Shown: piece by piece, positions 1 to 64,000 of the stretch
Numbering within the stretch: the first letter of the stretch is position 1
How the letters are laid out: every line of letters starts with the position of its first letter
DNA from: a virus
DNA length: 64,000 nt
Reading direction: 5' to 3' (one strand)
Virus record (IMG/VR): IMGVR_UViG_3300021091_005099
Coordinates: 1-64,000 of that record
Program-made: the position numbers and the translations under genes
Notes under the pieces: model-generated
What the model was told of the DNA's origin: nothing
Databases searched by the model: none
The model's input: the letters and a program-made list of their open reading frames with translations, nothing else

Positions 1-17
1 TACATTAGAACAAACAT

Positions 18-2360
18 ATGACAGTATTTGGAGACGCATCAACACCCAACAAAGAGTTCAGGAATACCCAGTACACTGAGTTGGATCCCGGCCCATACAT
101 CGGCATTGTCAAAGACAATGTGGACGTCACCAAAATGGGTGGATTGAAAGTGATTATTCCCAGCCTCTCAGGCACAGACGAGGGTCCTCGCTCTATGTTG
201 TATGACGTGAAATACCTAACACCGTTCTACGGAGCCAAGAGCCCCAGCGCCACAACCAAAACCGGTCCTTATGATTTTACTGACAGCCCCCACAGCTATG
301 GAATGTGGATGGTGCCACCAGACATAGACACAAGAGTATTGGTGCTATTCGTAGAAGGCAAGGTTTCACAGGGCTACTGGTTCGGCTGCGTGCAGGATCC
401 CTACACCAATCACATGATACCCGGCATCGCCGCCAGCCCCCACACCGCGCTGGGTAGCGAAGAGGGAGAATCCGACAGGGGAGTAGCACAGAAATACGGA
501 ACCAATGAAGTGCCAGCCACAGAGGTCAACAGAACCACGTGGACTGTGGCCAGCAATGAAGAAAAATTTGATAAATTGAAAAAACCTATTCATCCGTTCG
601 CCGACACCCTGAAGAGTCAGGGACTTATAACAGACAACGTGCGTGGCACCACAACCAGCTCGGCAAGGAGAGAAAGTCCAAGCGCGGTATTCGGTATCAG
701 CACCCCCGGAAGAATAGACAGCGAGCGTAAAAAGAAATTCAAGTTGGGACCCACAGACGCTAATCCTCCAAGATCTGTGGTGAGAGCAGCAGGCCACACG
801 TTTGTTATGGATGATGGAGATGCCGCAGGCCAAAATCAATTGATAAGATTGAGGACAGGTTCAGGACATCAACTGCTGATGCACGATACCAAGGGAGTGG
901 TGTACCTAGCCAATGGGTCCGGCAATGTGTGGATGGAATTCAGTGCTGATGGCAGCATAGACATTTACTCCGGAGGCGCCGTGGCGTTGCGGGCGGTGAA
1001 AGATATCAACCTCCACAGCGATAGCAATATAAACATGTTCGCAAAGGGGCAGATCAAAATGAGCGCCCTACAGAAGTTGGTTTTGGATGGTGGCATGATA
1101 CAGACCTACTCCGACACCGACACACAGATACAGTCGGGAGGTTCTTTCACCAACAAAGCTATAGATGGTTCGATCATATCCTATGCGGGCATGGCCCAAC
1201 TGCACATGGCCACCGGTCCACATCATCTAACTGGTGAAGAGGTGCATTTCAACACTACCTATACCAATCCAAACATGATATCGACATATGAAAGAACAAA
1301 ATATTATGATGAAAGTGGTACGGGCACATTGAGAGAGGACGTGCCAGAAGTGGACCTTTCACGTAAAGGTGGTGAGGCCATACTGCAGTGGACGCCAACG
1401 GGCAACGTGTCCATGTCCGGAATGCGCGTACCAACGCACGAACCATGGTTTGCACATAATGACATTGTGACCACGTTCAATGGCACAGAGGACGACACCG
1501 ATGCAGACGTGCCAGGCACCCCCGGACACGTCGCACAAATGAATAGGAACAATCCCGATGAAAACATTAGAAGGCTCCAGCAAGCAGCAGACCTTTCAGT
1601 GCATATAAAAAAATTAGACATACCCGTGACAGACGTCAAGGCCTTGACGCAGGCCGTGGAAAACTTTTATAACACTTACACTGATAGATTTCCTTCAACG
1701 GTGAAACAAGCTGCATCGTCTCTGGGCCAGGCAGCCAGCTCTACCATACAGCAGACTGTGCAGTCTATTACAAGCGGAACATTAAATGCATTGTCGCAGC
1801 AGGTGTTTGTAAATCAGGCAGGAGTGCTTTTCACGCAAGGAAACCTAGGACAGGCAGTGACTGGATCGGTCACATCTGTGCTGAATGATCTGAGCACAGG
1901 CAAGGGAGTGTTCGCCACAGCAGGCAACTTGTTGTCTGCAGGTAACGTGTTGCCTGGAGTTCAGGGATTGGCCAATCAGGCACTTGGAGGAGTGGCCAAG
2001 AGTTTCAATGCGCTGGGTGGAGTGCCTGGAGGTCTGGGCAATCTACAGAATTTTGCCAACACGTCTCTTGGTGGTCTTGGCAACTTGGCTACCAAAGGCA
2101 TTGGCAACTTGTCGGGCGTGGCAAATCAAGCCATAGGAAAAGTGGCAGGTAATGTTCTAGGCAAAGCAGGCAATGTTCTAGGCAAAGTAAATAATGTTGC
2201 AGGAGGATTAGGTATAGCTAATGACATCTACAAGGGAGTGATGGGAAAAAACATCACATCAGTGACGCAAATTAAAAGCGTGGTGGGAATGGTGGGCAAT
2301 CAGATCACTTCCAGGATAGCCAGCGTGGGCAGGAGTATAGGTAAGATTTTTGGATTTTAA
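18..2360 (+). CDS. gp5: Baseplate hub protein, gp5-like, no lysozyme domain
   Basis: Central hub/spike protein of a contractile tail baseplate. The N-terminal part (about residues 24-137) has the gp5/VgrG OB-fold look, with DPGPYIGIVKDN near residue 24 and YWFGCVQDPYTN near 121. Residues 280-375 carry short beta repeats (HQLLMHD, VYLANGSGN, DIYSGGAV) like the spike beta-prism. The lysozyme domain found in the middle of T4 gp5 is not visible; this absence is usual in marine T4-like phages. The last 200 residues are a low-complexity Gly/Asn/Val/Leu-rich tail with GNLGG/GNVLGKAGN-type repeats. The gene lies two bases before gp25, as in related phages. The hub assignment is firm; the role of the tail is unknown. 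Confidence 0.85.
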   Translation: MTVFGDASTPNKEFRNTQYTELDPGPYIGIVKDNVDVTKMGGLKVIIPSLSGTDEGPRSMLYDVKYLTPFYGAKSPSATTKTGPYDFTDSPHSYGMWMVPPDIDTRVLVLFVEGKVSQGYWFGCVQDPYTNHMIPGIAASPHTALGSEEGESDRGVAQKYGTNEVPATEVNRTTWTVASNEEKFDKLKKPIHPFADTLKSQGLITDNVRGTTTSSARRESPSAVFGISTPGRIDSERKKKFKLGPTDANPPRSVVRAAGHTFVMDDGDAAGQNQLIRLRTGSGHQLLMHDTKGVVYLANGSGNVWMEFSADGSIDIYSGGAVALRAVKDINLHSDSNINMFAKGQIKMSALQKLVLDGGMIQTYSDTDTQIQSGGSFTNKAIDGSIISYAGMAQLHMATGPHHLTGEEVHFNTTYTNPNMISTYERTKYYDESGTGTLREDVPEVDLSRKGGEAILQWTPTGNVSMSGMRVPTHEPWFAHNDIVTTFNGTEDDTDADVPGTPGHVAQMNRNNPDENIRRLQQAADLSVHIKKLDIPVTDVKALTQAVENFYNTYTDRFPSTVKQAASSLGQAASSTIQQTVQSITSGTLNALSQQVFVNQAGVLFTQGNLGQAVTGSVTSVLNDLSTGKGVFATAGNLLSAGNVLPGVQGLANQALGGVAKSFNALGGVPGGLGNLQNFANTSLGGLGNLATKGIGNLSGVANQAIGKVAGNVLGKAGNVLGKVNNVAGGLGIANDIYKGVMGKNITSVTQIKSVVGMVGNQITSRIASVGRSIGKIFGF
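2148..2189 (+). repeat. 21-bp tandem repeat, two copies, in the gp5 3' end
   Basis: Two adjacent 21-bp units (2148-2168 and 2169-2189) differ at only two positions and encode repeated G-N-V-L-G-K-A/V units. A third, degenerate start of the unit follows. It fits recent in-frame slippage in the low-complexity tail of the hub protein. Confidence 0.8.
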
Positions 2361-2362
2361 CG

Positions 2363-2773
2363 ATGGGCGAAAACGATAAAAGTAATAACATAGCAGGTGG
2401 GCAGCAGACGTTTAGAGGGTTCAGCTCGCGGGCCGATAAAACCAATTATAAATTGTATGATTTTGCATTGATCAAACAAGATCTGATCAATCGATTGAGT
2501 GTGAGAAAGGGCGAGCGTGTGGAAAATCCCGAATTCGGAACCATAATCTATGACCTGCTGTTCGAACCATTGACCGACGTGATCAAACAGGCAGTGGCGG
2601 ACGACATCGCACAAAATCTAAATGCGGATCCAAGATTAAGCACCAGCGAGATATTGGTAAGTGAGTCAGACCACGGCATATCGGTGCAGGCCACCATTAC
2701 CTACGTACCCTACAACATCACTGAGAAACTCACCTTTAGTTTTGACGAAAACAGCGCTTTGCGCCTTTCTTAA
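2363..2773 (+). CDS. gp25: Baseplate wedge subunit gp25
   Basis: A 136-aa protein of the gp25/GpW-like family, part of the wedge core that joins gp6 and starts sheath assembly in contractile tails. Residues 51-70 hold the family signature ERVENPEFGTIIYDLLFEP, and the C-terminus ends in the usual beta strands (ITEKLTFSFDE). Its length matches T4 gp25 (132 aa). It starts two bases after the hub gene and lies before gp6, the conserved order. Confidence 0.92.
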   Translation: MGENDKSNNIAGGQQTFRGFSSRADKTNYKLYDFALIKQDLINRLSVRKGERVENPEFGTIIYDLLFEPLTDVIKQAVADDIAQNLNADPRLSTSEILVSESDHGISVQATITYVPYNITEKLTFSFDENSALRLS

Positions 2774-2793
2774 TCTACGCACATTATACAATC

Positions 2794-2801
2794 AATAAAT
2801 A
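2794..2801 (+). promoter_or_regulatory. T4-type late promoter motif before gp6
   Basis: AATAAATA matches the NATAAATA late-promoter consensus of marine T4-like phages (T4: TATAAATA). It lies 15 bases before the gp6 ATG in a 43-base intergenic gap, so the predicted mRNA would start about 8-10 bases before the gene. Confidence 0.55.
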
Positions 2802-2802
2802 T

Positions 2803-2820
2803 CCATAGTTTAAACTATGG
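2803..2820. repeat. Perfect 18-bp palindrome across the gp6 start codon
   Basis: CCATAGTTTAAACTATGG is an exact palindrome whose right arm contains the gp6 ATG (2817-2819). In RNA the two arms could pair and bury the start codon; in DNA it could be an operator. No obvious Shine-Dalgarno sequence precedes this ATG. Confidence 0.75.
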
Positions 2821-5800
2821 CCATCACTGACAGACAAAATCGCTTGCTTGTAGCCGAAGATTGGCGCAAAATTTACACTGCTTTTCAACAGGCAGATTTC
2901 AAATCTTACGACTTTGAAACACTGCGAAGGACCATGGTGGCCTATCTCAGGGAAAATTATCCAGATGACTTCAATGATTTCGTGGAGAGCTCAGAGTATG
3001 TGGCGCTGATAGATCTCATAGCCTACATTGCTCAGAGTCTGAGTTTTCGAGTGGATCTGAATGCAAGAGAAAATTTTTTAGAAACCGCGGAGAGAAGGAA
3101 CAGCATTCTTAGACTGGCAAGATTGATCAATTACAATGCCAAGAGAAATTTATCAGCGTCTGGACTGTTGAAAATAGCTTCGGTATCTACGTCAGAAGAC
3201 ATCAAGGACAGCAGTGGAAATAGTTTGATTAATACCACAATCGTCTGGAATGATCCTTCAAATACAAATTATCGAGAACAATTTATCACAGTGTTGAATG
3301 CCGCCAATGTGGAAGGACAGAGATTTGGTAAACCAAAGGAGAGTGATTCTATCGGAGGTATCCCCACAGAAGTTTATACATTGAATTCCAACAACACCGA
3401 TGTGCCGGTATTTGAATTCAACAGGTCGATAAGCGGTATCAATAGACAGTTTGAGATAATGCCGTGCTCTATATCCCGGGCAGAATCTATTTACGAGCCG
3501 GCACCTATCCCCGGCACAGGTTTCACATATCTGTATAGAATAGATGGAGCAGGTGATACCAGTCCCAACACAGGATTTTTTGTTTTATTCAAGCAGGGTT
3601 CCCTAGGCAGCACAGAATTTTCAATAGTCCAACCAACCACAAATTACGTTCAACCCATCACGATCAACAACATCAACAACACTGACCTTTGGTTATACCA
3701 GCTGGATGATTTCGGACAAATAACAAAATTATGGACCAAGGTGCCAGACCTATCGGGCAGTAACGTTATCTATAACAGTTTGAAGGCCAACGTGAGAGAC
3801 ATCTACAATGTTGTTACCAAGAACAACGACAATGTTGATCTAGTGTTTGGGGATGGAAATTTTTCTAACATTCCTTTGGGCACTTTCCGAGCGTACTACA
3901 GGACCAGTGACAATGCCAAATATTCTATACAGTCAGCAGACATGCAAGGGATTACTTTCGTGGTGCCTTATCTGGACAAGTCGGGTGGACAACAAGCACT
4001 CACCGTTACCTGCTCATTGCAACAGTCAGTTTATAATTCTGCAGCATCAGAATCAAATGACAGCATCAAGACCAAAGCATCTCAGGCGTACTACGCACAG
4101 AACAGAATGATCACCGCAGAGGATTACAACGTGGTGCCACAGTCAATTTCCCAAGAAATCATCAAGATCAAAGCAAGCAATAGGACCGCCAGCGGGGTCA
4201 GCAGGTCACGAGAGATTATTGATCCAACAGGTGCTTACAGCAACGTGTCTGTGTTCGCAGATGACGGGATATTGTACAGGGAGGAAACCAAGCCACAATT
4301 CACATTCTCGTTCACCAACAGGAATGAAATCCTAGATATCATTGATAGATCCATTGAAGCAAAATTAAAAGAAGCATACTCTAGACAATTTTTTTATTTT
4401 AAATATGGAACCAAGGATTTGAGCACCCTGTCAGCCAGCTGGGTCAGCACCACCACAGGCACCAACACCAATACAGGATATTTCCAAGCAGCCGGACCGC
4501 TGACTGTGGGTGACTATTCCACAAGCAACTTGAAATATGTCAAGGTTGGGTCCCTGGTCAAATTCACCTCTCCGGACACGAGAGAATTTTTAAATGGAAA
4601 ATTAGTCACACTGGGCACAGATTTAGCAAAAAACAGAGCTTGGGCAAAAATAGCAGGAGTGGTACTGGATGGTGCCAATCAGGGAGAAGGTAATCTGGAG
4701 AATGGTACCGGACCAATCACACTGAATGATGTGATTCCAAACAACGCAGTGATCAGCGCTGTGTTTCCCCCATTTACTACCATATACGATACAGACTTAA
4801 AAAGAGACATTATAGATAGGATAGAAGCCTATGAAGAATTCGCACTGAGATTTGATGAAGAGGATTCTTTGTGGAGGGTCATAACAGCAGCGAATCTGAG
4901 CGTAAGTGATATTTTTTCTCTAGACAATGCAGGCAACACATCACAAAATAATTTAGATGCCAGCTGGTGGTTCAAATTCACCACAGATGGCAGCACATAC
5001 ACAGTGACGTACAGAGCATTGAATTATATCTTCGAGAGCGCGCAAAATAACAAATTTTATTTTGATAAAACCGACAAAGTGTATGACTACATCACAGGAA
5101 AAACTGTCAAGGATGTGGTAAAATTGTTGAAATCCAACACTGTGCCCAGCACCGGATTTGGAATTGGATACCCAATCGATTGGCAGATTGTGGACACGGT
5201 GGAGGAGGCAGACGGATATCAGGACAATAGAAAAGTAAAAGTTGGATTCTATGATGACGATGATGACGGAGTGGTGGACAATCCAGATATTTTTGATATT
5301 GTTGTGGAGCCCAACACCAGTGTTAGCACCAAATTTGTATTTTTTGAAAAATATATAGGCTACAACAGCATCGAGAGATTTAGACCATATGACGCCAGCA
5401 ATTTTGTTGTGGCCCAATACGAATCTTCTATCGTGTTGCCCGGCACTTATAGCAATGGACAACTGTTTTATTTCTATGATGTCAACGAAGACGTTGTTAA
5501 AAAATTTGATGCTGCATCGATTACCTTGGTGACAACCACAGACTACATTGCGCGAAAAGGCAGAAGCAATATAGAATTCCTCTATAAGCACACTGCCAGT
5601 CAGAACACAAGGATAGATCCTGCACAAACCAATATCATGGATATCTATATTTTGGAGAGAACTTACGACCAGTTATTTAGAACTTGGCTCACCCAAGGTG
5701 GAGAAAAACCTGTGCCTTCGACTTCAGACCAATTGAGAATCAGTTATGCTGCTGGGTTGAACTCAATCAAAGCACTGTCAGATCAAATAGTATTCCATCC

Positions 5801-6329
5801 GGTGAAATACAAAGTGTTGTTCGGTAAACAAGCAGATGAGCAATTTCAAGCCACATTCAAAGTGGTCAAGAATTCATCAACCAATGTGACCAACGCCGTG
5901 GTCAAAACTCGTGTGATTAAAGCCATCAACGAATTTTTCGCACTGGACAAGTTTGATTTTGGCGATACTTTTTATTTTACAGAGCTCGCGGCCTATGTTC
6001 ACAGTCAACTTGAAACTGATCTGCTGACAGTGGTTATAGTTCCAAATCAGATCGGACAGGGATTTGGTTCATTGTTCCAGATCAGCGGAGCATCAGATGA
6101 AATTTTTGTCAATGGAGCCACAGTTGATGACGTGGCAATTATTGATGCTATCGGAGCCAATCAATTACTAGCCAGCGGCAACGTGGTCACAAACACGACA
6201 GGATTGACGACCAGCACGAGATCGTCTTCTGCGGTATCATCTGTAACAAGTTCTGTGGTAGGCACAGGCACTTCTAGCAGCGGCAGCACTGGTGGCGGCG
6301 GTAGCGGAGGCGGCGGCGGGGGGTACTAA
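2817..6329 (+). CDS. gp6: Baseplate wedge subunit gp6
   Basis: A 1,170-aa wedge protein that forms the inner baseplate ring around gp25 and gp7. The N-terminus shows the gp6 signature of marine T4-like phages: YDFETLRRTMVAYLRENYP at residues 31-49, then ALIDLIAYIAQSLSFRVDLN and a Tyr-rich core. It is much longer than T4 gp6 (660 aa), as in cyanophages. The last 40 residues are Ser/Thr-rich and finish in a glycine stretch, probably a flexible end. The start is preceded by a late-promoter motif and falls inside an 18-bp palindrome. It ends two bases before the giant structural gene. Confidence 0.9.
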   Translation: MAITDRQNRLLVAEDWRKIYTAFQQADFKSYDFETLRRTMVAYLRENYPDDFNDFVESSEYVALIDLIAYIAQSLSFRVDLNARENFLETAERRNSILRLARLINYNAKRNLSASGLLKIASVSTSEDIKDSSGNSLINTTIVWNDPSNTNYREQFITVLNAANVEGQRFGKPKESDSIGGIPTEVYTLNSNNTDVPVFEFNRSISGINRQFEIMPCSISRAESIYEPAPIPGTGFTYLYRIDGAGDTSPNTGFFVLFKQGSLGSTEFSIVQPTTNYVQPITINNINNTDLWLYQLDDFGQITKLWTKVPDLSGSNVIYNSLKANVRDIYNVVTKNNDNVDLVFGDGNFSNIPLGTFRAYYRTSDNAKYSIQSADMQGITFVVPYLDKSGGQQALTVTCSLQQSVYNSAASESNDSIKTKASQAYYAQNRMITAEDYNVVPQSISQEIIKIKASNRTASGVSRSREIIDPTGAYSNVSVFADDGILYREETKPQFTFSFTNRNEILDIIDRSIEAKLKEAYSRQFFYFKYGTKDLSTLSASWVSTTTGTNTNTGYFQAAGPLTVGDYSTSNLKYVKVGSLVKFTSPDTREFLNGKLVTLGTDLAKNRAWAKIAGVVLDGANQGEGNLENGTGPITLNDVIPNNAVISAVFPPFTTIYDTDLKRDIIDRIEAYEEFALRFDEEDSLWRVITAANLSVSDIFSLDNAGNTSQNNLDASWWFKFTTDGSTYTVTYRALNYIFESAQNNKFYFDKTDKVYDYITGKTVKDVVKLLKSNTVPSTGFGIGYPIDWQIVDTVEEADGYQDNRKVKVGFYDDDDDGVVDNPDIFDIVVEPNTSVSTKFVFFEKYIGYNSIERFRPYDASNFVVAQYESSIVLPGTYSNGQLFYFYDVNEDVVKKFDAASITLVTTTDYIARKGRSNIEFLYKHTASQNTRIDPAQTNIMDIYILERTYDQLFRTWLTQGGEKPVPSTSDQLRISYAAGLNSIKALSDQIVFHPVKYKVLFGKQADEQFQATFKVVKNSSTNVTNAVVKTRVIKAINEFFALDKFDFGDTFYFTELAAYVHSQLETDLLTVVIVPNQIGQGFGSLFQISGASDEIFVNGATVDDVAIIDAIGANQLLASGNVVTNTTGLTTSTRSSSAVSSVTSSVVGTGTSSSGSTGGGGSGGGGGGY

Positions 6330-6331
6330 TA

Positions 6332-9300
6332 ATGGCGGACAGACCTCTAGACAGCCAATCAAACTATGATGTGATCACCAACGAAAATGGTGTGACCCTT
6401 AGAAGGTCAGTAGCACATCTACCCACTTTTTTCAGAACAGATGTTAACGAACGTTTCCTAAGTGCCACACTGGACCAACTGATTCAACCAGGCAAGTTAG
6501 TCAGATTGGACGGATATGTAGGTAGAAGGAATTCTTATACCAGGTCAATCACAGATAAATTTATTGAATCGGGCATTGAAGACAGAGACAGTTATCAATT
6601 AGAGCCCACTGTAACCTACACAGACAAAGACACCTCTTCCATCAATCCAGAAGATCAAGTGAAGTTTACTGCCACCTATGATGATTACATCAATCAATTG
6701 AAATTCTTTGGCGGTGATGCAAGCAATCATGACAGACTTAATAAAGAAAAAATTTATTCTTGGGATCCAGCCATAGATTTTGACAAGTTGATAAACTACA
6801 GGGAATACTATTGGATGCCTGAAGGACCAAATCCCATATTAATCGCCAGCAGCGGAACCAACGCAGTGTCCGAAATCAATGTGACACACGGCGCACAATC
6901 CGCATATCTTTTTGGCACATATCCGGGAAGCAATAATCCGTCGATCACGCTATACAGAGGCAACACGTATAAGTTCATATTTGACACTCATGGTCATCCT
7001 TTCTACATAATGACCGAGCCATTCAAAACTGGCGTAGCTGAGGACGGCAGCACATCGGTGATATACAGCACGGGGGTCTCAGGAAACGGCATTGAGGAAG
7101 GCACGCTAACTTTCACGGTGCCCACAAGTGCTCCTGATGTGCTATACTACCAGTGCGGTAATCACCAGGCTATGCAGGGCGTATTCACCATAAGAACTAT
7201 AGGCGTAGCAACCAAGATAGATGTGGATCATGAGATCATAGGAACAAAAAACTATACTTTGAAATCAGGGACCAAATTATCAAATGGTATGAAAGTGAGA
7301 TTTGAGAACAATGTTGCCAATTCCGCCTATGCCAACAAAGAATTTTATGTTGAGGGGGTGGGCACATCTATCACGCTCACTGACACTGCCAATATGATTG
7401 TGACAGGACCTTACACAGAAGAGTCCACAGAACCATATGACGCCGTTCCCTATGCCGACAGGCCTTACTCGATCAGTTTTTATAGACCAGTAAAGCCCGA
7501 TTACATAACGATCAAGAGAGACAGCATCGATGGCAACGCCTGGAGCAGATACAACAGATGGTTCCACAGAGCAGTGATAGAGGCCACTGCTGCAGCCAAT
7601 GGTTACACACCTGTGCTGCTAGAAACAGACAGAGCCAAAAGGCCCATCATAGAATTTGATTCTGGATTATCTCTGTTCAATCACGGAACCACTGCCAAGA
7701 GATCGGTGACGTTGATAGACACAGTGACTACGGATGTGTTTTCTAAAATGGTCAATACCACAGGATACATTGTGGATGGGGTGCCACTAGTGGATGGTAT
7801 GAGACTGTTAATCACCGCAGACACAGATCCTCTAGTTAACAATAGAATTTATTTGGTAAATTTTGTCAAGGTTCAGGGGTCAGCAGTGACCACTCTGAGA
7901 CTGTCCGAAGGGTCAGACGCTTTGCCTTTGGACGGAGATGCAGTATCAGTGGAAATGGGGGCTGTCAATCAGGCAAAAACTTTTTATTACAGCACCAGTG
8001 AAAAGGCATGGATAGAGGGACAATCAAAAATGGATGTGAATCAACCACCCCTGTTCGCACTGTTTGATGAGAATCATAAAGCATTCAACAATGATGATGC
8101 GTATCCAAATTCCACTTTCACAGGATCTAGACTGTTTGAATACAAGATCAGTCCAACGTCCACAGTAGATCCTGTGCTGGGACTACAAATAAAATATTAC
8201 ACAGTAAAAAATTTGAGCGACATTGTATTCACTTCTGATTTCGCCACAGCATCTTTTCAATATAATATAGACGATAAGTCTTATACAAAAAATTTTAACA
8301 CGGGACACGCACATCAAAATCTTTCCAGAGACAGACATGTCAACAGATGTGGATGGATAGAGAGAACAGAGGAGAGCAAGCAGAGAGTCACTAGATTATT
8401 TTCGGTTGATAAAAATGAATTGAAGTTATTTCCTGTGGACGTGTTTGAAAACAGCAAATCGTTATCTGATTTATCCGTGACGGTGGATGTGAACCACGTC
8501 ACTCAAAATTTAGGCACAGATTACACCCTGGTAGACGGATTGACCTACAAATATGTGAAATTTGCGAAAAACCTAAAGGTAGATGATCTAATCAAATTGA
8601 GTTGTTACAGTTCAGCAAAAAAAATTGCCGGCAAAGGCATATATGAAATACCGGAAAACATAGCAGTAAATCCGTTCAACGCACAATTGAAAGATTTTAC
8701 ATACGGACAGATATTGAATCATTTACACGACATCAATGAAAAAAATGTGGAGATGATCGGCAAAACTCCCGGAAGCAGCAATCTCAGAGACATAGGCAAC
8801 GTGAGATTACAGGGAGGCACAATAATTCAACATGGCGCTGCTTTGCCGCAGGCGATGTTTTTATTGATAGATCAAAACGCCAACGCTATTAAGTCGATAG
8901 AATACTGTAACTCTGAATATACAAAATTCAAAGAAACGTTTCTAGCAAACAAGTCGGGATCACTGCATGAGGGTTCTATCGCAAGTAGAGTAGACGAAAT
9001 AATCAAAAATATTTCTGAAAATAAGAATGTAAGTTTTCCTTTCTATTACGATGACATGATAGGGCATGGAGAAAATCTCTCAGTGAGAAAATACACAGTG
9101 CAAGATCCTGAAGAAATAGAGTATGCCATCGATTCACAATTTGATACGACTACAGCGAGCAAAAGAGCGGTCTACATATACCTCAATGATCAAATATTGC
9201 TGTTGGGGTATGACTATAATTTCAGTGCCGAAACAGATGGTGTTACCATAACCGCCACGTTAGCTGCTGGAGATATTATCACCATCAAAGATTACGCAAG

Positions 9301-12300
9301 CACTGTGGGCAGCTTCGTGCCTCCCACACCAACCAAATTGGGAATTTATCCAAAATTCAAACCTGAAAAAATCATAGACAATACCTATAGAACATCCGTG
9401 AACGTGATTGTGGGGCATGACGGCAGCAGAACTATTGCCTTTGGTGATTATCGAGACGATCTTTTACTAGAGCTGGAAAAAAGAATTTACAACAATTGCA
9501 AAACTTCATTCAACACAGATTTATTGTCCGAAGATGATGTGAGACCAGGGGTGTTTAGAACCACAGAATACAACAACAGCGAAATTGACAAAATATTGAG
9601 CTTAGATTTTTATGCTTGGGCAGGACAAAATGGCATAGAATATCAAAACAATTTACACTACGACGAAAACGATTTTTTCACTTTTAATTACAGCAAAAAT
9701 AAAAATATTAAAAACGGAGAGAAGTTACCTGGATACTGGAGAGGCATATACAAATATTTCTATGACACGGATAGACCACACACACATCCTTGGGAAATGT
9801 TGGGCCACAGTGAAAGACCTTCCTGGTGGGTAGGCACATATGGACCGGCACCTTATACTTCGGGCAATGAATTATTGTGGAATGATCTGGCAGCAGGCTA
9901 TGACACAGGATTGAAGAAAACTGTCGAAAAATACAAGAGATCTGGGCTGTCTGGCTATATCCCAGTGGATGCCAATGGTAATTTAAAATCGCCTGTCGCC
10001 ATTGGCTTGATAGATCAATATCAAAATCTTGGAATAAAAGAACGTTGGAAGTTCGGAGATCAAGGACCTAGCGAAACGGCATGGCGCAGAAGCAGCCAAT
10101 ATCCTTTCAGCGTGATGAAGTTATTGGCACTCACCAAACCAGCCAAATTCTTTGGATATTTCTTAGACAATAGTAGATTAGGAAAAAATGTGGCAGGAAA
10201 TTATGTCAATACCAAGACACAAGTAGCACCCACGCTGGCATCTTCCACATACTATTTGGATACCACGGGCGGATCCACGCCAAGTATCACAGCTGGGTAT
10301 CAGCCGTTCATTGTCAACTATTTGATCAAATGCGGGCTAGATCCTGCCGCTTTCTTTTACGACAAAATGAAAAATCTTAATGTGCAATTGGCATACAAAT
10401 TGGGAGGATTCACAGATAAACAAAATTTGAAAATTTTGACGGACAGCGTGAGCCCAGGCTCCACTTCCGGATCCCAATTCATTCCAGACGAAAACTACAA
10501 AGTTGCATTTAGGGTCAGTAACCCTGTAAGGGATTACGATTATTCTGGGGTGTTGGTGGAATTGAATTCAAATGTTACCAGCGATGGCAGCACTCTTGAA
10601 GGAGGATACAAGATCATTGGATACAACAATATAAAACCTTATTTCAGGATTCTTAAACCCGTAGAGAATAACAATTTACACTCGATCTCCATTGGCAACA
10701 GCAGTGCAATCATCTACAATGATTACAGTGAGAACGAGACTGTTGTTCCTTATGGCACTGTATTCAATACCACGCAACAGGTGATCAATTTCTTGGTAGG
10801 CTATGGAAAATATCTAGAATCTCAAGGATTTGTCTTTGATAACTTCAGCAATGAAATAGGAGAGATAAACAACTGGGAAACTTCGGCCAAGGAATTCCTT
10901 TACTGGACCAGGCAAAGTTGGGCGGCAGGTTCGGCCATAACATTGAGCCCGGGAGCTGCGGGATTCGTGCTTAAGACCAGCAACAGTGTGATCAGCAAAT
11001 TTCAAAATACATTGGGGCAATACTCTGTGTTGGATTCTGGCGGCCGCGCGATAGGAACTCAATATATTTCAACCAAACGCATCGGCAATAAATTTTCTAT
11101 TTCTATGAAAAATACGGAAGAGGGCATCTATAACATTTCAATGTGTGCCGTGCAGAAAGAACAGATTCTACTTTTTGACAACATCACGGTGTTCTCCGAC
11201 ATCATATTTGAACTGGTTACAGGATTCCGCCAGCAGAGATTGAAACTAGTGGGATGGAAAACCGCTGACTGGAACGGGGATTATTATTCTCCAGGATTTG
11301 TATTTGATGAAGCCAAGGTGGACAGATGGGTGGCAAACAGGGATTACCAAATAGGAAACACAGTTGAGTATCTCAATGGATTCTATACAGCCAAACAGAA
11401 CCACAATTCTGGCCTGAAATTTGAGTTTGAGAGATGGACTAAAAAAAAAGCCAAACCATCTGCCCAACTGATACCTAACTTTGATTATAAAATTTCTCAG
11501 TTCAATGATTTCTATAATTTGGAAACCAACAACTTTGACGAGACCCAACAGAAATTGGCACAGCATTTGACAGGATATCAATCTCGGCCCTATCTGGAAA
11601 ACCTCTTCTTGAACGATGTTTCTCAATATAAATTCTATCAAGGATTCATCAGGGAGAAGGGCACGCTGAACGCTATAGACAGATTGGTCAAGGCCAAATT
11701 TTATGGAGAGGACATCAATATAAATGCTTATTCGGAATGGATGATAAAGGTTGGAGAATTTGGAAATCTAGACGGCAGCAAATCGATACAATTGATACTG
11801 CCCGATAATAATTTCACCAGCAACGCTCAAAGCATTGAATTGTTGAATGATGATAATGACGCAGAAGATTACGCGAGATCACTTTCCATAATCAGTGATA
11901 ATTTTTACTCCAAGCCATTGGAGTACTCAGCTTCCAACACATTTTCTAAATATGATTATTCCCAGCAGGGATATGACAGAGATTTTGTGCAAAAATACAA
12001 AACTGCAGGCTATGTGAGAATCACAGATGCGCAACACACCGCGTTCAACGTATCAGATATATTGAATCTAGATGTCAACAGGATCAACAACAAGGACCTA
12101 ATATGGATAGCAAAAAAATCCAACAATGATTGGGACGTGCAGAGGATCACTTACACGGGACTAAACCTTATCACAATAAAACCAGTCAACAACAATACAC
12201 AAGTAATTTTGGGATTCAACGGGGTGCACAAGTTGACAGCCGACCAATACATAGCCATAAACAACAGCCAGTTCCCTAATATGAATAAGGTGTATCAGGT

Positions 12301-15300
12301 GAGACTAATTGTAGATGCCACTTCTGTCTTGGTGGATTTCGCCAATGCCACCACAATCAGCGGATCTTTCACAGTCAGGGACGAATCCACGGTGGCAACA
12401 TATGGAAACCTGTATCGTTTCATCAGTGTGAGATTGGCCTCGCTTGACACAGTCAATGAGGTGTTGCCATACGATGAATACAAAATCGCGGACACTGTAA
12501 ATGAAAAGCCCGGAGATAAAATTTTTGTGGACAATGTGGGATCTCAGTGGAAAATTTATGAAAAAGTGGATCCTTATGTGATCAAAAGAATAGCGTCTTC
12601 TGATGTTGCAGACAATCAGGAGTTTGGTTATAAAACAGTTGCCAGGTCCGATGGGAAATTTATCGCAATATCTGCGCCCGGCGATAGGGGAGGAACATCT
12701 CAAGGGTTCGTGAATTTCTTCAGCAGACTTGACAATCAGGCAGGATCGGTGTTCACACTTATAAACAGTCGCACAATGAGCGACAGCACCACCGGTACCG
12801 GTAGGCTGGGTGAGAGTTTGAGCATCAGCACCGATGAAAATTTTATAGTGGCGGGGGCTCCGTATGCCAATATTTTAGCATCAGATGGCAGCACAAGACG
12901 CAACAACAGCGGGTTAATAAAATTATTCATTTGGAATCCTATAACAAAAGCATACGATGAATTCACAACCATAACCCCAGCAGATGACGGCACAGAAAAT
13001 ATAAATTTTGGTTGGTCGCATGCACTGGCGGAACCCACCGCGGACAGCGATGCCAGTGTGAGACAGAAATATCTTTTGGTCGGAGCTCCCGGATATGCCA
13101 GCGACACAGGAATAGTTTATCTATACACTTATACCCCCGTGGAAGACAGCACATTTGCCGCATGGACGCAGGACAACAGTGTGGTCAGCAGCCAGGCAGA
13201 CACAAATAAAAGATTTGGCCATAGGATGGCCATCAACGACAACGGTGACATACTTGCGGTGTCTTCAGTGAGCCCAGATGATGCTGGCATGGTGGAGATC
13301 TTCGTAAGGAATAGTCCGGACAGTGTTGACAGCACCACGTTAGGATTCACTCATGTGCAGACCTTCAAGGGGACGTCGTCTCAAGATAGCACACTCAACA
13401 CAGCGTTTGGAGAGAGTCTGTCCATGAGCAAAGATGGAAGGACATTAGTGATCTCCGCTCCGGGTAAAGATAATTCATCACAAGCGGATGCTGGCGCAGT
13501 ATATGTTTACAAATGGAACATGGACGGTTCAACCAACACTTACACATTACACCAAACGATACAGTCCCCAGAAACTGCCACCAACATGCGGTTCGGTTCC
13601 ACAGTACACATCAATCATAATGCTGACAGATTGGTCATAGGAGCAGAAAAATTTGCAAACAGTCGCACACAAAAATTTGACAGTGGATCGACCACATTTG
13701 ATTTACAAGACACTAACATAGTGGATGTCAACATAGGATCTGGAGGAGTTTTCACTGCAACCAAATACAACAGCAATTTTATATTGGATGGCAAATTGAT
13801 CACGGATAATGTGTCGGCCAATGACGATTTTGGTAGAGCTGTGTGGGTGATCGATAACACCGTATTTGTGGGAGCGCCTGGAGATGATTCGAAATATTCA
13901 AACGATTCTACTAGCGTAAATGATGGCATGGTAGCTGTTTTTGACTTGCAAAAGCAGGGATCATACAGCTGGAAAGTGTTACAACAAGAAGAGTCTTTGA
14001 TCGATGACAGATTGATAGATTCAGCTTTCGTATTTGATCGAGCAGCACAAAAAATTAAATCTTACATAGATTATTTTGATCCGATCAAGGGCAGGATACT
14101 GGGCATTGCGGATAGAGAGATCAATTACAAGACCGAATGGGATCCAGCAGTTTACAACATAGGCACAAATAGTGTCACGGTGAAACCAGACATGAGTTGG
14201 GCCGAAGAGCACGTGGGAGAAGTTTGGTGGGATCTCAGCAAGGCCCGATGGATATGGTATGAACAGGGCAACCAGGAATACAGAACTAAAAATTGGGGCA
14301 AACTCTTTCCTGGCAGCACGATTGATTTGTATGAATGGGTAGAGTCCACTCTATTGCCATCCGCGTGGAGTCAGCAGGCTGATAGCGCACTGGGATTAAG
14401 TCGAAAGATATCGGGGCAGCCTTTGTACCCAGACGACACGGTGCTGACTGTGAGACAAAAATATGATTCTCGTTTGGATGGTTTTATCAATTACTATTAT
14501 TACTGGGTCAAAAATAGTGTTTACCTGCCTGACAGTGCCAAGAGTGTGGTCACCAGGGTGAACACCACGGGTTACATTTCCAATATCATAACCAATCCCA
14601 AAGGGTCAGGCATCAGGCATTTTGCGGTGTCAGATCAAAACAAATTGATTGCATTCAATATGAAAAATGACATCACCACCGACAACACTGTGTTGAACAT
14701 CACTTATAAAGATACGGTGGAAGAAGGTGATGCGCATTATGTTTGGAAATTGATTAAAGAAGGTGATAAGGACGATGCGCCCAATGCACAGATTGAGAGA
14801 AAATGGTGGGATAGCTTGATCGGTTCTGACGAATCAGGCAACGAAGTGCCAGATATCTCGTTGTCTATAAATCAAAGATACGGCAACAAAATCAGACCAA
14901 GACAGAGCTGGTATGTGGATCGATTTGATGCGCTGAAAGAGATTATTGATTATACAAATTCAATATTGGCAAAGAATCAAATGGCCAACAACATAAGATA
15001 CAAAAATCTTAATTCATCAGAGCCTGAACCAACTGCCATATCAGGTGAGTGGGATAGCACTGTGGACACCTATGACGATTTGACCTATATTGATACCAGA
15101 GACATCAGCGGCACCACCAACGTGCTGGTCAAAAATGATCAAAAATTTAGCAAAGGTTTTTGGGCCATCTATAATTGGAACGGTGCCGAATGGATAAGAA
15201 CCAAGTTACAAACATTCAAAACCAGTGCTTATTATTCCGTGATTGATTGGTATGATGTTTCATTTGATGCAAATGCTGCAATAGAGAAACAGCTGAATTT

Positions 15301-18300
15301 TCAGTATGAATTGGATGGATTGACATTAGGGAATGGCAAGTATGTAAAGATTTTAACAGCCGATACAGGAGGTTGGAAGATATTCGAGAGCACATCAGAC
15401 GGTTTCAAAAATATCGCCACGCAAAATGGCACCATTGAATTAAAAACTTCTCTGTATGACTATACTATCGACAACAGGGGATTTGACGGGGAGGACGCCT
15501 TTGACATCAATTTCTTTGACACAGAACCAAAGATAGAACTGAGAAAAATTCTCACAGCCCTGAGAGATGATCTATTGATAGGGGACCTTAAAATAGAATA
15601 CAACAACATTTTCTTTATCGGGCTAAGAAAAGTACTAGAGCAACAGAAATATGTTGATTGGCTATCAAAAACGTCATTCATCAATGTATCCAATATTTTA
15701 AGAGAGCTAGATCAAAGAAAAAGCTATAGGGTCAACACGGAAAATTATGTGGAAGAATACATCAATGAGGTCAAACCATACCATACCAAAATCAGAGAAT
15801 ATAGATTGGGCTACACCGGGCTTGACATTGAGGATGGGATATATTCAGATTTTGATTTGCCCGCTTTCTATGACGGAGATGAGATTAGAAATGTGGACAT
15901 AGTGAACGACATAGCTGTGCTCAGCACATACCCTTATCGTTTTTGGAGGGACAATTATAAAAAATATGTGGATAGTATCACAGTGATGTATGGTGGCAGC
16001 GGATATTTGACTCCGCCCACAGTGACATTGGTAGGGGGAACCACGAAGACGGTCGGACCATTCACGGTGTTGGGAACCAGCACCCAGGGTGCTTCTTCGG
16101 GCCAATTTGGATATTTTTATCCTCTGTACACTGCGCAAGTTGATGCAAATATTGCTGATTCCCAGGCCGGGGGAACTGGAACTAGTCACCTATTAAAATT
16201 CAGTGAATTTTCGAGTATTGATTTCTATATGCCGAACACAGGGCAAAATGTTGCCAAGGTGGATAGACCCGCGGGATATGAAGTTTACACATTGAGCGAT
16301 GTGACACAGGCCACAGCTAGAGCAGTGATCAGCGGAGGCGCTGTGTCTAGAATTGTGGTATTGACGAATGGAAAAAATTACACTTCAACACCTAGAGTGA
16401 TCATTACAGGTGGAGGATTGAACGGCAACACTCCGTTAGATTCCGCCAGGGCCTATGCAAATCTTAGAAATGATCTAGTAAGGGATATCAGCACCACAAT
16501 CAAATTTGACCGTGTTCAATCTACGGCCACAATACTGCCATGGGCCAGCAACAAGACTTATGCTTTTAATGATCTTATTAGATATGATAATAAACTTTAT
16601 AAAGTTATTACAACGTACACCAGCACAGAAGATTTTGACGAAGGATTGTCAAAGCTCTTGGCACTAAGGGGAGACGAGCCATACATCACAGCGGCAGAAA
16701 GAACGCTAGGATTGTATGCTCCTACAGCGGGCATGCCGGGCAATGAGCTTTCCCAGTTGATGACTGGAGTAGATTATGGTGGCGTCATGGTGACAGGATT
16801 GGCCTTTGATGATGGACAGGGTTGGGACAGATCTCCATGGTATAACTTGCCATGGGATGGATTTGGTCTGAGCAGAGTAAAAGTATTCTATGGTGATGGC
16901 ACCACTATCAACTTTTCTTTTGATTTTGCTCCATTGCCAACTGACGTGTACACAGTTTATTTCACCGACATCAGCGATTCCTCGGCCCAATACCCTGTCG
17001 CCATGTCTAACGTTAACAGAGTGAGACAGAGAACTCAGGTTCTGAGGGGGGATGGCACCACCAAAACATTCACCATCTTGGGAGATGATGGTAATCCAGC
17101 TCCTGCGAACACGGTCATCGAATTGATACCCTTTGATGACGACGGAGTGTTGACACCTACCGATGACAAAACGCTGGATTCCTTGATCAGCGGTGGACTG
17201 TTCAAATCAGCGCTGGGAGTATCGCCCACAGATATACTTGTGGAAGGTGACGCTTTCATCACACCGGAAACCAGCTACGCCCCAGAAGAAAATCTACCCG
17301 GCAGCATATTTGACTCTGTGGATATCCGAGTCTACACAGCGCCCACCTCGGGAGTGCCGTTCATCATAGTGAAAAACTACATAGGGGACGGATCAGTCAC
17401 TGTGTTCCCAATCGGGCAACTGGCGGGCACACAGGCATCTGTGGTTGTTTCACTTGATGGCGCAACACAGACTTTGAACTCAGAATACACGGTAGACACA
17501 CAAAACAAAACAGTGACATTTGCAGCGGCACCGTCGGCAGGCAGTAAAATTTCAATTAAAAGTTTTGCCATATCTGGCAGCAACTATATGGTCCTAGACA
17601 CATTTGTGGGTGACGGTTCCACGCATTCATTCATTACCAAGAGCAGAGAAACCTATCAATTAGACAGCTCACTCAGCCAATTGTTTGTCACAGTGGATGG
17701 TGTGCCCACAACAGATTACAGCTACACGGTGAGTGGCAGGAACATCACCGTGCATCTACACACGGGGGATGGATCTACCGCCAATCCTCCAGCAGCTGGG
17801 ACCAGCGTGCAGATAGCATCGTTCAATCAGCCACCAGGCAGCGGCAGGGCCTATGCTGAAATAAGGTCACAAGAGATAGTGTATGATGGCAGCACTAGTG
17901 ATTACACATTGTCATATCCTCCGGGATCAATAGGTCCTTTTTCAAGTTTGACTTTGTTAGAACATAATGGAAAAGTGCTGAGAGGACCCGACAACACTTA
18001 TTATTTGGGTGATGGAAGCAGCAATACTTTTTCATTCGCTGGCTATGCAGGATCTACTCAAGACGACAGTACCTCTGGATACGTGGACGTAAAATTTGGG
18101 GAGCAAACTGGCATTCTAAATACACCTATATCAATAGATTCATGGCCTGTTCATCCAGCAGCAGAATATAATGGTGTTTGGTACCTGGCGGTCACGCGAG
18201 AGGAAGTGTCAGGAGAATTGGCCACCGCCAAGTACTCTTTAGTGCATAATAATACACAGGCCTTTGTGAGCATGTCATCAATCACCAAAACAGGAATAGC

Positions 18301-20296
18301 GGAGCATATCACAGTTGACGCAATTATTGATAATACATCGTCCCCCCACATTCTATCGATACAAGGAACAGGTAGCTCCGTACTAAACTCTGTCTCTTGG
18401 TACAGAATAGGATTGGGGGCAAACACAGTGGGAACTTCAGGTACTCAAGTAGTTACACTAGTATTGCCATATCTAGATTCCGTAACAGTGCCGCTAGAGT
18501 CTCCAGGATGGGATAAAAATATTTACAGAGGCGCCAAGTATTTTATCACAGTTGAATCAATAGGAATTTCTCCCGTAGAAAGAAGTAACATGGAGGTGCT
18601 AATGGTGCACGATGGAACGAATGCCTATGCCACCGTGTATAATGTGGTTCGCACGACAGCCACAGACATGGTAACTGTATCAGTGGATATCAATGCAGGA
18701 CAGGCTAGATTGTTGCTGGCATCTAATCTATATGAATGTAGTGTCAAGGCCTATAGAATATTACTTGGAGAGGCAGATGTTAACGATGGAACTAATTTTA
18801 GAGGCACCACGTCAATTTCTAGTAATCAAACGACCATAGACACTTTCCAAACTTCTGATTACATCGGAGCCCACTATCTAGTGACTGCATACAATGCCAG
18901 CGAAGGATCTGCGTCCATGTCAGAAGTAACTTTAATAGTGGGTGGCTCATCTGTGTTCACCAACACCGCGCCTCATCTAAGCACCAAGTCGTCGGACCAA
19001 GTGTCGTTCACAGGGTCGATAACAGGAAACGTCACATCATTAGTTGCCAGCGCTACGTCGGGATCTGGCACTATCGTGAGCGTATATAGATTTGGATTGT
19101 TGCGTAATCCGGCCCAGGCAGAGATCGATCCTACCAAGGTCAGAGTATATCTAAATGGGATCAAGCAAGATCAATTCACAGATTATGTTGTCAACATTGA
19201 TACAGCATCTGTCACATTCAACGTTGCCCCAGCCAGCTCAGATCTGATTGCCATATCAACGGTGGTGGGAACACACTATCATGATAGTAATGATCAAATA
19301 ATTCTGCAGCCCGACAACATGGCTGTGGACGGCATCGCTATATCGCAAGGGGACATAATAACAGCTACCACATTCAACAACGCGGTTGGCATGAACCAAC
19401 GCAGAGAAACTTTTAAAGGAAACAGTGCGGGAGAGTTCTATCTATTTGGTACGCCGTTGAACAATGACTACGTGTTTGTTTGGCTGAATGGAGAAAATCT
19501 GATACAAGGTTTTGATTGGACATTGGCGGGAAATGAAATCACGATCAGCAGAACATTGCAGGACAATGACAGGATAGACGTGATGTATTTCGTGACAGAA
19601 GGCAACAACTTCTCAACAGGATTCAGAATATTCAAAGACATGCTCAACAGAACGTTCTACAAGAGAATCAGCCAGACCAACACAACGAAGCTGGCAGCCG
19701 CTCTATTATTGAACGACAAAACAATCACAGTGGTGAACGGCAGTGTGTTGAAATCCACAGATGGCAGCACGCTATTGCCTGGGGTGATCTTTATAGGCCA
19801 TGAGAGAATAGAATATCTCTACAAAGACGGCAATGTACTATCCAATATCAGAAGGGGTACCCTGGGAACGTCGATAAAAAATCATAGTGTCGGAGCAGAA
19901 GTGGTGGACGCATCTGGACAGCAGACAGTGCCTTATGCCGATACGATATACACCAAGAAACACATCGCGGATGGATCGACCACAGCATTCATCTCGTCGC
20001 AGCCCGTGAGCAGTGTGAACGAGGTTGATATCTTCGTAGGCGGAACAAGATTGCCAGCTGTGGGCGAGGACGGCAGCACAGCGAACTACACAGTGAACGC
20101 ATGGGATGGCAGCTCCGCCAACGTGATATTGAGCGAGCAACCTGCTGCAGGTACTGAAGTGAAAATTATACAAAAACGCGGGCAAACATGGTATAACAGA
20201 GGAGAAAGCACTGCCGCTGATGGTAAAGGATTGGGAAAATCCAACACAGCACAGGCCAAATTCATAGCGGGAGAACCAACAAATGCGCCTGAATAA
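6332..20296 (+). CDS. Giant baseplate/tail structural protein at the gp7 position
   Basis: A single open frame of 4,654 residues directly after gp6, where T4 has gp7 and gp8. The N-terminal 180 residues (e.g. HLPTFFRTDVNERFLSATLD) resemble large virion proteins of marine T4-like phages. Residues 186-292 look like a cupredoxin domain with potential copper ligands (H220/H222, C275, H278, M281). Residues about 2085-2530 hold at least six FG-GAP-like blades (FGYK...ISAPGD; LGES...VAGAPY; FGES...ISAPGK; FGRA...VGAPGD). Around 3210-3380 are two GSGYLTPPTVTL/KNYTSTPRVIIT motifs. From about 3520 to the end are repeated GDGS/T-type beta domains. It is probably a wedge-associated, fibre-like protein; the gp7 equivalence is positional inference. 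No frameshift or stop interrupts it. Confidence 0.8.
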   Translation: MADRPLDSQSNYDVITNENGVTLRRSVAHLPTFFRTDVNERFLSATLDQLIQPGKLVRLDGYVGRRNSYTRSITDKFIESGIEDRDSYQLEPTVTYTDKDTSSINPEDQVKFTATYDDYINQLKFFGGDASNHDRLNKEKIYSWDPAIDFDKLINYREYYWMPEGPNPILIASSGTNAVSEINVTHGAQSAYLFGTYPGSNNPSITLYRGNTYKFIFDTHGHPFYIMTEPFKTGVAEDGSTSVIYSTGVSGNGIEEGTLTFTVPTSAPDVLYYQCGNHQAMQGVFTIRTIGVATKIDVDHEIIGTKNYTLKSGTKLSNGMKVRFENNVANSAYANKEFYVEGVGTSITLTDTANMIVTGPYTEESTEPYDAVPYADRPYSISFYRPVKPDYITIKRDSIDGNAWSRYNRWFHRAVIEATAAANGYTPVLLETDRAKRPIIEFDSGLSLFNHGTTAKRSVTLIDTVTTDVFSKMVNTTGYIVDGVPLVDGMRLLITADTDPLVNNRIYLVNFVKVQGSAVTTLRLSEGSDALPLDGDAVSVEMGAVNQAKTFYYSTSEKAWIEGQSKMDVNQPPLFALFDENHKAFNNDDAYPNSTFTGSRLFEYKISPTSTVDPVLGLQIKYYTVKNLSDIVFTSDFATASFQYNIDDKSYTKNFNTGHAHQNLSRDRHVNRCGWIERTEESKQRVTRLFSVDKNELKLFPVDVFENSKSLSDLSVTVDVNHVTQNLGTDYTLVDGLTYKYVKFAKNLKVDDLIKLSCYSSAKKIAGKGIYEIPENIAVNPFNAQLKDFTYGQILNHLHDINEKNVEMIGKTPGSSNLRDIGNVRLQGGTIIQHGAALPQAMFLLIDQNANAIKSIEYCNSEYTKFKETFLANKSGSLHEGSIASRVDEIIKNISENKNVSFPFYYDDMIGHGENLSVRKYTVQDPEEIEYAIDSQFDTTTASKRAVYIYLNDQILLLGYDYNFSAETDGVTITATLAAGDIITIKDYASTVGSFVPPTPTKLGIYPKFKPEKIIDNTYRTSVNVIVGHDGSRTIAFGDYRDDLLLELEKRIYNNCKTSFNTDLLSEDDVRPGVFRTTEYNNSEIDKILSLDFYAWAGQNGIEYQNNLHYDENDFFTFNYSKNKNIKNGEKLPGYWRGIYKYFYDTDRPHTHPWEMLGHSERPSWWVGTYGPAPYTSGNELLWNDLAAGYDTGLKKTVEKYKRSGLSGYIPVDANGNLKSPVAIGLIDQYQNLGIKERWKFGDQGPSETAWRRSSQYPFSVMKLLALTKPAKFFGYFLDNSRLGKNVAGNYVNTKTQVAPTLASSTYYLDTTGGSTPSITAGYQPFIVNYLIKCGLDPAAFFYDKMKNLNVQLAYKLGGFTDKQNLKILTDSVSPGSTSGSQFIPDENYKVAFRVSNPVRDYDYSGVLVELNSNVTSDGSTLEGGYKIIGYNNIKPYFRILKPVENNNLHSISIGNSSAIIYNDYSENETVVPYGTVFNTTQQVINFLVGYGKYLESQGFVFDNFSNEIGEINNWETSAKEFLYWTRQSWAAGSAITLSPGAAGFVLKTSNSVISKFQNTLGQYSVLDSGGRAIGTQYISTKRIGNKFSISMKNTEEGIYNISMCAVQKEQILLFDNITVFSDIIFELVTGFRQQRLKLVGWKTADWNGDYYSPGFVFDEAKVDRWVANRDYQIGNTVEYLNGFYTAKQNHNSGLKFEFERWTKKKAKPSAQLIPNFDYKISQFNDFYNLETNNFDETQQKLAQHLTGYQSRPYLENLFLNDVSQYKFYQGFIREKGTLNAIDRLVKAKFYGEDININAYSEWMIKVGEFGNLDGSKSIQLILPDNNFTSNAQSIELLNDDNDAEDYARSLSIISDNFYSKPLEYSASNTFSKYDYSQQGYDRDFVQKYKTAGYVRITDAQHTAFNVSDILNLDVNRINNKDLIWIAKKSNNDWDVQRITYTGLNLITIKPVNNNTQVILGFNGVHKLTADQYIAINNSQFPNMNKVYQVRLIVDATSVLVDFANATTISGSFTVRDESTVATYGNLYRFISVRLASLDTVNEVLPYDEYKIADTVNEKPGDKIFVDNVGSQWKIYEKVDPYVIKRIASSDVADNQEFGYKTVARSDGKFIAISAPGDRGGTSQGFVNFFSRLDNQAGSVFTLINSRTMSDSTTGTGRLGESLSISTDENFIVAGAPYANILASDGSTRRNNSGLIKLFIWNPITKAYDEFTTITPADDGTENINFGWSHALAEPTADSDASVRQKYLLVGAPGYASDTGIVYLYTYTPVEDSTFAAWTQDNSVVSSQADTNKRFGHRMAINDNGDILAVSSVSPDDAGMVEIFVRNSPDSVDSTTLGFTHVQTFKGTSSQDSTLNTAFGESLSMSKDGRTLVISAPGKDNSSQADAGAVYVYKWNMDGSTNTYTLHQTIQSPETATNMRFGSTVHINHNADRLVIGAEKFANSRTQKFDSGSTTFDLQDTNIVDVNIGSGGVFTATKYNSNFILDGKLITDNVSANDDFGRAVWVIDNTVFVGAPGDDSKYSNDSTSVNDGMVAVFDLQKQGSYSWKVLQQEESLIDDRLIDSAFVFDRAAQKIKSYIDYFDPIKGRILGIADREINYKTEWDPAVYNIGTNSVTVKPDMSWAEEHVGEVWWDLSKARWIWYEQGNQEYRTKNWGKLFPGSTIDLYEWVESTLLPSAWSQQADSALGLSRKISGQPLYPDDTVLTVRQKYDSRLDGFINYYYYWVKNSVYLPDSAKSVVTRVNTTGYISNIITNPKGSGIRHFAVSDQNKLIAFNMKNDITTDNTVLNITYKDTVEEGDAHYVWKLIKEGDKDDAPNAQIERKWWDSLIGSDESGNEVPDISLSINQRYGNKIRPRQSWYVDRFDALKEIIDYTNSILAKNQMANNIRYKNLNSSEPEPTAISGEWDSTVDTYDDLTYIDTRDISGTTNVLVKNDQKFSKGFWAIYNWNGAEWIRTKLQTFKTSAYYSVIDWYDVSFDANAAIEKQLNFQYELDGLTLGNGKYVKILTADTGGWKIFESTSDGFKNIATQNGTIELKTSLYDYTIDNRGFDGEDAFDINFFDTEPKIELRKILTALRDDLLIGDLKIEYNNIFFIGLRKVLEQQKYVDWLSKTSFINVSNILRELDQRKSYRVNTENYVEEYINEVKPYHTKIREYRLGYTGLDIEDGIYSDFDLPAFYDGDEIRNVDIVNDIAVLSTYPYRFWRDNYKKYVDSITVMYGGSGYLTPPTVTLVGGTTKTVGPFTVLGTSTQGASSGQFGYFYPLYTAQVDANIADSQAGGTGTSHLLKFSEFSSIDFYMPNTGQNVAKVDRPAGYEVYTLSDVTQATARAVISGGAVSRIVVLTNGKNYTSTPRVIITGGGLNGNTPLDSARAYANLRNDLVRDISTTIKFDRVQSTATILPWASNKTYAFNDLIRYDNKLYKVITTYTSTEDFDEGLSKLLALRGDEPYITAAERTLGLYAPTAGMPGNELSQLMTGVDYGGVMVTGLAFDDGQGWDRSPWYNLPWDGFGLSRVKVFYGDGTTINFSFDFAPLPTDVYTVYFTDISDSSAQYPVAMSNVNRVRQRTQVLRGDGTTKTFTILGDDGNPAPANTVIELIPFDDDGVLTPTDDKTLDSLISGGLFKSALGVSPTDILVEGDAFITPETSYAPEENLPGSIFDSVDIRVYTAPTSGVPFIIVKNYIGDGSVTVFPIGQLAGTQASVVVSLDGATQTLNSEYTVDTQNKTVTFAAAPSAGSKISIKSFAISGSNYMVLDTFVGDGSTHSFITKSRETYQLDSSLSQLFVTVDGVPTTDYSYTVSGRNITVHLHTGDGSTANPPAAGTSVQIASFNQPPGSGRAYAEIRSQEIVYDGSTSDYTLSYPPGSIGPFSSLTLLEHNGKVLRGPDNTYYLGDGSSNTFSFAGYAGSTQDDSTSGYVDVKFGEQTGILNTPISIDSWPVHPAAEYNGVWYLAVTREEVSGELATAKYSLVHNNTQAFVSMSSITKTGIAEHITVDAIIDNTSSPHILSIQGTGSSVLNSVSWYRIGLGANTVGTSGTQVVTLVLPYLDSVTVPLESPGWDKNIYRGAKYFITVESIGISPVERSNMEVLMVHDGTNAYATVYNVVRTTATDMVTVSVDINAGQARLLLASNLYECSVKAYRILLGEADVNDGTNFRGTTSISSNQTTIDTFQTSDYIGAHYLVTAYNASEGSASMSEVTLIVGGSSVFTNTAPHLSTKSSDQVSFTGSITGNVTSLVASATSGSGTIVSVYRFGLLRNPAQAEIDPTKVRVYLNGIKQDQFTDYVVNIDTASVTFNVAPASSDLIAISTVVGTHYHDSNDQIILQPDNMAVDGIAISQGDIITATTFNNAVGMNQRRETFKGNSAGEFYLFGTPLNNDYVFVWLNGENLIQGFDWTLAGNEITISRTLQDNDRIDVMYFVTEGNNFSTGFRIFKDMLNRTFYKRISQTNTTKLAAALLLNDKTITVVNGSVLKSTDGSTLLPGVIFIGHERIEYLYKDGNVLSNIRRGTLGTSIKNHSVGAEVVDASGQQTVPYADTIYTKKHIADGSTTAFISSQPVSSVNEVDIFVGGTRLPAVGEDGSTANYTVNAWDGSSANVILSEQPAAGTEVKIIQKRGQTWYNRGESTAADGKGLGKSNTAQAKFIAGEPTNAPE

Positions 20297-20299
20297 ATA
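20292..20299 (+). promoter_or_regulatory. T4-type late promoter motif at the end of the giant gene
   Basis: AATAAATA overlaps the stop codon of the giant gene and sits seven bases before the ATG at 20307. A late transcript starting at the usual distance would begin at or next to that ATG, which supports 20307 rather than 20283 as the start of the next gene. Confidence 0.5.
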
Positions 20300-20306
20300 T
20301 AACGAA

Positions 20307-20972
20307 ATGACAGAACAAGCAAAACAAGACTCTATCAACGAAAAACAAATGAAAGAATCCAAACCACAGGACAATTCAGGAATAAAAGTAGAAGGACATA
20401 TCAAAATATGGGATCCTGCCACAGGTGAAGTCATTGTGGACAAAAGAAATGCCATACACTACGAGAACATGAGCATAGCACTGGCCAACAGTTTAGCCCA
20501 CAAGACCACAGGATTCATTCATGAGATGGCTTTTGGCAACGGCGGAACCACAGTGGATCCCACCGGCATTATAACATATCTTACTCCCAACACATCTGGA
20601 AGCAACGCTACTCTATACAATCAAACATATTACAAAGTGGTGGATGATAATTCATCATCTAACAAAGATACCACGAGAAATAAAATGGAAGTGAGGCATA
20701 CCGCGGGAAACAAATACACAGACATCGTTGTTACCTGCACGCTGGACTACGGTGAACCAGCCGGACAATCAGCATTTGACAACACCACGGATTTCAATGG
20801 TTCCTACGTGTTTGATGAGCTGGGATTGAAATCATGGGAGGGCACGGAGAACGGAAGCACCAATAAATTATTGACACATGTGATATTCCATCCTGTGCAG
20901 AAGAGCTTGAACAGATTGATACAGATAGATTATACGTTGAGGATACAGTCATTAACAACATTTACGGAATAA
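20307..20972 (+). CDS. Virion structural protein, unknown
   Basis: A 221-aa protein from the ATG at 20307; an in-frame ATG at 20283 would add eight residues and overlap the giant gene. The N-terminus is polar and Lys/Gln-rich, then mixed beta-like sequence follows with HYENMSIALANSLAHK and a FGNGGTTVDPTG turn, of a type common in marine phage tail proteins. No enzymatic motif is visible. It lies between the giant protein and a fibre paralogue, so a baseplate-periphery or fibre-attachment role is likely. I cannot assign a T4 counterpart; gp8 is possible only by position. Confidence 0.65.
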   Translation: MTEQAKQDSINEKQMKESKPQDNSGIKVEGHIKIWDPATGEVIVDKRNAIHYENMSIALANSLAHKTTGFIHEMAFGNGGTTVDPTGIITYLTPNTSGSNATLYNQTYYKVVDDNSSSNKDTTRNKMEVRHTAGNKYTDIVVTCTLDYGEPAGQSAFDNTTDFNGSYVFDELGLKSWEGTENGSTNKLLTHVIFHPVQKSLNRLIQIDYTLRIQSLTTFTE

Positions 20973-20977
20973 TTTAG

Positions 20978-22201
20978 ATGCCATACACAGTAAACAAAAC
21001 AAGCGTCACAGAATCACCCAATCAATACACGGTGCAAGATTCCGTTTTGAACACCCAAACAGACATAGCATTGATAGGAAAAGGATACGCCGGTTATGGC
21101 GAGATAGTGGCAGAAAATTTTTTACATATACTAGAAAATTTCAGCAGCGACACCGCCCCTCCGAAACCCATCAAGGGGCAGTTATGGTACGACTCACAAA
21201 CGCAAAAACTTAAAGTTTTCACGGGTACTTCTTTCCAACCAGTGGGTGGGGCCAACTACACGGCCTCATCTCCCGTAGGTTTGTCGGCTGGGGATCTATG
21301 GTTCAGTTCTTCATCCCAACAATTATATGTGAACAATGGTGGAGAGAACATATTAGTTGGACCACCAGCAACCACTGACAGCGGATTTTCTTTTGAAACT
21401 ATATTGTCATCCACAGATGCCTCAAAAAATATAACCAAATTAAAAAACAACAACGTGCTGATAGCTATCATAAGCGATGATCAATTCACTCCCAAAATTG
21501 ATATATCGGGATTCCCTGTAATCAAGAAGGGTATAACATTAACAGAAGACATAGCAGGGGTGTCATTCGCCGGTACCGCATCCAGTGCCAGCAGCCTATT
21601 AGGCATAGATCCTAACAATTTTTATCAAAAAATAGGTGGTAATCTTACCGGGAGGGTGAACATCAAGACTGATTTGGGACTGGTGATAGGTGCCGACGAT
21701 GACTTTAAAATTGCAGTGGAATCAACAGGCAACGTCTCCATAACCAATAGCACAGACAACGCGGATCTTAGTTTCATAATCAAGGACGGTGGTATCGTAA
21801 CCACAGTGATGACCATAGATGGGCCCACCTCGCGAGTGGGTATTGGTACAGTGTCTCCTTCAACAAAATTAGACGTAAGTGGCACGGTGAATGCCACTGC
21901 CTTCACAGGACCGATCACGGGAGTGATCACCACCAACAGTATCGAAGTTACCGACGCTGGAAACATCACATTTGATGGCACCATAGATGACAGCAACGGA
22001 ACTGTGTTGACGGCGGCTGAACCCACAGGAAATAACACGATCACTTTGCCCAACAGATCGGGCACAGTGCTTACCACCGGTGATACAGGCGCCAATGCCT
22101 CCATCAGTGGTAACATGTTCAAAAGCAAGGTCACATTGACCATTTTGGACTCAAGCGGCGCAGTATTAACCACACTGTATGCTCCGGGATCTGACACCTA
22201 G
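20978..22201 (+). CDS. Tail fibre-like protein, paralogue 1 of 3
   Basis: A 407-aa protein. Residues 1-150 form a module shared with the proteins at 27594 and 31670: an N-terminal xYxxNKT, then GKGYAGYGE, ENFLHILENF, KGQLWYD, KVFTGTSFQPVGG and GDLWF. The rest is beta-rich and Ser/Thr/Asn-rich, with a VGIGTVSPSTKLDVSG motif near residue 290 that is typical of trimeric fibre shafts before a tip. The shared module is probably the part that docks to the virion, while the C-terminal parts differ. It starts five bases after the previous gene. Confidence 0.75.
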   Translation: MPYTVNKTSVTESPNQYTVQDSVLNTQTDIALIGKGYAGYGEIVAENFLHILENFSSDTAPPKPIKGQLWYDSQTQKLKVFTGTSFQPVGGANYTASSPVGLSAGDLWFSSSSQQLYVNNGGENILVGPPATTDSGFSFETILSSTDASKNITKLKNNNVLIAIISDDQFTPKIDISGFPVIKKGITLTEDIAGVSFAGTASSASSLLGIDPNNFYQKIGGNLTGRVNIKTDLGLVIGADDDFKIAVESTGNVSITNSTDNADLSFIIKDGGIVTTVMTIDGPTSRVGIGTVSPSTKLDVSGTVNATAFTGPITGVITTNSIEVTDAGNITFDGTIDDSNGTVLTAAEPTGNNTITLPNRSGTVLTTGDTGANASISGNMFKSKVTLTILDSSGAVLTTLYAPGSDT

Positions 22202-22210
22202 TTTTTTATG

Positions 22211-22239
22211 TTGACAATTTTTTATTATTCTTTTAGTAT
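22211..22239 (+). promoter_or_regulatory. Sigma70-like promoter before the 325-aa structural gene
   Basis: A perfect -35 TTGACA (22211-22216), a 17-base spacer and TAGTAT (22234-22239). A second -10-like TAAAAT lies at 22242-22247, eight bases before the ATG. The 54-base gap between genes is very AT-rich. Confidence 0.5.
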
Positions 22240-22255
22240 TTTAAAATAGGATCAC

Positions 22256-23233
22256 ATGGCTGTTAGAACTCCATTATACTTTGACGATACATCACCAGTA
22301 TCCACTCCCATCTTGAAAGAGATGTCTGCGGGACAGATCAACGAGATCAAAAATGCTTTCAAGCAGTTGTATTTCCAATCTCCTTCGGTGAGATTAGATG
22401 TAGTTCCAGGCGGTGGTGGCAACATGGCATTGCCTGACAGCAGTCTAATGACAGATACCAGATTGGTGGCGGGAGCTTATGCCACAAATCCCACTGCTTT
22501 CCCAGGAGAGGAAACAACGCAGGAACCACAGATACAGACGGTGGGATATAATAGATTGGATCAAGTGATAGAATCGGTGTCCGAGCCAATCAATACCAAT
22601 AGCATACAATATCCCATATACTATTATACGGACGGATCCTCACAACCAGTTTTAAGATCAATGACGTTGCAGGATATGTATGACACTTTCGCAGAGCTGG
22701 TTGTCACCGACGATCTTTCCGTGGGAGGTGCTGTGTACACAGTATCGACCAGCACGACAGAAGCAGGATACACAGAAGTCAGTGGAGATCAAACACCGAT
22801 CTTTTTAGACACCAGGGCCAATCCAGCGGGCTACAATGCAGGTGAAATTCCAGAAACTGAAGATTCAACAACCACAGAAGAAGTACAAAATTATTATCTA
22901 CATAAAAAAAATTACACTACACCTGCTTATCAAGCACCGTCCAGATTAACTGCGTCAGGCAATATCATTACTCCAACCACAGCAACCTGGAACACCATCT
23001 TCCAATCTATCATACGTTACATGGTGGCCAATGTTGAAGGATATAGGTTGCGTTATTCTATCAATGGCACCGGCTCCACCTGTGGCACTGTGATGACAGA
23101 CACTAGGTTAGAAGGAGGCGCCGGAGTTTATGCGACCAAGTTCGAAAACGCTGATGATTACAGAGCACAAGAATTCCCAGATGGTTCCAGCACCGTAATA
23201 AGCACATACGAATTGAAAGTAAACCAGATATAA
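22256..23233 (+). CDS. Virion structural protein, unknown
   Basis: A 325-aa protein with the composition of a phage structural protein: few charged residues, Thr/Ser/Asn/Gly-rich, no enzyme motif. The N-terminus (RTPLYFDDTSPVSTPILKEM) resembles proteins in the tail modules of cyanophages and pelagiphages whose function is unknown. AGGA lies four bases before the ATG. It is followed two bases later by a 162-aa gene, and both close the first plus-strand block before the minus-strand island. Confidence 0.6.
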   Translation: MAVRTPLYFDDTSPVSTPILKEMSAGQINEIKNAFKQLYFQSPSVRLDVVPGGGGNMALPDSSLMTDTRLVAGAYATNPTAFPGEETTQEPQIQTVGYNRLDQVIESVSEPINTNSIQYPIYYYTDGSSQPVLRSMTLQDMYDTFAELVVTDDLSVGGAVYTVSTSTTEAGYTEVSGDQTPIFLDTRANPAGYNAGEIPETEDSTTTEEVQNYYLHKKNYTTPAYQAPSRLTASGNIITPTTATWNTIFQSIIRYMVANVEGYRLRYSINGTGSTCGTVMTDTRLEGGAGVYATKFENADDYRAQEFPDGSSTVISTYELKVNQI

Positions 23234-23235
23234 TA

Positions 23236-23724
23236 ATGATATTAGAGAATGGTAGATTCACCTATGCTGTGTATGCCAGTAGCAAACAGAATCTAATTTT
23301 TGCCACCTGGTACAGCGAAGATACGAAAAAGCACAATGAGATTGCTGTCAAGACCGATCTAGACAATAATATTTACAAGAAACTATTGGAGACATTCACC
23401 CCGGATGAAATCTATCAAATGACAGACCAAAAGAGGAAATTGAACAGCCAGACTTTTGAGATTTACGTGAAAGATATTGCTTTAAAATATGGCTTGGTCT
23501 ATGATCCCTTGATACATAATCCTCAGGAAAAATTAACAGTGGACAATCTGTTTAATCCGCCCACCGGAGACGTGGGCACTGATTTATTGTTCAATTTAAA
23601 ATTAAAAATATTTGATCTTCCAGAGGTGATACGATCCGAAAATACGGAATTGAAGAAAAAACTACGAGAAGTGAAAACTCCCCTAGAATCTCTCTATATA
23701 GCAGGAAAATTCTTATACGAATAG
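23236..23724 (+). CDS. Hypothetical phage protein
   Basis: A 162-aa protein with no family I recognise. It is rich in Lys/Leu/Asp and begins ILENGRFTYAVYASSKQNLIFATWY, suggesting an initial beta sheet. The C-terminal 40 residues (ENTELKKKLREVKTPLESLY) look helical, with a possible short coiled coil. It starts two bases after the upstream structural gene and its last 12 bases overlap the end of the convergent glycosyltransferase gene. Possibly virion-associated from its neighbours only. Confidence 0.6.
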   Translation: MILENGRFTYAVYASSKQNLIFATWYSEDTKKHNEIAVKTDLDNNIYKKLLETFTPDEIYQMTDQKRKLNSQTFEIYVKDIALKYGLVYDPLIHNPQEKLTVDNLFNPPTGDVGTDLLFNLKLKIFDLPEVIRSENTELKKKLREVKTPLESLYIAGKFLYE

Positions 23725-24408
23725 ATTATATTTCTCCCACTGATGTGGATGGTTGCTCATGTGGGTAAAGTGTACAAATTTGATATCAGGATAAAATTCA
23801 TTACCCAAGAACATGTAAGGATTCCCCGTCACTTCGCTATATTTTTTATTAAGATTAGCCACGGTATGCCTAGAATAAGGTTTGGGCCTGGCCTCCATCC
23901 TACAAAACCAACTGTCAGGCAGCGTGATTAATTTTAGTTTTTCTTTTACGCTGTCTTCGATAAAATGTTGTTCGCCATTGACGGGACCGCTGGTAAATCC
24001 TTCTTCTATATATTTTTTCTGCCAATGTTCCGGACGGCTCATAAACTTGTCATAGATGTAATTGCAATCACGAGGATAATATTTGTAAAATCCCCCATTG
24101 ATGTTGAATCTATTTTTTTCTCCTGTCTTGTCTCTCCACCAACCCGGAGCAGCGAGAAATTCTCCTGGGTTAACAGGATATTCAAATATTTTCTTGTAAT
24201 CATTAATAAGCAACACGTCGATATCCATGACACAAATGGGTTCATCCTGTGTGAGAGTCATGCCATACATCTTGTTCCATTGCAACTTAATGTTATCAGC
24301 CATGGGTGCTCTGATCCAATGAAACTCATATTCGGGCAATCTGGATTCTAGATAAGTTTCATATTCTGGACCATATCTGTTGCCTATCCTGACAGCAATT
24401 ATCTTCAT
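23713..24408 (-). CDS. Glycosyltransferase, GT-A type
   Basis: A 231-aa protein with the GT-A pattern: an N-terminal beta strand (MKIIAVRIGNRYG) and a DxD motif at D62-I-D64 in ICVMDIDVLLIND, expected to bind a metal-nucleotide sugar. It also has GxWWRDKTG and FNINGGFYKY, resembling the acceptor side of GT8-like enzymes. The ATG at 24408 shares ATGA with the stop of the preceding glycosyltransferase, indicating translational coupling; an in-frame ATG at 24429 is less likely. Last gene of a five-gene minus-strand island. Donor and acceptor are unknown. Confidence 0.75.
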   Translation of the reverse strand: MKIIAVRIGNRYGPEYETYLESRLPEYEFHWIRAPMADNIKLQWNKMYGMTLTQDEPICVMDIDVLLINDYKKIFEYPVNPGEFLAAPGWWRDKTGEKNRFNINGGFYKYYPRDCNYIYDKFMSRPEHWQKKYIEEGFTSGPVNGEQHFIEDSVKEKLKLITLPDSWFCRMEARPKPYSRHTVANLNKKYSEVTGNPYMFLGNEFYPDIKFVHFTHMSNHPHQWEKYNLFV

Positions 24409-25085
24409 TGCCAATAATCCTTGATCCATGAATCAACTTCGTCCTGTTTAGGACCGTTGTTCAATATACACACCTCATAATCGGGCCTCAGTTTTTCCGG
24501 GGTCGTGTCCTTGCCATATTTGGCTCCCTTCCAGTAGGAATAAGCAATGCCAGTGGGCAATAGATCTATCTGCACAGGTTCATGATATAGATAGCGATCT
24601 ATGCCTCGATATTTGAACAGTATCATGTCTTTGTTTTTTTGGAAATAATTATAGATCTCGTCACCTTGATTGTCCTGCCATTTCATTATGGATGAATTAT
24701 ATTGTGTGGGATATTTGTTTTCTGGTTTGGCTTTTTTGTGTGGCAACAAGAAACCTTCTTTCCATTGTGAATATAGAATGGACACAGTTCTTGTTTTAAC
24801 TGAAAGTAATCTCTCCATTGGCTGCAGAATTATAACATCCAGATCAAAAAAAATGTTGGTATCCCGCCTGAATAATTTGAACAGCTCCAGTTTGGGCCAA
24901 TATTGCGTCAAATCAGTCTGCATCGGAATAATTTTGATGGATGGATTAATGTCTTTGCTGTTTTCGGTGTAACAATAAAATGTGAATGGATGACCACAAA
25001 TATTTTTTTGTACCATGTTGAACAGCTTGTTCACGAATTGCGCAGAGTATTTTTCACCCCATTTGACACACATTACGTTGATCAT
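24405..25085 (-). CDS. Glycosyltransferase, GT-A type
   Basis: A 226-aa enzyme that begins MINVMCVKWGEKYSAQFVN, a start seen in many phage glycosyltransferases, and carries a DxD motif at D81-L-D83 (NIFFDLDVIIL). It probably transfers a sugar from a nucleotide donor. The chosen ATG at 25085 overlaps the stop of the upstream gene as ATGA; an upstream ATG (25103) would overlap far more. It differs clearly from the next glycosyltransferase, so the pair may add two sugars in turn. Confidence 0.75.
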   Translation of the reverse strand: MINVMCVKWGEKYSAQFVNKLFNMVQKNICGHPFTFYCYTENSKDINPSIKIIPMQTDLTQYWPKLELFKLFRRDTNIFFDLDVIILQPMERLLSVKTRTVSILYSQWKEGFLLPHKKAKPENKYPTQYNSSIMKWQDNQGDEIYNYFQKNKDMILFKYRGIDRYLYHEPVQIDLLPTGIAYSYWKGAKYGKDTTPEKLRPDYEVCILNNGPKQDEVDSWIKDYWQ

Positions 25086-25651
25086 ACGATTTGATACTCC
25101 CATCTTGTGTGCTGATCTATCTGTTTAACGAATTCTTCATCATTTAATTGCCATACCGTCTGATCTGCTCCCCTGTAAAAAACATCTTTAATCTTTTTTA
25201 TCACGCCCTGCCTAGACAGCAGGTTGGCCCAGATGCCATTGACTTTCTGCATGCTGGCCTCACACTTGTTGGATGATGTGATGTAATATCTGCCATCTTT
25301 GGGAAGAGCATTTAATGTCACAGGAATAAAAATTTGAGAACAGATATTTTGATGTTTTGTGATGCCTTCCTTGGTCCTCACGTGTTTGATGGGCAATAGT
25401 TCTGTCAATACGCAAGTCCTCACGCAAATTCTATAACTGTTTTCTCCCATCACATCGTCGAAATCATGCACAGCGGTTGAACCAACAGGTTGATTTTTAT
25501 AAAACAATATCCACAAATCAAAATATCTCTGTCTATCGAAGGAATCGATCAATCTTTTTTGTGATGCGTTGTTGAAAAATCCTTTTTCTTGGCATCGCTG
25601 GTAAAAGAAAGACAAGTCGAGATCATTATTATATTTTTTTATTTCATACAT
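25082..25651 (-). CDS. Possible GNAT-type acyltransferase
   Basis: A 189-aa protein with a weak acetyltransferase-like layout: an N-terminal helix pair, the strand YFDLWILFYKNQPVGSTAVH, which resembles the central GNAT beta hairpin, then a long second half with no clear acetyl-CoA P-loop. The function is inferred from shape and company only. It sits between the QueC-like gene and two glycosyltransferases. It starts 29 bases after the previous gene; a TATAAT hexamer lies in that gap but lacks a matching -35. Confidence 0.4.
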   Translation of the reverse strand: MYEIKKYNNDLDLSFFYQRCQEKGFFNNASQKRLIDSFDRQRYFDLWILFYKNQPVGSTAVHDFDDVMGENSYRICVRTCVLTELLPIKHVRTKEGITKHQNICSQIFIPVTLNALPKDGRYYITSSNKCEASMQKVNGIWANLLSRQGVIKKIKDVFYRGADQTVWQLNDEEFVKQIDQHTRWEYQIV

Positions 25652-25680
25652 CGCACTAGGTATTATATAATTTTTGATGT

Positions 25681-26487
25681 TTAATTAAAAGTGTATTTTG
25701 TCAAATCAGTTACTGAACTGTTTTTGAAAGCCAATTTCCTATGATGACAATTGCTACAGATGCCACAATTACCAAGATCAACGTCACAGCTAGTTGATTG
25801 ATAGAGCATTGATAATTCATTTAATTTATCGTAAAGGTCAATCACGTCAGATGTGGTCAAGTTTCGAAAAGGTCTTACTGACATCTCATAATCATTCTTG
25901 ATTTGTTCATAATCGATATCTTTCAATACACCGTAAATTTTTCCATTGTTCTTGAACACGTGTTCGAACAACTCAGGGTATCTCACTGAATTTTTTTCCA
26001 GCCATGGTTTCAATTTGTCATTGGTGATACGGCCTCTGTGCCAGCCACTTGCCTTCAACATATCCATGCTCTGCTCATGTATCTTGTTGTAGCCGGCCAG
26101 GATGTATTTCATCTTGCCTTTGTATTTCTGCAACAAAAAATTTTTAAATTCTAAAGAGGCATCTGTGTGCTTCTTATAGATTTTTGAATCCACTGTGAGT
26201 GTATGCACTGCTCTAAACCTTTCAATCCCCTGGGCGAACTTTCTTTTTACAATCTCGAGTTTATCATCGTCCTTATCTTGCGGTAATGTTCCATCGAAAG
26301 AAATTAATTTATCGTTGATGAAAACGACACGTTCCAATCCGTATATTTCTCTAGCTATCACGCACAACAATGTTGATTCAATATCCGCTTCATATATGAC
26401 GCCAATTTTTTCGTCTGGAGAGATCTTTGGAAATTCTTCTAGATCAAATCTAGTTTTATTTTTACCTAACAGGTAGAATTTATTCAT
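25681..26487 (-). CDS. QueC/PP-loop-like protein with degenerate P-loop
   Basis: A 268-aa protein whose C-terminus has a QueC-type zinc cluster, C234-x6-C241-x2-C244-x2-C247, followed by HHRKLAF as in QueC and relatives. At the place of the ATP-binding SGGxDS(S/T)LL loop near the N-terminus it reads YEADIESTL (32-40), so the glycines are gone while the following helix is kept. It may be a diverged ATP pyrophosphatase, an inactive partner, or an enzyme using the fold differently. The ATG at 26487 overlaps the radical SAM gene by eight bases. QueE, FolE and a preQ0-type transporter occur elsewhere in the window. Confidence 0.55.
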   Translation of the reverse strand: MNKFYLLGKNKTRFDLEEFPKISPDEKIGVIYEADIESTLLCVIAREIYGLERVVFINDKLISFDGTLPQDKDDDKLEIVKRKFAQGIERFRAVHTLTVDSKIYKKHTDASLEFKNFLLQKYKGKMKYILAGYNKIHEQSMDMLKASGWHRGRITNDKLKPWLEKNSVRYPELFEHVFKNNGKIYGVLKDIDYEQIKNDYEMSVRPFRNLTTSDVIDLYDKLNELSMLYQSTSCDVDLGNCGICSNCHHRKLAFKNSSVTDLTKYTFN

Positions 26488-27493
26488 GGTCAACCTTTTC
26501 CTTATAATGCCACAAAGTTTTTTGTGGTATCTTTATACCATCAGCCTCAATCACGTGTATCTGCGAACCAGTGCATCTTTGGTGACAAATAGATTTGTCA
26601 TTCTTGTACATGGCTGCCAACCAATCTTGAAACACTGGGTCATTCAATATTTCAAAAATACCACGCTGGTGCAGTGATATTGAATATTTATCTTTGGATA
26701 TCGCCCAGCTGTTCACTTTGTTAAATGCGGAGGCAGTCCAACAACATGGGAACAGTCTGCCCCAGGAATCAACATAAATTTCTTTCCTTTGCTTGTGCAG
26801 GCAGATCAATGCGCCCTTGTGCTGCATGAAGTCGATGTCAAATCTGTCTGCTGTGGGAGGATATATTTTTTTTGTTTTATTGTCTCCGTCGCGATACACA
26901 AATGGTTTATCAAAGTCTTTGAATCTCGCGGAAATTTTTAAAACGAAATCTCGAAAACCCATTTCCTTGGCCATGGATTCAGCTGCCTCCACCTGATGCT
27001 CATTGTGGAAGAATGGTATGAAGAACCATTTGGCATTGGCTCCTGTCTGTATGAAGGCTGCAGCATTGCTCATCAGTTTTTGCCATTGTACTCCAACCCT
27101 ATAGATATGATTCGTGTCCTCCAGGCCGTCTATATGCCACTCCACAAATGAGTGAGGGGTCCGAGCATAGATGCGACCTAACTTTTGCCAAAAATCAGTG
27201 CTGCGTACTCCACCGTTGGTGCTTAAAGTAATTTGGATATTTGAATTGTGCTCCAAAACGTATTCGTGTATCTGCAACAGATCATGAGCTATTGCAGGAT
27301 CCCCATAATTGCCACAAAATTTTATTTTTTTTAATCTACCAATGAATCTTTTGGGAAAAAATTTAACAAAATCTACATAGGATATTTCGTCCTGATTGTC
27401 AAGTATTATTGGGTTATTAGTCCTGGAGCACATGGGGCATTTTGCATTGCAACGGCTTGTGATCTCAACATGGACTGAATCTATTTGGTGCAT
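26480..27493 (-). CDS. Radical SAM protein with C-terminal cysteine region
   Basis: A 337-aa radical SAM enzyme. C15-x3-C19-x2-C22 in ITSRCNAKCPMC binds the SAM-associated [4Fe-4S] cluster. A SPASM-like C-terminal region supplies further cysteines (GRLFPCCW and ICHQRCTG). The substrate is unknown; relatives modify peptides, sugars or nucleosides. The start is the ATG at 27493: the alternative ATG at 27508 would lie upstream of the -10 element of the promoter. It is first in the minus-strand island, and its product probably acts with the QueC-like protein and the glycosyltransferases. Confidence 0.8.
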   Translation of the reverse strand: MHQIDSVHVEITSRCNAKCPMCSRTNNPIILDNQDEISYVDFVKFFPKRFIGRLKKIKFCGNYGDPAIAHDLLQIHEYVLEHNSNIQITLSTNGGVRSTDFWQKLGRIYARTPHSFVEWHIDGLEDTNHIYRVGVQWQKLMSNAAAFIQTGANAKWFFIPFFHNEHQVEAAESMAKEMGFRDFVLKISARFKDFDKPFVYRDGDNKTKKIYPPTADRFDIDFMQHKGALICLHKQRKEIYVDSWGRLFPCCWTASAFNKVNSWAISKDKYSISLHQRGIFEILNDPVFQDWLAAMYKNDKSICHQRCTGSQIHVIEADGIKIPQKTLWHYKEKVDHE

Positions 27494-27499
27494 TCTGCT

Positions 27500-27528
27500 A
27501 TTATACATATGTTTATGGCCAATATCAA
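27500..27528 (-). promoter_or_regulatory. Sigma70-like promoter of the minus-strand island
   Basis: Reading the minus strand: TTGATA (27528-27523), a 17-base spacer and a perfect TATAAT (27505-27500). The ATG at 27493 follows after exactly six bases, so the predicted transcript starts at the start codon itself. Confidence 0.75.
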
Positions 27529-27579
27529 GCTAGTTGTTCATTCTCATGAAAAGCACTGAAAACGTTATTTGGCTGCTGA

Positions 27580-27587
27580 AATAAATA
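27580..27587 (+). promoter_or_regulatory. T4-type late promoter motif before fibre paralogue 2
   Basis: AATAAATA ends six bases before the ATG at 27594. Together with the minus-strand sigma70-like promoter at 27500-27528 it makes the 100-base gap a divergent promoter region: one early-type, one late-type. Confidence 0.6.
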
Positions 27588-27593
27588 CAAGAT

Positions 27594-29114
27594 ATGGCAT
27601 ACATCGTAAACAAAACAGACGGGTCACAGTTAGTTGTAATCACAGACGGCACCATAGATAATAGCACATCGCTGTTTCTGTTTGGCAAGAGTTATTCCGG
27701 ATACGGCGAGTATCTTAATGAAAATTTAGTAAAATTATTAGAAAATTCAGCTGCCACGGCCAGTCCAGCTGCACCATTGCGGGGAGAACTTTGGTTTGAT
27801 ACCAATACCAACCAATTGAAAGTGTATGACGGCACTGCGTTCAAGCCCACAGGGGGAGCCAAATCACAATCGGCCGAACCCACAGGATCTTCACCTGGTG
27901 ATCTTTGGGTAGACAGCGATGACGAGCAATTATATTTCAGGACGAGTTCAAGCACCTGGCAACTGGTGGGACCAGTATTCACAAAAGGTCAAACTCTGTC
28001 AGGATGGAAGATAGAGACCATCCCCGACAGTTTTGGAAGCAATAGGGTTATCAGCAGCATGTTCAATGGCAACACCAGAGTGGCAATCTTGAGCACTGCG
28101 ACTTTCACTCCTGCATCACCACCTACCGGATTCCCAGAAATTTATGCTGGTATAACGATGAGCAGCACATTGGGTGCCACTTTTGCTGGTACGACTACGA
28201 CAGCTGCCAACCTAAACACCTCGTCAAGCTCCAATCCATCAGCCACAGTGATAGCCGGCGGCAACATCATGAGAAAAGACGTTTCGCAGACCATGGCGGG
28301 CGTGTTGACGATTTCCTCAGACAGCGGTTTAAGAATTGGTGCAGGCAACGATCTACAACTGACGGTATCAGGTATTGACTCTGTAATTTCCAACATCTCC
28401 CAAGATGGTGACATAGACTTACAGGTCAACAGCGGCGGATCCACGATCTCACCGATCAAGATCGACGCGGCCAATGCCAGAGTGGGTATATTCACATCCT
28501 CGCCTTCGGTACCATTCGAAGTCACTGGCGACGTAAGAATAGTGGGAAATCTAAGCGTATCTGGGGAATATAACACTACATCTTCGGTCAATGTGTTGAT
28601 TGATGACGTGTTCGTGAAATTGAACAACGGCAACGCTTCCAATCTTGACGCGGGCATAATAGTAGAGAGAGATTCTGGAAGAGAAGCAAAACTTTTTTAT
28701 AACGCAAGCGCTGGTCATTGGGTAGCAGGCGTAAGCGAGACCGGATCATATTCGCAACTGATAAGGGCAGATGACGCCACTACAGACGGTAATGCCAACA
28801 AAGGAAAAATATTGAAAACAACAGGTGCAGGTAATGTCATAGTAACAAGCATGAATTTAGGCACAGTAGGAACAAATCTATTGGATTCCGCTACGTCTGT
28901 GACAGAATCGCCAAATTTCAGCAGCACCGCCGTGCCATCAAAGGCGCAGGTTACTGAATCTATCACTAGATGGGGAGGCAGTTATATCAGTGTAGATGGC
29001 ACGCTTGGAACGCCATTAGGCAACACCATTGCTGGTAGACGCTATGTTGAAACCAGCACGCCAACCAGCGGGCAAGGAAGCAACGGGGATCTTTGGTTTG
29101 TAAGGGAGCCTTAA
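27594..29114 (+). CDS. Tail fibre-like protein, paralogue 2 of 3
   Basis: A 506-aa protein sharing the N-terminal 150-residue module (MAYIVNKTDGSQLVV, GKSYSGYGEYLNEN, RGELWFD, GDLWVDSDDEQLYF). The middle carries the VGIFTSSPSVPFEVTGDVRI signature and a DDVFVKLNNGNASNLDAGI segment; a similar segment (IEDNIIELN) occurs in the protein at 31670. The C-terminus (WGGSYISVDGTLGT) is distinct. Expected to be a trimeric, beta-rich fibre or its adaptor. It restarts the plus-strand tail genes after the minus-strand island. Confidence 0.78.
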   Translation: MAYIVNKTDGSQLVVITDGTIDNSTSLFLFGKSYSGYGEYLNENLVKLLENSAATASPAAPLRGELWFDTNTNQLKVYDGTAFKPTGGAKSQSAEPTGSSPGDLWVDSDDEQLYFRTSSSTWQLVGPVFTKGQTLSGWKIETIPDSFGSNRVISSMFNGNTRVAILSTATFTPASPPTGFPEIYAGITMSSTLGATFAGTTTTAANLNTSSSSNPSATVIAGGNIMRKDVSQTMAGVLTISSDSGLRIGAGNDLQLTVSGIDSVISNISQDGDIDLQVNSGGSTISPIKIDAANARVGIFTSSPSVPFEVTGDVRIVGNLSVSGEYNTTSSVNVLIDDVFVKLNNGNASNLDAGIIVERDSGREAKLFYNASAGHWVAGVSETGSYSQLIRADDATTDGNANKGKILKTTGAGNVIVTSMNLGTVGTNLLDSATSVTESPNFSSTAVPSKAQVTESITRWGGSYISVDGTLGTPLGNTIAGRRYVETSTPTSGQGSNGDLWFVREP

Positions 29115-29118
29115 TTCC

Positions 29119-30624
29119 ATGCCTTACTCAGTATCAAGCACACCAACAGAAGACACATACACATTCACCTATGATGGATTAAAATGGACTGCCACCATAC
29201 CCGCGGGAGCCCAGTTCCTACAAATATTTTTGTGGGGAGGTGGTGGCGGAGGTGGGTCGCAGGAGACTTCTGGCTCCAGCGGAGTGGGCGCAGGCGGAGT
29301 CTACACACTACACAACACCATTGATTTGCGACCTCGCGTGGGAGAGATAATCACGCTGGCAGTGGGTGGAGGTGGCGGAGGTGGATCCAGCGGTGGAGGC
29401 GCAGCGGGTGGTTTCAATGGCAAAAGTTTAACAGGATTTTCAGGCGGCGAGGGTGGTAACTCGGGACCCAGTGGATCGTCCGGCTCTGGTGGCGGCGGTG
29501 GTGGGGCAACAATTATACGTTTCGACAGCACCAATATCGCGATAGCAGCAGGTGGTGGCGCGGGTGCCGGTGGGGGTTCAAGCAGCCAAGGCGCGTCAGG
29601 CATCACAACCAATGATCCCACAGCTGGCTCTCCATTGACCAGGGGGGAAAACGGCACACCTCACAACGGTGACGGTGGAGGTGGAGGCGGTGGCGGAGGT
29701 GGACTTGCTGGAGGCAAGGGCGGAGACAGTAATGACAACGACGTCGGTGGCACGGGAGGGTTCTCGGGCACATCTCTAGTTCCAGCTGGAGGCAGCACCA
29801 CGGTTGCCACTGGCCAAAATCCCGCGGGTACGTCGGGTGGCGCTGGGCGTGGTGGAAATCAAGGAAACGCTGGCACGAATGGCAAGGCAATTTTAGTGTT
29901 TACGGTAAGTGCAAAGACCAAAGTAAAAATTGATAATGCATGGAAAACCATCACACAGATCAAATTCAAAAGGGACGGCATATGGAAGGATATTAGGGCT
30001 GCCTATGTGAAAATAAATGGAGTATGGAAAGCTGTGTTCAACAAAGGATTGAATTGGCAATCTACCACAGCAGGTTTTGGAGACTCCACAGGCAATCCAT
30101 ATTCAGGCACTCCAGGCAATCCCCCACCTCCTGCAAGTGGTGGTGGAGGTGGTGGTGGTGGATGCAAAATTATTTGTACCAAGTTGTATGAATTGGGCTA
30201 TCTATCAGAAGATATTTACAAAGCAGATCAGCTATTCGGAAAATGGCTGCGTCAGTCAGATCCCCATGCCTACTATGGTTATTTGAAATGGGCCAGGGTG
30301 GTGGTCGACTGGATGAGCAGCGAAGGACCTCAATGTATGTTCTGGATAAAAGACAAGACAGTGCGGAACCAAAAACAAAAAGAGATGGCAACCAGATGGG
30401 CCAGGAGAATAGCCACTCCATGGGCTGAACATATGGCCTACAAGATGGGTGTATTAAGACAGGACAATAGGGCCGGCAGATGGATAATGAACATAGGTAT
30501 CACAGTCAGCAGATTGTTGGGCAGATTCGTTAAACACACCGATCAGCCTTCCAAGAATGTTGCGATAGGTTATGCCATGTGGGCAATGTTTGGATTGTTA
30601 TACATGATAGCAGGAGTGAAATAA
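29119..30624 (+). CDS. Glycine-rich tail adhesin-like protein
   Basis: A 501-aa protein. After a beta start (YTFTYDGLKWTATIPAGAQ) come residues 35-265 made of blocks of six to ten consecutive glycines separated by short strands (FLQIFLWG, IITLAVG). This resembles polyglycine adhesin tips such as T2-type gp38 and other glycine-rich phage proteins. Residues 275-320 hold repeated W-K modules (NAWKTI, GIWKDI, GVWKAVF). After a Pro/Gly linker, residues 348-501 form a helical Cys-containing domain starting CKIICTKLYELGYL, related to the next gene product. Probably a receptor-binding or fibre-tip protein. It overlaps the next gene by one base (TAATG). Confidence 0.7.
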   Translation: MPYSVSSTPTEDTYTFTYDGLKWTATIPAGAQFLQIFLWGGGGGGGSQETSGSSGVGAGGVYTLHNTIDLRPRVGEIITLAVGGGGGGGSSGGGAAGGFNGKSLTGFSGGEGGNSGPSGSSGSGGGGGGATIIRFDSTNIAIAAGGGAGAGGGSSSQGASGITTNDPTAGSPLTRGENGTPHNGDGGGGGGGGGGLAGGKGGDSNDNDVGGTGGFSGTSLVPAGGSTTVATGQNPAGTSGGAGRGGNQGNAGTNGKAILVFTVSAKTKVKIDNAWKTITQIKFKRDGIWKDIRAAYVKINGVWKAVFNKGLNWQSTTAGFGDSTGNPYSGTPGNPPPPASGGGGGGGGCKIICTKLYELGYLSEDIYKADQLFGKWLRQSDPHAYYGYLKWARVVVDWMSSEGPQCMFWIKDKTVRNQKQKEMATRWARRIATPWAEHMAYKMGVLRQDNRAGRWIMNIGITVSRLLGRFVKHTDQPSKNVAIGYAMWAMFGLLYMIAGVK

Positions 30625-31466
30625 TGGGAATAAGCGTTGAAGAATATTTGGCAAAGAAACAGGCATGCGAAGATTGCATCACGCACGGTGATGAGGATCA
30701 CTGCAAAACAACCTTGCTCAGCAGGGAGGACAACTGTTTGATATACAACATGGTATGGGCGTACCACATACCAAACCGCGAAAAGCATGTATCATTCACT
30801 CGAGATGAGCAAAACAGAATGTCAACGGCCGCTATGGCAGAGGCACATCTGTTCATGGCATTGCGAGACAAGCTCAAAGAGAGCATAGTTGTGGAATATT
30901 ACCAAAGAGCGCAAAGCATAGTGACGCAGATAAAAGGCATTCACCAGAATGATCGCTTGATCTGGGCAGGATATTACAATAGATTCATGCCAAAGATATT
31001 ACAACATCTGAGAGCTGGACGCGATTCTGATGCCATGGCGGAAATTTGGTTAATGGTGGAGACTCTGGAATACACCAATGGAAGAGTCATATGCACCTGG
31101 CTCAAAAACAATGGCCTGTTCTCAGCAGAAGATCTTGCAATTGACACCCAATTCAGTGTAAAATATTTGAGTGACAGCACCAAAATAGGTTATTGGTTGT
31201 GGGCCTGTCCTATGGTGGCATTTATGGAAAAGCACTGCAAAAGAAAGACCAATTCTTGGCTGGTACGAGCAGTCAGGATACTGGCTCAATCAAGAGCAGA
31301 CGAGATAGCCTACCAGGTGGGCAAAAAGACTAAAGGCAACATCATGGGGAAAACAGTGAGAATACTAGGAGAGGGCGCCTGCTTCATGCTGGGTACCCTG
31401 GCTAGGCCCTTTTTGGGAAAAAAATTTAACAATTGGCTCAATATCTACGCCGCAAAACAAGGATAA
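30624..31466 (+). CDS. Hypothetical protein sharing a helical domain with the adhesin
   Basis: A 280-aa helical protein starting at the ATG that overlaps the upstream stop (TAATG). The first 50 residues contain four cysteines (ACEDC, HCKTT, DNCLIY) that might bind metal. From about residue 190 the pattern GYWLWACPMVAFM ... ADEIAYQVG ... GKTVRILGE matches the end of the neighbouring adhesin (GYLKWARVVVDWM ... AEHMAYKMG ... RWIMNIGI). The two therefore seem to carry the same C-terminal domain. No known family recognised. Perhaps a partner or regulator of the adhesin. Confidence 0.6.
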   Translation: MGISVEEYLAKKQACEDCITHGDEDHCKTTLLSREDNCLIYNMVWAYHIPNREKHVSFTRDEQNRMSTAAMAEAHLFMALRDKLKESIVVEYYQRAQSIVTQIKGIHQNDRLIWAGYYNRFMPKILQHLRAGRDSDAMAEIWLMVETLEYTNGRVICTWLKNNGLFSAEDLAIDTQFSVKYLSDSTKIGYWLWACPMVAFMEKHCKRKTNSWLVRAVRILAQSRADEIAYQVGKKTKGNIMGKTVRILGEGACFMLGTLARPFLGKKFNNWLNIYAAKQG

Positions 31467-31485
31467 TTAATAAGGAGAAATAAAA

Positions 31486-31665
31486 ATGGCCATCACGAAA
31501 CAACAAGTAGCTGACTATATCAACGCAAATTATCAAAGCAGTTTGACTGCTGATGATCTTGTGAAAATTGATCAGGCATTGACACCTGAATTGGCAGCTA
31601 TCTTGATCAAGCTACTGGGAGATGTTAGCTTTTTGGTGCATGTAAGGGACAACGAAAGCAATTAA
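31486..31665 (+). CDS. Small hypothetical protein, 59 aa
   Basis: A short gene with a strong ribosome binding site: AGGAG at 31473-31477, eight bases before the ATG. The product starts MAITKQQVADYINANYQ, continues with an amphipathic helical LTADDLVKIDQALTPELAAI, and has no known motif. It lies 19 bases after the upstream gene and four bases before fibre paralogue 3. The strong SD and the tight fit argue that it is real. Small helical proteins at this place could be fibre-assembly factors; that is a guess. Confidence 0.65.
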   Translation: MAITKQQVADYINANYQSSLTADDLVKIDQALTPELAAILIKLLGDVSFLVHVRDNESN

Positions 31666-31669
31666 AAAT

Positions 31670-33283
31670 ATGTCTTACACCATAAACAAGACCGACGGGA
31701 CCAAACTAGTTGTGCTGAAGGATGGCACAGTCAATATCACAAGCACCGATATCGCATTGTTTGGCAGAGGCTATGCGGGTTTTGGTGAAAGGCTTAATGA
31801 AAACTTTGTAAAGGTATTAGAAAATTTTGCCAACACGACACCACCTCCGAGAAAAATCAAAGGACAGCTCTGGTATGACGCACTGACCAATCAAATCAAA
31901 GTTTGGAACGGAAAAACATTCAAACCCGTGGGCAGCAGCACAGTGGGTGCGACCAGACCCACCAACATCAATGCTGGAGACATGTGGTTCGACACAGGCA
32001 ATGGTCAGTTGTATGTGTATTCGGGAACGGGATGGCAGCTGATCGGACCAACCACAGTGTCGGGAACTGGAGTCACCCAGGTGGTCCCAGACAGTGTGCG
32101 TGACAACGTGGGAGTTTTTAAATCTTTTTTAAAATTATTAGTTGACGATCAAATCGTAGCCATAGTTGCTAGGGAACAGTTCACTCCACTGACCGCAATC
32201 ACGGGATTCACCACAATCCAAAAAGGCATAACCATGAACTCCACCAGCATAGCGGGAGCCAAATTCGTTGGAACCGCAACCAATTCAGAACTGTTTGGTG
32301 GATTATCAGTCAATGATTTTTTAAAATCCAGCGAAGCAGAAACCACGAACTATCAATTTACCGTAGCTTCTGATGACGGCTTGCTGGTAGGAAATAGCTC
32401 AGATGCATTGTTGGGAATCACAGGCGGCAACAACGTGCTTTTAAAAAATAACACTGTTGGTGGAAACATATTATTCAAAGTGAATAAGAGCGGTGATGAT
32501 GTCACTGCGATGTCCATAAGCGGATTGACTGGCCATGTCAGCGTGCCTAACCTCACAGTGGCTGGCACACTGACAGTCACAGGAACTCAGGTGATCTTGG
32601 AGACACAGACACTGTCCATAGAAGACAATATAATAGAATTGAACAGAAATATTTCCACTGCTGCTGCCATGCCAAATTATTCTGGATTGAAAGTAAAAAG
32701 GAGTGATGTTGCAGGTGGCACTAATGAGAATTTATATTGGGTTTGGGATGAAACTTTTGCAGATGACGGCACTACACTTCACGGTAATGCCGGTGGAGCA
32801 TGGACCGCTTTCAGAGATCAAGGTGAGATTGCCTCTCCCATTTTGGTGGACATCAGGGCCAATGTGGTTCATGCGACTTCTACTGCAGCCCAGTATGCTG
32901 ATATAGCAGAGCGTTATGCCACAGACGTGCCGCTGGAATCAGGTGATGTGGTGATATTGGGCGGGTCAAAAGAGATAACAAAATGCAATCAGGAATTGGA
33001 TCACAGAGTTTTTGGGGTAGTGTCTGAAAATCCAGCGTTTTTAATGAACAAGGATGCTGGTAATAACGACAGCCATCCCATGATTGCCCTCAAAGGTAGG
33101 GCCAGGGTGAAGGTTATTGGAAGCGGTATGGCAGGAGATCGCATCGTGTCCAGTCATATTCCTGGTGTTGCCAGGGTGGCTGTGCTTAATGAATGCACTG
33201 CATTTAACGTGCTGGGTAGGCTGCTCAGTGATAAATATAATGCGCTATTAAGTTTAACAGAATGTGTAATAGGAGTCAAATAG
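31670..33283 (+). CDS. Tail fibre-like protein, paralogue 3 of 3, with cleavage-domain-like C-terminus
   Basis: A 537-aa protein. Residues 1-150 are the shared fibre module (MSYTINKTDGTKLVV, GRGYAGFGERLNENF, KGQLWYD, GDMWFD). The central part has LTVAGTLTVTGTQVILETQT and IEDNIIELNRN, like shaft ends of many phage fibres. The last 140 residues start YADIAERYATDVPLESGDVV and contain FGVVSENPAFLMN. This resembles the autoproteolytic appendage domain called peptidase G2 and related fibre C-termini. If active it would be released after trimer formation. Two bases separate it from the next gene. Confidence 0.72.
   Translation: MSYTINKTDGTKLVVLKDGTVNITSTDIALFGRGYAGFGERLNENFVKVLENFANTTPPPRKIKGQLWYDALTNQIKVWNGKTFKPVGSSTVGATRPTNINAGDMWFDTGNGQLYVYSGTGWQLIGPTTVSGTGVTQVVPDSVRDNVGVFKSFLKLLVDDQIVAIVAREQFTPLTAITGFTTIQKGITMNSTSIAGAKFVGTATNSELFGGLSVNDFLKSSEAETTNYQFTVASDDGLLVGNSSDALLGITGGNNVLLKNNTVGGNILFKVNKSGDDVTAMSISGLTGHVSVPNLTVAGTLTVTGTQVILETQTLSIEDNIIELNRNISTAAAMPNYSGLKVKRSDVAGGTNENLYWVWDETFADDGTTLHGNAGGAWTAFRDQGEIASPILVDIRANVVHATSTAAQYADIAERYATDVPLESGDVVILGGSKEITKCNQELDHRVFGVVSENPAFLMNKDAGNNDSHPMIALKGRARVKVIGSGMAGDRIVSSHIPGVARVAVLNECTAFNVLGRLLSDKYNALLSLTECVIGVK
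33230..33237 (+). promoter_or_regulatory. Possible late promoter motif inside fibre paralogue 3
   Basis: GATAAATA fits NATAAATA and lies 47 bases before the ATG at 33285, inside the end of the preceding coding region. With a 7-base core in AT-rich DNA it may be chance. Confidence 0.3.
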
Positions 33284-33284
33284 T

Positions 33285-34253
33285 ATGAGTTATGTGGCCG
33301 GTGATAAGATACTAGATCAAGAGTATAATAATTTTTTAAACAGTTCAGGTGCAGTTAAAGGAATCAACTACACATTTGGCACAGGAGCCCTTCAACATGG
33401 ATTGGGGCAGACAGAATTGAGTTCAGTAACGGTAGGAGACACTATCACAGCCTCCCAATGGAACTCATTGTTTTCAGCCATGGACAACGTGGCCAATCAT
33501 GCCAATGACACTTTGACATCAACAGAGGCTAAATCAGCAGGAGATGTTATCGCTGTCAAAGCAGCTCTAGAGGCCGACCTAACGACACTGGCAGCATCAG
33601 TGGCGAATGGATGTCCCAATGCCACAGCACTGAGCACGTCAGCAGCTCTGCAAACTTCAGCATCCGGCACCAGATATATAGGATCACACGTAGTGGAACA
33701 TTCTATCACATTCACCAATGCCAATCAGGCACGTTTTTTCTTCAACGCAGGCGGCAAGATACAGATCAACATCACTAGAACCGGCAATGGCGGATCATCA
33801 GCTACATCCAAAGACGACTCAGTGGACCAATTGATCTCAGCACTGGGAGATTTCCGATTGAAATCACAGAATTCCTCAAGATCAGGCACAGGAGAGACAC
33901 TCACTGAGGATGGAACCAACGTTGGTTTCTACGAACTGACAACATCATATCAGACCATTATAGAATTAACACAAGATTCAGGCACATACACCACCATGTT
34001 TTTCAAAGTGGAAGCCAAAGCCGATGCAGCAGCAGGTTCCGCCTCTGTGGTGACCATCAGGACTTCTATAGTGGATCCAGATTCAGGTGATAGCGAATTC
34101 ACCGCTGGTAACACATCAGGTGTGGATCAATATGCCAACTTCATTGGCACAACCAACGTGGTACTGAAGACTGTGAATCCAACCACAGCAGAAGGTCTTG
34201 CCACGGTGTACACGCCAGACTCCACTGCAGTAGTATCAAATACCACGACATAA
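33285..34253 (+). CDS. Virion structural protein, unknown
   Basis: A 322-aa beta-type protein, poor in charged residues and rich in Thr/Ser/Ala/Gly. The N-terminus (SYVAGDKILDQEYNNFL, then VTVGDTITASQWNSLFSAMD) is a pattern I know from tail or fibre proteins of marine myophages with no assigned role. The middle, FTNANQARFFFNAGGKIQINIT, suggests a jelly-roll or Ig-like sheet. It is the last long structural gene of the plus-strand block. No enzymatic residues are evident. Confidence 0.65.
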   Translation: MSYVAGDKILDQEYNNFLNSSGAVKGINYTFGTGALQHGLGQTELSSVTVGDTITASQWNSLFSAMDNVANHANDTLTSTEAKSAGDVIAVKAALEADLTTLAASVANGCPNATALSTSAALQTSASGTRYIGSHVVEHSITFTNANQARFFFNAGGKIQINITRTGNGGSSATSKDDSVDQLISALGDFRLKSQNSSRSGTGETLTEDGTNVGFYELTTSYQTIIELTQDSGTYTTMFFKVEAKADAAAGSASVVTIRTSIVDPDSGDSEFTAGNTSGVDQYANFIGTTNVVLKTVNPTTAEGLATVYTPDSTAVVSNTTT

Positions 34254-34268
34254 AAACTTTTTACCAGC

Positions 34269-34297
34269 TTGATTTTTTCCATAATTAGCTGTACAAT
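34269..34297 (+). promoter_or_regulatory. Sigma70-like promoter before the modification operon
   Basis: TTGATT (34269-34274), a 17-base spacer and TACAAT (34292-34297), then exactly six bases to the ATG at 34304. The predicted start of transcription falls on the ATG. It stands at the head of the contiguous gene run that reaches 49815. Confidence 0.65.
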
Positions 34298-34303
34298 ACA
34301 GAT

Positions 34304-34618
34304 ATGGATATTAAATCTTTGCGTGACCGATCTGACCTCAGCTTTGATATCGCTGTTGCCAAGAAGAATGCACTGGAACGAGCAAAATCTCGTCAGATCG
34401 TAGCATACAACAATCATCTTTTTCATGCTGACGCCGACACCATTAATATTGTCAGTGTATTAAAACAACAGCACGACAGATTTTTCATACTGGATACCAA
34501 TGATAATCCTTGCGAGATCACTGATCCACAAGGATTCTTAGATGTCTTGATACAGCGCAATCAAGAAGCACTCAATGAATATCATCAGTTGCACCAGCGA
34601 TTGAAGAAAAAAATATAA
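34304..34618 (+). CDS. DUF4376-like small protein, putative fibre-assembly factor
   Basis: A 104-aa protein with the layout of DUF4376 proteins, which accompany phage tail fibre genes: an N-terminal Arg/Lys/Ala helix (KKNALERAKSRQIV), a short sheet (HLFHADADTINIV), and a C-terminal helix after a DPQGFLDVLIQRNQEAL segment. No ribosome binding site is visible and the promoter six bases upstream predicts a leaderless mRNA. It ends two bases before a glycosyltransferase gene, linking the fibre block with the modification operon. Confidence 0.55.
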   Translation: MDIKSLRDRSDLSFDIAVAKKNALERAKSRQIVAYNNHLFHADADTINIVSVLKQQHDRFFILDTNDNPCEITDPQGFLDVLIQRNQEALNEYHQLHQRLKKKI

Positions 34619-34620
34619 AA

Positions 34621-35379
34621 ATGTCAGTGGGAGCATTAATCTACTGTTTCGATTCGGATCAATTGCAATATCATCGCGTTGCTAATTTTTGCATACGTCA
34701 GGTCAAAAGAAATCTAGGGCTGCCTGTCACAGTGGTGACCAATGAGGCCACGAGAAAAAACATACAGGAAGCAGATCGATTAGTACTTGTGGAAAATGCC
34801 CGAGGCAATAAGCGTTATTACAAGAACAGACCCATCCCATGGTACAATCTAGAGAGGGCCATGGCCTATGATCATTCTCCGTATGATACCACCATACTTT
34901 TGGACGCTGATTATTTTGTCTATACCGGCAACTTATTATCATTCACTAACAGCAAATATGATTTTGTGTTGCATGATCGTGTGCATGATCTCACCAACAG
35001 GGGGAGTTTCCTCTATGAGACAAAGAGCATGATACCCTTGGTATGGGCCACAGTGACTATCTTCAAGAAAACTTCCTTCTCCAGGAAAATTTTTGATCTG
35101 ATACAGCACATACAGCAGCATTATGATTATTTCTGTAACCTGTACAGGATAGAGTTTCGTAATTTTAGGAATGATTACGCCTTTGCAATGGCGTTGCATC
35201 AGCTGAACGGATTCACAAAACAGTATTTCATACCATCCGCCATGGCCATGTTGCCCATGGACACGCAAATTTTAAAGATAGACGAGACGGGATTGATATT
35301 CAAACACGACAAATATATGAATTTGATCTCGGATCAGGATGTGCATGTGCTTAACAAGGAGATACCTTTCAATGTCTAA
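34621..35379 (+). CDS. Glycosyltransferase-like protein, GT-A
   Basis: A 252-aa protein with a GT-A core: a beta strand at the N-terminus (SVGALIYCFDSDQLQYHR), KRNLGLPVTVVTN, and a DxD motif at D95-A-D97 in TTILLDADYFVY. The later part (NDYAFAMALHQLNG and FKHDKYM) fits the acceptor side and a metal-ligand His seen in GT8-like enzymes. The sugar is unknown. First enzyme gene of the operon, starting two bases after the DUF4376-like gene and overlapping the next gene by eight bases. Confidence 0.7.
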   Translation: MSVGALIYCFDSDQLQYHRVANFCIRQVKRNLGLPVTVVTNEATRKNIQEADRLVLVENARGNKRYYKNRPIPWYNLERAMAYDHSPYDTTILLDADYFVYTGNLLSFTNSKYDFVLHDRVHDLTNRGSFLYETKSMIPLVWATVTIFKKTSFSRKIFDLIQHIQQHYDYFCNLYRIEFRNFRNDYAFAMALHQLNGFTKQYFIPSAMAMLPMDTQILKIDETGLIFKHDKYMNLISDQDVHVLNKEIPFNV

Positions 35380-36178
35380 GGGTTTTCTCTGGTTCGCCCA
35401 GAACAATGACAGCACAGATTATGCCAAACTGAGTGTCGCCCTGGCAAGATCAATCAAGAAAAATTGCAAGATTAATAATGTTTGCGTGATTGTGGACGAG
35501 CATACAAAGATACAGAGCGAATATGTGGACTCGGTGATTGTTTTGAAACAGGATCACAGCCAAGATCAATCATTGAAATTTGCCAACGAACACAAAGCAT
35601 TCAAACTATCACCATTCACCCATACCATAAAATTAGAAGCAGACATGCTGTTCACGCACAATGTCGACTGGTGGTGGAATCATCTGTGTCAGCATGACCT
35701 TGTGTTTGCCGTGAACTGTAGGAACTATCAAGACCAGATAATTAAAAAAACTCCTTATAGGAAATTGTTCCATCAAAATAATCTACCAGATGTTTACAAC
35801 GGACTGACCTATTTTAGGCGCAGTGAAAGAGCCATGCAATTTTTTAAATTGTGCAAAGCCATTACTGATAATTGGACGCAGGTTCAGAATGGGCTATTAA
35901 TAAATTGCCATGAGCAATATCCCTCAACGGACATTGTGTATTCCCTCGCCTACAGGATCATGGATCCTCTCCAAATGCACTTGATAGATTATCCGTGGTT
36001 TAAATTCATACATGGCAAGCCTGAAATAAATGGTGTGGCGAATGCTGTAGATCAATACAATTATCTCAATCCAGTTTTCATGGATGACAGAATGTATGTG
36101 GGAGGACGTAGGTTCGACCGCATTTGGCATTACCATGATAAAAAAATGATAGATATTTTTCATGACAGAATTTTTTAA
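35372..36178 (+). CDS. Glycosyltransferase-like protein, GT-A
   Basis: A 268-aa protein from the ATG at 35372, which overlaps the previous stop by eight bases; an upstream ATG at 35339 lies deeper in that gene and is less likely. It starts MSKGFLWFAQNNDSTDYAKL, a form common in phage glycosyltransferases that act on tail or surface glycans. In place of DxD it has E89-A-D91 (IKLEADMLFT), so metal binding may be altered. It contains a conserved-looking YNGLTYFRRSERA segment near residue 150. Likely paralogous in fold to the neighbouring enzyme. Confidence 0.65.
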   Translation: MSKGFLWFAQNNDSTDYAKLSVALARSIKKNCKINNVCVIVDEHTKIQSEYVDSVIVLKQDHSQDQSLKFANEHKAFKLSPFTHTIKLEADMLFTHNVDWWWNHLCQHDLVFAVNCRNYQDQIIKKTPYRKLFHQNNLPDVYNGLTYFRRSERAMQFFKLCKAITDNWTQVQNGLLINCHEQYPSTDIVYSLAYRIMDPLQMHLIDYPWFKFIHGKPEINGVANAVDQYNYLNPVFMDDRMYVGGRRFDRIWHYHDKKMIDIFHDRIF

Positions 36179-36500
36179 AGCATTAGATAGTTTCAAATCT
36201 GCACCGCCCGATAATAATTTCTATATGGAAGTTATCGAAACAGAGATAGTGTGTCTGCGTAGAGAAGCCAACAACAACACTGTGAAAATTACGCAGGAGC
36301 AATATAAGTTTCTGTTAGAGAATGGCATCAATAATTTTATCTATGATGGTTCTATAGGAAAGAAACATAAAAAAAGAACTCACAGAATATTTTCCTTGCT
36401 GCGTAAAGACGAAAGAGGGTATAATCTTGAACGTAATGATCCCTATTGGCCTATCGAGGTAGTGGAAGGAGGTTACACATGGCGTACACCGTCAGAATAA
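36162..36500 (+). CDS. Hypothetical protein, 112 aa
   Basis: A charged, mixed helix/sheet protein with no recognised family. Notable stretches are YMEVIETEIVCLRREANN and a basic GSIGKKHKKRTHR near residue 70. It overlaps the previous gene by 17 bases and the next by 22, with the next gene's Shine-Dalgarno sequence inside it, so it belongs to the operon. It could be a small carrier or substrate-binding subunit for the enzymes around it; nothing in the sequence proves this. Confidence 0.55.
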   Translation: MTEFFKALDSFKSAPPDNNFYMEVIETEIVCLRREANNNTVKITQEQYKFLLENGINNFIYDGSIGKKHKKRTHRIFSLLRKDERGYNLERNDPYWPIEVVEGGYTWRTPSE

Positions 36501-37375
36501 GTGACCTTGACTTTGTTTTCATCAGCTATCGCGAGCCCAACGCCGACGAGAACTACGCTGACCTGTTGAACATAGTGCCCTGGGCCAAGCGGGTGCATGG
36601 CGTTAAAGGATTTGACAACGCACACAAGGCCGCAGCCGAATGTGCAGAAACAGATTTTTTCATCAGCATAGATGGTGACAACAGGATAGATTCTACCTTT
36701 CTGTTGCAGACATTGGACTGGAGCAAGACCAATCCCGCTGCCGTGCATCGCTGGAGGGCGAGAAACATAATCAACGGACTAGTGTATGGCAATGGTGGAC
36801 TGGTCGGATGGCCAAAGAAGACATGCCTAGGCATGAAAACACATGAGAATGCAGTGGATGAGCGATCCAAGATAGATTTCTGCTGGACCGTGCCACACGA
36901 GAACCTGCACAATGTTTATTCAACAACACACATCAATCACACACCAGAACAGGCCTTCATAGCAGGATACAGGGAAGGGGTAAAAATGAGCCTAGATCGA
37001 GGACAGAAAGTTAATCCCAACGGCTTCATGGAGACAATAGAAACTGTAAATTTGAAAACTTTATTGATATGGATGAGCATCGGACAAGATGTGGACAATG
37101 GCAAGTGGGCGATGCTGGGTGCTAGATGTGGTTGCTACATGGCCACATTGGATACCAACTATGACATCACGTTGGTAAGAGATTTAGAATTTATGAGCGA
37201 CAAGTTTTCTCGCATGATGTATGATATAGAATCTGATATGGCGTCATACGGAAACTCTTTGAGACAGCGCTTGGGGCTGCCTTTGGCGGACCTCGATGCG
37301 GCAGAGAGCAAATTCTATAAGTTCTGCCAACAACCACACAGGAACAAGGGAGTGCAAGATCGTGAAAGCAAGTGA
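36479..37375 (+). CDS. Glycosyltransferase-like protein, GT2/GT-A type
   Basis: A 298-aa protein starting at 36479 after a strong AGGAGG (36467-36472, six bases away). It begins with a beta strand (DLDFVFISYREPNAD), continues with WAKRVHGVKGFDNAHKAAAE, and has the DxD-like D65-G-D67 in FFISIDGDNRID. A NGGLVGWPKK segment follows. The pattern of switch-loop and DGD resembles one half of the longer protein at 48514. It probably binds a nucleotide sugar. The following gene overlaps its end by 14 bases. Confidence 0.65.
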   Translation: MAYTVRISDLDFVFISYREPNADENYADLLNIVPWAKRVHGVKGFDNAHKAAAECAETDFFISIDGDNRIDSTFLLQTLDWSKTNPAAVHRWRARNIINGLVYGNGGLVGWPKKTCLGMKTHENAVDERSKIDFCWTVPHENLHNVYSTTHINHTPEQAFIAGYREGVKMSLDRGQKVNPNGFMETIETVNLKTLLIWMSIGQDVDNGKWAMLGARCGCYMATLDTNYDITLVRDLEFMSDKFSRMMYDIESDMASYGNSLRQRLGLPLADLDAAESKFYKFCQQPHRNKGVQDRESK

Positions 37376-38741
37376 TTACAAACACAATGCTGATAAGGCA
37401 CAGAAGAAACTAGATAAAATTAGCCCAAGTTTCTGTCTAGCCAAATGGAATCAGGTGTCACTGCACCTGCCCACGGGACTGACCAATTCCTGCTACCATC
37501 CACCACTCCACGAAATAGATAGAGCAGCGTTGGCTCACAATCCTTCTGCTCTGCACAACACCGCACAGAAGATCTCAGAGAGACGAAAGATGATGGAGGG
37601 GCAAAGGCCCGAAGGATGTTCCTATTGCTGGAATATTGAAGACACCGGGGAGATGAGTGATCGTCATTATCGTAGTGGAGAACCCTGGGCCATGCAGGAT
37701 TTCGAAAAGATAACACAGAACCCCTTCAACCCTGCGCACACACCTTCATATGTGGAAGTCAACTTCAACAATGCCTGCAACTTTAAATGCAGCTATTGTT
37801 CCCCTCAGTTCAGCACCACGTGGGGCAAAGAGATAGATATCTATGGAGAATATCCAACCGAGCCCGCACACAACGCACCCGAACACTTCATGGGGCGCAG
37901 GAAACCAATACCCAACAGAGAAAATAATCCCTACGTGGAGGCGTTCTGGCGCTGGTGGCCGGAACTATACAAGAATTTAAAACATTTCCGCATGACCGGT
38001 GGTGAACCCATGATGGACAGCAACACATATCGGGTGTTTGATTACATTATCAATCATCCCAAACCCGATCTACATCTCAATGTGACATCCAACATGTGTC
38101 CACCCAGAGACAAATTAAAGGATCAATACTTTGACGCTGTCAAGAGGATGTGCCTGGATGGGAGCATCGAGCACTTCATGCAGTTTGTGTCCGTGGATGC
38201 TCATGGATCTCGTGCCAACTACATACGACACGGCATGAATTACAATCAATTGATGGACAATGTGGATGAATTCCTCACACGCATACCTGGCCGTAACAGC
38301 GTGAGTTTCATTATAACTTACAACAATCTCAGTGTGACGTCCCTGGACAAATTGCTAATAAATATTCGTCAATTGAGGCAGAAACATTCCACAACCTATC
38401 AAAGGATATGGTTTGACATACCTTTGCTGCGCCAGCCGGCGTGGCAGCAGATCACTTTGCTTCCGCAAAGTTATCAGCGGATACATGAGCAAAACATTGA
38501 ATATATGAGACAGCATCAAGAGAACACAGAACAGGACAACAAAGATTTTGCTGTGTTCAAGGACTTTGAGATACAAAAGATGCTGCGCAATCTCGCTTAC
38601 TGGCGCAAGCACGCTGAAATAGACAAAGCGCAGAAAAAGAATTTTTACGCATTCTTCTCGGAGCATGATCGTCGACGAGGCACAAGTTTTGAAAACACGT
38701 TTCCTGAGATGAAGGAATTTTGGCAGGAGTGTAAAAGTTAA
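37362..38741 (+). CDS. Twitch-type radical SAM protein 1 of 5
   Basis: A radical SAM enzyme (459 aa from the GTG at 37362, which has AAGGGAG nine bases upstream; an in-frame ATG at 37296 is possible but overlaps the previous gene by 80 bases). The N-terminal twitch-like part has SPSFCLAKW near residue 21, SCYHPPLH in place of the usual Cys pair, and GCSYCWNIED. The SAM cluster ligands are C139-x3-C143-x2-C146 (ACNFKCSYC), followed by FRMTGGEPMM. The domain order matches the N-terminal-twitch radical SAM family often seen in marine phages. The substrate is unknown. Closest in layout to the next protein. Confidence 0.75.
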   Translation: MKASDYKHNADKAQKKLDKISPSFCLAKWNQVSLHLPTGLTNSCYHPPLHEIDRAALAHNPSALHNTAQKISERRKMMEGQRPEGCSYCWNIEDTGEMSDRHYRSGEPWAMQDFEKITQNPFNPAHTPSYVEVNFNNACNFKCSYCSPQFSTTWGKEIDIYGEYPTEPAHNAPEHFMGRRKPIPNRENNPYVEAFWRWWPELYKNLKHFRMTGGEPMMDSNTYRVFDYIINHPKPDLHLNVTSNMCPPRDKLKDQYFDAVKRMCLDGSIEHFMQFVSVDAHGSRANYIRHGMNYNQLMDNVDEFLTRIPGRNSVSFIITYNNLSVTSLDKLLINIRQLRQKHSTTYQRIWFDIPLLRQPAWQQITLLPQSYQRIHEQNIEYMRQHQENTEQDNKDFAVFKDFEIQKMLRNLAYWRKHAEIDKAQKKNFYAFFSEHDRRRGTSFENTFPEMKEFWQECKS

Positions 38742-38749
38742 GGGATATC

Positions 38750-40105
38750 ATGAACGAGAACGCAGATCTGGAATATCGTAAACAAATACTGGACTTATTG
38801 AGTCCTAGTTTCTGTGGAGCCAAATGGTACAACGCCACCATATGGTTGGGATCCGGCATGACTACCAGTTGCCATCATCCACCTGCACATCAAGTGGATG
38901 TGGAGAAATTACGACACAATCCAAGATTGTTGCACAACACTCCTCAGAAGAAACAAGATCGCGCTAAAATGATTGCCGGCGAGAGGCCCGCGGGCTGCGA
39001 ATACTGCTGGAAGATAGAAGACATGGGCAGAGATGCCGTGAGCGATAGAGTTTACAAAAGCAAAATTTATCCAACGGCAGATCTGGAACGGGCATTCAGC
39101 ACTCCCATCACAGAGGACGTTAATCTTAAAACACTGGAGATTGCTTTCGACAGGACCTGTAATTTCGCCTGTTCCTATTGCAATCCTGCTTTCAGCACCA
39201 CGTGGGTGAGAGATATAAAACAACATGGTCCTTATAAAAATTTGATATCAGATGGTAGGAATCATTTCACTCATCCTCATGATGGTGCGCAATTGTACAA
39301 AGACACAGAGGAAAATCCCTACGTTGAAGCTTTCTTTAGATGGTGGGAAACAGATCTGCACAAGACCTTGGACGAGCTGAGGATCACAGGTGGAGAGCCC
39401 ATGATGAGTCCTTCCTTGTGGAGATTGTTGGATTGGTTTGAAACTCAGGGAGAACGTATCAATCCTAAAATGCGATTGGCCATTAACTCTAACCTAGTGC
39501 CCAAGGCAGAATTGTTTGCAAAGTTCATAGATAAATGTCGGAAAATAAAAAATCTACACATCTATACGTCCAATGAATCCACGTATGCCCATTCGGATTA
39601 TATCAGAGACGGCATGGACTATTCTGGCTGGTATGGCAATTTTGCCAATATCATCAATCAGATCAGACCGGCCGGCCTTCACAACATGTGCACCATTAAT
39701 GCACTGTGTCTTGAATCACTTCCCGAATTCCTAGATGTGATAGTAAGAAATAAATTAGATGCCAAGAGGGTGTATGGGGTCAATGTAAATTTCACCTTGA
39801 ACATACTGAGATTTCCTAGTTTCCAATCTCCATTGGTGTTGCCGGACTATCTACGTTCAGAGTTTCGAGATAACCTATCCCGATGGTTGGATATCAATAT
39901 AAAACATTGCGAGTTAATGGAGGTGTCCCACGTGCAGAGATTGATAGATTATCTAGACGTGGTCAAAACGCCTCATTCAGATGCATTCGATTTGCCAAGA
40001 CTAAGGTCTGACTTCAAAAATTTCTATAAACAATATGATGAGCGAAGAGGCAAAGATTTTGCGAAAACATTCGCAAGGATAGGAGAGTGGTACCGTGGCC
40101 TATGA
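38750..40105 (+). CDS. Twitch-type radical SAM protein 2 of 5
   Basis: A 451-aa close paralogue of the preceding protein: SPSFCGAKW at residues 18-26, SCHHPPAH, GCEYCWKIED, cluster ligands C137-x3-C141-x2-C144 (TCNFACSYC), then LRITGGEPMM. Both 1 and 2 share a C-terminal FYKQYDERRG-like/FSEHDRRRG end, suggesting a gene duplication. Reductive cleavage of SAM is expected; the target may be a sugar or a peptide. It begins eight bases after gene 1 and ends 11 bases inside gene 3. Confidence 0.78.
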   Translation: MNENADLEYRKQILDLLSPSFCGAKWYNATIWLGSGMTTSCHHPPAHQVDVEKLRHNPRLLHNTPQKKQDRAKMIAGERPAGCEYCWKIEDMGRDAVSDRVYKSKIYPTADLERAFSTPITEDVNLKTLEIAFDRTCNFACSYCNPAFSTTWVRDIKQHGPYKNLISDGRNHFTHPHDGAQLYKDTEENPYVEAFFRWWETDLHKTLDELRITGGEPMMSPSLWRLLDWFETQGERINPKMRLAINSNLVPKAELFAKFIDKCRKIKNLHIYTSNESTYAHSDYIRDGMDYSGWYGNFANIINQIRPAGLHNMCTINALCLESLPEFLDVIVRNKLDAKRVYGVNVNFTLNILRFPSFQSPLVLPDYLRSEFRDNLSRWLDINIKHCELMEVSHVQRLIDYLDVVKTPHSDAFDLPRLRSDFKNFYKQYDERRGKDFAKTFARIGEWYRGL

Positions 40106-41387
40106 GTACGGGGCTAAAGAGCCCGAGAAACTGAAGATAAAAAACATGACTACTCGTCAAAAAGAGTTGTTGTTGGATAGCGACACATTCTGTATGCTGC
40201 CATGGATGCATCTGCACGCCTATCCGGATGGTCGAGCATACCCTTGCTGTTTTGCATTTGATGCCTATCATGTGGGAGATTTGAACAAGCAATCTCTTGC
40301 TGAAGTTTTCAATGGTGATAGGATGAAACAGATGCGCTTGAACATGTTGGATAACAAGCCCTGCAAAGAGTGTGGCAAGTGTTATGATCAAGAGAAGGCA
40401 GGGTTTTTCAGCCTGAGATTGAGCTCCAACAAACATTTTGGACACAACGTGGGGTTAGTGGACACAACAAAATCTGATGGCAGTGCAGATTTTGTGATCA
40501 AATACTGGGACATACGATTCAGCAATCTCTGCAACTTCGCCTGTCGCAGTTGTGGAACATGGTTCAGCTCCAACTGGTATGAAGATCATAAAAAACTTAC
40601 AGGTTCGCCTCCTCCACATGCAAAAATTTTGAAAGTAGGCAGAACAGCAGATGACTTGTGGGAACAGATGTTGTCCCAATTCGATCATGTTGAACAGTTC
40701 TATTTCGCAGGTGGTGAACCTTTGATCATGGAAGAACATTATAGAATACTTAAAGAATTAGATAGAAGAAAGATGTACCATGTGAGACTTGTGTACAATA
40801 CCAACTTCAGCAAACTGAAATTCAAAGATATGGACGTGTTAGAGCTTTGGAACAAATTTGACACAGTGTCGGTAGGAGCCAGCCTGGACGCCGAGGGAGA
40901 AAGGGCAGAATTGATGAGAAAAGGCACAGTGTGGAAAGACATAGTGCAAAATAGAAAAAGGATGTTGGAGATATGTCCCAAAGTGGATTTCTACATCAGT
41001 GCTACAGTGGGATTAATAAATGCTCTACATGTTGTTGATTTTCATAGATCATGGATAGATCAAGGACTGATTAGGCCCATGGATTTTAATTTCAACTTGT
41101 TGCAATGGCCCAAGTGGCAGAGGATGGACAATCTACCAAAAGAATATAAGGAACAGGTGGACAAAAAATACAAGCAACACATAGAATGGCTCAAAGGCAA
41201 GGACCCTCTAACCAGAGCGACCAAGGGTTATCAGAGTGCCCTCAATTGGATGTGGATGAAAGATAACACAAAAAATTTACCGTTGTTCTTTGAACAGACA
41301 AGGAAATATGACACTATTAGACAGGAAAATATAGTAGAGGTGTTTAGTGAGTTAAAAGAATTATTTGACGTACATGAAAAGACTTAA
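40095..41387 (+). CDS. Twitch-type radical SAM protein 3 of 5
   Basis: A 430-aa radical SAM enzyme. Here the twitch part is of the standard form: TFCMLPWMHLHAYPDGRAYP then C51-C52, and KPCKECGKCYDQE near residue 90, for an auxiliary iron-sulfur cluster. SAM cluster ligands are C146-x3-C150-x2-C153 (LCNFACRSC), then FAGGEPLIM. The GTG at 40095 is preferred because AGGAG lies at 40081-40085; an ATG at 40146 is the alternative. Overlaps its neighbours by 11 and 14 bases. Confidence 0.78.
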   Translation: MAYEYGAKEPEKLKIKNMTTRQKELLLDSDTFCMLPWMHLHAYPDGRAYPCCFAFDAYHVGDLNKQSLAEVFNGDRMKQMRLNMLDNKPCKECGKCYDQEKAGFFSLRLSSNKHFGHNVGLVDTTKSDGSADFVIKYWDIRFSNLCNFACRSCGTWFSSNWYEDHKKLTGSPPPHAKILKVGRTADDLWEQMLSQFDHVEQFYFAGGEPLIMEEHYRILKELDRRKMYHVRLVYNTNFSKLKFKDMDVLELWNKFDTVSVGASLDAEGERAELMRKGTVWKDIVQNRKRMLEICPKVDFYISATVGLINALHVVDFHRSWIDQGLIRPMDFNFNLLQWPKWQRMDNLPKEYKEQVDKKYKQHIEWLKGKDPLTRATKGYQSALNWMWMKDNTKNLPLFFEQTRKYDTIRQENIVEVFSELKELFDVHEKT

Positions 41388-42678
41388 ACCAAACCAAGGC
41401 AATAAAACTTTTTGCATGGCTCCCTGGACCCACACCTATCTATCGCCGCAGACAGAGCGTAGGATCTGTTGCGCCTCGAGGGAGAATGCACAGAGTTTTC
41501 GTCAATACATCGACAGGCATGGAGACTTGAAGGATTATCAGCCTCAAACTTTGGACCAACATTGGAACAACGAGCACATGAAAAGTGTAAGGACTAGAAT
41601 GATGTCCGGTGAGACATTGGCAGAATGTCAGGTGTGCAACGACAAATTACTCAATACCGACGTGTATCGTGACTATTTCAATCATCTGTTCCGCAACAAG
41701 ATTGACGATGCTTTTGAAAAGACCGACGACACCGGATACACTGAGATGAAGACTGTGAGTTTTGATTATAGATTTAATAATCTTTGTAATTTCAAATGCC
41801 GGCAATGCGGTGATATGTTAAGTTCAAGCTGGGAATCAGAACAAAGAAGCCATGATATGTGGTCCCCGGAGAGGCAGCCCTGGATGGCAGCGCCACTGAG
41901 ACAACAGATCTCATATTTTCAAGACAGCACCGTGGTGTTAGAGTTCATGAATGCAATAGAGGACAAGCGCATGGAGGAGATATATTGGGTTGGTGGAGAG
42001 CCCTTGATGTGGGACATACACTGGACAGCAATGGACAGAATCATTCAATTAAAATTCAGCGACAGGGTATACGTAAGATACAACACTAACCTAAGTCGCA
42101 CACAATTCAAGGGCAAAAAACTTTTCGATCTTCTTGGACATTTCAGAGATTGGCAGGTCTGTGCGTCACTAGATGGCACAGGAGAAATAGGAGAATACAT
42201 AAGGACCGGACTTGACTATGAAAAATTTCTAGCAAATTTCAAGGAGGGACTATCAGTTGCCCGAAATAAAAGACAGATGCAGTTAGACTTCACGATAACC
42301 ATGCCCGGAATGCAGGAGATACGTAGCATGTTTGACCTATCGCAGCAATTGAACGCTAAACTATTGACCAAGGTTACCTTTGCTTTTGACTCACAGCAGA
42401 TTATGTCTCCCATGTGTCTGCCAAAGCCGCTTTTGCATCAACTGATCGATGAAAATTTAGATTACATTAAACCAAGAGCGACTGCTATGCAAAAGAGCTT
42501 AGTAGATGTGCTAGAAAACATGAAGACACGTCCAACTTTCTGGGAGGAGTACCCAAAAGCAGAAATAGGTATCCGCTCAGGAAAAAAAAGATGTGAAAAA
42601 ATTGACACGATACGTGGAACAGATATAAAAAAAATATTGATAGACGAAAGATTATTAGAATGGTGGAAAAATATCTAA
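41374..42678 (+). CDS. Twitch-type radical SAM protein 4 of 5
   Basis: A 434-aa enzyme from the ATG at 41374 (an in-frame TTG at 41365 is less likely). N-terminal twitch part: KTFCMAPWTHTYLSP, C32-C33, ECQVCNDK. SAM cluster: C138-x3-C142-x2-C145 (LCNFKCRQC), followed by WVGGEPLMW. The C-terminal third (AIDASGSI-like motifs absent) is helical and charged, ending DERLLEWWKN. Overlaps gene 3 by 14 and gene 5 by 19 bases. Function is the same open question as for its paralogues: presumably one step of a radical-based modification. Confidence 0.78.
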   Translation: MKRLKPNQGNKTFCMAPWTHTYLSPQTERRICCASRENAQSFRQYIDRHGDLKDYQPQTLDQHWNNEHMKSVRTRMMSGETLAECQVCNDKLLNTDVYRDYFNHLFRNKIDDAFEKTDDTGYTEMKTVSFDYRFNNLCNFKCRQCGDMLSSSWESEQRSHDMWSPERQPWMAAPLRQQISYFQDSTVVLEFMNAIEDKRMEEIYWVGGEPLMWDIHWTAMDRIIQLKFSDRVYVRYNTNLSRTQFKGKKLFDLLGHFRDWQVCASLDGTGEIGEYIRTGLDYEKFLANFKEGLSVARNKRQMQLDFTITMPGMQEIRSMFDLSQQLNAKLLTKVTFAFDSQQIMSPMCLPKPLLHQLIDENLDYIKPRATAMQKSLVDVLENMKTRPTFWEEYPKAEIGIRSGKKRCEKIDTIRGTDIKKILIDERLLEWWKNI

Positions 42679-43829
42679 AATCTAACTTATGTGTGCTGCC
42701 GTGGACTTCCTTGGAAGTTGACGTGAATGGCTCTGCGTCACCTTGTTGCCTATACAAAGGAGAAATAGGTGATTTCAAAGTTTACAAAGACGATCTACAT
42801 AAAATACAAAATTCAAAATACATGAATGAGTTGAGAGATCAATTCCGCAATGGCGAACGTCCCGCAGGTTGTACCAGTTGTTGGCAGGAAGAGGATGCGG
42901 GCAAAATATCAAAGAGAATGAACAGCTATTATAAAATGAAAAATAGTTTGAATGGGTGGACCCCAGAATCAAAACCATCTCTTAAATTTATTGATTTCAA
43001 ATTGGGCAATATATGCAATCTCAAATGCCGCATATGTGGCAGTTACAGCAGTTCCAAATGGGCCCAGGAAGAATTAGATTATGGCGCGAATCCCGTCGCC
43101 AAACAAAACCTAGATTCTGGCCAATGGCCCAAACGTAATCCTGCCTTTTTCGAAGACATCAAACCCGTGTTGAAAGATGTGGAGTACTTTGAATTCACGG
43201 GCGGTGAACCCATGATGATAGAAAATCATTTCAAGATATTGGAGCATTGCATTGAAAATGAATATTCAAAAAAGCAATATCTACATTACAACACCAATGG
43301 CACCAAGTGTCCACCATTGAAAGTGTTTTGGATGTGGAGCCAATTTAAGAACGTTGAGATAGCATTCAGTATCGACGATACCGAGGCAGCTTTCGAATAC
43401 CAGAGACATCCAGCAAGCTGGCAAGAGGTGCAAGACAATTTAAAGGAGTACAAAAACTTTGTGGGCAGCAACAACATTGATTTTCAAATATGCTCGACTA
43501 TAAACATTTTCAACATTCTAAGTTTAGATAGATTATTATATTGGGTGAAAGAATTCAATCCAAAATATTTTCATGTGAATACGCTGTTTGCTCCGGACTG
43601 CTTTAACATTCAAACATTGCCCAAGCAGCTCAAAAAAGTTGTGACAGAAAAATACCAACATCTACCTCCCTACAGGTCCATAATCAATTTTATGAACATG
43701 TCGGACAGGCATTCTCATGAAATGGACGCGGAAAGGAAAAGAAGGATAAGACGGACAGATGAGTATAGGCAAGAAAAATTTTCTGAAATATTTCCAGCGT
43801 TAAATAATTTTTTAAGGATATATGAATAA
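42660..43829 (+). CDS. Twitch-type radical SAM protein 5 of 5
   Basis: A 389-aa enzyme, the shortest of the five. Residues 10-30 read NLCVLPWTSLEVDVNGSASP with C29-C30, the textbook N-terminal twitch signature, then GCTSCWQEED. SAM cluster ligands: C119-x3-C123-x2-C126 (ICNLKCRIC), followed by EFTGGEPMM. It ends where the SGNH-like gene begins (eight-base overlap). That five members differ well outside the motifs argues for five separate substrates or steps rather than simple gene dosage. Confidence 0.78.
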   Translation: MVEKYLKSNLCVLPWTSLEVDVNGSASPCCLYKGEIGDFKVYKDDLHKIQNSKYMNELRDQFRNGERPAGCTSCWQEEDAGKISKRMNSYYKMKNSLNGWTPESKPSLKFIDFKLGNICNLKCRICGSYSSSKWAQEELDYGANPVAKQNLDSGQWPKRNPAFFEDIKPVLKDVEYFEFTGGEPMMIENHFKILEHCIENEYSKKQYLHYNTNGTKCPPLKVFWMWSQFKNVEIAFSIDDTEAAFEYQRHPASWQEVQDNLKEYKNFVGSNNIDFQICSTINIFNILSLDRLLYWVKEFNPKYFHVNTLFAPDCFNIQTLPKQLKKVVTEKYQHLPPYRSIINFMNMSDRHSHEMDAERKRRIRRTDEYRQEKFSEIFPALNNFLRIYE

Positions 43830-44613
43830 AATTTTACTGGCAGGTGGATGCAGTTTCACTTTTGGTAACGAATTGAGCGATGATAATGGAAAAAATCCAT
43901 CCGCAAAATCCTGGTCGGCTCTACTGGCCAAAGAAACAAATGCCAAATATATTTGCGTGGCGAAGCCAGGAATAGGCAACTCTGCAATAGCAAGGAGGAT
44001 CTTTTCCTATGTTTCATCCAATCCCACCAAGGACGTCTTTGTTACCGCCATGTGGAGTTTCTTATCACGCTATGATTGGGCCATGCCAAGACACCATGTT
44101 CTTGAAGGGACTAGATGGGCCTCAATCACGCCATGGGACACTTCCGACAATCAGGCAGAAGTACAAAAAACATTGTGCACCAGTGAGCCCCAATTGGAGG
44201 AATGGAAAAGGCGCAGGGAGGACATGAAGAGCACAGGAGTTGGGCCGTTCGCTGATGCCCTTTATCGTCACGCCGCGAACCAATATCACGAAGCATATCT
44301 CAGCTGGAAGAGCATCGTGTGGCTGCAGAATATCTTGGAAAAGAAAGATGTGCCCTACATGTTCACTTTGGCTGATAACAGTTTATTTTGGCAAGGGTTT
44401 GAGCCATTGCATGCAGTTGATTCTTTGCTGAATGGTCTATATAATGAAATAAATTTTGATAAATGGATTTTTTTTGGAGATAGGCAAATGGGATTCAATC
44501 AATGGTCAATAATGAAAGAATATCCTCGGGCCACCACGCATCCGCTTGATTTGGCACACGCTGATGCAGTGGCACTTATACGCAATAAATTTTTAAAATT
44601 GTATCAACAATAG
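43822..44613 (+). CDS. SGNH/GDSL-like hydrolase
   Basis: A 263-aa protein. The N-terminal GGCSFTFGNEL contains the nucleophile-like serine S11 in the place of the GDS motif, a variant frequent in phage SGNH proteins. Near the C-terminus HPLDLAHADAVALI gives the expected Asp/His pair of the catalytic block. The Gly and Asn oxyanion positions may be PGIGNSAI near residue 50. Such enzymes add or remove acyl groups on carbohydrates. It follows radical SAM 5 and could O-acylate or deacylate the glycan made by this operon (inference). Confidence 0.65.
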   Translation: MNKILLAGGCSFTFGNELSDDNGKNPSAKSWSALLAKETNAKYICVAKPGIGNSAIARRIFSYVSSNPTKDVFVTAMWSFLSRYDWAMPRHHVLEGTRWASITPWDTSDNQAEVQKTLCTSEPQLEEWKRRREDMKSTGVGPFADALYRHAANQYHEAYLSWKSIVWLQNILEKKDVPYMFTLADNSLFWQGFEPLHAVDSLLNGLYNEINFDKWIFFGDRQMGFNQWSIMKEYPRATTHPLDLAHADAVALIRNKFLKLYQQ

Positions 44614-44621
44614 GAGAAAAT

Positions 44622-44726
44622 ATGTTCAATTGGTTAAAATCTTTAATACAAAGAATAAAATTAGAAAGACAGTACCGCAAACGTTTGAAAGAATTAAGAA
44701 AGAAAGATCCCTTCATATACAAGTAA
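44622..44726 (+). CDS. Conserved-type small basic peptide, 34 aa
   Basis: ATG with a good ribosome binding site (AGGAG at 44612-44616, five bases away). The product starts MFNWLKSLIQRIKLERQYRK and ends LKELRKKDPFIYK: a highly basic amphipathic helix with a hydrophobic start and a KKDPFIY end. Peptides with this end occur in marine T4-like phages, from memory and not searched. It lies one base before the carbamoyltransferase gene. A membrane-binding helix, an antagonist of a host protein or a peptide substrate for the radical SAM enzymes are all conceivable; none is shown. Confidence 0.6.
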   Translation: MFNWLKSLIQRIKLERQYRKRLKELRKKDPFIYK

Positions 44727-44727
44727 A

Positions 44728-46194
44728 ATGAGAACTCTGGGAATAAATTGCCTGAATCATGACGCAGCCATGGCTGTAATCGATGGAGGCGAGATATTAT
44801 GGGCCGCGCACTCGGAAAGATATAGCAAAATAAAAAATGATGAATATCTTAACTGGGATATAGTGAACGAGGCCAAGTTGTTTGGGCCATGGGATCGCGT
44901 GGTTTATTACGAAAAACCCATATTGAAAAAAACGAGGCAGATTTACGCGGGGCAATGGGCCGAAGTCTTCAATCGAGCCAACATGCCACAAAGTTACCTG
45001 CAAAATTTTAACATCAAAATAGATCAATATTGCGGGCATCACGAATCTCATGCGGCGGGAGGCTTCTATACGTCACCTTTTAATGAGGCAATGGTGCTTA
45101 CGGTTGACGCCATAGGAGAATGGGAAACCACCACGATATGGCAGGCAAGTGACAAAAAATTAGAGAAGTGTTACAGCATGAAGTATCCACATTCGTTGGG
45201 AGTGCTTTATTCTGCATTTACCCAGCGTGTTGGATTGAAACCCGCAGAAGAAGAATATATTTTGATGGGAATGTCTGCGTATGGACAACCAAAATATGTT
45301 TCTAACATTTACAAAGATCTGTTGCAATGGGACGGAGATTTTATCTTAAAAAAAAATTTGCATAGAGGACTTGGCGATTGGCTGCCGGAAGCGGATTCGA
45401 TGGACTTGGCGGCAAGCATACAGCAAGTTATGGAGCTGGAATTAGAGAAACTATGGAGAAAGGCACGCAAGCACATATCTGTTGGGCATGCAAGGAATTT
45501 GGTTTATGGTGGTGGCGTGGCACTGAATTGTGTGGCGAACACCAAGTTGGCGGATTTGGATCTATTCGATAACATATGGATCATGCCCAATCCCGGAGAT
45601 GCCGGCAGCTCCATAGGCTGCATCGCGGCCGCTGAACGTAAACACATCAATTGGCGTCATCCTTTCCTTGGGCACCGCATAGAGGGCGAATATCCTGTAG
45701 ATAGCATTATAAAGGAATTGGAAACCAATCGCATGGTGGGTGTGGCCAACGGCCGGGCAGAGTTTGGTCCAAGGGCGCTTGGTAATAGATCTTTGCTGGC
45801 CGATCCCAGAGGCAACGACATAAAGGATTTGGTAAATCAAATCAAAAAAAGACAGGAATTTCGACCATTTGCGCCGGCCATATTGGAGGAGGATCTAAGA
45901 GACTATTTTGAGGTTCCTAAGTGCGTTGTAAACACCCCTTATATGCAATTTATAGGCATTTGCAAGCATGGTAAAGACTTTCCTGCCATAATACATCATG
46001 ACGGCACCAGCCGTGTGCAAACAGTGAATAAAACAGACAATCCGGGCTTTTACCAACTGTTAAAAACATGGAAGGAAAAGACCGGCTGTCCCATGCTGCT
46101 GAACACATCTCTCAACATCAAAGGTGAGCCCATTGTGAATGATAGTTTGGATGCAAAACGTTTCGAAACCAAGTATAATGTGAAAGTGCTATGA
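44728..46194 (+). CDS. Carbamoyltransferase, NodU/TobZ family
   Basis: A 488-aa enzyme that should transfer a carbamoyl group from carbamoyl phosphate, via carbamoyl-AMP, to a hydroxyl of a sugar or nucleoside. Visible motifs: NHDAAMAV at residues 10-17, CGHHESHAAGGFYTSPF at 102-118 (metal/nucleotide histidines), GGGVALNCVAN, NPGDAGSSIG, GPRALGNRSLLADPR around 348-362, FRPFAPA, and LNTSLNIKGEPIV near the C-terminus. It is somewhat shorter than NodU or TobZ (about 560-570 aa). Its ATGA stop/start overlap with the cupin gene shows translational coupling. Confidence 0.88.
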   Translation: MRTLGINCLNHDAAMAVIDGGEILWAAHSERYSKIKNDEYLNWDIVNEAKLFGPWDRVVYYEKPILKKTRQIYAGQWAEVFNRANMPQSYLQNFNIKIDQYCGHHESHAAGGFYTSPFNEAMVLTVDAIGEWETTTIWQASDKKLEKCYSMKYPHSLGVLYSAFTQRVGLKPAEEEYILMGMSAYGQPKYVSNIYKDLLQWDGDFILKKNLHRGLGDWLPEADSMDLAASIQQVMELELEKLWRKARKHISVGHARNLVYGGGVALNCVANTKLADLDLFDNIWIMPNPGDAGSSIGCIAAAERKHINWRHPFLGHRIEGEYPVDSIIKELETNRMVGVANGRAEFGPRALGNRSLLADPRGNDIKDLVNQIKKRQEFRPFAPAILEEDLRDYFEVPKCVVNTPYMQFIGICKHGKDFPAIIHHDGTSRVQTVNKTDNPGFYQLLKTWKEKTGCPMLLNTSLNIKGEPIVNDSLDAKRFETKYNVKVL

Positions 46195-46523
46195 AAATAG
46201 AAGGTAATTTTGAAGTTGGCGGAACCATTGTCAAGCAGGATGATCGCTATGTGGTCAAGGACAATAACCTGTTGAAGAATTTGATCTTGAGCAGCACCAG
46301 GCTCAATCCAGGCAAGCAGACCACTGGTCATAGACATGCCGGGCAGGAGGAGGTGTACTTGTTCGTGGAAGGCAATGGTGAAATGCTGTTGGATGATAGG
46401 CGCTTTCCAGTGAGCAAGGGAGATATAGTGTTGATAGAAGACGGAGTTTTCCATAGAGTTTACAACACCACTGAATCGGAGCTCTATTTCGTTTGCGTGT
46501 TTGATGGCAGGAGGACGATATGA
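46191..46523 (+). CDS. Cupin-fold protein
   Basis: A 110-aa single-domain cupin. The first cupin motif reads GHRHAGQEEVYLFVEGNGEM with H47, H49 and E54 as metal ligands; the second has GDIVLIEDGVFHRV with the fourth His. This is close to small cupins of nucleotide-sugar pathways (sugar isomerases or epimerases), but the same fold serves many reactions. It shares ATGA with both neighbours, so it is probably made with the carbamoyltransferase and the epimerase at similar levels. Confidence 0.75.
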   Translation: MKIEGNFEVGGTIVKQDDRYVVKDNNLLKNLILSSTRLNPGKQTTGHRHAGQEEVYLFVEGNGEMLLDDRRFPVSKGDIVLIEDGVFHRVYNTTESELYFVCVFDGRRTI

Positions 46524-47488
46524 AAATATTTGTTACTGGAGGAGAAGGTTTTATAGGCAGCTGGATTGTGGAAAAATTAAGCAACAATGGACATGAGGTA
46601 GGCACTATGGACAATCTTGATACCTATGGAGTGATAAGCGAGAATAAACTTGATCAATTGTGTAGATGGAGGAGACGCAACTGGAAAAAGGTAACGAGAT
46701 TTTTCGGCAATGTTAATAGTCCAGAATCCTATTATCTTTTGACTCCAAAGAATGCACTCAAGGCGATGCAGGAATCGGAGGTTGTGATACACCTGGCATC
46801 TTTTCCCAGGGCCAAAATAGTCAACGAAGATCCGCAGCAAGGTGTCAATAATATTGTGGGCGGTACAACTAACATGCTGAATCTGTGTAAGTGCACCAAA
46901 GTTAAAAGATTTGTTTTTGTGTCCTCCAGCATGATCTATGGAAATTTCAAAGATGGCACTAAAGAGGACATGCCTGCCAGCCCAATTAATGTTTATGGGC
47001 AAGCAAAACTTGCTGCAGAAAAAATGACTGAATTATTTGGCAGGGTACATGGACTGGAATACGTCATCGTGCGGCCCAGTGGAGTGTATGGGCCAGGAGA
47101 TATTCCAGATAGAGTCTTGAGCAAGTTTTTTGACGCCGCCATGCGAGGTAAAGATATTGTGGTCCATGATAAGCGCAACAAAGTTGACTTCACATATGTG
47201 GAGGACGCGGCCGATGGCATCATCAGTTGTGCCCTTGGTAAACAAGCCGCGAATAAAATATTCAATATCACTGCCGGCGGTGCGACCAGTTTGGGAGAAG
47301 CGGCAGAGAAGATTATTAAATTGACCGGCAGCAGCAGCAAAATAAAAGACACAGGCCAGAATAGTCTGTATCCTGAAAGAGGCACACTTGATATATCTTC
47401 GGCCGTGAAATTACTGAAATACAAACCCAAACACAGTTTTGAACAGGGAATAAAAAAATATTATGAATGGTTACAAGATAAAATTTAA
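46520..47488 (+). CDS. NAD-dependent nucleotide-sugar epimerase/dehydratase
   Basis: A 322-aa extended short-chain dehydrogenase. TGGEGFIGS at residues 6-14 is the NAD-binding loop, SSSMIYG near 135-141 gives the catalytic Ser, and Y159-x3-K163 (VYGQAK) is the active pair. IVRPSGVYGPGD and the terminal EQGIKKYYEWL are typical of UDP-sugar epimerases. It likely interconverts or dehydrates a nucleotide sugar for the glycan. It overlaps the aminotransferase gene by 26 bases. Confidence 0.85.
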   Translation: MKIFVTGGEGFIGSWIVEKLSNNGHEVGTMDNLDTYGVISENKLDQLCRWRRRNWKKVTRFFGNVNSPESYYLLTPKNALKAMQESEVVIHLASFPRAKIVNEDPQQGVNNIVGGTTNMLNLCKCTKVKRFVFVSSSMIYGNFKDGTKEDMPASPINVYGQAKLAAEKMTELFGRVHGLEYVIVRPSGVYGPGDIPDRVLSKFFDAAMRGKDIVVHDKRNKVDFTYVEDAADGIISCALGKQAANKIFNITAGGATSLGEAAEKIIKLTGSSSKIKDTGQNSLYPERGTLDISSAVKLLKYKPKHSFEQGIKKYYEWLQDKI

Positions 47489-48524
47489 TGGTCTTGAACG
47501 TATCTATGATCGTTACAAGCAGGAACTGGATGAACAAGCTCGGAAGTCCTGGCAGTCAGGACAGGCAATCCTGGGCGAGCAGACTGAAAAACTGCAACAC
47601 AACATAGCCAAAAAATACGGAAGGCGATACGCGGTTGCGGTTGGCAGCGCGACAGATGGAGTGTATTTTGCCCTAAGGTCATCTGGCATCGGCCGGGGAA
47701 ATAAAGTTTTTTGCCCGGTGCTCAGCTATGTGGCCACCTCAGGAGCTATACGCAGGGCTGGCAGCGAGATCAGATTTATCGACACAGACGGCTACGGCAA
47801 CATAGGAAATTTTCCTTTTGGAGAGAGACCAGATGCCTTGGTGTATGTCAATCTGTATGGCAACACGGCAGATTATGACAGAATAAAATCATTCTGCCAG
47901 GAGAATAAAGTTGTATTGATAGAGGATGCCGCACAATCTCAAGGGGCGTATTATAGAGACATTCCCTCCGGAGCCATGGGAGACGTCAGCGTGTTCTCGT
48001 TCGATCCCATGAAGAACATGCCCAGCTTCGGTTCTGGTGGCATGGTGCTCACAGATGACGAGCTGGTGTGCAGGCGGGTGATGTCTCTCAGGAGACATGC
48101 CGTCAAGAGCGACGACTTCGATCATGGATACAACAGCGTAATATCAGAAGATCATGCCGGACAGCTCAACGTTTTGTTGTATCACTATGATGAGCTGCAG
48201 ATGGATCGTGAGCGCGTTGCACTCAGATATTATTCTAACCTGCCGAAAAGTATTTTCATACGCGGAGATGGAAAAAATAAAAGTAGCTACCATAAATTGG
48301 TCATGCTGTCCGAGCACAGGAATGAGCTTAAAGAACATCTTGAACAGCAGGGCATAGAAACAAAAATACATTACGCGGAAATACTGGACCCTGCCAATTT
48401 GGGTTTTTACCCTGTGGCAGAAAATATATGCAGAGGTGCCCTTAGCATGCCAATATATCCGTTTCTAAGCGATGACGAAATAGATTACATATGCGATAAG
48501 ATCGAGGATTTTTATGGCGTTTGA
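47463..48524 (+). CDS. DegT/DnrJ/EryC1-type sugar aminotransferase
   Basis: A 353-aa PLP enzyme that moves an amino group onto a keto-sugar nucleotide. GSATDGVYFAL at residues 61-71 binds the cofactor phosphate, IEDAAQSQGA at 153-162 holds the Asp that pairs with PLP, and K184 in FSFDPMKNMPSFGSGG is the Schiff-base lysine, so the active site appears complete. Together with the epimerase it would make an amino sugar. The start overlaps the epimerase by 26 bases; no later in-frame ATG precedes the domain. Confidence 0.88.
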   Translation: MNGYKIKFNGLERIYDRYKQELDEQARKSWQSGQAILGEQTEKLQHNIAKKYGRRYAVAVGSATDGVYFALRSSGIGRGNKVFCPVLSYVATSGAIRRAGSEIRFIDTDGYGNIGNFPFGERPDALVYVNLYGNTADYDRIKSFCQENKVVLIEDAAQSQGAYYRDIPSGAMGDVSVFSFDPMKNMPSFGSGGMVLTDDELVCRRVMSLRRHAVKSDDFDHGYNSVISEDHAGQLNVLLYHYDELQMDRERVALRYYSNLPKSIFIRGDGKNKSSYHKLVMLSEHRNELKEHLEQQGIETKIHYAEILDPANLGFYPVAENICRGALSMPIYPFLSDDEIDYICDKIEDFYGV

Positions 48525-49815
48525 TTGTATTTGTGTTGATTTTCAAAACGCCACGGAAAATTTAAAAATCATCAAAGATCGCATGCCCCAGGCAAGGGTG
48601 ATACCTTTTGTCAACAGCTACATGGAAATTTTGCGATCCATGGTCAGAGACTCAAGGACCTCACAGGTATGGATGCTGTCAACTCTTGTGGACTACAGCA
48701 CATTTGATTTTGATTACATTCCAGAACAACACCAAGACAGACAGCTACATGTGTGGGCCAGCGCGGGGCAGAAGGAAGGGGACACGCTATTAATACCACG
48801 GGATGATTTTTTAAAACAGGAAGTACATTTGAAATTTCTAAGAGATTACACCGACATCAATTACCATGACTCTGCTCTGTGCTACTCGGCATGGCCTACG
48901 AGGCAGTTCAAGTTCGATGACTTGATTGAACAGGTGCGGGTGCAGAAAGAGCTGTATGTGAATTATTATTACAGAGATCCTGTTCAGCATGTGCCTTCAT
49001 TTTGGGAGGACATCAAGTTATATTGTTTGAACAGCAATAGATTAAATCTTTTGGTTCCAAGATTCTTCGTAAGGGAAGAATTACATGAATACTCACCAAA
49101 GCTATTGTCAAACGAGGCATCTGGTGGTCTGTATTTTGATATCGTGTTCATACATAACAATGAACCTCAACACAGAGAAAATTATGAAGCCCTGCTGTCA
49201 GCCACCAAAGGAAAACCAAACGCTGTGAAGATAGTGGCAGGAGTTTCCGGTAGGAACCAGGCCTATCGCGCTGCGGCCAATATCAGCGACACCGAGTATT
49301 TCTATGCGGTGTTCGCCAAGATAAGAACAAATCCTAATTTTGGGTTTGATTTCACGCCTGACACCCTTAAATCTCCTAGGCATTACATATTCGACTGCTA
49401 CAACCCTGTCATAGATTACACGTATGGACATCAGGCCATAATACTATACAACAAGAAAATGGTTTTGCAAAACCCAGGCACGGGACTAGATTTCACACTA
49501 TCTCAAAAGCATGATCATGTGAAGTTATTAAGTGCTGAAACCACCTTTCATCTTGATCCGCAAGTGGCATACAGGACTGCATTCAGAGAAGTGGTGAAAC
49601 TGCTTTACGCCCAAAAGATGCAGCCCACAGTGGAAGGCAATCATATTTTACTTAAATGGTACACAGAGTCTGACAAGCATAACTCAAGTTATGTGCGTGC
49701 TGCCTATGAAGATGCCGTGTCTTTTGTGAAACAATACGCGGGTGATTTTGAAAAGTTATTACAAAGTTATGAGTGGGAATATGTTGATAGTCTATATCAG
49801 CAACGATACAATTAA
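48514..49815 (+). CDS. Two-domain glycosyltransferase-like protein
   Basis: A 433-aa protein, apparently two related alpha/beta halves. The first has TSQVWMLSTLVDYSTFDFDY and a GDTLLIPRDDF segment; the second starts near residue 205 (GGLYFDIVFIHNNEP) and contains SGRNQAYRAAANISDTEYFY. The latter resembles the protein at 36479 (FDNAHKAAAECAETDFFISIDGDNRID), but here the DGD residues read FAKIRTN, so the second half lacks the metal motif. It may bind sugar or act as a scaffold. Last gene of the plus-strand operon, its end overlapping the convergent minus-strand gene by four bases. Confidence 0.55.
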   Translation: MAFDCICVDFQNATENLKIIKDRMPQARVIPFVNSYMEILRSMVRDSRTSQVWMLSTLVDYSTFDFDYIPEQHQDRQLHVWASAGQKEGDTLLIPRDDFLKQEVHLKFLRDYTDINYHDSALCYSAWPTRQFKFDDLIEQVRVQKELYVNYYYRDPVQHVPSFWEDIKLYCLNSNRLNLLVPRFFVREELHEYSPKLLSNEASGGLYFDIVFIHNNEPQHRENYEALLSATKGKPNAVKIVAGVSGRNQAYRAAANISDTEYFYAVFAKIRTNPNFGFDFTPDTLKSPRHYIFDCYNPVIDYTYGHQAIILYNKKMVLQNPGTGLDFTLSQKHDHVKLLSAETTFHLDPQVAYRTAFREVVKLLYAQKMQPTVEGNHILLKWYTESDKHNSSYVRAAYEDAVSFVKQYAGDFEKLLQSYEWEYVDSLYQQRYN

Positions 49816-50159
49816 TCTTTAAAAGTTTTATCTAACAGGTTGTTTGTTTTGGATTCGATATCGTGTTTTAATTTAGGGATATCGAATTTCAATTCCACAT
49901 GCTTGATGTTAGGATAGTTATTGTTGATAAATTTTTTCACTGTCTGGGCTACTTGTATCTCAGTTTTCTTTGCGGCCAATTCTTTTTCTACATCATAATG
50001 TATTGTCACATGATTTTTCAAAGTTATGTCGCACCATCTCACGTATCCTATTGGCATGTTGCTGTACGAAATGCCTTCTAGCACCTCAGGCCATTCTTTG
50101 ACAAACTCAGATGTCAACTGCACCCAGGTCTGTTTAGCTCTTGGCAGCTTGCTGGCCAT
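49812..50159 (-). CDS. Hypothetical protein, 115 aa
   Basis: A small basic protein starting MASKLPRAKQTWVQLTSEFVKEWPEVL. Its N-terminal half looks mixed, with YVRWCDITLKNHVTIHYDVE as a beta hairpin, and the C-terminal half is a charged helix. No family recognised. It lies five bases after the 163-aa gene on the minus strand and ends against the plus-strand operon with a four-base overlap; no clear terminator is visible between the convergent genes. Confidence 0.6.
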   Translation of the reverse strand: MASKLPRAKQTWVQLTSEFVKEWPEVLEGISYSNMPIGYVRWCDITLKNHVTIHYDVEKELAAKKTEIQVAQTVKKFINNNYPNIKHVELKFDIPKLKHDIESKTNNLLDKTFKD

Positions 50160-50164
50160 TGTTG

Positions 50165-50656
50165 CTATTTTTTTTTGTTCTTTGATTTTGGCTTGTCCTC
50201 TGCCACAGATAGGTCTTTTAGTGAAACTTTCATATCATCTGCCAGCAGCTGATTTAATTTGTCCAAAGGTATTCTGCCATTCTTATCTGGCCCATACGTG
50301 ACTATCACGTCCTTGGTAGGCATCTTCTTAATGTAATTTTCTTCATGTAAGAAAGACAGCATATTGATATCTCCCGGAAAGTTGCACTTGGCCAGGTATG
50401 TGCCTAGGTCAAATGCGGCCTGTCCGTCAGAACTTTCAAGGCTGCGCATCAAAGCGTCTCTGTAGTTTAAGTTTAAAAAGTTTGGACCAATCACTAAACA
50501 GTTTTCTGGTTCTTTTGGAACCATTTTAAAGACTATGACCACCGGCGCATTGTCAGCAGCCAACACTCCTAGGTGTTTGAAATATCTCTTAGGCTGACTG
50601 TTGGCCTGTCCAACTCCGGTGGCGTCCATGACCAATCTATCATAAAGATTTAGCAT
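50165..50656 (-). CDS. Hypothetical protein, 163 aa
   Basis: A protein with MLNLYDRLVMDATGVGQANSQ at the start, several beta strands (APVVIVFKMVP, DVIVTYGPDKNG) and a Lys-rich end (EDKPKSKNKKK). I do not recognise a family. It lies three bases after the 103-aa gene and five before the next, in the cluster that begins with the MoxR-like ATPase region. The basic tail could bind nucleic acid or anchor it to the ATPase system, which is speculation. Confidence 0.6.
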   Translation of the reverse strand: MLNLYDRLVMDATGVGQANSQPKRYFKHLGVLAADNAPVVIVFKMVPKEPENCLVIGPNFLNLNYRDALMRSLESSDGQAAFDLGTYLAKCNFPGDINMLSFLHEENYIKKMPTKDVIVTYGPDKNGRIPLDKLNQLLADDMKVSLKDLSVAEDKPKSKNKKK

Positions 50657-50659
50657 TTT

Positions 50660-50971
50660 TTACCTTCCAGCAGGAACTGGATTTTCTGTTTTCTTCGCAG
50701 CTTCCTCGGGCTTAGGTTCTGGTGCCACCTTGGCCAGGAATGCCTGTAGTTTGTTATAGATCAATCCCACGGTGGCCATCTCATTGGCTCTGAATGCACC
50801 TCTCGTGGATGCTACGTCCATTACAAGTGCAATATTCCGCAAATCACCGATGTTGAGATCGGTAGCAGGCTGACCCATTGCAGGTTGCTGTGCCGTTGGT
50901 GCGGTCTGAGCCTGAGCAGTCGCTTTTGGCGCTGAAGATTCAGTTTCTTTTTTTGTTTTTTTTGTTGCCAT
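50660..50971 (-). CDS. Hypothetical protein with Ala/Pro-rich linkers, 103 aa
   Basis: The start is the ATG at 50971, with AGGAG on the minus strand (50981-50977) five bases away; the ATG at 50989 lies inside the palindrome region. The sequence has a Lys/Glu-rich start, an Ala/Gln/Pro low-complexity stretch, one compact helical section (LNIGDLRNIALVMDVAST ... NEMATVGLIYNKLQAFL) and a Pro/Glu-rich end. This suggests a small helical domain between disordered arms, perhaps an adaptor. Its own promoter and a palindrome lie just upstream. Confidence 0.65.
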   Translation of the reverse strand: MATKKTKKETESSAPKATAQAQTAPTAQQPAMGQPATDLNIGDLRNIALVMDVASTRGAFRANEMATVGLIYNKLQAFLAKVAPEPKPEEAAKKTENPVPAGR

Positions 50972-50979
50972 TTTTTCTC

Positions 50980-50993
50980 CTAATTGCAATTAG
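50980..50993. repeat. 14-bp perfect palindrome in the leader of the 103-aa gene
   Basis: CTAATTGCAATTAG reads the same on both strands and lies between the -10 element and the ribosome binding site, partly covering the latter. It would suit an operator where a repressor blocks both transcription and access to the leader. Confidence 0.6.
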
Positions 50994-50999
50994 AATACA

Positions 51000-51028
51000 A
51001 TTGTAACAAAATTAGTTAGCGAGGTCAA
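51000..51028 (-). promoter_or_regulatory. Sigma70-like promoter of the 103-aa gene
   Basis: Minus strand: TTGACC (51028-51023), a 17-base spacer and TACAAT (51005-51000). Transcription would start about 51000-50992, within or next to the palindrome. Confidence 0.6.
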
Positions 51029-51031
51029 TGC

Positions 51032-51301
51032 TTAAATCACAGCATTCTGAGCCATGCCGCTGAGTATGAATAGTGTGAGGTCGCTGTGTTCCTCGAAGCC
51101 CACGGTGGTCAATATCTGCACTTGGTCATTTTGGTATTTGACATCATTTACCATGGCAAACCTGCCTGCGCAATTGGCATAGATCCAGCGCGCAGTCTTG
51201 TGCATCTGGTGATCTGTTTGACTTGGTAAAGATATCGATTTGAAATGTGGTGGTATCCGATCTAGTTTTCTTGTGTGGAAATTTTTGGCATTAATCCTCA
51301 T
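51032..51301 (-). CDS. Hypothetical protein, 89 aa
   Basis: A small protein with no recognised family. It has a basic N-terminus (MRINAKNFHTRKLDRIPPHF), a central HKTARWIYANCAGRFAMVND and an apparent C-terminal sheet and hydrophobic helix (LTLFILSGMAQNAVI). Its start overlaps the end of the VWA-protein gene by 11 bases, so it is the third gene of the MoxR/VWA operon. Possibly a cofactor of that pair. Confidence 0.6.
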   Translation of the reverse strand: MRINAKNFHTRKLDRIPPHFKSISLPSQTDHQMHKTARWIYANCAGRFAMVNDVKYQNDQVQILTTVGFEEHSDLTLFILSGMAQNAVI

Positions 51302-52538
51302 AATTCACCGTCAATCCAAATGGTGCTTGTATATTTCTTTCCAGGCTGTTGTTGATCAGGAATATGGTGTCGCAATAGTCCTTGTCGCCCCAACTGTCGT
51401 AGGGCCAACCGTCTGTGAACATGATGAATTTCTTGGGCTCGATGCCCTCCTCCTTCATGTAATCCCAGTTGCACATGAAGTCAGTTCCGCCACCAGACCC
51501 CAGCTTGTAGTCCTTTAGTTCATCCTGGTTGTCGGGCGTGTAGATCACCGGATTGAATACCTTGGTGTCAAAGGACCAAAGATGTATGCGGAAGTCCTTG
51601 TACTGGTCCATAATGCCCTGCACCTCACTGAGGAATTCTCTGCACTGGTCATCGTCAATGGATCCCGATGCGTCGATCGCCAGGCAGATGTCAATTTTGT
51701 CTGTGTTGATCATGCCGGGCAGTATTGCGTCCATGTGCCAGCTCCTCCTGCTGGGTTTCATGAATGTGTAGTCGCTCTTCATTGTGCTCAATATCTGCTG
51801 TTGTATGATCTCTCTCCAGTTCATTTTCGGCTCAGTAAGCTGAGCCACCAATCTCTGTATGCTGCCGGGCAGGTTACCTGCTCCCGAGCTCTGTGCCGCG
51901 CTCAGCATGGCCTCCTTGATCTCGTCCTTGATCTTTTTCAGTTCCTCCTTGGTATAGACCGGCTGGCCTTGCTTGTTGGCACCACTGCCTTCACCTTGCT
52001 TATCCTTGCCATCACCTTGGCCATTTCCGTCCTTGTTCATTTGCAGGTGTTGATCAATCAATTCACCCAGTTTGTTCAAATTTATCTTATGCTTTTTCAC
52101 ATTCTTGTACAGCTCGTCATAGATCTTTTCTGCCGCCCAATCCTTGTATTTGTCATCCTGGAAACCTTTGTTTTCGCCCTTCTTGCCCTTGGGCATGTCG
52201 CCGATCTTGTAATCCACTAGTATCTGATTCACCGCATAGTCGCAGGCGATGTTCCAAATCTGTGGATCTCTGTCGCCAACACGCAGCAACATGTGCTCGA
52301 ACACATTGTGCAGTACCTCATGCCCAAACAGGAATTCAGTTTCTCTAGCGGAAAGGCTGTCTATGAATTTGATGTTATAGAAGAAGTGCCTGCCGTCTGT
52401 GGCAGCGGTGTCACACCACTTGTCAGCGTTCACGATCTTGAGCCTGGTGGCCAGGTTGCCGAAGAATGGATGCTTCAATAACAATGCTATCCTGGCGGTG
52501 ACCAGCTTGTCTATGATCTTTTGATCTGTGGCGAACAT
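51291..52538 (-). CDS. VWA-domain metallopeptidase-like protein
   Basis: A 415-aa protein starting at 52538 (TGATG overlap with the MoxR gene). The N-terminal half has a zinc-peptidase signature H73-E74-x2-H77 with E81 (FGHEVLHNVFEH). A Gly/Lys/Gln-rich linker follows near residues 170-195. The C-terminal half is a von Willebrand A domain with the metal site D289-A-S-G-S at 289-293. Proteins of this build work with a MoxR ATPase next door, and many phage and bacterial pairs of this sort are thought to act as chaperone or cofactor-insertion systems. The target is unknown. Confidence 0.8.
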   Translation of the reverse strand: MFATDQKIIDKLVTARIALLLKHPFFGNLATRLKIVNADKWCDTAATDGRHFFYNIKFIDSLSARETEFLFGHEVLHNVFEHMLLRVGDRDPQIWNIACDYAVNQILVDYKIGDMPKGKKGENKGFQDDKYKDWAAEKIYDELYKNVKKHKINLNKLGELIDQHLQMNKDGNGQGDGKDKQGEGSGANKQGQPVYTKEELKKIKDEIKEAMLSAAQSSGAGNLPGSIQRLVAQLTEPKMNWREIIQQQILSTMKSDYTFMKPSRRSWHMDAILPGMINTDKIDICLAIDASGSIDDDQCREFLSEVQGIMDQYKDFRIHLWSFDTKVFNPVIYTPDNQDELKDYKLGSGGGTDFMCNWDYMKEEGIEPKKFIMFTDGWPYDSWGDKDYCDTIFLINNSLERNIQAPFGLTVNYED

Positions 52539-53641
52539 CACTTTGACTCCATGGCAGTTATTACGTACTTGCCAAATTTTTTGTGGAATCTGTCGAATGA
52601 TTTAAGTTTGCTGGGATCGAATGGCAGCTTGTAGTTGGTCAGCGCTATCTTGGCTCCCATGACCACTAGTTCGGTCTCAAAATTGTCCATCATGTAGTCG
52701 AAGAAACGATCTGCCTTGTCATTCCAGTTCCTCTCCTTGTTGATGTGTGACTGTTGCAATTCGTAGCACAGGCTAACGGTGAGCGAATACATCGCTGATA
52801 TCTCCTTGGCCTTAAGGTCCTTGACCTTGCCGCTCAGTATGTCGGATGGGTTAGGTAGTTGGCCGCTAATTTTACGATGGTTCATAAACTTAACGGCCAG
52901 TCCCTCTCCTACTGCGCCCGCCACGAGGTCAGTGAGCGTACTTTCAGGCAGGCTGTCCGATAGAAGTTGGCTTACGAAACTCCATGATCTAGGAGTCGCG
53001 AAAGAGCGTGATGATCCCTTGGGATCAAAATCATATAAATCTTGTTTGGCGAATGTGACATAGCCCACCACGTCAGGGTGTATGTGGTGCATGGTAGCCC
53101 ACTGCATCCAGTCATCATAGTCCACTCGCAGTTCGATGTGTACGAACCTGTTGGCGAGCGGCGCTGGCATCCTGTAGGTCACTCCCTTGTCTGCGTCTCT
53201 GTTGCCCGCGGCCACAATGGCCACGCCCGCTGGCAGGTGATACTGCCCCACTCTGCGGTTGAGAATCAGCTGATATGCTGCCGCCTGCACAGCAGGCGCA
53301 GCGGAATTGAGTTCATCTAGGAATATAATATCGGTGGATTCGGGATTGGTTGGCAGCTCAGCTGGAGGAGCCCATACCATGTTGTTTTCCTTGGCATTGT
53401 AATAGGGGATACCTTTGATGTCAGTGGGTTCCCACAGAGGCAATCTTATGTCTATCACCTGTCTATCTTGGTCTTGTGCCACCTGTTTCACGATATCAGA
53501 TTTACCAATACCGGGAGCACCCCACATCATTAGTGGTCTCTTTAATTGTATGCAGTGCGATAATGCTGCCTTCGCCTCATTTGGAGTAACGGTTCTGTTT
53601 TGAGAGCCAACCGCTGTGCTCTTTTCCTTTTTGCTCACCAT
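52538..53641 (-). CDS. MoxR-type AAA+ ATPase
   Basis: A 367-aa ATPase. Walker A is GAPGIGKS (41-48), Walker B IIFLDE (105-110), sensor-type residues follow in VAAGNRDADKG, and LANRFVHIEL supplies the arginine finger region. It should form a ring that remodels a partner, usually a VWA protein. Start at 53641 with AGAGAGG upstream; the stop overlaps the VWA gene. First gene of a three-gene operon with a strong promoter. The pair is common in marine T4-like phages, where its purpose is not known. Confidence 0.85.
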   Translation of the reverse strand: MVSKKEKSTAVGSQNRTVTPNEAKAALSHCIQLKRPLMMWGAPGIGKSDIVKQVAQDQDRQVIDIRLPLWEPTDIKGIPYYNAKENNMVWAPPAELPTNPESTDIIFLDELNSAAPAVQAAAYQLILNRRVGQYHLPAGVAIVAAGNRDADKGVTYRMPAPLANRFVHIELRVDYDDWMQWATMHHIHPDVVGYVTFAKQDLYDFDPKGSSRSFATPRSWSFVSQLLSDSLPESTLTDLVAGAVGEGLAVKFMNHRKISGQLPNPSDILSGKVKDLKAKEISAMYSLTVSLCYELQQSHINKERNWNDKADRFFDYMMDNFETELVVMGAKIALTNYKLPFDPSKLKSFDRFHKKFGKYVITAMESK

Positions 53642-53674
53642 TTTTAGACCTCTCTACAATTTGTTTATACTACC

Positions 53675-53702
53675 ATTATAGCATAAAACCGTATAAGGTC
53701 AA
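53675..53702 (-). promoter_or_regulatory. Sigma70-like promoter of the MoxR operon
   Basis: Minus strand: TTGACC (53702-53697), a 16-base spacer and TATAAT (53680-53675), preceded by TGC as in extended -10 promoters. A leader of roughly 25 bases carries a purine-rich ribosome binding site (AGAGAGG). Confidence 0.7.
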
Positions 53703-53722
53703 GTTGATTTAACCAATTGATA

Positions 53723-54118
53723 TTATTGGCTTTTTTGCTCATCCGCCTTGCTCATGGCGCGGGCAAGCCCATATTTGGTCACGTCACCGGCAAACATCAT
53801 CAACTGAAGTGCCATTCTTTCCATTGTGACAGTGATCTGTTTCTTGTCCACATGATATGGGCAGTCCACAAATTCGTCCAACCATAGGAAGGTCTGTGGC
53901 GTGAAGATGATCTTGTCTGGGAACTTGATTGTGTAGATTTTGATCTCTAATTTTTTTACAATGTCAAGCCCCTGCTTGGTCAGTCGCAACGACCTAGCCT
54001 GATAGCTTTCTCTCACGTTCTGCCACCAAGTGTAATAACAGCTCTTGACAGTTTCCTCATGGTCGGGCTGATTCAGCAGTTGCATGAAGGTGCGAGTATA
54101 GGCGGTCTTGACGTCCAT
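53723..54118 (-). CDS. Hypothetical protein, 131 aa
   Basis: A mostly helical protein (MDVKTAYTRTFMQLLNQPDH ... SCYYTWWQNVRESYQARSL ... TKQGLDIVKKLEIKIYTIKF) with a C-terminal ITVTMERMALQLMMFAGD segment. No family recognised with certainty. It lies eight bases after the 95-aa gene and before the MoxR promoter. Similar small proteins are scattered through the early regions of marine T4-like phages. Confidence 0.6.
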   Translation of the reverse strand: MDVKTAYTRTFMQLLNQPDHEETVKSCYYTWWQNVRESYQARSLRLTKQGLDIVKKLEIKIYTIKFPDKIIFTPQTFLWLDEFVDCPYHVDKKQITVTMERMALQLMMFAGDVTKYGLARAMSKADEQKSQ

Positions 54119-54126
54119 ACTGTTAA

Positions 54127-54414
54127 TTATCGCTTGAATTTTTCGCCGGACTTTAATAGGTACACGCCAAACTTGTCAGTCTTGTGCATGGTGTTGAGTT
54201 TCTTGGCCAGGTTCTCCGCATGTCCCGGGTTGGAAAAAGAAACTTTCTTGTACTTGGGACCTGGGTAATTGGAAACCAAGCTGGCACTTTTAAGATTGAT
54301 GGGTTTACCATCGTAAAATACCGCCCAGATTCCTTCCGCAGCGAGAACTTCTTCTTGCTTGTAGGTCTCTTTATTGCTGATAGTCAACAGCACTGTGGGT
54401 TTTGGTCTTGACAT
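54127..54414 (-). CDS. Hypothetical protein, 95 aa
   Basis: A small basic protein with an apparent mixed alpha/beta fold: VLLTISNKETYKQEEVLAAE, GIWAVFYDGKPINLKS, then KYKKVSFSNPGHAENLAKKLN. This order resembles small phage proteins of unknown role. Its ATG lies inside one arm of a 10-bp inverted repeat, so translation may depend on RNA structure. No enzyme residues are evident. Confidence 0.6.
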   Translation of the reverse strand: MSRPKPTVLLTISNKETYKQEEVLAAEGIWAVFYDGKPINLKSASLVSNYPGPKYKKVSFSNPGHAENLAKKLNTMHKTDKFGVYLLKSGEKFKR

Positions 54415-54455
54415 AATCTATCAAGGTATTTACCAATTTTTACCAGATAGATTAT
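54413..54455. repeat. 10-bp inverted repeat across a gene boundary
   Basis: Arms at 54413-54422 (ATAATCTATC) and 54446-54455 (GATAGATTAT) are perfect complements with a 23-base loop. One arm contains the ATG of the 95-aa gene, the other contains the end of the 83-aa gene. In RNA it could form a hairpin that hides the start codon until ribosomes arriving from upstream open it. Confidence 0.6.
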
Positions 54456-54703
54456 TTGCTGAACTTGCCGCCGTCCATTTCTATGTTGATCGTTTGAGCC
54501 TGCTGTGCTGTTTTCAATGCCTCGATCATATCTTCCTGCACAGACACTATTCTCATCATGGTTTGGCTCAAACTAGATGCCAAACGGTCGGCGTCTTGCA
54601 TGGTCAAAACAATACTTTTTTCCTGCTTGTTTTTGGCAGTGCGTACTCTGGCTATGAAGTCTTCAATGGGCTGAGTTTGCAGCTTGCTCTTTGATTGCGT
54701 CAT
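54452..54703 (-). CDS. Hypothetical protein, 83 aa
   Basis: A short helical protein, MTQSKSKLQTQPIEDFIAR, then NKQEKSIVLTMQDADRLASS and SVQEDMIEALKTAQQAQ. The heptad-like spacing suggests a coiled coil. It overlaps the preceding 170-aa gene by 41 bases on the same strand and ends inside the inverted repeat before the 95-aa gene. Family unknown. Confidence 0.55.
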   Translation of the reverse strand: MTQSKSKLQTQPIEDFIARVRTAKNKQEKSIVLTMQDADRLASSLSQTMMRIVSVQEDMIEALKTAQQAQTINIEMDGGKFSK

Positions 54704-55175
54704 TTAATACCTGTTGCATTTCTATTTTGGTTTTGATAGGCCCTTTGTATGCATATCTCTGTAGTGTAATTACCTTGGGACAGTAGGCTTTCCTCCAACC
54801 TTTGGGGAAGCTGATGATATAATAGCCTGCACAAAACAAGCTGCGGCTTTTGGGTGTTTTGGTGTAAACGGGCAGTTGCTTTTGCACGTCAAACATGGAA
54901 TTGTAAGGCTGTTGTGAGCAAGTATAGCCATGCACCTGAAATTCCGTTTCGATGTGTGGCGCTTTATTTTCTGGCACTGTGATATCTGTGGCAAATATGC
55001 CTGAGCCAAATCGTGCGTACAGGCTTTCCTGTGTGGGATATTCCTGTCTTTGATCTTTCTTGCCCAGGAAGATCCAACCATTGTCGTCTTTTCTTTGCAG
55101 TGTGCCCAATTTCTGGCCATTCTCTTCTATGATCCAAAATTTATCTTTTACTAATATCTTTGCTCGCATGGTCAT
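54663..55175 (-). CDS. Hypothetical protein, 170 aa
   Basis: A protein with several aromatic strands: KFWIIEENGQKLGTLQRK, NGWIFLGKK, then a long part with paired Cys/Pro residues (HGYTCSQQPYNSMF, SLFCAGYYIISFPKGWRKAYC). Sequences of this type occur next to RNase H genes in marine T4-like phages, from memory. The ATG shares ATGA with the RNase H stop; an in-frame ATG follows at 55169. The role is unknown; neighbourhood suggests replication. Confidence 0.62.
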   Translation of the reverse strand: MTMRAKILVKDKFWIIEENGQKLGTLQRKDDNGWIFLGKKDQRQEYPTQESLYARFGSGIFATDITVPENKAPHIETEFQVHGYTCSQQPYNSMFDVQKQLPVYTKTPKSRSLFCAGYYIISFPKGWRKAYCPKVITLQRYAYKGPIKTKIEMQQVLNDAIKEQAANSAH

Positions 55176-56155
55176 GCCAACCTCGCATTGAACGGTTCCA
55201 CATACAACTGTGCCTGTTCCGTGATCTTCTGCAGGTCATATTTGGCACAGAATCTCATGAATCTTATACCCACTTGTGATATCTGTTTGTTTTCTGCTTT
55301 GGCCTGGACAATTGTTTGATCCAGTTCTTGTATTATGGCTTCGGGTTGTGCATGCAAGTCAACCAGCAATCTGTTGCGCTCGTAATCATCTATCACTCTG
55401 TGTTCAACCCCCTCAGGATCCATCCATTTGCTCAGCATGAGATTGTTCCAGGCATAACCTTTGTTGAGCCTATCCTCAAATGCTTCCAACAATCCCACTT
55501 TGTTTTTAGTGCCTTTTTTGCGCACTCCCGGGAAAGCTGAAAATATGTTGTCAGATGGATCGCCTCGCATGGCCTTTTCGAATATCGTCCATTCTGCACT
55601 CTCTGTTTTCTTGTGCTGTTTGGTTTTATTGTCGATCACAGGATTGCCTTTTTTATCAAAATAGCCCGCCACTGTGATGGTCTCTTCAGTGACACCATTG
55701 TACTGTCGAACATTTGGAGCTATCAGCTGATTGAGATCTTTGTCTGTGCTTATGATAACATGCTGTTGATCAGGATGCAGATCAATCCAACGAGCTATGA
55801 GATCGTCTGCCTCACATCTGCCATTTTGTAGCACCGTGACGTTGGTCTTGGTTCTTACGAAATCCACGAAATCATCATAGCACTCCCAGAACAGTTTGTT
55901 CTCTTCCTGCTCTGCCGCCGTCATTGCCTGCACTGTTTCTGCTCGATTCCTCTTATAGGGAGCATAGTGGTCTTTCCTCCAGCTGCGTCCCTCCAAACAG
56001 AATATTACGTGGGTGCCGTCAAAATCATTCCAGGCTTTCTTGATGGAATTTAGGGTGATGTGTATGGCCATGCCGATCTTTTCAGAAGCATCGCCACGTA
56101 TCACGTGCCTTGCTCGGAAAAAAGTGTTAGCGGTATCTACCAGTATGTGGGTCAT
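55172..56155 (-). CDS. rnh: T4-type RNase H, flap exonuclease
   Basis: A 327-aa 5' to 3' exonuclease of the FEN-1/T4 RNase H family, which removes RNA primers and flaps from lagging strands. Metal-site motifs can be seen in order: HILVDTANTFFRARH (first Asp), NRAETVQAM, CEADDLIARW (paired acids), STDKDLNQLI and GDPSDNIF. Size is near T4 RNase H (305 aa). It lies between an unknown 100-aa gene (two-base gap) and an overlapping 170-aa gene. It indicates that the phage has its own replication set in the remaining genome. Confidence 0.88.
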   Translation of the reverse strand: MTHILVDTANTFFRARHVIRGDASEKIGMAIHITLNSIKKAWNDFDGTHVIFCLEGRSWRKDHYAPYKRNRAETVQAMTAAEQEENKLFWECYDDFVDFVRTKTNVTVLQNGRCEADDLIARWIDLHPDQQHVIISTDKDLNQLIAPNVRQYNGVTEETITVAGYFDKKGNPVIDNKTKQHKKTESAEWTIFEKAMRGDPSDNIFSAFPGVRKKGTKNKVGLLEAFEDRLNKGYAWNNLMLSKWMDPEGVEHRVIDDYERNRLLVDLHAQPEAIIQELDQTIVQAKAENKQISQVGIRFMRFCAKYDLQKITEQAQLYVEPFNARLA

Positions 56156-56157
56156 AC

Positions 56158-56460
56158 CTATGATACCTCAGTCTTGCCGTCATCTCTTCTATTGATTTGA
56201 ACATAACCTGCACCTGTTACATCCACACCTTGCTCGTTGCCGATGGTCCGGCAAAGGCTCTGAAACCAACGATCCACTATTTCCTCTTCAGATGCACCTT
56301 TGTAGCCATTCTGTTTCAACATATTCACAAACTCATTATTCCAATCCAATTCAAAGAATCCATTTCTTGGATTTTCTGGATTCACATTCACTTGCAGAAC
56401 CTTGACCATGGGCTCTTCGCTCTTTTCAACTTTTGTATTTTTTGTTTTTTTAACTTTCAT
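56158..56460 (-). CDS. Hypothetical protein, 100 aa
   Basis: A small charged protein: Lys-rich start (MKVKKTKNTKVEKSEEP), then VNPENPRNGFFELDWNNEFV, a helical MLKQNGYKGASEEEIVDRWFQ and an end that may contain a strand. No family recognised. It opens the RNase H gene set. The promoter just upstream puts the predicted transcription start on its ATG, six bases after the -10 element. Confidence 0.62.
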   Translation of the reverse strand: MKVKKTKNTKVEKSEEPMVKVLQVNVNPENPRNGFFELDWNNEFVNMLKQNGYKGASEEEIVDRWFQSLCRTIGNEQGVDVTGAGYVQINRRDDGKTEVS

Positions 56461-56466
56461 ATCCTT

Positions 56467-56495
56467 ATTTTACAACTGTTTTTGGAAAAAATCAA
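56467..56495 (-). promoter_or_regulatory. Sigma70-like promoter of the RNase H gene set
   Basis: Minus strand: TTGATT (56495-56490), a 17-base spacer, TAAAAT (56472-56467), then AAGGAT and the ATG at 56460. Six bases between -10 and ATG, as at 27493 and 34304. Confidence 0.65.
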
Positions 56496-56521
56496 TTGTT
56501 TTCCAATCCAAATTTACCAAA

Positions 56522-57382
56522 TTACGTTCCCCAAGCATTCTTGAACAATGGCACCTGTAATCTATCGCTGTATCTGTAGCCCATTTTCATTGCCAGCTCT
56601 GCAACTGTCCTGTTGTTCATGTGATACACGCTCTCCACACCACCCACGGGCATGAGATAAACGGAACCTCGGAATCCCGCTTTATTATATTCCTTTACGA
56701 CCTCTATGGCTTCATAGGCATCATTGATGTCAACGATCACAAATTTCAAGTACACATGTCCCACTTCACCATACTCCGCTACCACATCGGGCACAATGGC
56801 ATCTTCTCGCTTCTCGCCGCTCACGCTCAATTTTGCGCTCACAGAGAAAGTGATGCTATCTTTGTTCCTACCATGCCTGTGACTCCACTGTGAAAGATAT
56901 CGTTTGAAATCTTGATGAAGTCTCTGTGTGCCATTGGTCTCGAAAGTGATCTCTCTGAGGTCCTGCATCTTGCCGTGCTCCAGTAAATCAGGATATGCTC
57001 TCTGCCAGCCCAGCAATGGCTCGCCGCCCGTGAATATGAAATGCTCATCGACCCATCGCTTGTGTGGCAATATCTCCATGGTCCTCTCCACTATGGCGTC
57101 TGACGTCAGCATGGGAGACAGGTCCTTGAATCTAGGATCCCAGGAGGCATAGCTGTCACAGCCTGTGCTGACCAAAGGCAATTCTCGATAATCTTTGAAT
57201 GGGAATTTTTTATGTTGCTCGTACACCTTGTCATTTTCATCGCTCCTGACCCCTTTGGGTAGGCCGAACCCGGCACAGGTGAAGTTGCAGCCAAATGTTC
57301 GCAGGAATACCGAAGGCACGCCCATGTAGCGCCCCTCTCCCTGTATGCTGTAAAATAGTTCAGCTACTTTTATCTTGCTCAT
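56522..57382 (-). CDS. queE: 7-carboxy-7-deazaguanine synthase-like radical SAM enzyme
   Basis: A 286-aa QueE-type enzyme, which rearranges carboxy-tetrahydropterin to 7-carboxy-7-deazaguanine. The start AELFYSIQGEGRYMGVPSVF and FLRTFGCNFTC are QueE hallmarks; FIFTGGEPLLG follows near residue 117. The cluster cysteines are unusually spaced: C32, C36, and then C75 (TGCDSYASW) after a 38-residue insert. The insert has the form seen in cyanophage QueE-like proteins, from memory. It works between FolE/QueD and QueC; FolE lies at 60758, and a QueC-like gene at 25681. The start overlaps a 48-aa gene by 23 bases. Confidence 0.85.
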   Translation of the reverse strand: MSKIKVAELFYSIQGEGRYMGVPSVFLRTFGCNFTCAGFGLPKGVRSDENDKVYEQHKKFPFKDYRELPLVSTGCDSYASWDPRFKDLSPMLTSDAIVERTMEILPHKRWVDEHFIFTGGEPLLGWQRAYPDLLEHGKMQDLREITFETNGTQRLHQDFKRYLSQWSHRHGRNKDSITFSVSAKLSVSGEKREDAIVPDVVAEYGEVGHVYLKFVIVDINDAYEAIEVVKEYNKAGFRGSVYLMPVGGVESVYHMNNRTVAELAMKMGYRYSDRLQVPLFKNAWGT

Positions 57383-57506
57383 GCAATGCCTCGACCGCTT
57401 CTAATATCTCTTCCACAGTGTATTTTCCCATTCTCTTTTTTTTAATTTCTGGGTCCTCATCTAAAGTGTACACTTCGTATTCGTTTTCGTCAATCTTGCT
57501 GTTCAT
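57360..57506 (-). CDS. Small acidic hypothetical protein, 48 aa
   Basis: A short open frame between the zf-CHCC gene (17-base overlap) and queE (23-base overlap). The product begins MNSKIDENEYEVYTLDEDPE and ends VEEILEAVEALHEQDKSS: acidic, then a likely helix. A run of eight A bases within it is a slippery site but no shifted frame is obvious. No Shine-Dalgarno sequence is visible. Its existence rests on the tight packing; it may instead be a chance frame. Confidence 0.4.
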   Translation of the reverse strand: MNSKIDENEYEVYTLDEDPEIKKKRMGKYTVEEILEAVEALHEQDKSS

Positions 57507-57654
57507 ATATGAATTTTTTATTGCAATATCCGCAAATGACTTCGTTACTATTGCCTATTGTGTAAAATACAGTGGGGTGTCCACCCCAGTCGTCATCTCC
57601 AAAACATTTGATGTCTCTGGTGTTGACGACCTCGACAGCCTGTTCAGCCATCAT
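57490..57654 (-). CDS. zf-CHCC-type zinc-finger protein, 54 aa
   Basis: The 54-residue product has the small zinc-ribbon layout known from zf-CHCC proteins: C17-F-G-D, then G25-H26-P27 (WGGHPTVFY), then C41-G-Y-C44 followed by NKKF. The spacing C-x8-H-x14-C-x2-C matches that family. It starts ATGATG, its ATGA overlapping the stop of the cupin gene, and runs 17 bases into the 48-aa frame. The role may be as a small metal-binding partner in the deazapurine set. Confidence 0.7.
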   Translation of the reverse strand: MMAEQAVEVVNTRDIKCFGDDDWGGHPTVFYTIGNSNEVICGYCNKKFIYEQQD

Positions 57655-58043
57655 CTTTTATCTTTTTTATCAAGCCTCACCACATTGCCGCTGCGGAAAT
57701 GGCCCACTGTCTCTCTTTGAATGTCATCATGATTGAACTCTGCCCAGTACAGTTCAAAGGCCACGCCGTCCTCTATTCCCTCGAAGAGATGGAAGTAGCC
57801 TGGCTTGACCTTGGTGAAATCGCCGGGTCCCAATATCGTCTCGTCGATGAGGTCCTGCTGGTCTCTCTGCCAGACCTTGATCTTCATCCGGCCTGACACC
57901 ACGTAGAATCCGTTCCACTTGTGTTTGTGCTGGTGTTTGCTGCACACTCCTCCCGCCCTGAAGTCGATGCGGTGGAATTCCAGCACGCCATTGGCGTGTA
58001 TCAGTTCGGTCTGTCCCCAGATCTTGCCGGCCTTATTTGACAT
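57651..58043 (-). CDS. Cupin-fold protein
   Basis: A 130-aa cupin from the ATG at 58043; a GTG at 58049 in the same frame is possible. Metal ligands appear in CSKHQHKHKWNGFYVVSG (several His) and the second motif GDFTKVKPGYFHLFEG. Such small cupins can be dioxygenases, isomerases or binding proteins; the sequence does not say which. It is the first gene after the hairpin at 58080-58107 and has its own promoter. It reads on through the zf-CHCC gene towards queE. Confidence 0.72.
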   Translation of the reverse strand: MSNKAGKIWGQTELIHANGVLEFHRIDFRAGGVCSKHQHKHKWNGFYVVSGRMKIKVWQRDQQDLIDETILGPGDFTKVKPGYFHLFEGIEDGVAFELYWAEFNHDDIQRETVGHFRSGNVVRLDKKDKR

Positions 58044-58051
58044 ATCCACAC

Positions 58052-58080
58052 ATTTTAATTGTATTTAGATGATTTGTCAA
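58052..58080 (-). promoter_or_regulatory. Sigma70-like promoter of the cupin-queE set
   Basis: Minus strand: TTGACA (58080-58075), a 17-base spacer and TAAAAT (58057-58052). The ATG lies eight bases downstream, so the leader would be zero to two bases. The -35 element adjoins the hairpin after the transporter gene. Confidence 0.65.
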
Positions 58081-58107
58081 GGCAGGTGCTGGTAATGGCA
58101 CCTGCCT
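58080..58107 (-). terminator. 10-bp GC-rich hairpin between transporter gene and cupin promoter
   Basis: Perfect 10-bp arms (58080-58089 and 58098-58107) around an 8-base loop, seven bases after the transporter stop codon. There is no T-run on either strand, so it is an atypical terminator; it may instead stabilise the 3' end or bound the next promoter. Confidence 0.45.
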
Positions 58108-58113
58108 CATGAT

Positions 58114-58755
58114 CTATCCAACCAGTTTCCTCTGCAGCTTGTTCTGCAGATACATCAGCAACACTCCATACGCGGGCAAAAAGATTATGAATCCCACAAT
58201 GATTTTGACCAAGGTGTTGTTGAAGGCCACCGCATGCACCCACGGCTGCGGATAGAACGCAGTGTAGAAGAATGTGTAGGTGTCAATGATGTTGGCCGCC
58301 ACAGTGCTGAGGGCCGGAGCCAGCCACCAGTTGCTGGTCCACTTCTCACGTATGTACTGCATCACGTAAACGTCCAGCATGGTGCCCACTGCATATGCGG
58401 TGCCGGATGCCACGCCCACTCTGATTGCGTGTGGGTCCTTCAATATAAGAAGCACAGCCACCGACGCCACTATGGCGGGCAGCATGGCCATGGCCACCAC
58501 CGCCCTGGCGGTGTGCTTGCCCACCAACCGCACGGTGAGATCGCTTGCGACCACCACCAGCGGGAACGTGAAGGCCGCAGCTGCCAATGGGAAGCTGGTC
58601 TGCCAGCCCAGTATGTTGATCTTTTCTGCAAAGAGATTGAAGCGTATGGTCACAAGATAATTGCTAATAGCAATGATCACTGTGTGGAATATCACCAAAT
58701 TCCGCAACAGGCCACGGTCAACATCTTTCAACAGATTGTTTAGATAGTTTGTCAT
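58114..58755 (-). CDS. yhhQ: Queuosine-precursor transporter, YhhQ/DUF165 family
   Basis: A 213-aa inner-membrane protein, starting at 58755 after GGAGA. About six hydrophobic segments, with typical YhhQ patterns: FAEKINILGWQTSFPLAAAA, TFPLVVVASDLTVRLVG, GTAYAVGTMLDVYVMQYI and ANIIDTYTFFYTAFY. YhhQ proteins import preQ0/preQ1-type 7-deazaguanines. Phages with DNA deazaguanine pathways often carry them. It lies 11 bases after the phosphoribosyltransferase gene and is followed by a strong hairpin. Confidence 0.85.
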   Translation of the reverse strand: MTNYLNNLLKDVDRGLLRNLVIFHTVIIAISNYLVTIRFNLFAEKINILGWQTSFPLAAAAFTFPLVVVASDLTVRLVGKHTARAVVAMAMLPAIVASVAVLLILKDPHAIRVGVASGTAYAVGTMLDVYVMQYIREKWTSNWWLAPALSTVAANIIDTYTFFYTAFYPQPWVHAVAFNNTLVKIIVGFIIFLPAYGVLLMYLQNKLQRKLVG

Positions 58756-58766
58756 GTTTCTCCTTT

Positions 58767-59234
58767 TTAGGTTTGCCATTCCTCCCATGGAAAGACCACC
58801 CACTGCGGCTGTAGACTTTTGTCAATCTCGTAGCCCTGGTAGTCCATTTTGACAGGCGATGGTTTGTTATTGACCACAGCAGCAAAACGCACACGCTCAG
58901 GTTTTCCAAAGTTGTCCACGATGTATTGGAACGTGGCTCCGGTGTCGTTGATGTCGTCAATGATCAAAATCTTTTTCTGAAATGCGTATTCTTTTTCCAG
59001 CACAGAGAGGTTGGGCTTGACTGCATGATCCCTCAGTCGCACGTCCAGCACTGCGTGCTCCTTTTTCAATCTATGTGATAGGTACACTCCTGGCACGCAG
59101 CCACCTCTGTTGATGCCCAGTATAATGCTAGGCATCCACATGGAATGCACCAGCTGATCCTCAATTTGAGTCAGTGCCTGGCGCATCTGCAGTGTGGTAA
59201 AATAAGTTTTTTGCACAGTATCAACCGCTGTCAT
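58767..59234 (-). CDS. Purine-type phosphoribosyltransferase
   Basis: A 155-aa PRTase of the xanthine/hypoxanthine type. The PRPP-binding loop ILIIDDINDTGAT is at residues 89-101, with ILGINRGGCVPGVYLS near 38-52 and the base-binding end QPQWVVFPWEEW. It would join a purine base (or perhaps a deazapurine) to PRPP. The size matches Gpt of enterobacteria (152 aa). It starts in an ATGA overlap with the small membrane protein gene and is followed by the transporter, so the substrate could be an imported base (inference). Confidence 0.82.
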   Translation of the reverse strand: MTAVDTVQKTYFTTLQMRQALTQIEDQLVHSMWMPSIILGINRGGCVPGVYLSHRLKKEHAVLDVRLRDHAVKPNLSVLEKEYAFQKKILIIDDINDTGATFQYIVDNFGKPERVRFAAVVNNKPSPVKMDYQGYEIDKSLQPQWVVFPWEEWQT

Positions 59235-59464
59235 TTTAATAGTAATCCTGCCACGTAGATGGCTGTTAATCCTGCATTAAGTGCTATTAGACTGCGTTCT
59301 TGCCACAGTATGCCCACTAGCACCCATATGCCATTGGCCACGCAAAATAGATACACATATACCGGAAACACGTTGAAGGCTGCCAGCGTGGCGGCGCACA
59401 ACAGAACCACTGTTCCGATCCAGGCCAGCGATTGGTAAGGTTTGGTTGGTAATTTACTTGCCAT
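59231..59464 (-). CDS. Small membrane protein, 77 aa
   Basis: Three predicted membrane segments: SLAWIGTVVLLCAATLAAF, VYVYLFCVANGIWVLVGIL and ALNAGLTAIYVAGLLL, with a short basic N-terminus. No family recognised. It starts 11 bases inside guaC and its stop overlaps the PRTase start, so it is translated with purine enzymes. It may help uptake together with the transporter, or act on the host membrane. Confidence 0.7.
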   Translation of the reverse strand: MASKLPTKPYQSLAWIGTVVLLCAATLAAFNVFPVYVYLFCVANGIWVLVGILWQERSLIALNAGLTAIYVAGLLLK

Positions 59465-60497
59465 CGTAGACCCTGTTGATCACGTTGTTGACCCTCACGA
59501 AGTGAGCGCACTTCGGCATGTCCTTGATACGTCTAGCTCCGATGTAGGTGCAGGTGCTTCTCACACCACCCAATATCTGTTCCACTGTGTCCTTCACAGG
59601 ACCTCGGTCATCCAGCAGCACTGTCTTTCCCTCTGTGCCTCTGTAGCCGTCCTTGCGCATGCCATACCTCTCAAAGGCCGACTCGGAACTCATGCCATAA
59701 AAAACTCTCTTGCCATCACGCAGCTCCAATTCTGATTCTTCATGTGCCGCCAGCATGCCTCCCAGCATCACGAAGTGTGCGCCGGCAGCCAGCGCCTTTG
59801 ACACGTCTCCGGACTGGGTGCAACCTCCATCGGCTATGATGTGCCCGCCAACTCCATTGGCAGCGTCAGCACACTCCACGATAGCGGAGAACTGCGGCAC
59901 TCCCACCCCGGTCTGAGTCCTGGTGGTGCACACGGATCCAGGCCCTATGCCGATCTTGACCACGTCTGCGCCGTTTATTATCAGTTCCTCTGTCATCTCA
60001 GGCGACACGACGTTGCCCGCTATCAGCACCTTGTCTGGGTATTCGGATCTTATCCTCTTCACAAAGTCCACGAACTGTTCGTGGTATGCGTTGGCCACGT
60101 CTATCGTTATGGTTGGTATGTCCGGGAATGCCCGCATGACCTGTTTCAGTGTCTGGTAGTCCTGCGTGTTCTCGTCCCATATGGCTCCCGTTCCCACGCA
60201 CGCAGACACATATTTGAATTTTATGCCTGTGCCCGCGGTCTGCTTCCATTGGTCTATAGTGTAGTGCTTGCGTATCACCGTCAGCATCTTGTAATCCTGT
60301 AGCACGCGTGCCATGGAAAAAGTGCCAACTCCATCCATGTTGCTGGCCATTATTGGTGTGTATGAAAGTTGTTTGCGGCTGTTCCTGAATGTGAAGTCTC
60401 TCGTCATGTCCACGTCTCTGCGAGAGTTAAGCGTGGATCTCTTGGGTTTGAGCAACACGTCGGAATAATCCAGATGCAGGGTGTGATCAATTCGCAT
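59454..60497 (-). CDS. guaC: GMP reductase
   Basis: A 347-aa IMPDH/GMPR-type barrel enzyme, the same length as E. coli GuaC. The Cys-loop GIGPGSVCTTR at 183-193 places the catalytic C190, and QTGVGVPQFSAIVECADA plus IADGGCTQSGDVSKAL are family hallmarks. The loop GMSSESAFERYG near 270 is the mobile flap. It has no CBS domains, which favours GMP reductase over IMP dehydrogenase. Conversion of GMP to IMP would feed host guanine into adenine or PRPP-linked pools. Downstream small genes overlap. Confidence 0.88.
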   Translation of the reverse strand: MRIDHTLHLDYSDVLLKPKRSTLNSRRDVDMTRDFTFRNSRKQLSYTPIMASNMDGVGTFSMARVLQDYKMLTVIRKHYTIDQWKQTAGTGIKFKYVSACVGTGAIWDENTQDYQTLKQVMRAFPDIPTITIDVANAYHEQFVDFVKRIRSEYPDKVLIAGNVVSPEMTEELIINGADVVKIGIGPGSVCTTRTQTGVGVPQFSAIVECADAANGVGGHIIADGGCTQSGDVSKALAAGAHFVMLGGMLAAHEESELELRDGKRVFYGMSSESAFERYGMRKDGYRGTEGKTVLLDDRGPVKDTVEQILGGVRSTCTYIGARRIKDMPKCAHFVRVNNVINRVYDGK

Positions 60498-60765
60498 CCA
60501 TTTCTCCTTCTCTGGTCTTGCACATGTTCAATATGTTGTGGTAGTGATCCCATGCCTGCTTCAAAGCCGGATACTTCTGTCTAAGCTCTTCATCTTTTGA
60601 GGTGTAGAACATGTCTCCCCAATCCATCTGCACGTTGGCCGCCGTGGCCACTGTGCCCACGTTGATGTCTGTGTTGTACAACGTTTCATCCAGCGCAAAG
60701 GTTTCGCTGGCGTCCAGCTCAGGGAAAAGTGATGCAGAAGTCATTGCTGTAAGTTTTTTATCCAT
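60487..60765 (-). CDS. Hypothetical protein, 92 aa
   Basis: A 92-aa acidic protein starting at 60765 (overlap of eight bases with folE; the alternative ATG at 60744 would shorten it by seven). It begins MDKKLTAMTSASLFPELDAS, contains VQMDWGDMFYTSKDEELRQK and a helical end PALKQAWDHYHNILNMCKT. Similar small proteins with a YPALKxAWD end occur in marine T4-like phages, from memory. The role is unknown. Confidence 0.62.
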   Translation of the reverse strand: MDKKLTAMTSASLFPELDASETFALDETLYNTDINVGTVATAANVQMDWGDMFYTSKDEELRQKYPALKQAWDHYHNILNMCKTREGEMDAN

Positions 60766-61510
60766 TTGGCCCACACTGTGCTTCCTGCAGTTGTATGTTG
60801 TGCATAAATTCACTCTTCAATGCCGGGTCCGTCTTCAATAACCCCTTCAGCACCGTGGTCTGCGTGCTGGAATCACCGCTTCTTATCCCTCGGTTCTCGC
60901 AGCAGCCGTGTCTGGCCCTGATGTAGACACCCACTGCCGGGCTTTCCGTGAGCTGTGCTATCTTGTATGCTATCTTCTCTGTGAGCTCTTCCTGCAGATG
61001 TCCTCTCGCGGCCTGGTGCTGCGCTATCCTGGTGTACTTGCTGAGTCCGATCAGACGCTTGCCCGGGAGACATCCGATGTAGCACACGCCCGTCATGGGC
61101 TGATGGTGATGCGAGCACATGCTCTTGATGTCGGACCTGATCACTATCAGCTGATCGTATCTGCCATCTTCGTTGGGAAATGTCGTGACTTCTGGTGGAG
61201 GGTTGTATCTCCCTCCCATGATCTCCGTTATGTACATCTTGGCCAGCCTGCGGCCTGTGCCAACGCTGTTGGGATCATTGGTCCTGTCTATGACCAAGCT
61301 GTCCAGCACAGCGTCGAATTTCGTGGTCAGCTCGTCAATCAGTTTTTCTCTCTCCCCATTTTCAATATATCTGCTGATGTTGTCCGCCGCGAAGAACCTC
61401 TCACCTGACTTCACTATCCTTTCGCGTATCTGCTGGCTGATCGGCTTGTTTTTGTCAGTCCAAGTGTCCATCAAACCCCCTGACATGATATCTTTACGTG
61501 TGTCTGACAT
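60758..61510 (-). CDS. folE: GTP cyclohydrolase I
   Basis: A 250-aa enzyme that opens GTP to dihydroneopterin triphosphate, the first step to 7-deazaguanines or folate. The zinc ligands fit: C132 with HHH at 134-136 (MCSHHHQP), and C203/C204 in HGCCENRG. GLSKYTRIA at 155-163 and QTTVLKGLL near 227 are family hallmarks. The zinc motifs read CSHHH and CCENRG instead of the bacterial CEHH and CM.xRG, a variant I associate with phage enzymes. It starts in TGATG overlap with galE. It pairs functionally with queE nearby. Confidence 0.88.
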   Translation of the reverse strand: MSDTRKDIMSGGLMDTWTDKNKPISQQIRERIVKSGERFFAADNISRYIENGEREKLIDELTTKFDAVLDSLVIDRTNDPNSVGTGRRLAKMYITEIMGGRYNPPPEVTTFPNEDGRYDQLIVIRSDIKSMCSHHHQPMTGVCYIGCLPGKRLIGLSKYTRIAQHQAARGHLQEELTEKIAYKIAQLTESPAVGVYIRARHGCCENRGIRSGDSSTQTTVLKGLLKTDPALKSEFMHNIQLQEAQCGPNG

Positions 61511-62550
61511 CAGTTAAATTCTTTTTGGTTAATCTTGTTATACCATTTTACAGCAGTGGCCACGATGTTGTCAATAGAACTGTGTGATGGCCGCCAGCCA
61601 AGTTCTGTGTTCGCGCGTGTGTTGTCGGCCACCAGCACAGGTGGATCGCCCGCCCTGCGCGGCATTTCCATTATCTTGATGTGCCCCACGTATTTTTTTA
61701 TGGTCTCCAACAGTTGCCTGTTGCTTGTGCTGATGCCGGAGCCCAGGTTATAAGTCTCACAGATCACATCACCAGACGCTCGCTGCAGTGCCAGCACGTG
61801 CGCCACCGCGAGATCGGTCACGTGGACATAGTCTCTCACACAGGTCCCATCCGCTGTGTCAAAATCAGTGCCAAACAGCTTGAATTCTCGATCTCTATGT
61901 GCTGCATCTATGGCCAATGGTATGATATGCGTCTCGTCCTCGCGCAGTTCACCGATCTCGCTGTCAGCGTCCGCTCCCGCGGCGTTGAAATAGCGCAGGC
62001 TGACGCTGCTCAGTCCATAGGCCACATGATAGTCCTTCAATACATTTTCAATCATCAACTTGCTCCTGCCATACGGGTTGATTGGATGCAGGTTGATGTC
62101 ATCATCCCTGGCCACTCCGTTGGCGGGAATGCCATACACTGCAGCGCTTGAAGAGAAGACCACCTTGTTGATGCCTAGATCTCTCAACTTGTCCAACAAC
62201 TGCACAGTCATTATCACGTTGTTCTTGTAATATTTAGATGGATCTCTCACAGACTCTCCCACCTGGGTGTGCGCGGCGAAATGTATACAGGAGTCTATGT
62301 TGTATCTGTTGATGATTTCCTGCAGGAAGTCAGTGTCTCTGGGCAGATGGCATTCAAATGCCGGTCCAAACTGCGTGGCCCAGGGTTTGGTCTTGATGTC
62401 TCTGTCAACCACGACCGGAGTGAACCCATTCTTGGTCAGCTCCTTGGCGGTGTGAGAACCGATGTAGCCGGCCCCTCCCACTACCAGCACCGACTTGCTG
62501 ATGCCTTTAGTACTTGGCTTCGGGCGCATACGTCCTGTAGTCGCTTCCAT
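61510..62550 (-). CDS. galE: UDP-glucose 4-epimerase
   Basis: A 346-aa extended SDR enzyme interconverting UDP-glucose and UDP-galactose (or N-acetyl forms). GGAGYIGS at residues 25-32, catalytic S135 in FSSSAAVYG, and Y160-x3-K164 in NPYGRSK are intact. SLRYFNAAGADADSEIGE and GTCVRDYVHVTDLA are GalE hallmarks. The first 20 residues overlap the upstream glycosyltransferase gene; GGAGG supports the ATG at 62550, and 62529 is a plausible alternative. It probably supplies UDP-sugar for the phage glycosyltransferases. Confidence 0.9.
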   Translation of the reverse strand: MEATTGRMRPKPSTKGISKSVLVVGGAGYIGSHTAKELTKNGFTPVVVDRDIKTKPWATQFGPAFECHLPRDTDFLQEIINRYNIDSCIHFAAHTQVGESVRDPSKYYKNNVIMTVQLLDKLRDLGINKVVFSSSAAVYGIPANGVARDDDINLHPINPYGRSKLMIENVLKDYHVAYGLSSVSLRYFNAAGADADSEIGELREDETHIIPLAIDAAHRDREFKLFGTDFDTADGTCVRDYVHVTDLAVAHVLALQRASGDVICETYNLGSGISTSNRQLLETIKKYVGHIKIMEMPRRAGDPPVLVADNTRANTELGWRPSHSSIDNIVATAVKWYNKINQKEFN

Positions 62551-63682
62551 CTCTCCTCCATTGCTCTCCCTTGCCTGTAATGATGTCGATCATTCTGTCC
62601 ACCGTGCCGTCGGTCCAATCCGATATCTTGCCCATGTTTGGCGATGGTGCCTGCAACAACACTTTCAATTTTTGCATGGCGTCTCTGCTGCTCCATGGCA
62701 CGTACATCCTGCTGTCGTCATTGGCGAATGTTTCTGGGAATGACCTATATGCCGGAAAAAGAACATTGCAGCCCAGTGTGTCAGCTTCGGACACTGTGTT
62801 TGACACCCAGTCCTGCAGTGCGCAGTTGAACAGCACTCTGGTGTCATTCAACAGTTCATAGTAGTCATTTTTTTTCAAGTGTTCGTAAATTTTAATTTTG
62901 CCAGACTTCTCCAAGTGCCTTGCGCGATGAACATAGTTTATGTTGTTGGATCGCAATGGTCCGCCACAGTAAACGGCGAACTCCGTGGCAGGCAATGACT
63001 CGTCGGCAAGCCATTGCTCGATTAGATCCATGAAAAACCCTGGCTGCTTTTCCTGATCCCATCTGGCGGCGTAGCCAACTCTCATTGTTCTTTGATCAAA
63101 TGGTCTGATGGTCTTGATTCTCTCCAGCACTTCCTGTTTGCCATAACTCAGACCGGAAATGTTGTAGATGGGAGCGCGCCAGTTGGCTATTCTCATATGT
63201 GCCACCATCTCCTCGTTCGTGGCAAGTATATGCACGTTGGGTATCTCGTTGCACATCTGTTCATACAGGCTCATCCATCGGCTCATGCGCCAGACATGCA
63301 CGAAGTCATCTGGATCTATGGACTGTGCCAGGCACCTTAGATATATCCTCGGCCTGTACTTCTCTGGCGACTGTTGTATGATGTAGGGCAGCGATTCCAT
63401 GCCCGGTTGGAACATGTCCTCAAAAAATATCACGTCATCAGAAGTAACTTCTCCAGATTTCATCATGCGAACCAAATTCATCATCTGGCTCATGCCGAAA
63501 TAGCTCCTGCCGTGTGCGTCCAGCACCTGTCCAGTCACTATGGCTTTGGAATTGTCTATGGTGGTGCCGGGCACGACCACGTAGTCTATGCCGCGTTTCT
63601 TGTAGATTCTCTCGGTCCAATCGGTTAACTGTAGCGTGTAGCGACCTTCATAGGGCTCCAGGCCCATGTAAAATATTTTCAT
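62507..63682 (-). CDS. GT-B type glycosyltransferase
   Basis: A 391-aa protein from the ATG at 63682 (TGATG overlap with the upstream stop). It has the two-domain GT-B shape: a first half with MKIFYMGLEPYEGRYTLQLT and DDVIFFEDMFQPG, and a second half starting QRTMRVGYAARWDQEKQPGF, with EFAVYCGGPL and the donor-site NTVSEADTLGCNVLFPAYR (E-x-D in place of the usual E-x7-E). This last part is typical of GT4-like enzymes. It precedes galE and overlaps it by 44 bases, suggesting use of a galactose-type donor. Confidence 0.75.
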   Translation of the reverse strand: MKIFYMGLEPYEGRYTLQLTDWTERIYKKRGIDYVVVPGTTIDNSKAIVTGQVLDAHGRSYFGMSQMMNLVRMMKSGEVTSDDVIFFEDMFQPGMESLPYIIQQSPEKYRPRIYLRCLAQSIDPDDFVHVWRMSRWMSLYEQMCNEIPNVHILATNEEMVAHMRIANWRAPIYNISGLSYGKQEVLERIKTIRPFDQRTMRVGYAARWDQEKQPGFFMDLIEQWLADESLPATEFAVYCGGPLRSNNINYVHRARHLEKSGKIKIYEHLKKNDYYELLNDTRVLFNCALQDWVSNTVSEADTLGCNVLFPAYRSFPETFANDDSRMYVPWSSRDAMQKLKVLLQAPSPNMGKISDWTDGTVDRMIDIITGKGEQWRRDGSDYRTYAPEAKY

Positions 63683-63987
63683 CACGTGCTTACAATCACC
63701 TCCTTCTGGCTCTTCTTACCTACCAGCACGTGGGTGTGATACCCATGCATGGGATTGGTTTTCAAATATCTCATTAGGTCCGCCAAAATATTGTCATTGC
63801 CTTCATGTATTAAAAATTGATACAACGGTTCTGCTCGTCCATACAATGTCTCGTTAGAATCTAAAACTATGAATCCTCCCCATTCCACGGCAAAATCACT
63901 GAGATAATTTTCTCCGTAATGACGGAAGGTTTGATTGTTATTGATGTTAACGCCAGCATGTGGTTCAAATACTAATCTTATTCTCAT
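63682..63987 (-). CDS. Hypothetical protein, 101 aa
   Basis: A 101-residue protein starting MRIRLVFEPHAGVNINNNQT; AAGGA stands about seven bases before the ATG. It contains GENYLSDFAVEWGGFIVLDSN and ends in a basic strand (HTHVLVGKKSQKEVIV). No family recognised. It precedes the GT-B gene with a TGATG overlap. The frame starts only 13 bases from the window edge, so its upstream context is not visible and a longer start cannot be excluded. Confidence 0.5.
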   Translation of the reverse strand: MRIRLVFEPHAGVNINNNQTFRHYGENYLSDFAVEWGGFIVLDSNETLYGRAEPLYQFLIHEGNDNILADLMRYLKTNPMHGYHTHVLVGKKSQKEVIVST

Positions 63988-64000
63988 CGAGCAATCCTTG

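What the first reader, a model, noticed from the sequence alone, without database searches (positions are those of the whole stretch)
37362..43829. Five tandem twitch-type radical SAM genes in one phage operon
Genes at 37362, 38750, 40095, 41374 and 42660 all show an N-terminal twitch-like Cys region followed by a Cx3Cx2C cluster and a GGEP motif. They overlap or nearly touch, and differ widely outside the motifs. Five separate radical SAM enzymes in a row is much for a phage and suggests a multi-step radical modification. The first two share SCYHPP/SCHHPP in place of the Cys pair, so a recent duplication and a change in the auxiliary cluster are likely.
Basis: partly seen in the sequence, partly recalled or inferred. 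Interest (0 to 1): 0.85.

Follow-up and report, generated by a model that had tools for sequence, protein, structure and literature searches.

The report
Five-enzyme radical SAM cassette in phages
A large aquatic phage carries five different iron-sulfur radical enzymes side by side; the same five are kept together in dozens of other phages and have counterparts in chromosomes of Bdellovibrio-related bacteria, so they look like one multi-step chemical modification pathway, most likely finishing a sugar coat made by the glycosyltransferase-like genes next to them.

Summary
All five genes score above the curated cut-off of NCBIfam NF033640, 'twitch domain-containing radical SAM'. RS3 and RS1 give confident AlphaFold models.

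The set is a conserved unit. 94 non-redundant viral loci hold it: RS1-RS2-RS3 order is fixed, followed by RS5-RS4 or RS4-RS5. With enough flank, 57/57 loci fetched by RS2, 59/59 by RS3 and 63/69 by RS4 carry all five. All seven Fe-S cysteines are essentially invariant in every group, so RS1/RS2 do not have an altered auxiliary-cluster ligand set. The five are ancient paralogue clades, each with members on Bdellovibrionota chromosomes; RS1/RS2 are sisters, but not a recent duplication.

The set sits behind tail-fibre genes and three glycosyltransferase-like genes, in an island where the rSAM slot varies from none to five or six genes. Best reading: an accessory, stepwise tailoring pathway for the island's product, probably a surface glycan (about 0.5); virion-protein modification is the main rival. 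Phages with many rSAM genes and rSAM cassettes in this island were already reported (PMC5332604, PMC7029224). I found no report of the fixed five-gene unit or its Bdellovibrionota counterpart.

The parts
31670..33283 (+). Virion structural / tail-fibre-like protein (family f3)
   Evidence: PHROG tail-fibre and virion-structural matches; f3 upstream of RS1 in 74/86 loci with enough flank
33285..34253 (+). Putative virion protein (family f6)
   Evidence: Upstream of RS1 in 80/86 loci; no database family
34304..34618 (+). Small protein f7, possibly a tail-fibre accessory (inferred from position)
   Evidence: 79/86 loci; alignment A7 shows conserved P and D but no precursor-peptide pattern
34621..35379 (+). 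Glycosyltransferase-like protein, family f1, copy 1 (DADYF motif)
   Evidence: 85/86 loci have f1; GT assignment weak: profile hits only glycogenin at E about 0.4, not significant
35339..36178 (+). Glycosyltransferase-like protein, family f1, copy 2 (EADML motif)
   Evidence: Same family as 34621
36162..36500 (+). Small fast-evolving protein (f14; f10 occupies the same position in the other clade)
   Evidence: Position conserved; poorly conserved in A6
36446..37375 (+). GT2-like glycosyltransferase-like protein, family f2 (invariant DGDN)
   Evidence: 85/86 loci; sub-threshold GT2 Pfam matches in several members, best E 0.001; also next to RS3-type rSAM genes in Bdellovibrionota
37362..38741 (+). 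RS1: twitch radical SAM enzyme (SCYHPP type)
   Evidence: NF033640, 320 bits; model pLDDT 84.1; orthologue clade
38750..40105 (+). RS2: twitch radical SAM enzyme (SCHHPP type)
   Evidence: NF033640, 287 bits; at least 599 viral stretches encode relatives
40095..41387 (+). RS3: twitch radical SAM enzyme (PCC type)
   Evidence: NF033640, 410 bits; model pLDDT 88.7
41374..42678 (+). RS4: twitch radical SAM enzyme
   Evidence: NF033640, 308 bits; RS4-fetched loci carry the other four in 63/69
42660..43829 (+). RS5: twitch radical SAM enzyme
   Evidence: NF033640, 352 bits
43822..44613 (+). SGNH-hydrolase-like protein (GGCSFTFGNE N-terminus), possible acyl transferase/esterase
   Evidence: Read from sequence; no family hit; family f5 downstream in 39/61 loci
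44728..46194 (+). NodU/Nol-type O-carbamoyltransferase (f8)
   Evidence: PF02543/PF16861, phrog_1601 E 6e-95; downstream in 58/61 loci
46191..46523 (+). Cupin-domain protein
   Evidence: PF07883
46520..47488 (+). NAD-dependent sugar epimerase/dehydratase (f11)
   Evidence: PF01370, E 7e-42
47463..48524 (+). DegT/DnrJ/EryC1 sugar aminotransferase (f15)
   Evidence: PF01041, E 5e-61
48514..49815 (+). Second member of GT-like family f2, end of the + strand run
   Evidence: Clusters with 36446-37375

Best explanation
RS1-RS5 are five non-redundant N-terminal-twitch radical SAM enzymes that act together as the tailoring arm of a phage glycosylation island. In this reading the neighbouring glycosyltransferase-like proteins (f1, f1, f2) and sugar enzymes (epimerase, DegT aminotransferase) build a glycan on the phage's tail/fibre proteins or on the host surface. 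The radical SAM enzymes then carry out successive steps such as epimerisation, dehydrogenation or deoxygenation on it, using one SAM-cleaving [4Fe-4S] cluster and one auxiliary cluster each. The SGNH-like protein and the carbamoyltransferase add caps. The likely benefit is altered virion binding, or blocking of the receptor against competing phages. Shown: five intact enzymes with conserved cluster cysteines, co-inheritance, strong purifying selection, and fixed association with the island. Inferred: that the neighbours are glycosyltransferases, that the substrate is a glycan, the individual reactions, and the benefit.
For: (1) Family, motifs, fold. (2) Fixed unit: 94 non-redundant loci; all five present in 57/57 RS2-, 59/59 RS3- and 63/69 RS4-fetched loci. 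(3) Constraint: amino-acid identity 65-93% with synonymous sites at or near saturation, and dN/dS 0.03-0.05 where it can be computed. (4) Island: f1 and f2 both upstream of RS1 in 84/86 loci, carbamoyltransferase downstream in 58/61. (5) The same island exists with no, one, two or more rSAM genes, just after f2, as expected of accessory tailoring steps on the product of a core pathway. (6) Gene content is nearly nested: RS4 implies RS2 (13/13), RS2 implies RS1 (15/16), RS5 implies RS1, RS2 and RS4 (10/10). (7) f2-type proteins also sit next to RS3-type rSAM genes on Bdellovibrionota contigs. (8) Pelagimyophages have an island at this place with tail fibres, GT8 glycosyltransferases and rSAM cassettes (PMC7029224).
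Against: f1 and f2 are called glycosyltransferases on weak evidence. The Bdellovibrionota arrays with RS1, RS2, RS3, RS4 and RS5 relatives lie among housekeeping genes with no recognised glycosyltransferase. The closest solved structures are mostly peptide/protein modifiers (CteB, anSME, SkfB), although the matches are loose (TM-scores mostly below 0.5) and BlsE and DesII, which act on sugar nucleotides (own knowledge), also appear. No substrate is known for any member of this family that I could find.
Confidence: 0.5

Rival explanations
1. Virion-protein maturation: the five enzymes install post-translational changes (thioether or C-C crosslinks, epimerisation, dehydrogenation) on tail-fibre or baseplate proteins encoded just upstream, comparable in chemistry to RiPP maturases and anSMEs.
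For: Top solved-structure matches are CteB, anSME, SuiB and SkfB; SPASM/twitch domains are mostly found in peptide and protein modifiers (established knowledge); virion genes f3, f6, f7 are next door in most loci; one Bdellovibrionota array includes two Asp/Asn beta-hydroxylase-family genes.
Against: No small precursor with a conserved leader or core: f7 and f10/f14 are fast-evolving and lack such a pattern. The same virion genes occur with no rSAM gene at all, so modification is not needed for them. Carbamoyltransferase and sugar-nucleotide enzymes are not explained.
Confidence: 0.25
2. Small-molecule biosynthesis: the cassette makes a decorated aminosugar-like or nucleoside-like metabolite, used in infection or against competitors, rather than a polymer or protein modification.
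For: DegT aminotransferase, epimerase, carbamoyltransferase and, in other loci, proteins that read as amidinotransferases (f20) are kinds of enzyme found in aminoglycoside pathways (own knowledge); BlsE and DesII are among the structure matches. A Bdellovibrionota array combines 13 family members with an amidinotransferase-like gene and 2OG-oxygenase-like genes.
Against: Constant proximity to tail-fibre genes and GT-like proteins is unexpected for a diffusible product; no export gene recognised in the island.
Confidence: 0.12
3. Five unrelated enzymes that landed together by chance in a hypervariable region, each with its own job.
For: The slot is variable across the wider phage set, and individual family members occur singly in Bacteroidota MAG contigs.
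Against: Order RS1-RS2-RS3 is fixed in 94 non-redundant loci, and each of RS2, RS3 and RS4 predicts the other four. The phage copies are monophyletic in all five clades.
Confidence: 0.08

Closest known systems
NCBIfam NF033640 'twitch domain-containing radical SAM protein' (N_Twi_rSAM)
   Same: All five score 287-410 bits against a cut-off of 170, over nearly the whole model
   Different: The family has no known function that I could find (no paper in the library names it). Here five distinct clades of it are fixed as a unit.
rSAM cassettes in the host recognition cluster (HRC) of pelagimyophages (PMC7029224)
   Same: Same kind of place: an island with tail fibres and glycosyltransferases behind a large baseplate protein. 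The 4,654-aa ORF at 6332-20296 matches large structural/baseplate proteins of other T4-like and large phages, including cyanophages.
   Different: That paper describes gain and loss of 'radical SAM' cassettes without naming subfamilies or a fixed set. The closest DNA-polymerase relatives of this record are large phages Phosso and Atu_ph07, not pelagiphages. Not compared gene by gene.
T4-like marine genome TARA_ERS488813_N000010 with 12 radical SAM genes (PMC5332604)
   Same: Many rSAM genes in one T4-like virus, cited there with SPASM/twitch domains
   Different: Discussed as part of Fe-S metabolism with an A-type carrier. No A-type carrier, NifU-N or PaaD-type gene was found in this 114-kb record, which may be a fragment.
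Bdellovibrionota chromosomal N_Twi_rSAM arrays (found here)
   Same: L253: RS2, RS4, RS3-like, RS3, RS5, RS1, RS2 next to genes that read as obgE and rpmA; L296: RS2, RS5-like, RS4, RS2. These are sister to the phage clades.
   Different: Different order, extra paralogues, no recognised GT or tail genes; one genome has 13 family members over cut-off within 29 kb.
Three-gene rSAM group in cultured Vibrio phage K566
   Same: Family-related rSAM genes close together in a large phage
   Different: Only about 21% identical to RS3, outside the five clades, no RS1-RS5 set.
RiPP/sactipeptide maturases CteB, SkfB and anSME
   Same: Radical SAM barrel with SPASM/twitch auxiliary-cluster domain; best PDB matches
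   Different: There the SPASM/twitch domain is C-terminal (established knowledge); here it is N-terminal. TM-scores mostly below 0.5, 15-21% identity, no precursor peptide.

Membership tests
NF033640 N_Twi_rSAM | Score above curated cut-off (170 bits) over the full model | tested here: met
   287-410 bits, model positions 1/2-391/398
NF033640 N_Twi_rSAM | N-terminal twitch with four cysteines (C...Gx4C...CX2C) | tested here: met
   Four Cys present in all five and conserved in 99-100% of 92-95 orthologues each; RS4 has Thr instead of Gly in Gx4C
Radical SAM superfamily | CX3CX2C cluster motif and GGE motif | tested here: met
   CNFKCSYC, CNFACSYC, CNFACRSC, CNFKCRQC, CNLKCRIC; GGEP in all
Radical SAM superfamily | Radical SAM barrel fold | tested here: met
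   RS3 pLDDT 88.7 and RS1 84.1; only radical SAM structures among the confident PDB matches. RS2, RS4, RS5 not modelled
Radical SAM superfamily | Binds [4Fe-4S] clusters and cleaves SAM | not testable with these tools
   Needs purified protein
Full SPASM (seven-Cys, two auxiliary clusters, C-terminal) | Seven-Cys motif C-terminal to the barrel | tested here: not met
   PF13186 matches lie N-terminal to the barrel in RS3, RS4, RS5, and only four Cys are present
Sactipeptide/RiPP maturase | Cognate small precursor peptide with conserved leader next door | tested here: not met
   No conserved small ORF (60 aa or more) with such a pattern in the island; f7 and f10/f14 inspected. ORFs shorter than 60 aa were not examined
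Pelagimyophage-type HRC island | Tail fibres plus glycosyltransferases behind a large baseplate protein | tested here: inconclusive
   Tail/virion genes and baseplate homologue present; GT identity of f1/f2 rests on weak hits; direct comparison with those genomes not made

The most novel reading that the evidence does not exclude
The five genes form a single sequential pathway of at least four or five radical SAM steps on one substrate, built up in the order RS1, RS2, RS4, then RS3/RS5. It is shared in evolutionary origin between aquatic phages and Bdellovibrionota bacteria and makes a surface modification of a kind not yet described.
Probability: 0.3. Interest if true: 0.85.

Novelty: new variant of a known kind. 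Interest (0 to 1): 0.62.

Why it matters
Dozens of distinct aquatic phages keep the same five oxygen-sensitive, costly enzymes under strong selection, so the product must matter for infection; yet no substrate is known for this family. The phage-to-phage presence/absence pattern supplies natural variants with 0, 1, 2 and 5 of the steps in the same genetic setting, which makes the chemistry and the order of steps testable. The Bdellovibrionota counterpart raises the question of what a predatory-bacterial lineage and these phages both modify.

Tried and rejected
Recent RS1/RS2 duplication: rejected by tree. Altered auxiliary-cluster ligands in RS1/RS2: rejected by invariant Cys. Order unique to this genome: rejected. 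Phage-encoded Fe-S assembly genes as in PMC5332604: A-type carrier, NifU-N and PaaD-type families not found in this record. A RiPP precursor among the conserved small ORFs: none seen; ORFs under 60 aa were not examined. Close relatives in named phages: none for RS1 or f2 at E 1e-5; for RS3 only Vibrio phages K566/K567 at 21%. Confirming f1/f2 as glycosyltransferases through PDB profiles: nothing significant; PHROG and Pfam gave only sub-threshold GT2 hits for f2. Identifying f9, a 363-aa protein often following RS4 in the RS5-RS4 clade: no family found. Bacterial host of the phages: not determined; the five near-identical 'bacterial' hits L246-L250 carry the phage cassette and are probably phage contigs binned into MAGs.
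Full report
WHAT IS THERE. The window is part of a 113,993-bp virus record classed as linear, possibly a fragment. Five + strand ORFs between 37362 and 43829 overlap or nearly touch. All five match NCBIfam NF033640 (twitch domain-containing radical SAM protein) with 287-410 bits against a curated cut-off of 170. They share an N-terminal four-Cys twitch region, CX3CX2C and GGEP. AlphaFold models of RS3 (pLDDT 88.7) and RS1 (84.1) are confident. Their confident PDB matches are radical SAM enzymes: CteB, BlsE, anSME, viperin and SuiB for RS3; SkfB and viperin, then DesII, for RS1. TM-scores are mostly below 0.5, so no solved structure is a close relative.

IS IT A UNIT? Each protein was used separately to fetch viral contigs, and RS4 again as an alignment. 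After removing redundancy at 90% RS3 identity, 94 loci carry the set. RS1-RS2-RS3 order is the same in all; 64 then have RS5-RS4, 27 have RS4-RS5, and 3 lack an assignable RS5. Conditioned on one gene only, and counting loci with enough flank, all five are found in 57/57 RS2-fetched, 59/59 RS3-fetched and 63/69 RS4-fetched loci. Of the six RS4 exceptions, two end just after RS4 and two lack RS1 within the fetched flank; the other two show a gap where RS2 should be, which I did not resolve. RS1 is looser: 30/47, because more distant phages carry RS1 without the rest. These searches return the best 80 hits, so they sample the nearest relatives; RS2 relatives reach at least 599 stretches. Against the four compared relatives, amino-acid identity is 65-93% while synonymous differences are at or near saturation; dN/dS is 0.03-0.05 where it can be computed. 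The five genes of one relative often differ in closeness to the window (for example L136: RS1 78%, RS3 90%), which suggests recombination within the cassette while the set is kept.

THE 'ALTERED AUXILIARY CLUSTER'. The four twitch cysteines of RS1 (C25, C44, C86, C89) and the three of CX3CX2C are conserved in 95/95 RS1 sequences; the equivalent seven are 99-100% conserved in each of the other groups. In the SPASM/twitch consensus (CX9-15GX4C...CX2C; established knowledge) the ligand is the Cys after Gx4. That is the Cys retained in SCYHPP and SCHHPP. What RS1/RS2 lack is only the following, non-canonical Cys of the CC pair. Further conserved cysteines outside the clusters (RS1 C264 96% and C457 99%; RS2 C320 99%; RS4 C263 92%; RS5 C278 99%) are candidates for radical-quenching or catalytic residues; this is speculation.

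ORIGIN. A tree of 138 family members gives five clades matching RS1-RS5. In each, the phage cassette members are monophyletic (support 0.94-0.995). Each clade also contains sequences from contigs titled Bacteriovoracaceae, Bdellovibrionia or related bacteria. L253 carries RS2-RS4-RS3-like-RS3-RS5-(small ORF)-RS1-RS2 next to genes that read as obgE and rpmA. L296 has RS2, RS5-like, RS4 and RS2. One genome has 13 family members over cut-off within 29 kb of one contig, another has 7 within 10 kb. So the five paralogues split before the phage and bacterial copies separated. RS1 and RS2 are sisters (0.999), but this is an old duplication. Direction of transfer is not resolved.

THE ISLAND. Upstream of RS1, in 86 loci with enough flank: f1 in 85, f2 in 85, f6 in 80, f7 in 79, f3 in 74. 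Downstream, in 61 loci: carbamoyltransferase in 58, SGNH-like f5 in 39, epimerase in 27, DegT in 21. The large ORF 6332-20296 matches large structural/baseplate proteins of other phages, including cyanophages. An island with tail fibres, GT8 glycosyltransferases and radical SAM cassettes is described for pelagimyophages (PMC7029224). A fetch with the f2 alignment, which does not select for rSAM genes, shows the same f3-f6-f7-f1-f1-x-f2 core with 0 to 6 rSAM genes after it. In 51 non-redundant f2 loci, RS1 is in 32, RS2 in 16, RS4 in 13, RS3 in 12, RS5 in 10. RS4 implies RS2 (13/13), RS2 implies RS1 (15/16), RS5 implies RS1, RS2 and RS4 (10/10). This near-nested pattern fits stepwise accretion of a pathway, but shared ancestry of the loci inflates it and no phylogenetic correction was made.

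MECHANISM. Most likely the enzymes tailor the product of this island. The glycan reading rests on the sugar enzymes (carbamoyltransferase, epimerase and DegT), the GT-like families, the accessory behaviour of the rSAM slot, and the f2/RS3 neighbourhoods in Bdellovibrionota. Its weak points are that f1 has no significant GT match, f2 only sub-threshold GT2 hits, and that the Bdellovibrionota RS arrays have no recognised GT beside them. The protein-modification rival rests on the nearest structures and the adjacent virion genes, but lacks a precursor and does not explain the sugar enzymes.

KNOWN OR NEW. Known: the family, phages with many rSAM genes (12 in a T4-like genome, PMC5332604; radical SAM also noted in Campylobacter phages, PMC3322345), and rSAM cassettes in the host recognition cluster (PMC7029224). 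Not found in the searched library: the fixed five-gene unit, its clade structure, its nested content, or its Bdellovibrionota counterpart. The library holds only openly licensed PMC papers, and no paper in it names NF033640. I therefore file it as a new variant of a known kind.

LIMITS. Host and habitat of the viruses are not established ('aquatic' is inferred from the marine MAGs in which near-identical contigs sit and from published relatives). RS2, RS4, RS5 and the neighbours were not modelled. No biochemical function of any member was found. Gene calls in fetched loci are mechanical ORF picks of at least 60 aa.

Noticed in passing
window 26480-27508 (-) and 25681-26493 (-): Another radical SAM gene with a C-terminal SPASM-like match (sub-threshold) next to a protein with a weak QueC match. 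The same rSAM family (f28) recurs beside f2 and RS3-type genes in Bdellovibrionota and in several phage islands.
   Followed up: partly
G000 80795-81817 (-) (L299 17760-18839): A sixth NF033640 member over cut-off, far from the cassette and outside the five clades.
   Followed up: partly
window 56522-57382 (-), 58114-58803 (-), 59454-60497 (-): Minus-strand radical SAM gene, a Vut_1 (vitamin/queuosine-precursor-type) transporter and an IMPDH/GMP-reductase homologue; perhaps a modified-guanine pathway.
   Followed up: no
window 51291-53641 (-): DUF2201 VWA-like protein paired with a MoxR-type AAA ATPase.
   Followed up: no
L294, L295 (one Bdellovibrionia MAG, contig C1 about 741-779 kb): Thirteen N_Twi_rSAM genes over cut-off within 29 kb, with an amidinotransferase-like gene and three 2OG-oxygenase or Asp/Asn-hydroxylase-like genes.
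   Followed up: partly
L256, L259, L260, L261: Flavobacteriales/Vicingaceae contigs carry a single RS3-type gene a few genes from ORFs that read as hemB, hemL and hemE.
   Followed up: no
L246-L250: Contigs in MAGs named Verrucomicrobia, Betaproteobacteria, Pelagibacter, Flavobacterium and Rickettsiales that carry the phage cassette, four of them with the island's virion genes: probably phage contigs misbinned.
   Followed up: partly
L245 (Vibrio phage K566): Cultured large phage with several radical SAM genes close together, outside the RS1-RS5 clades: a possible tractable laboratory model.
   Followed up: partly
L315-L320, L324-L325, L331-L332: Phages with the same island core but a second f2-type gene and no radical SAM gene, most followed by an opposite-strand block: natural zero-rSAM comparators.
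   Followed up: partly
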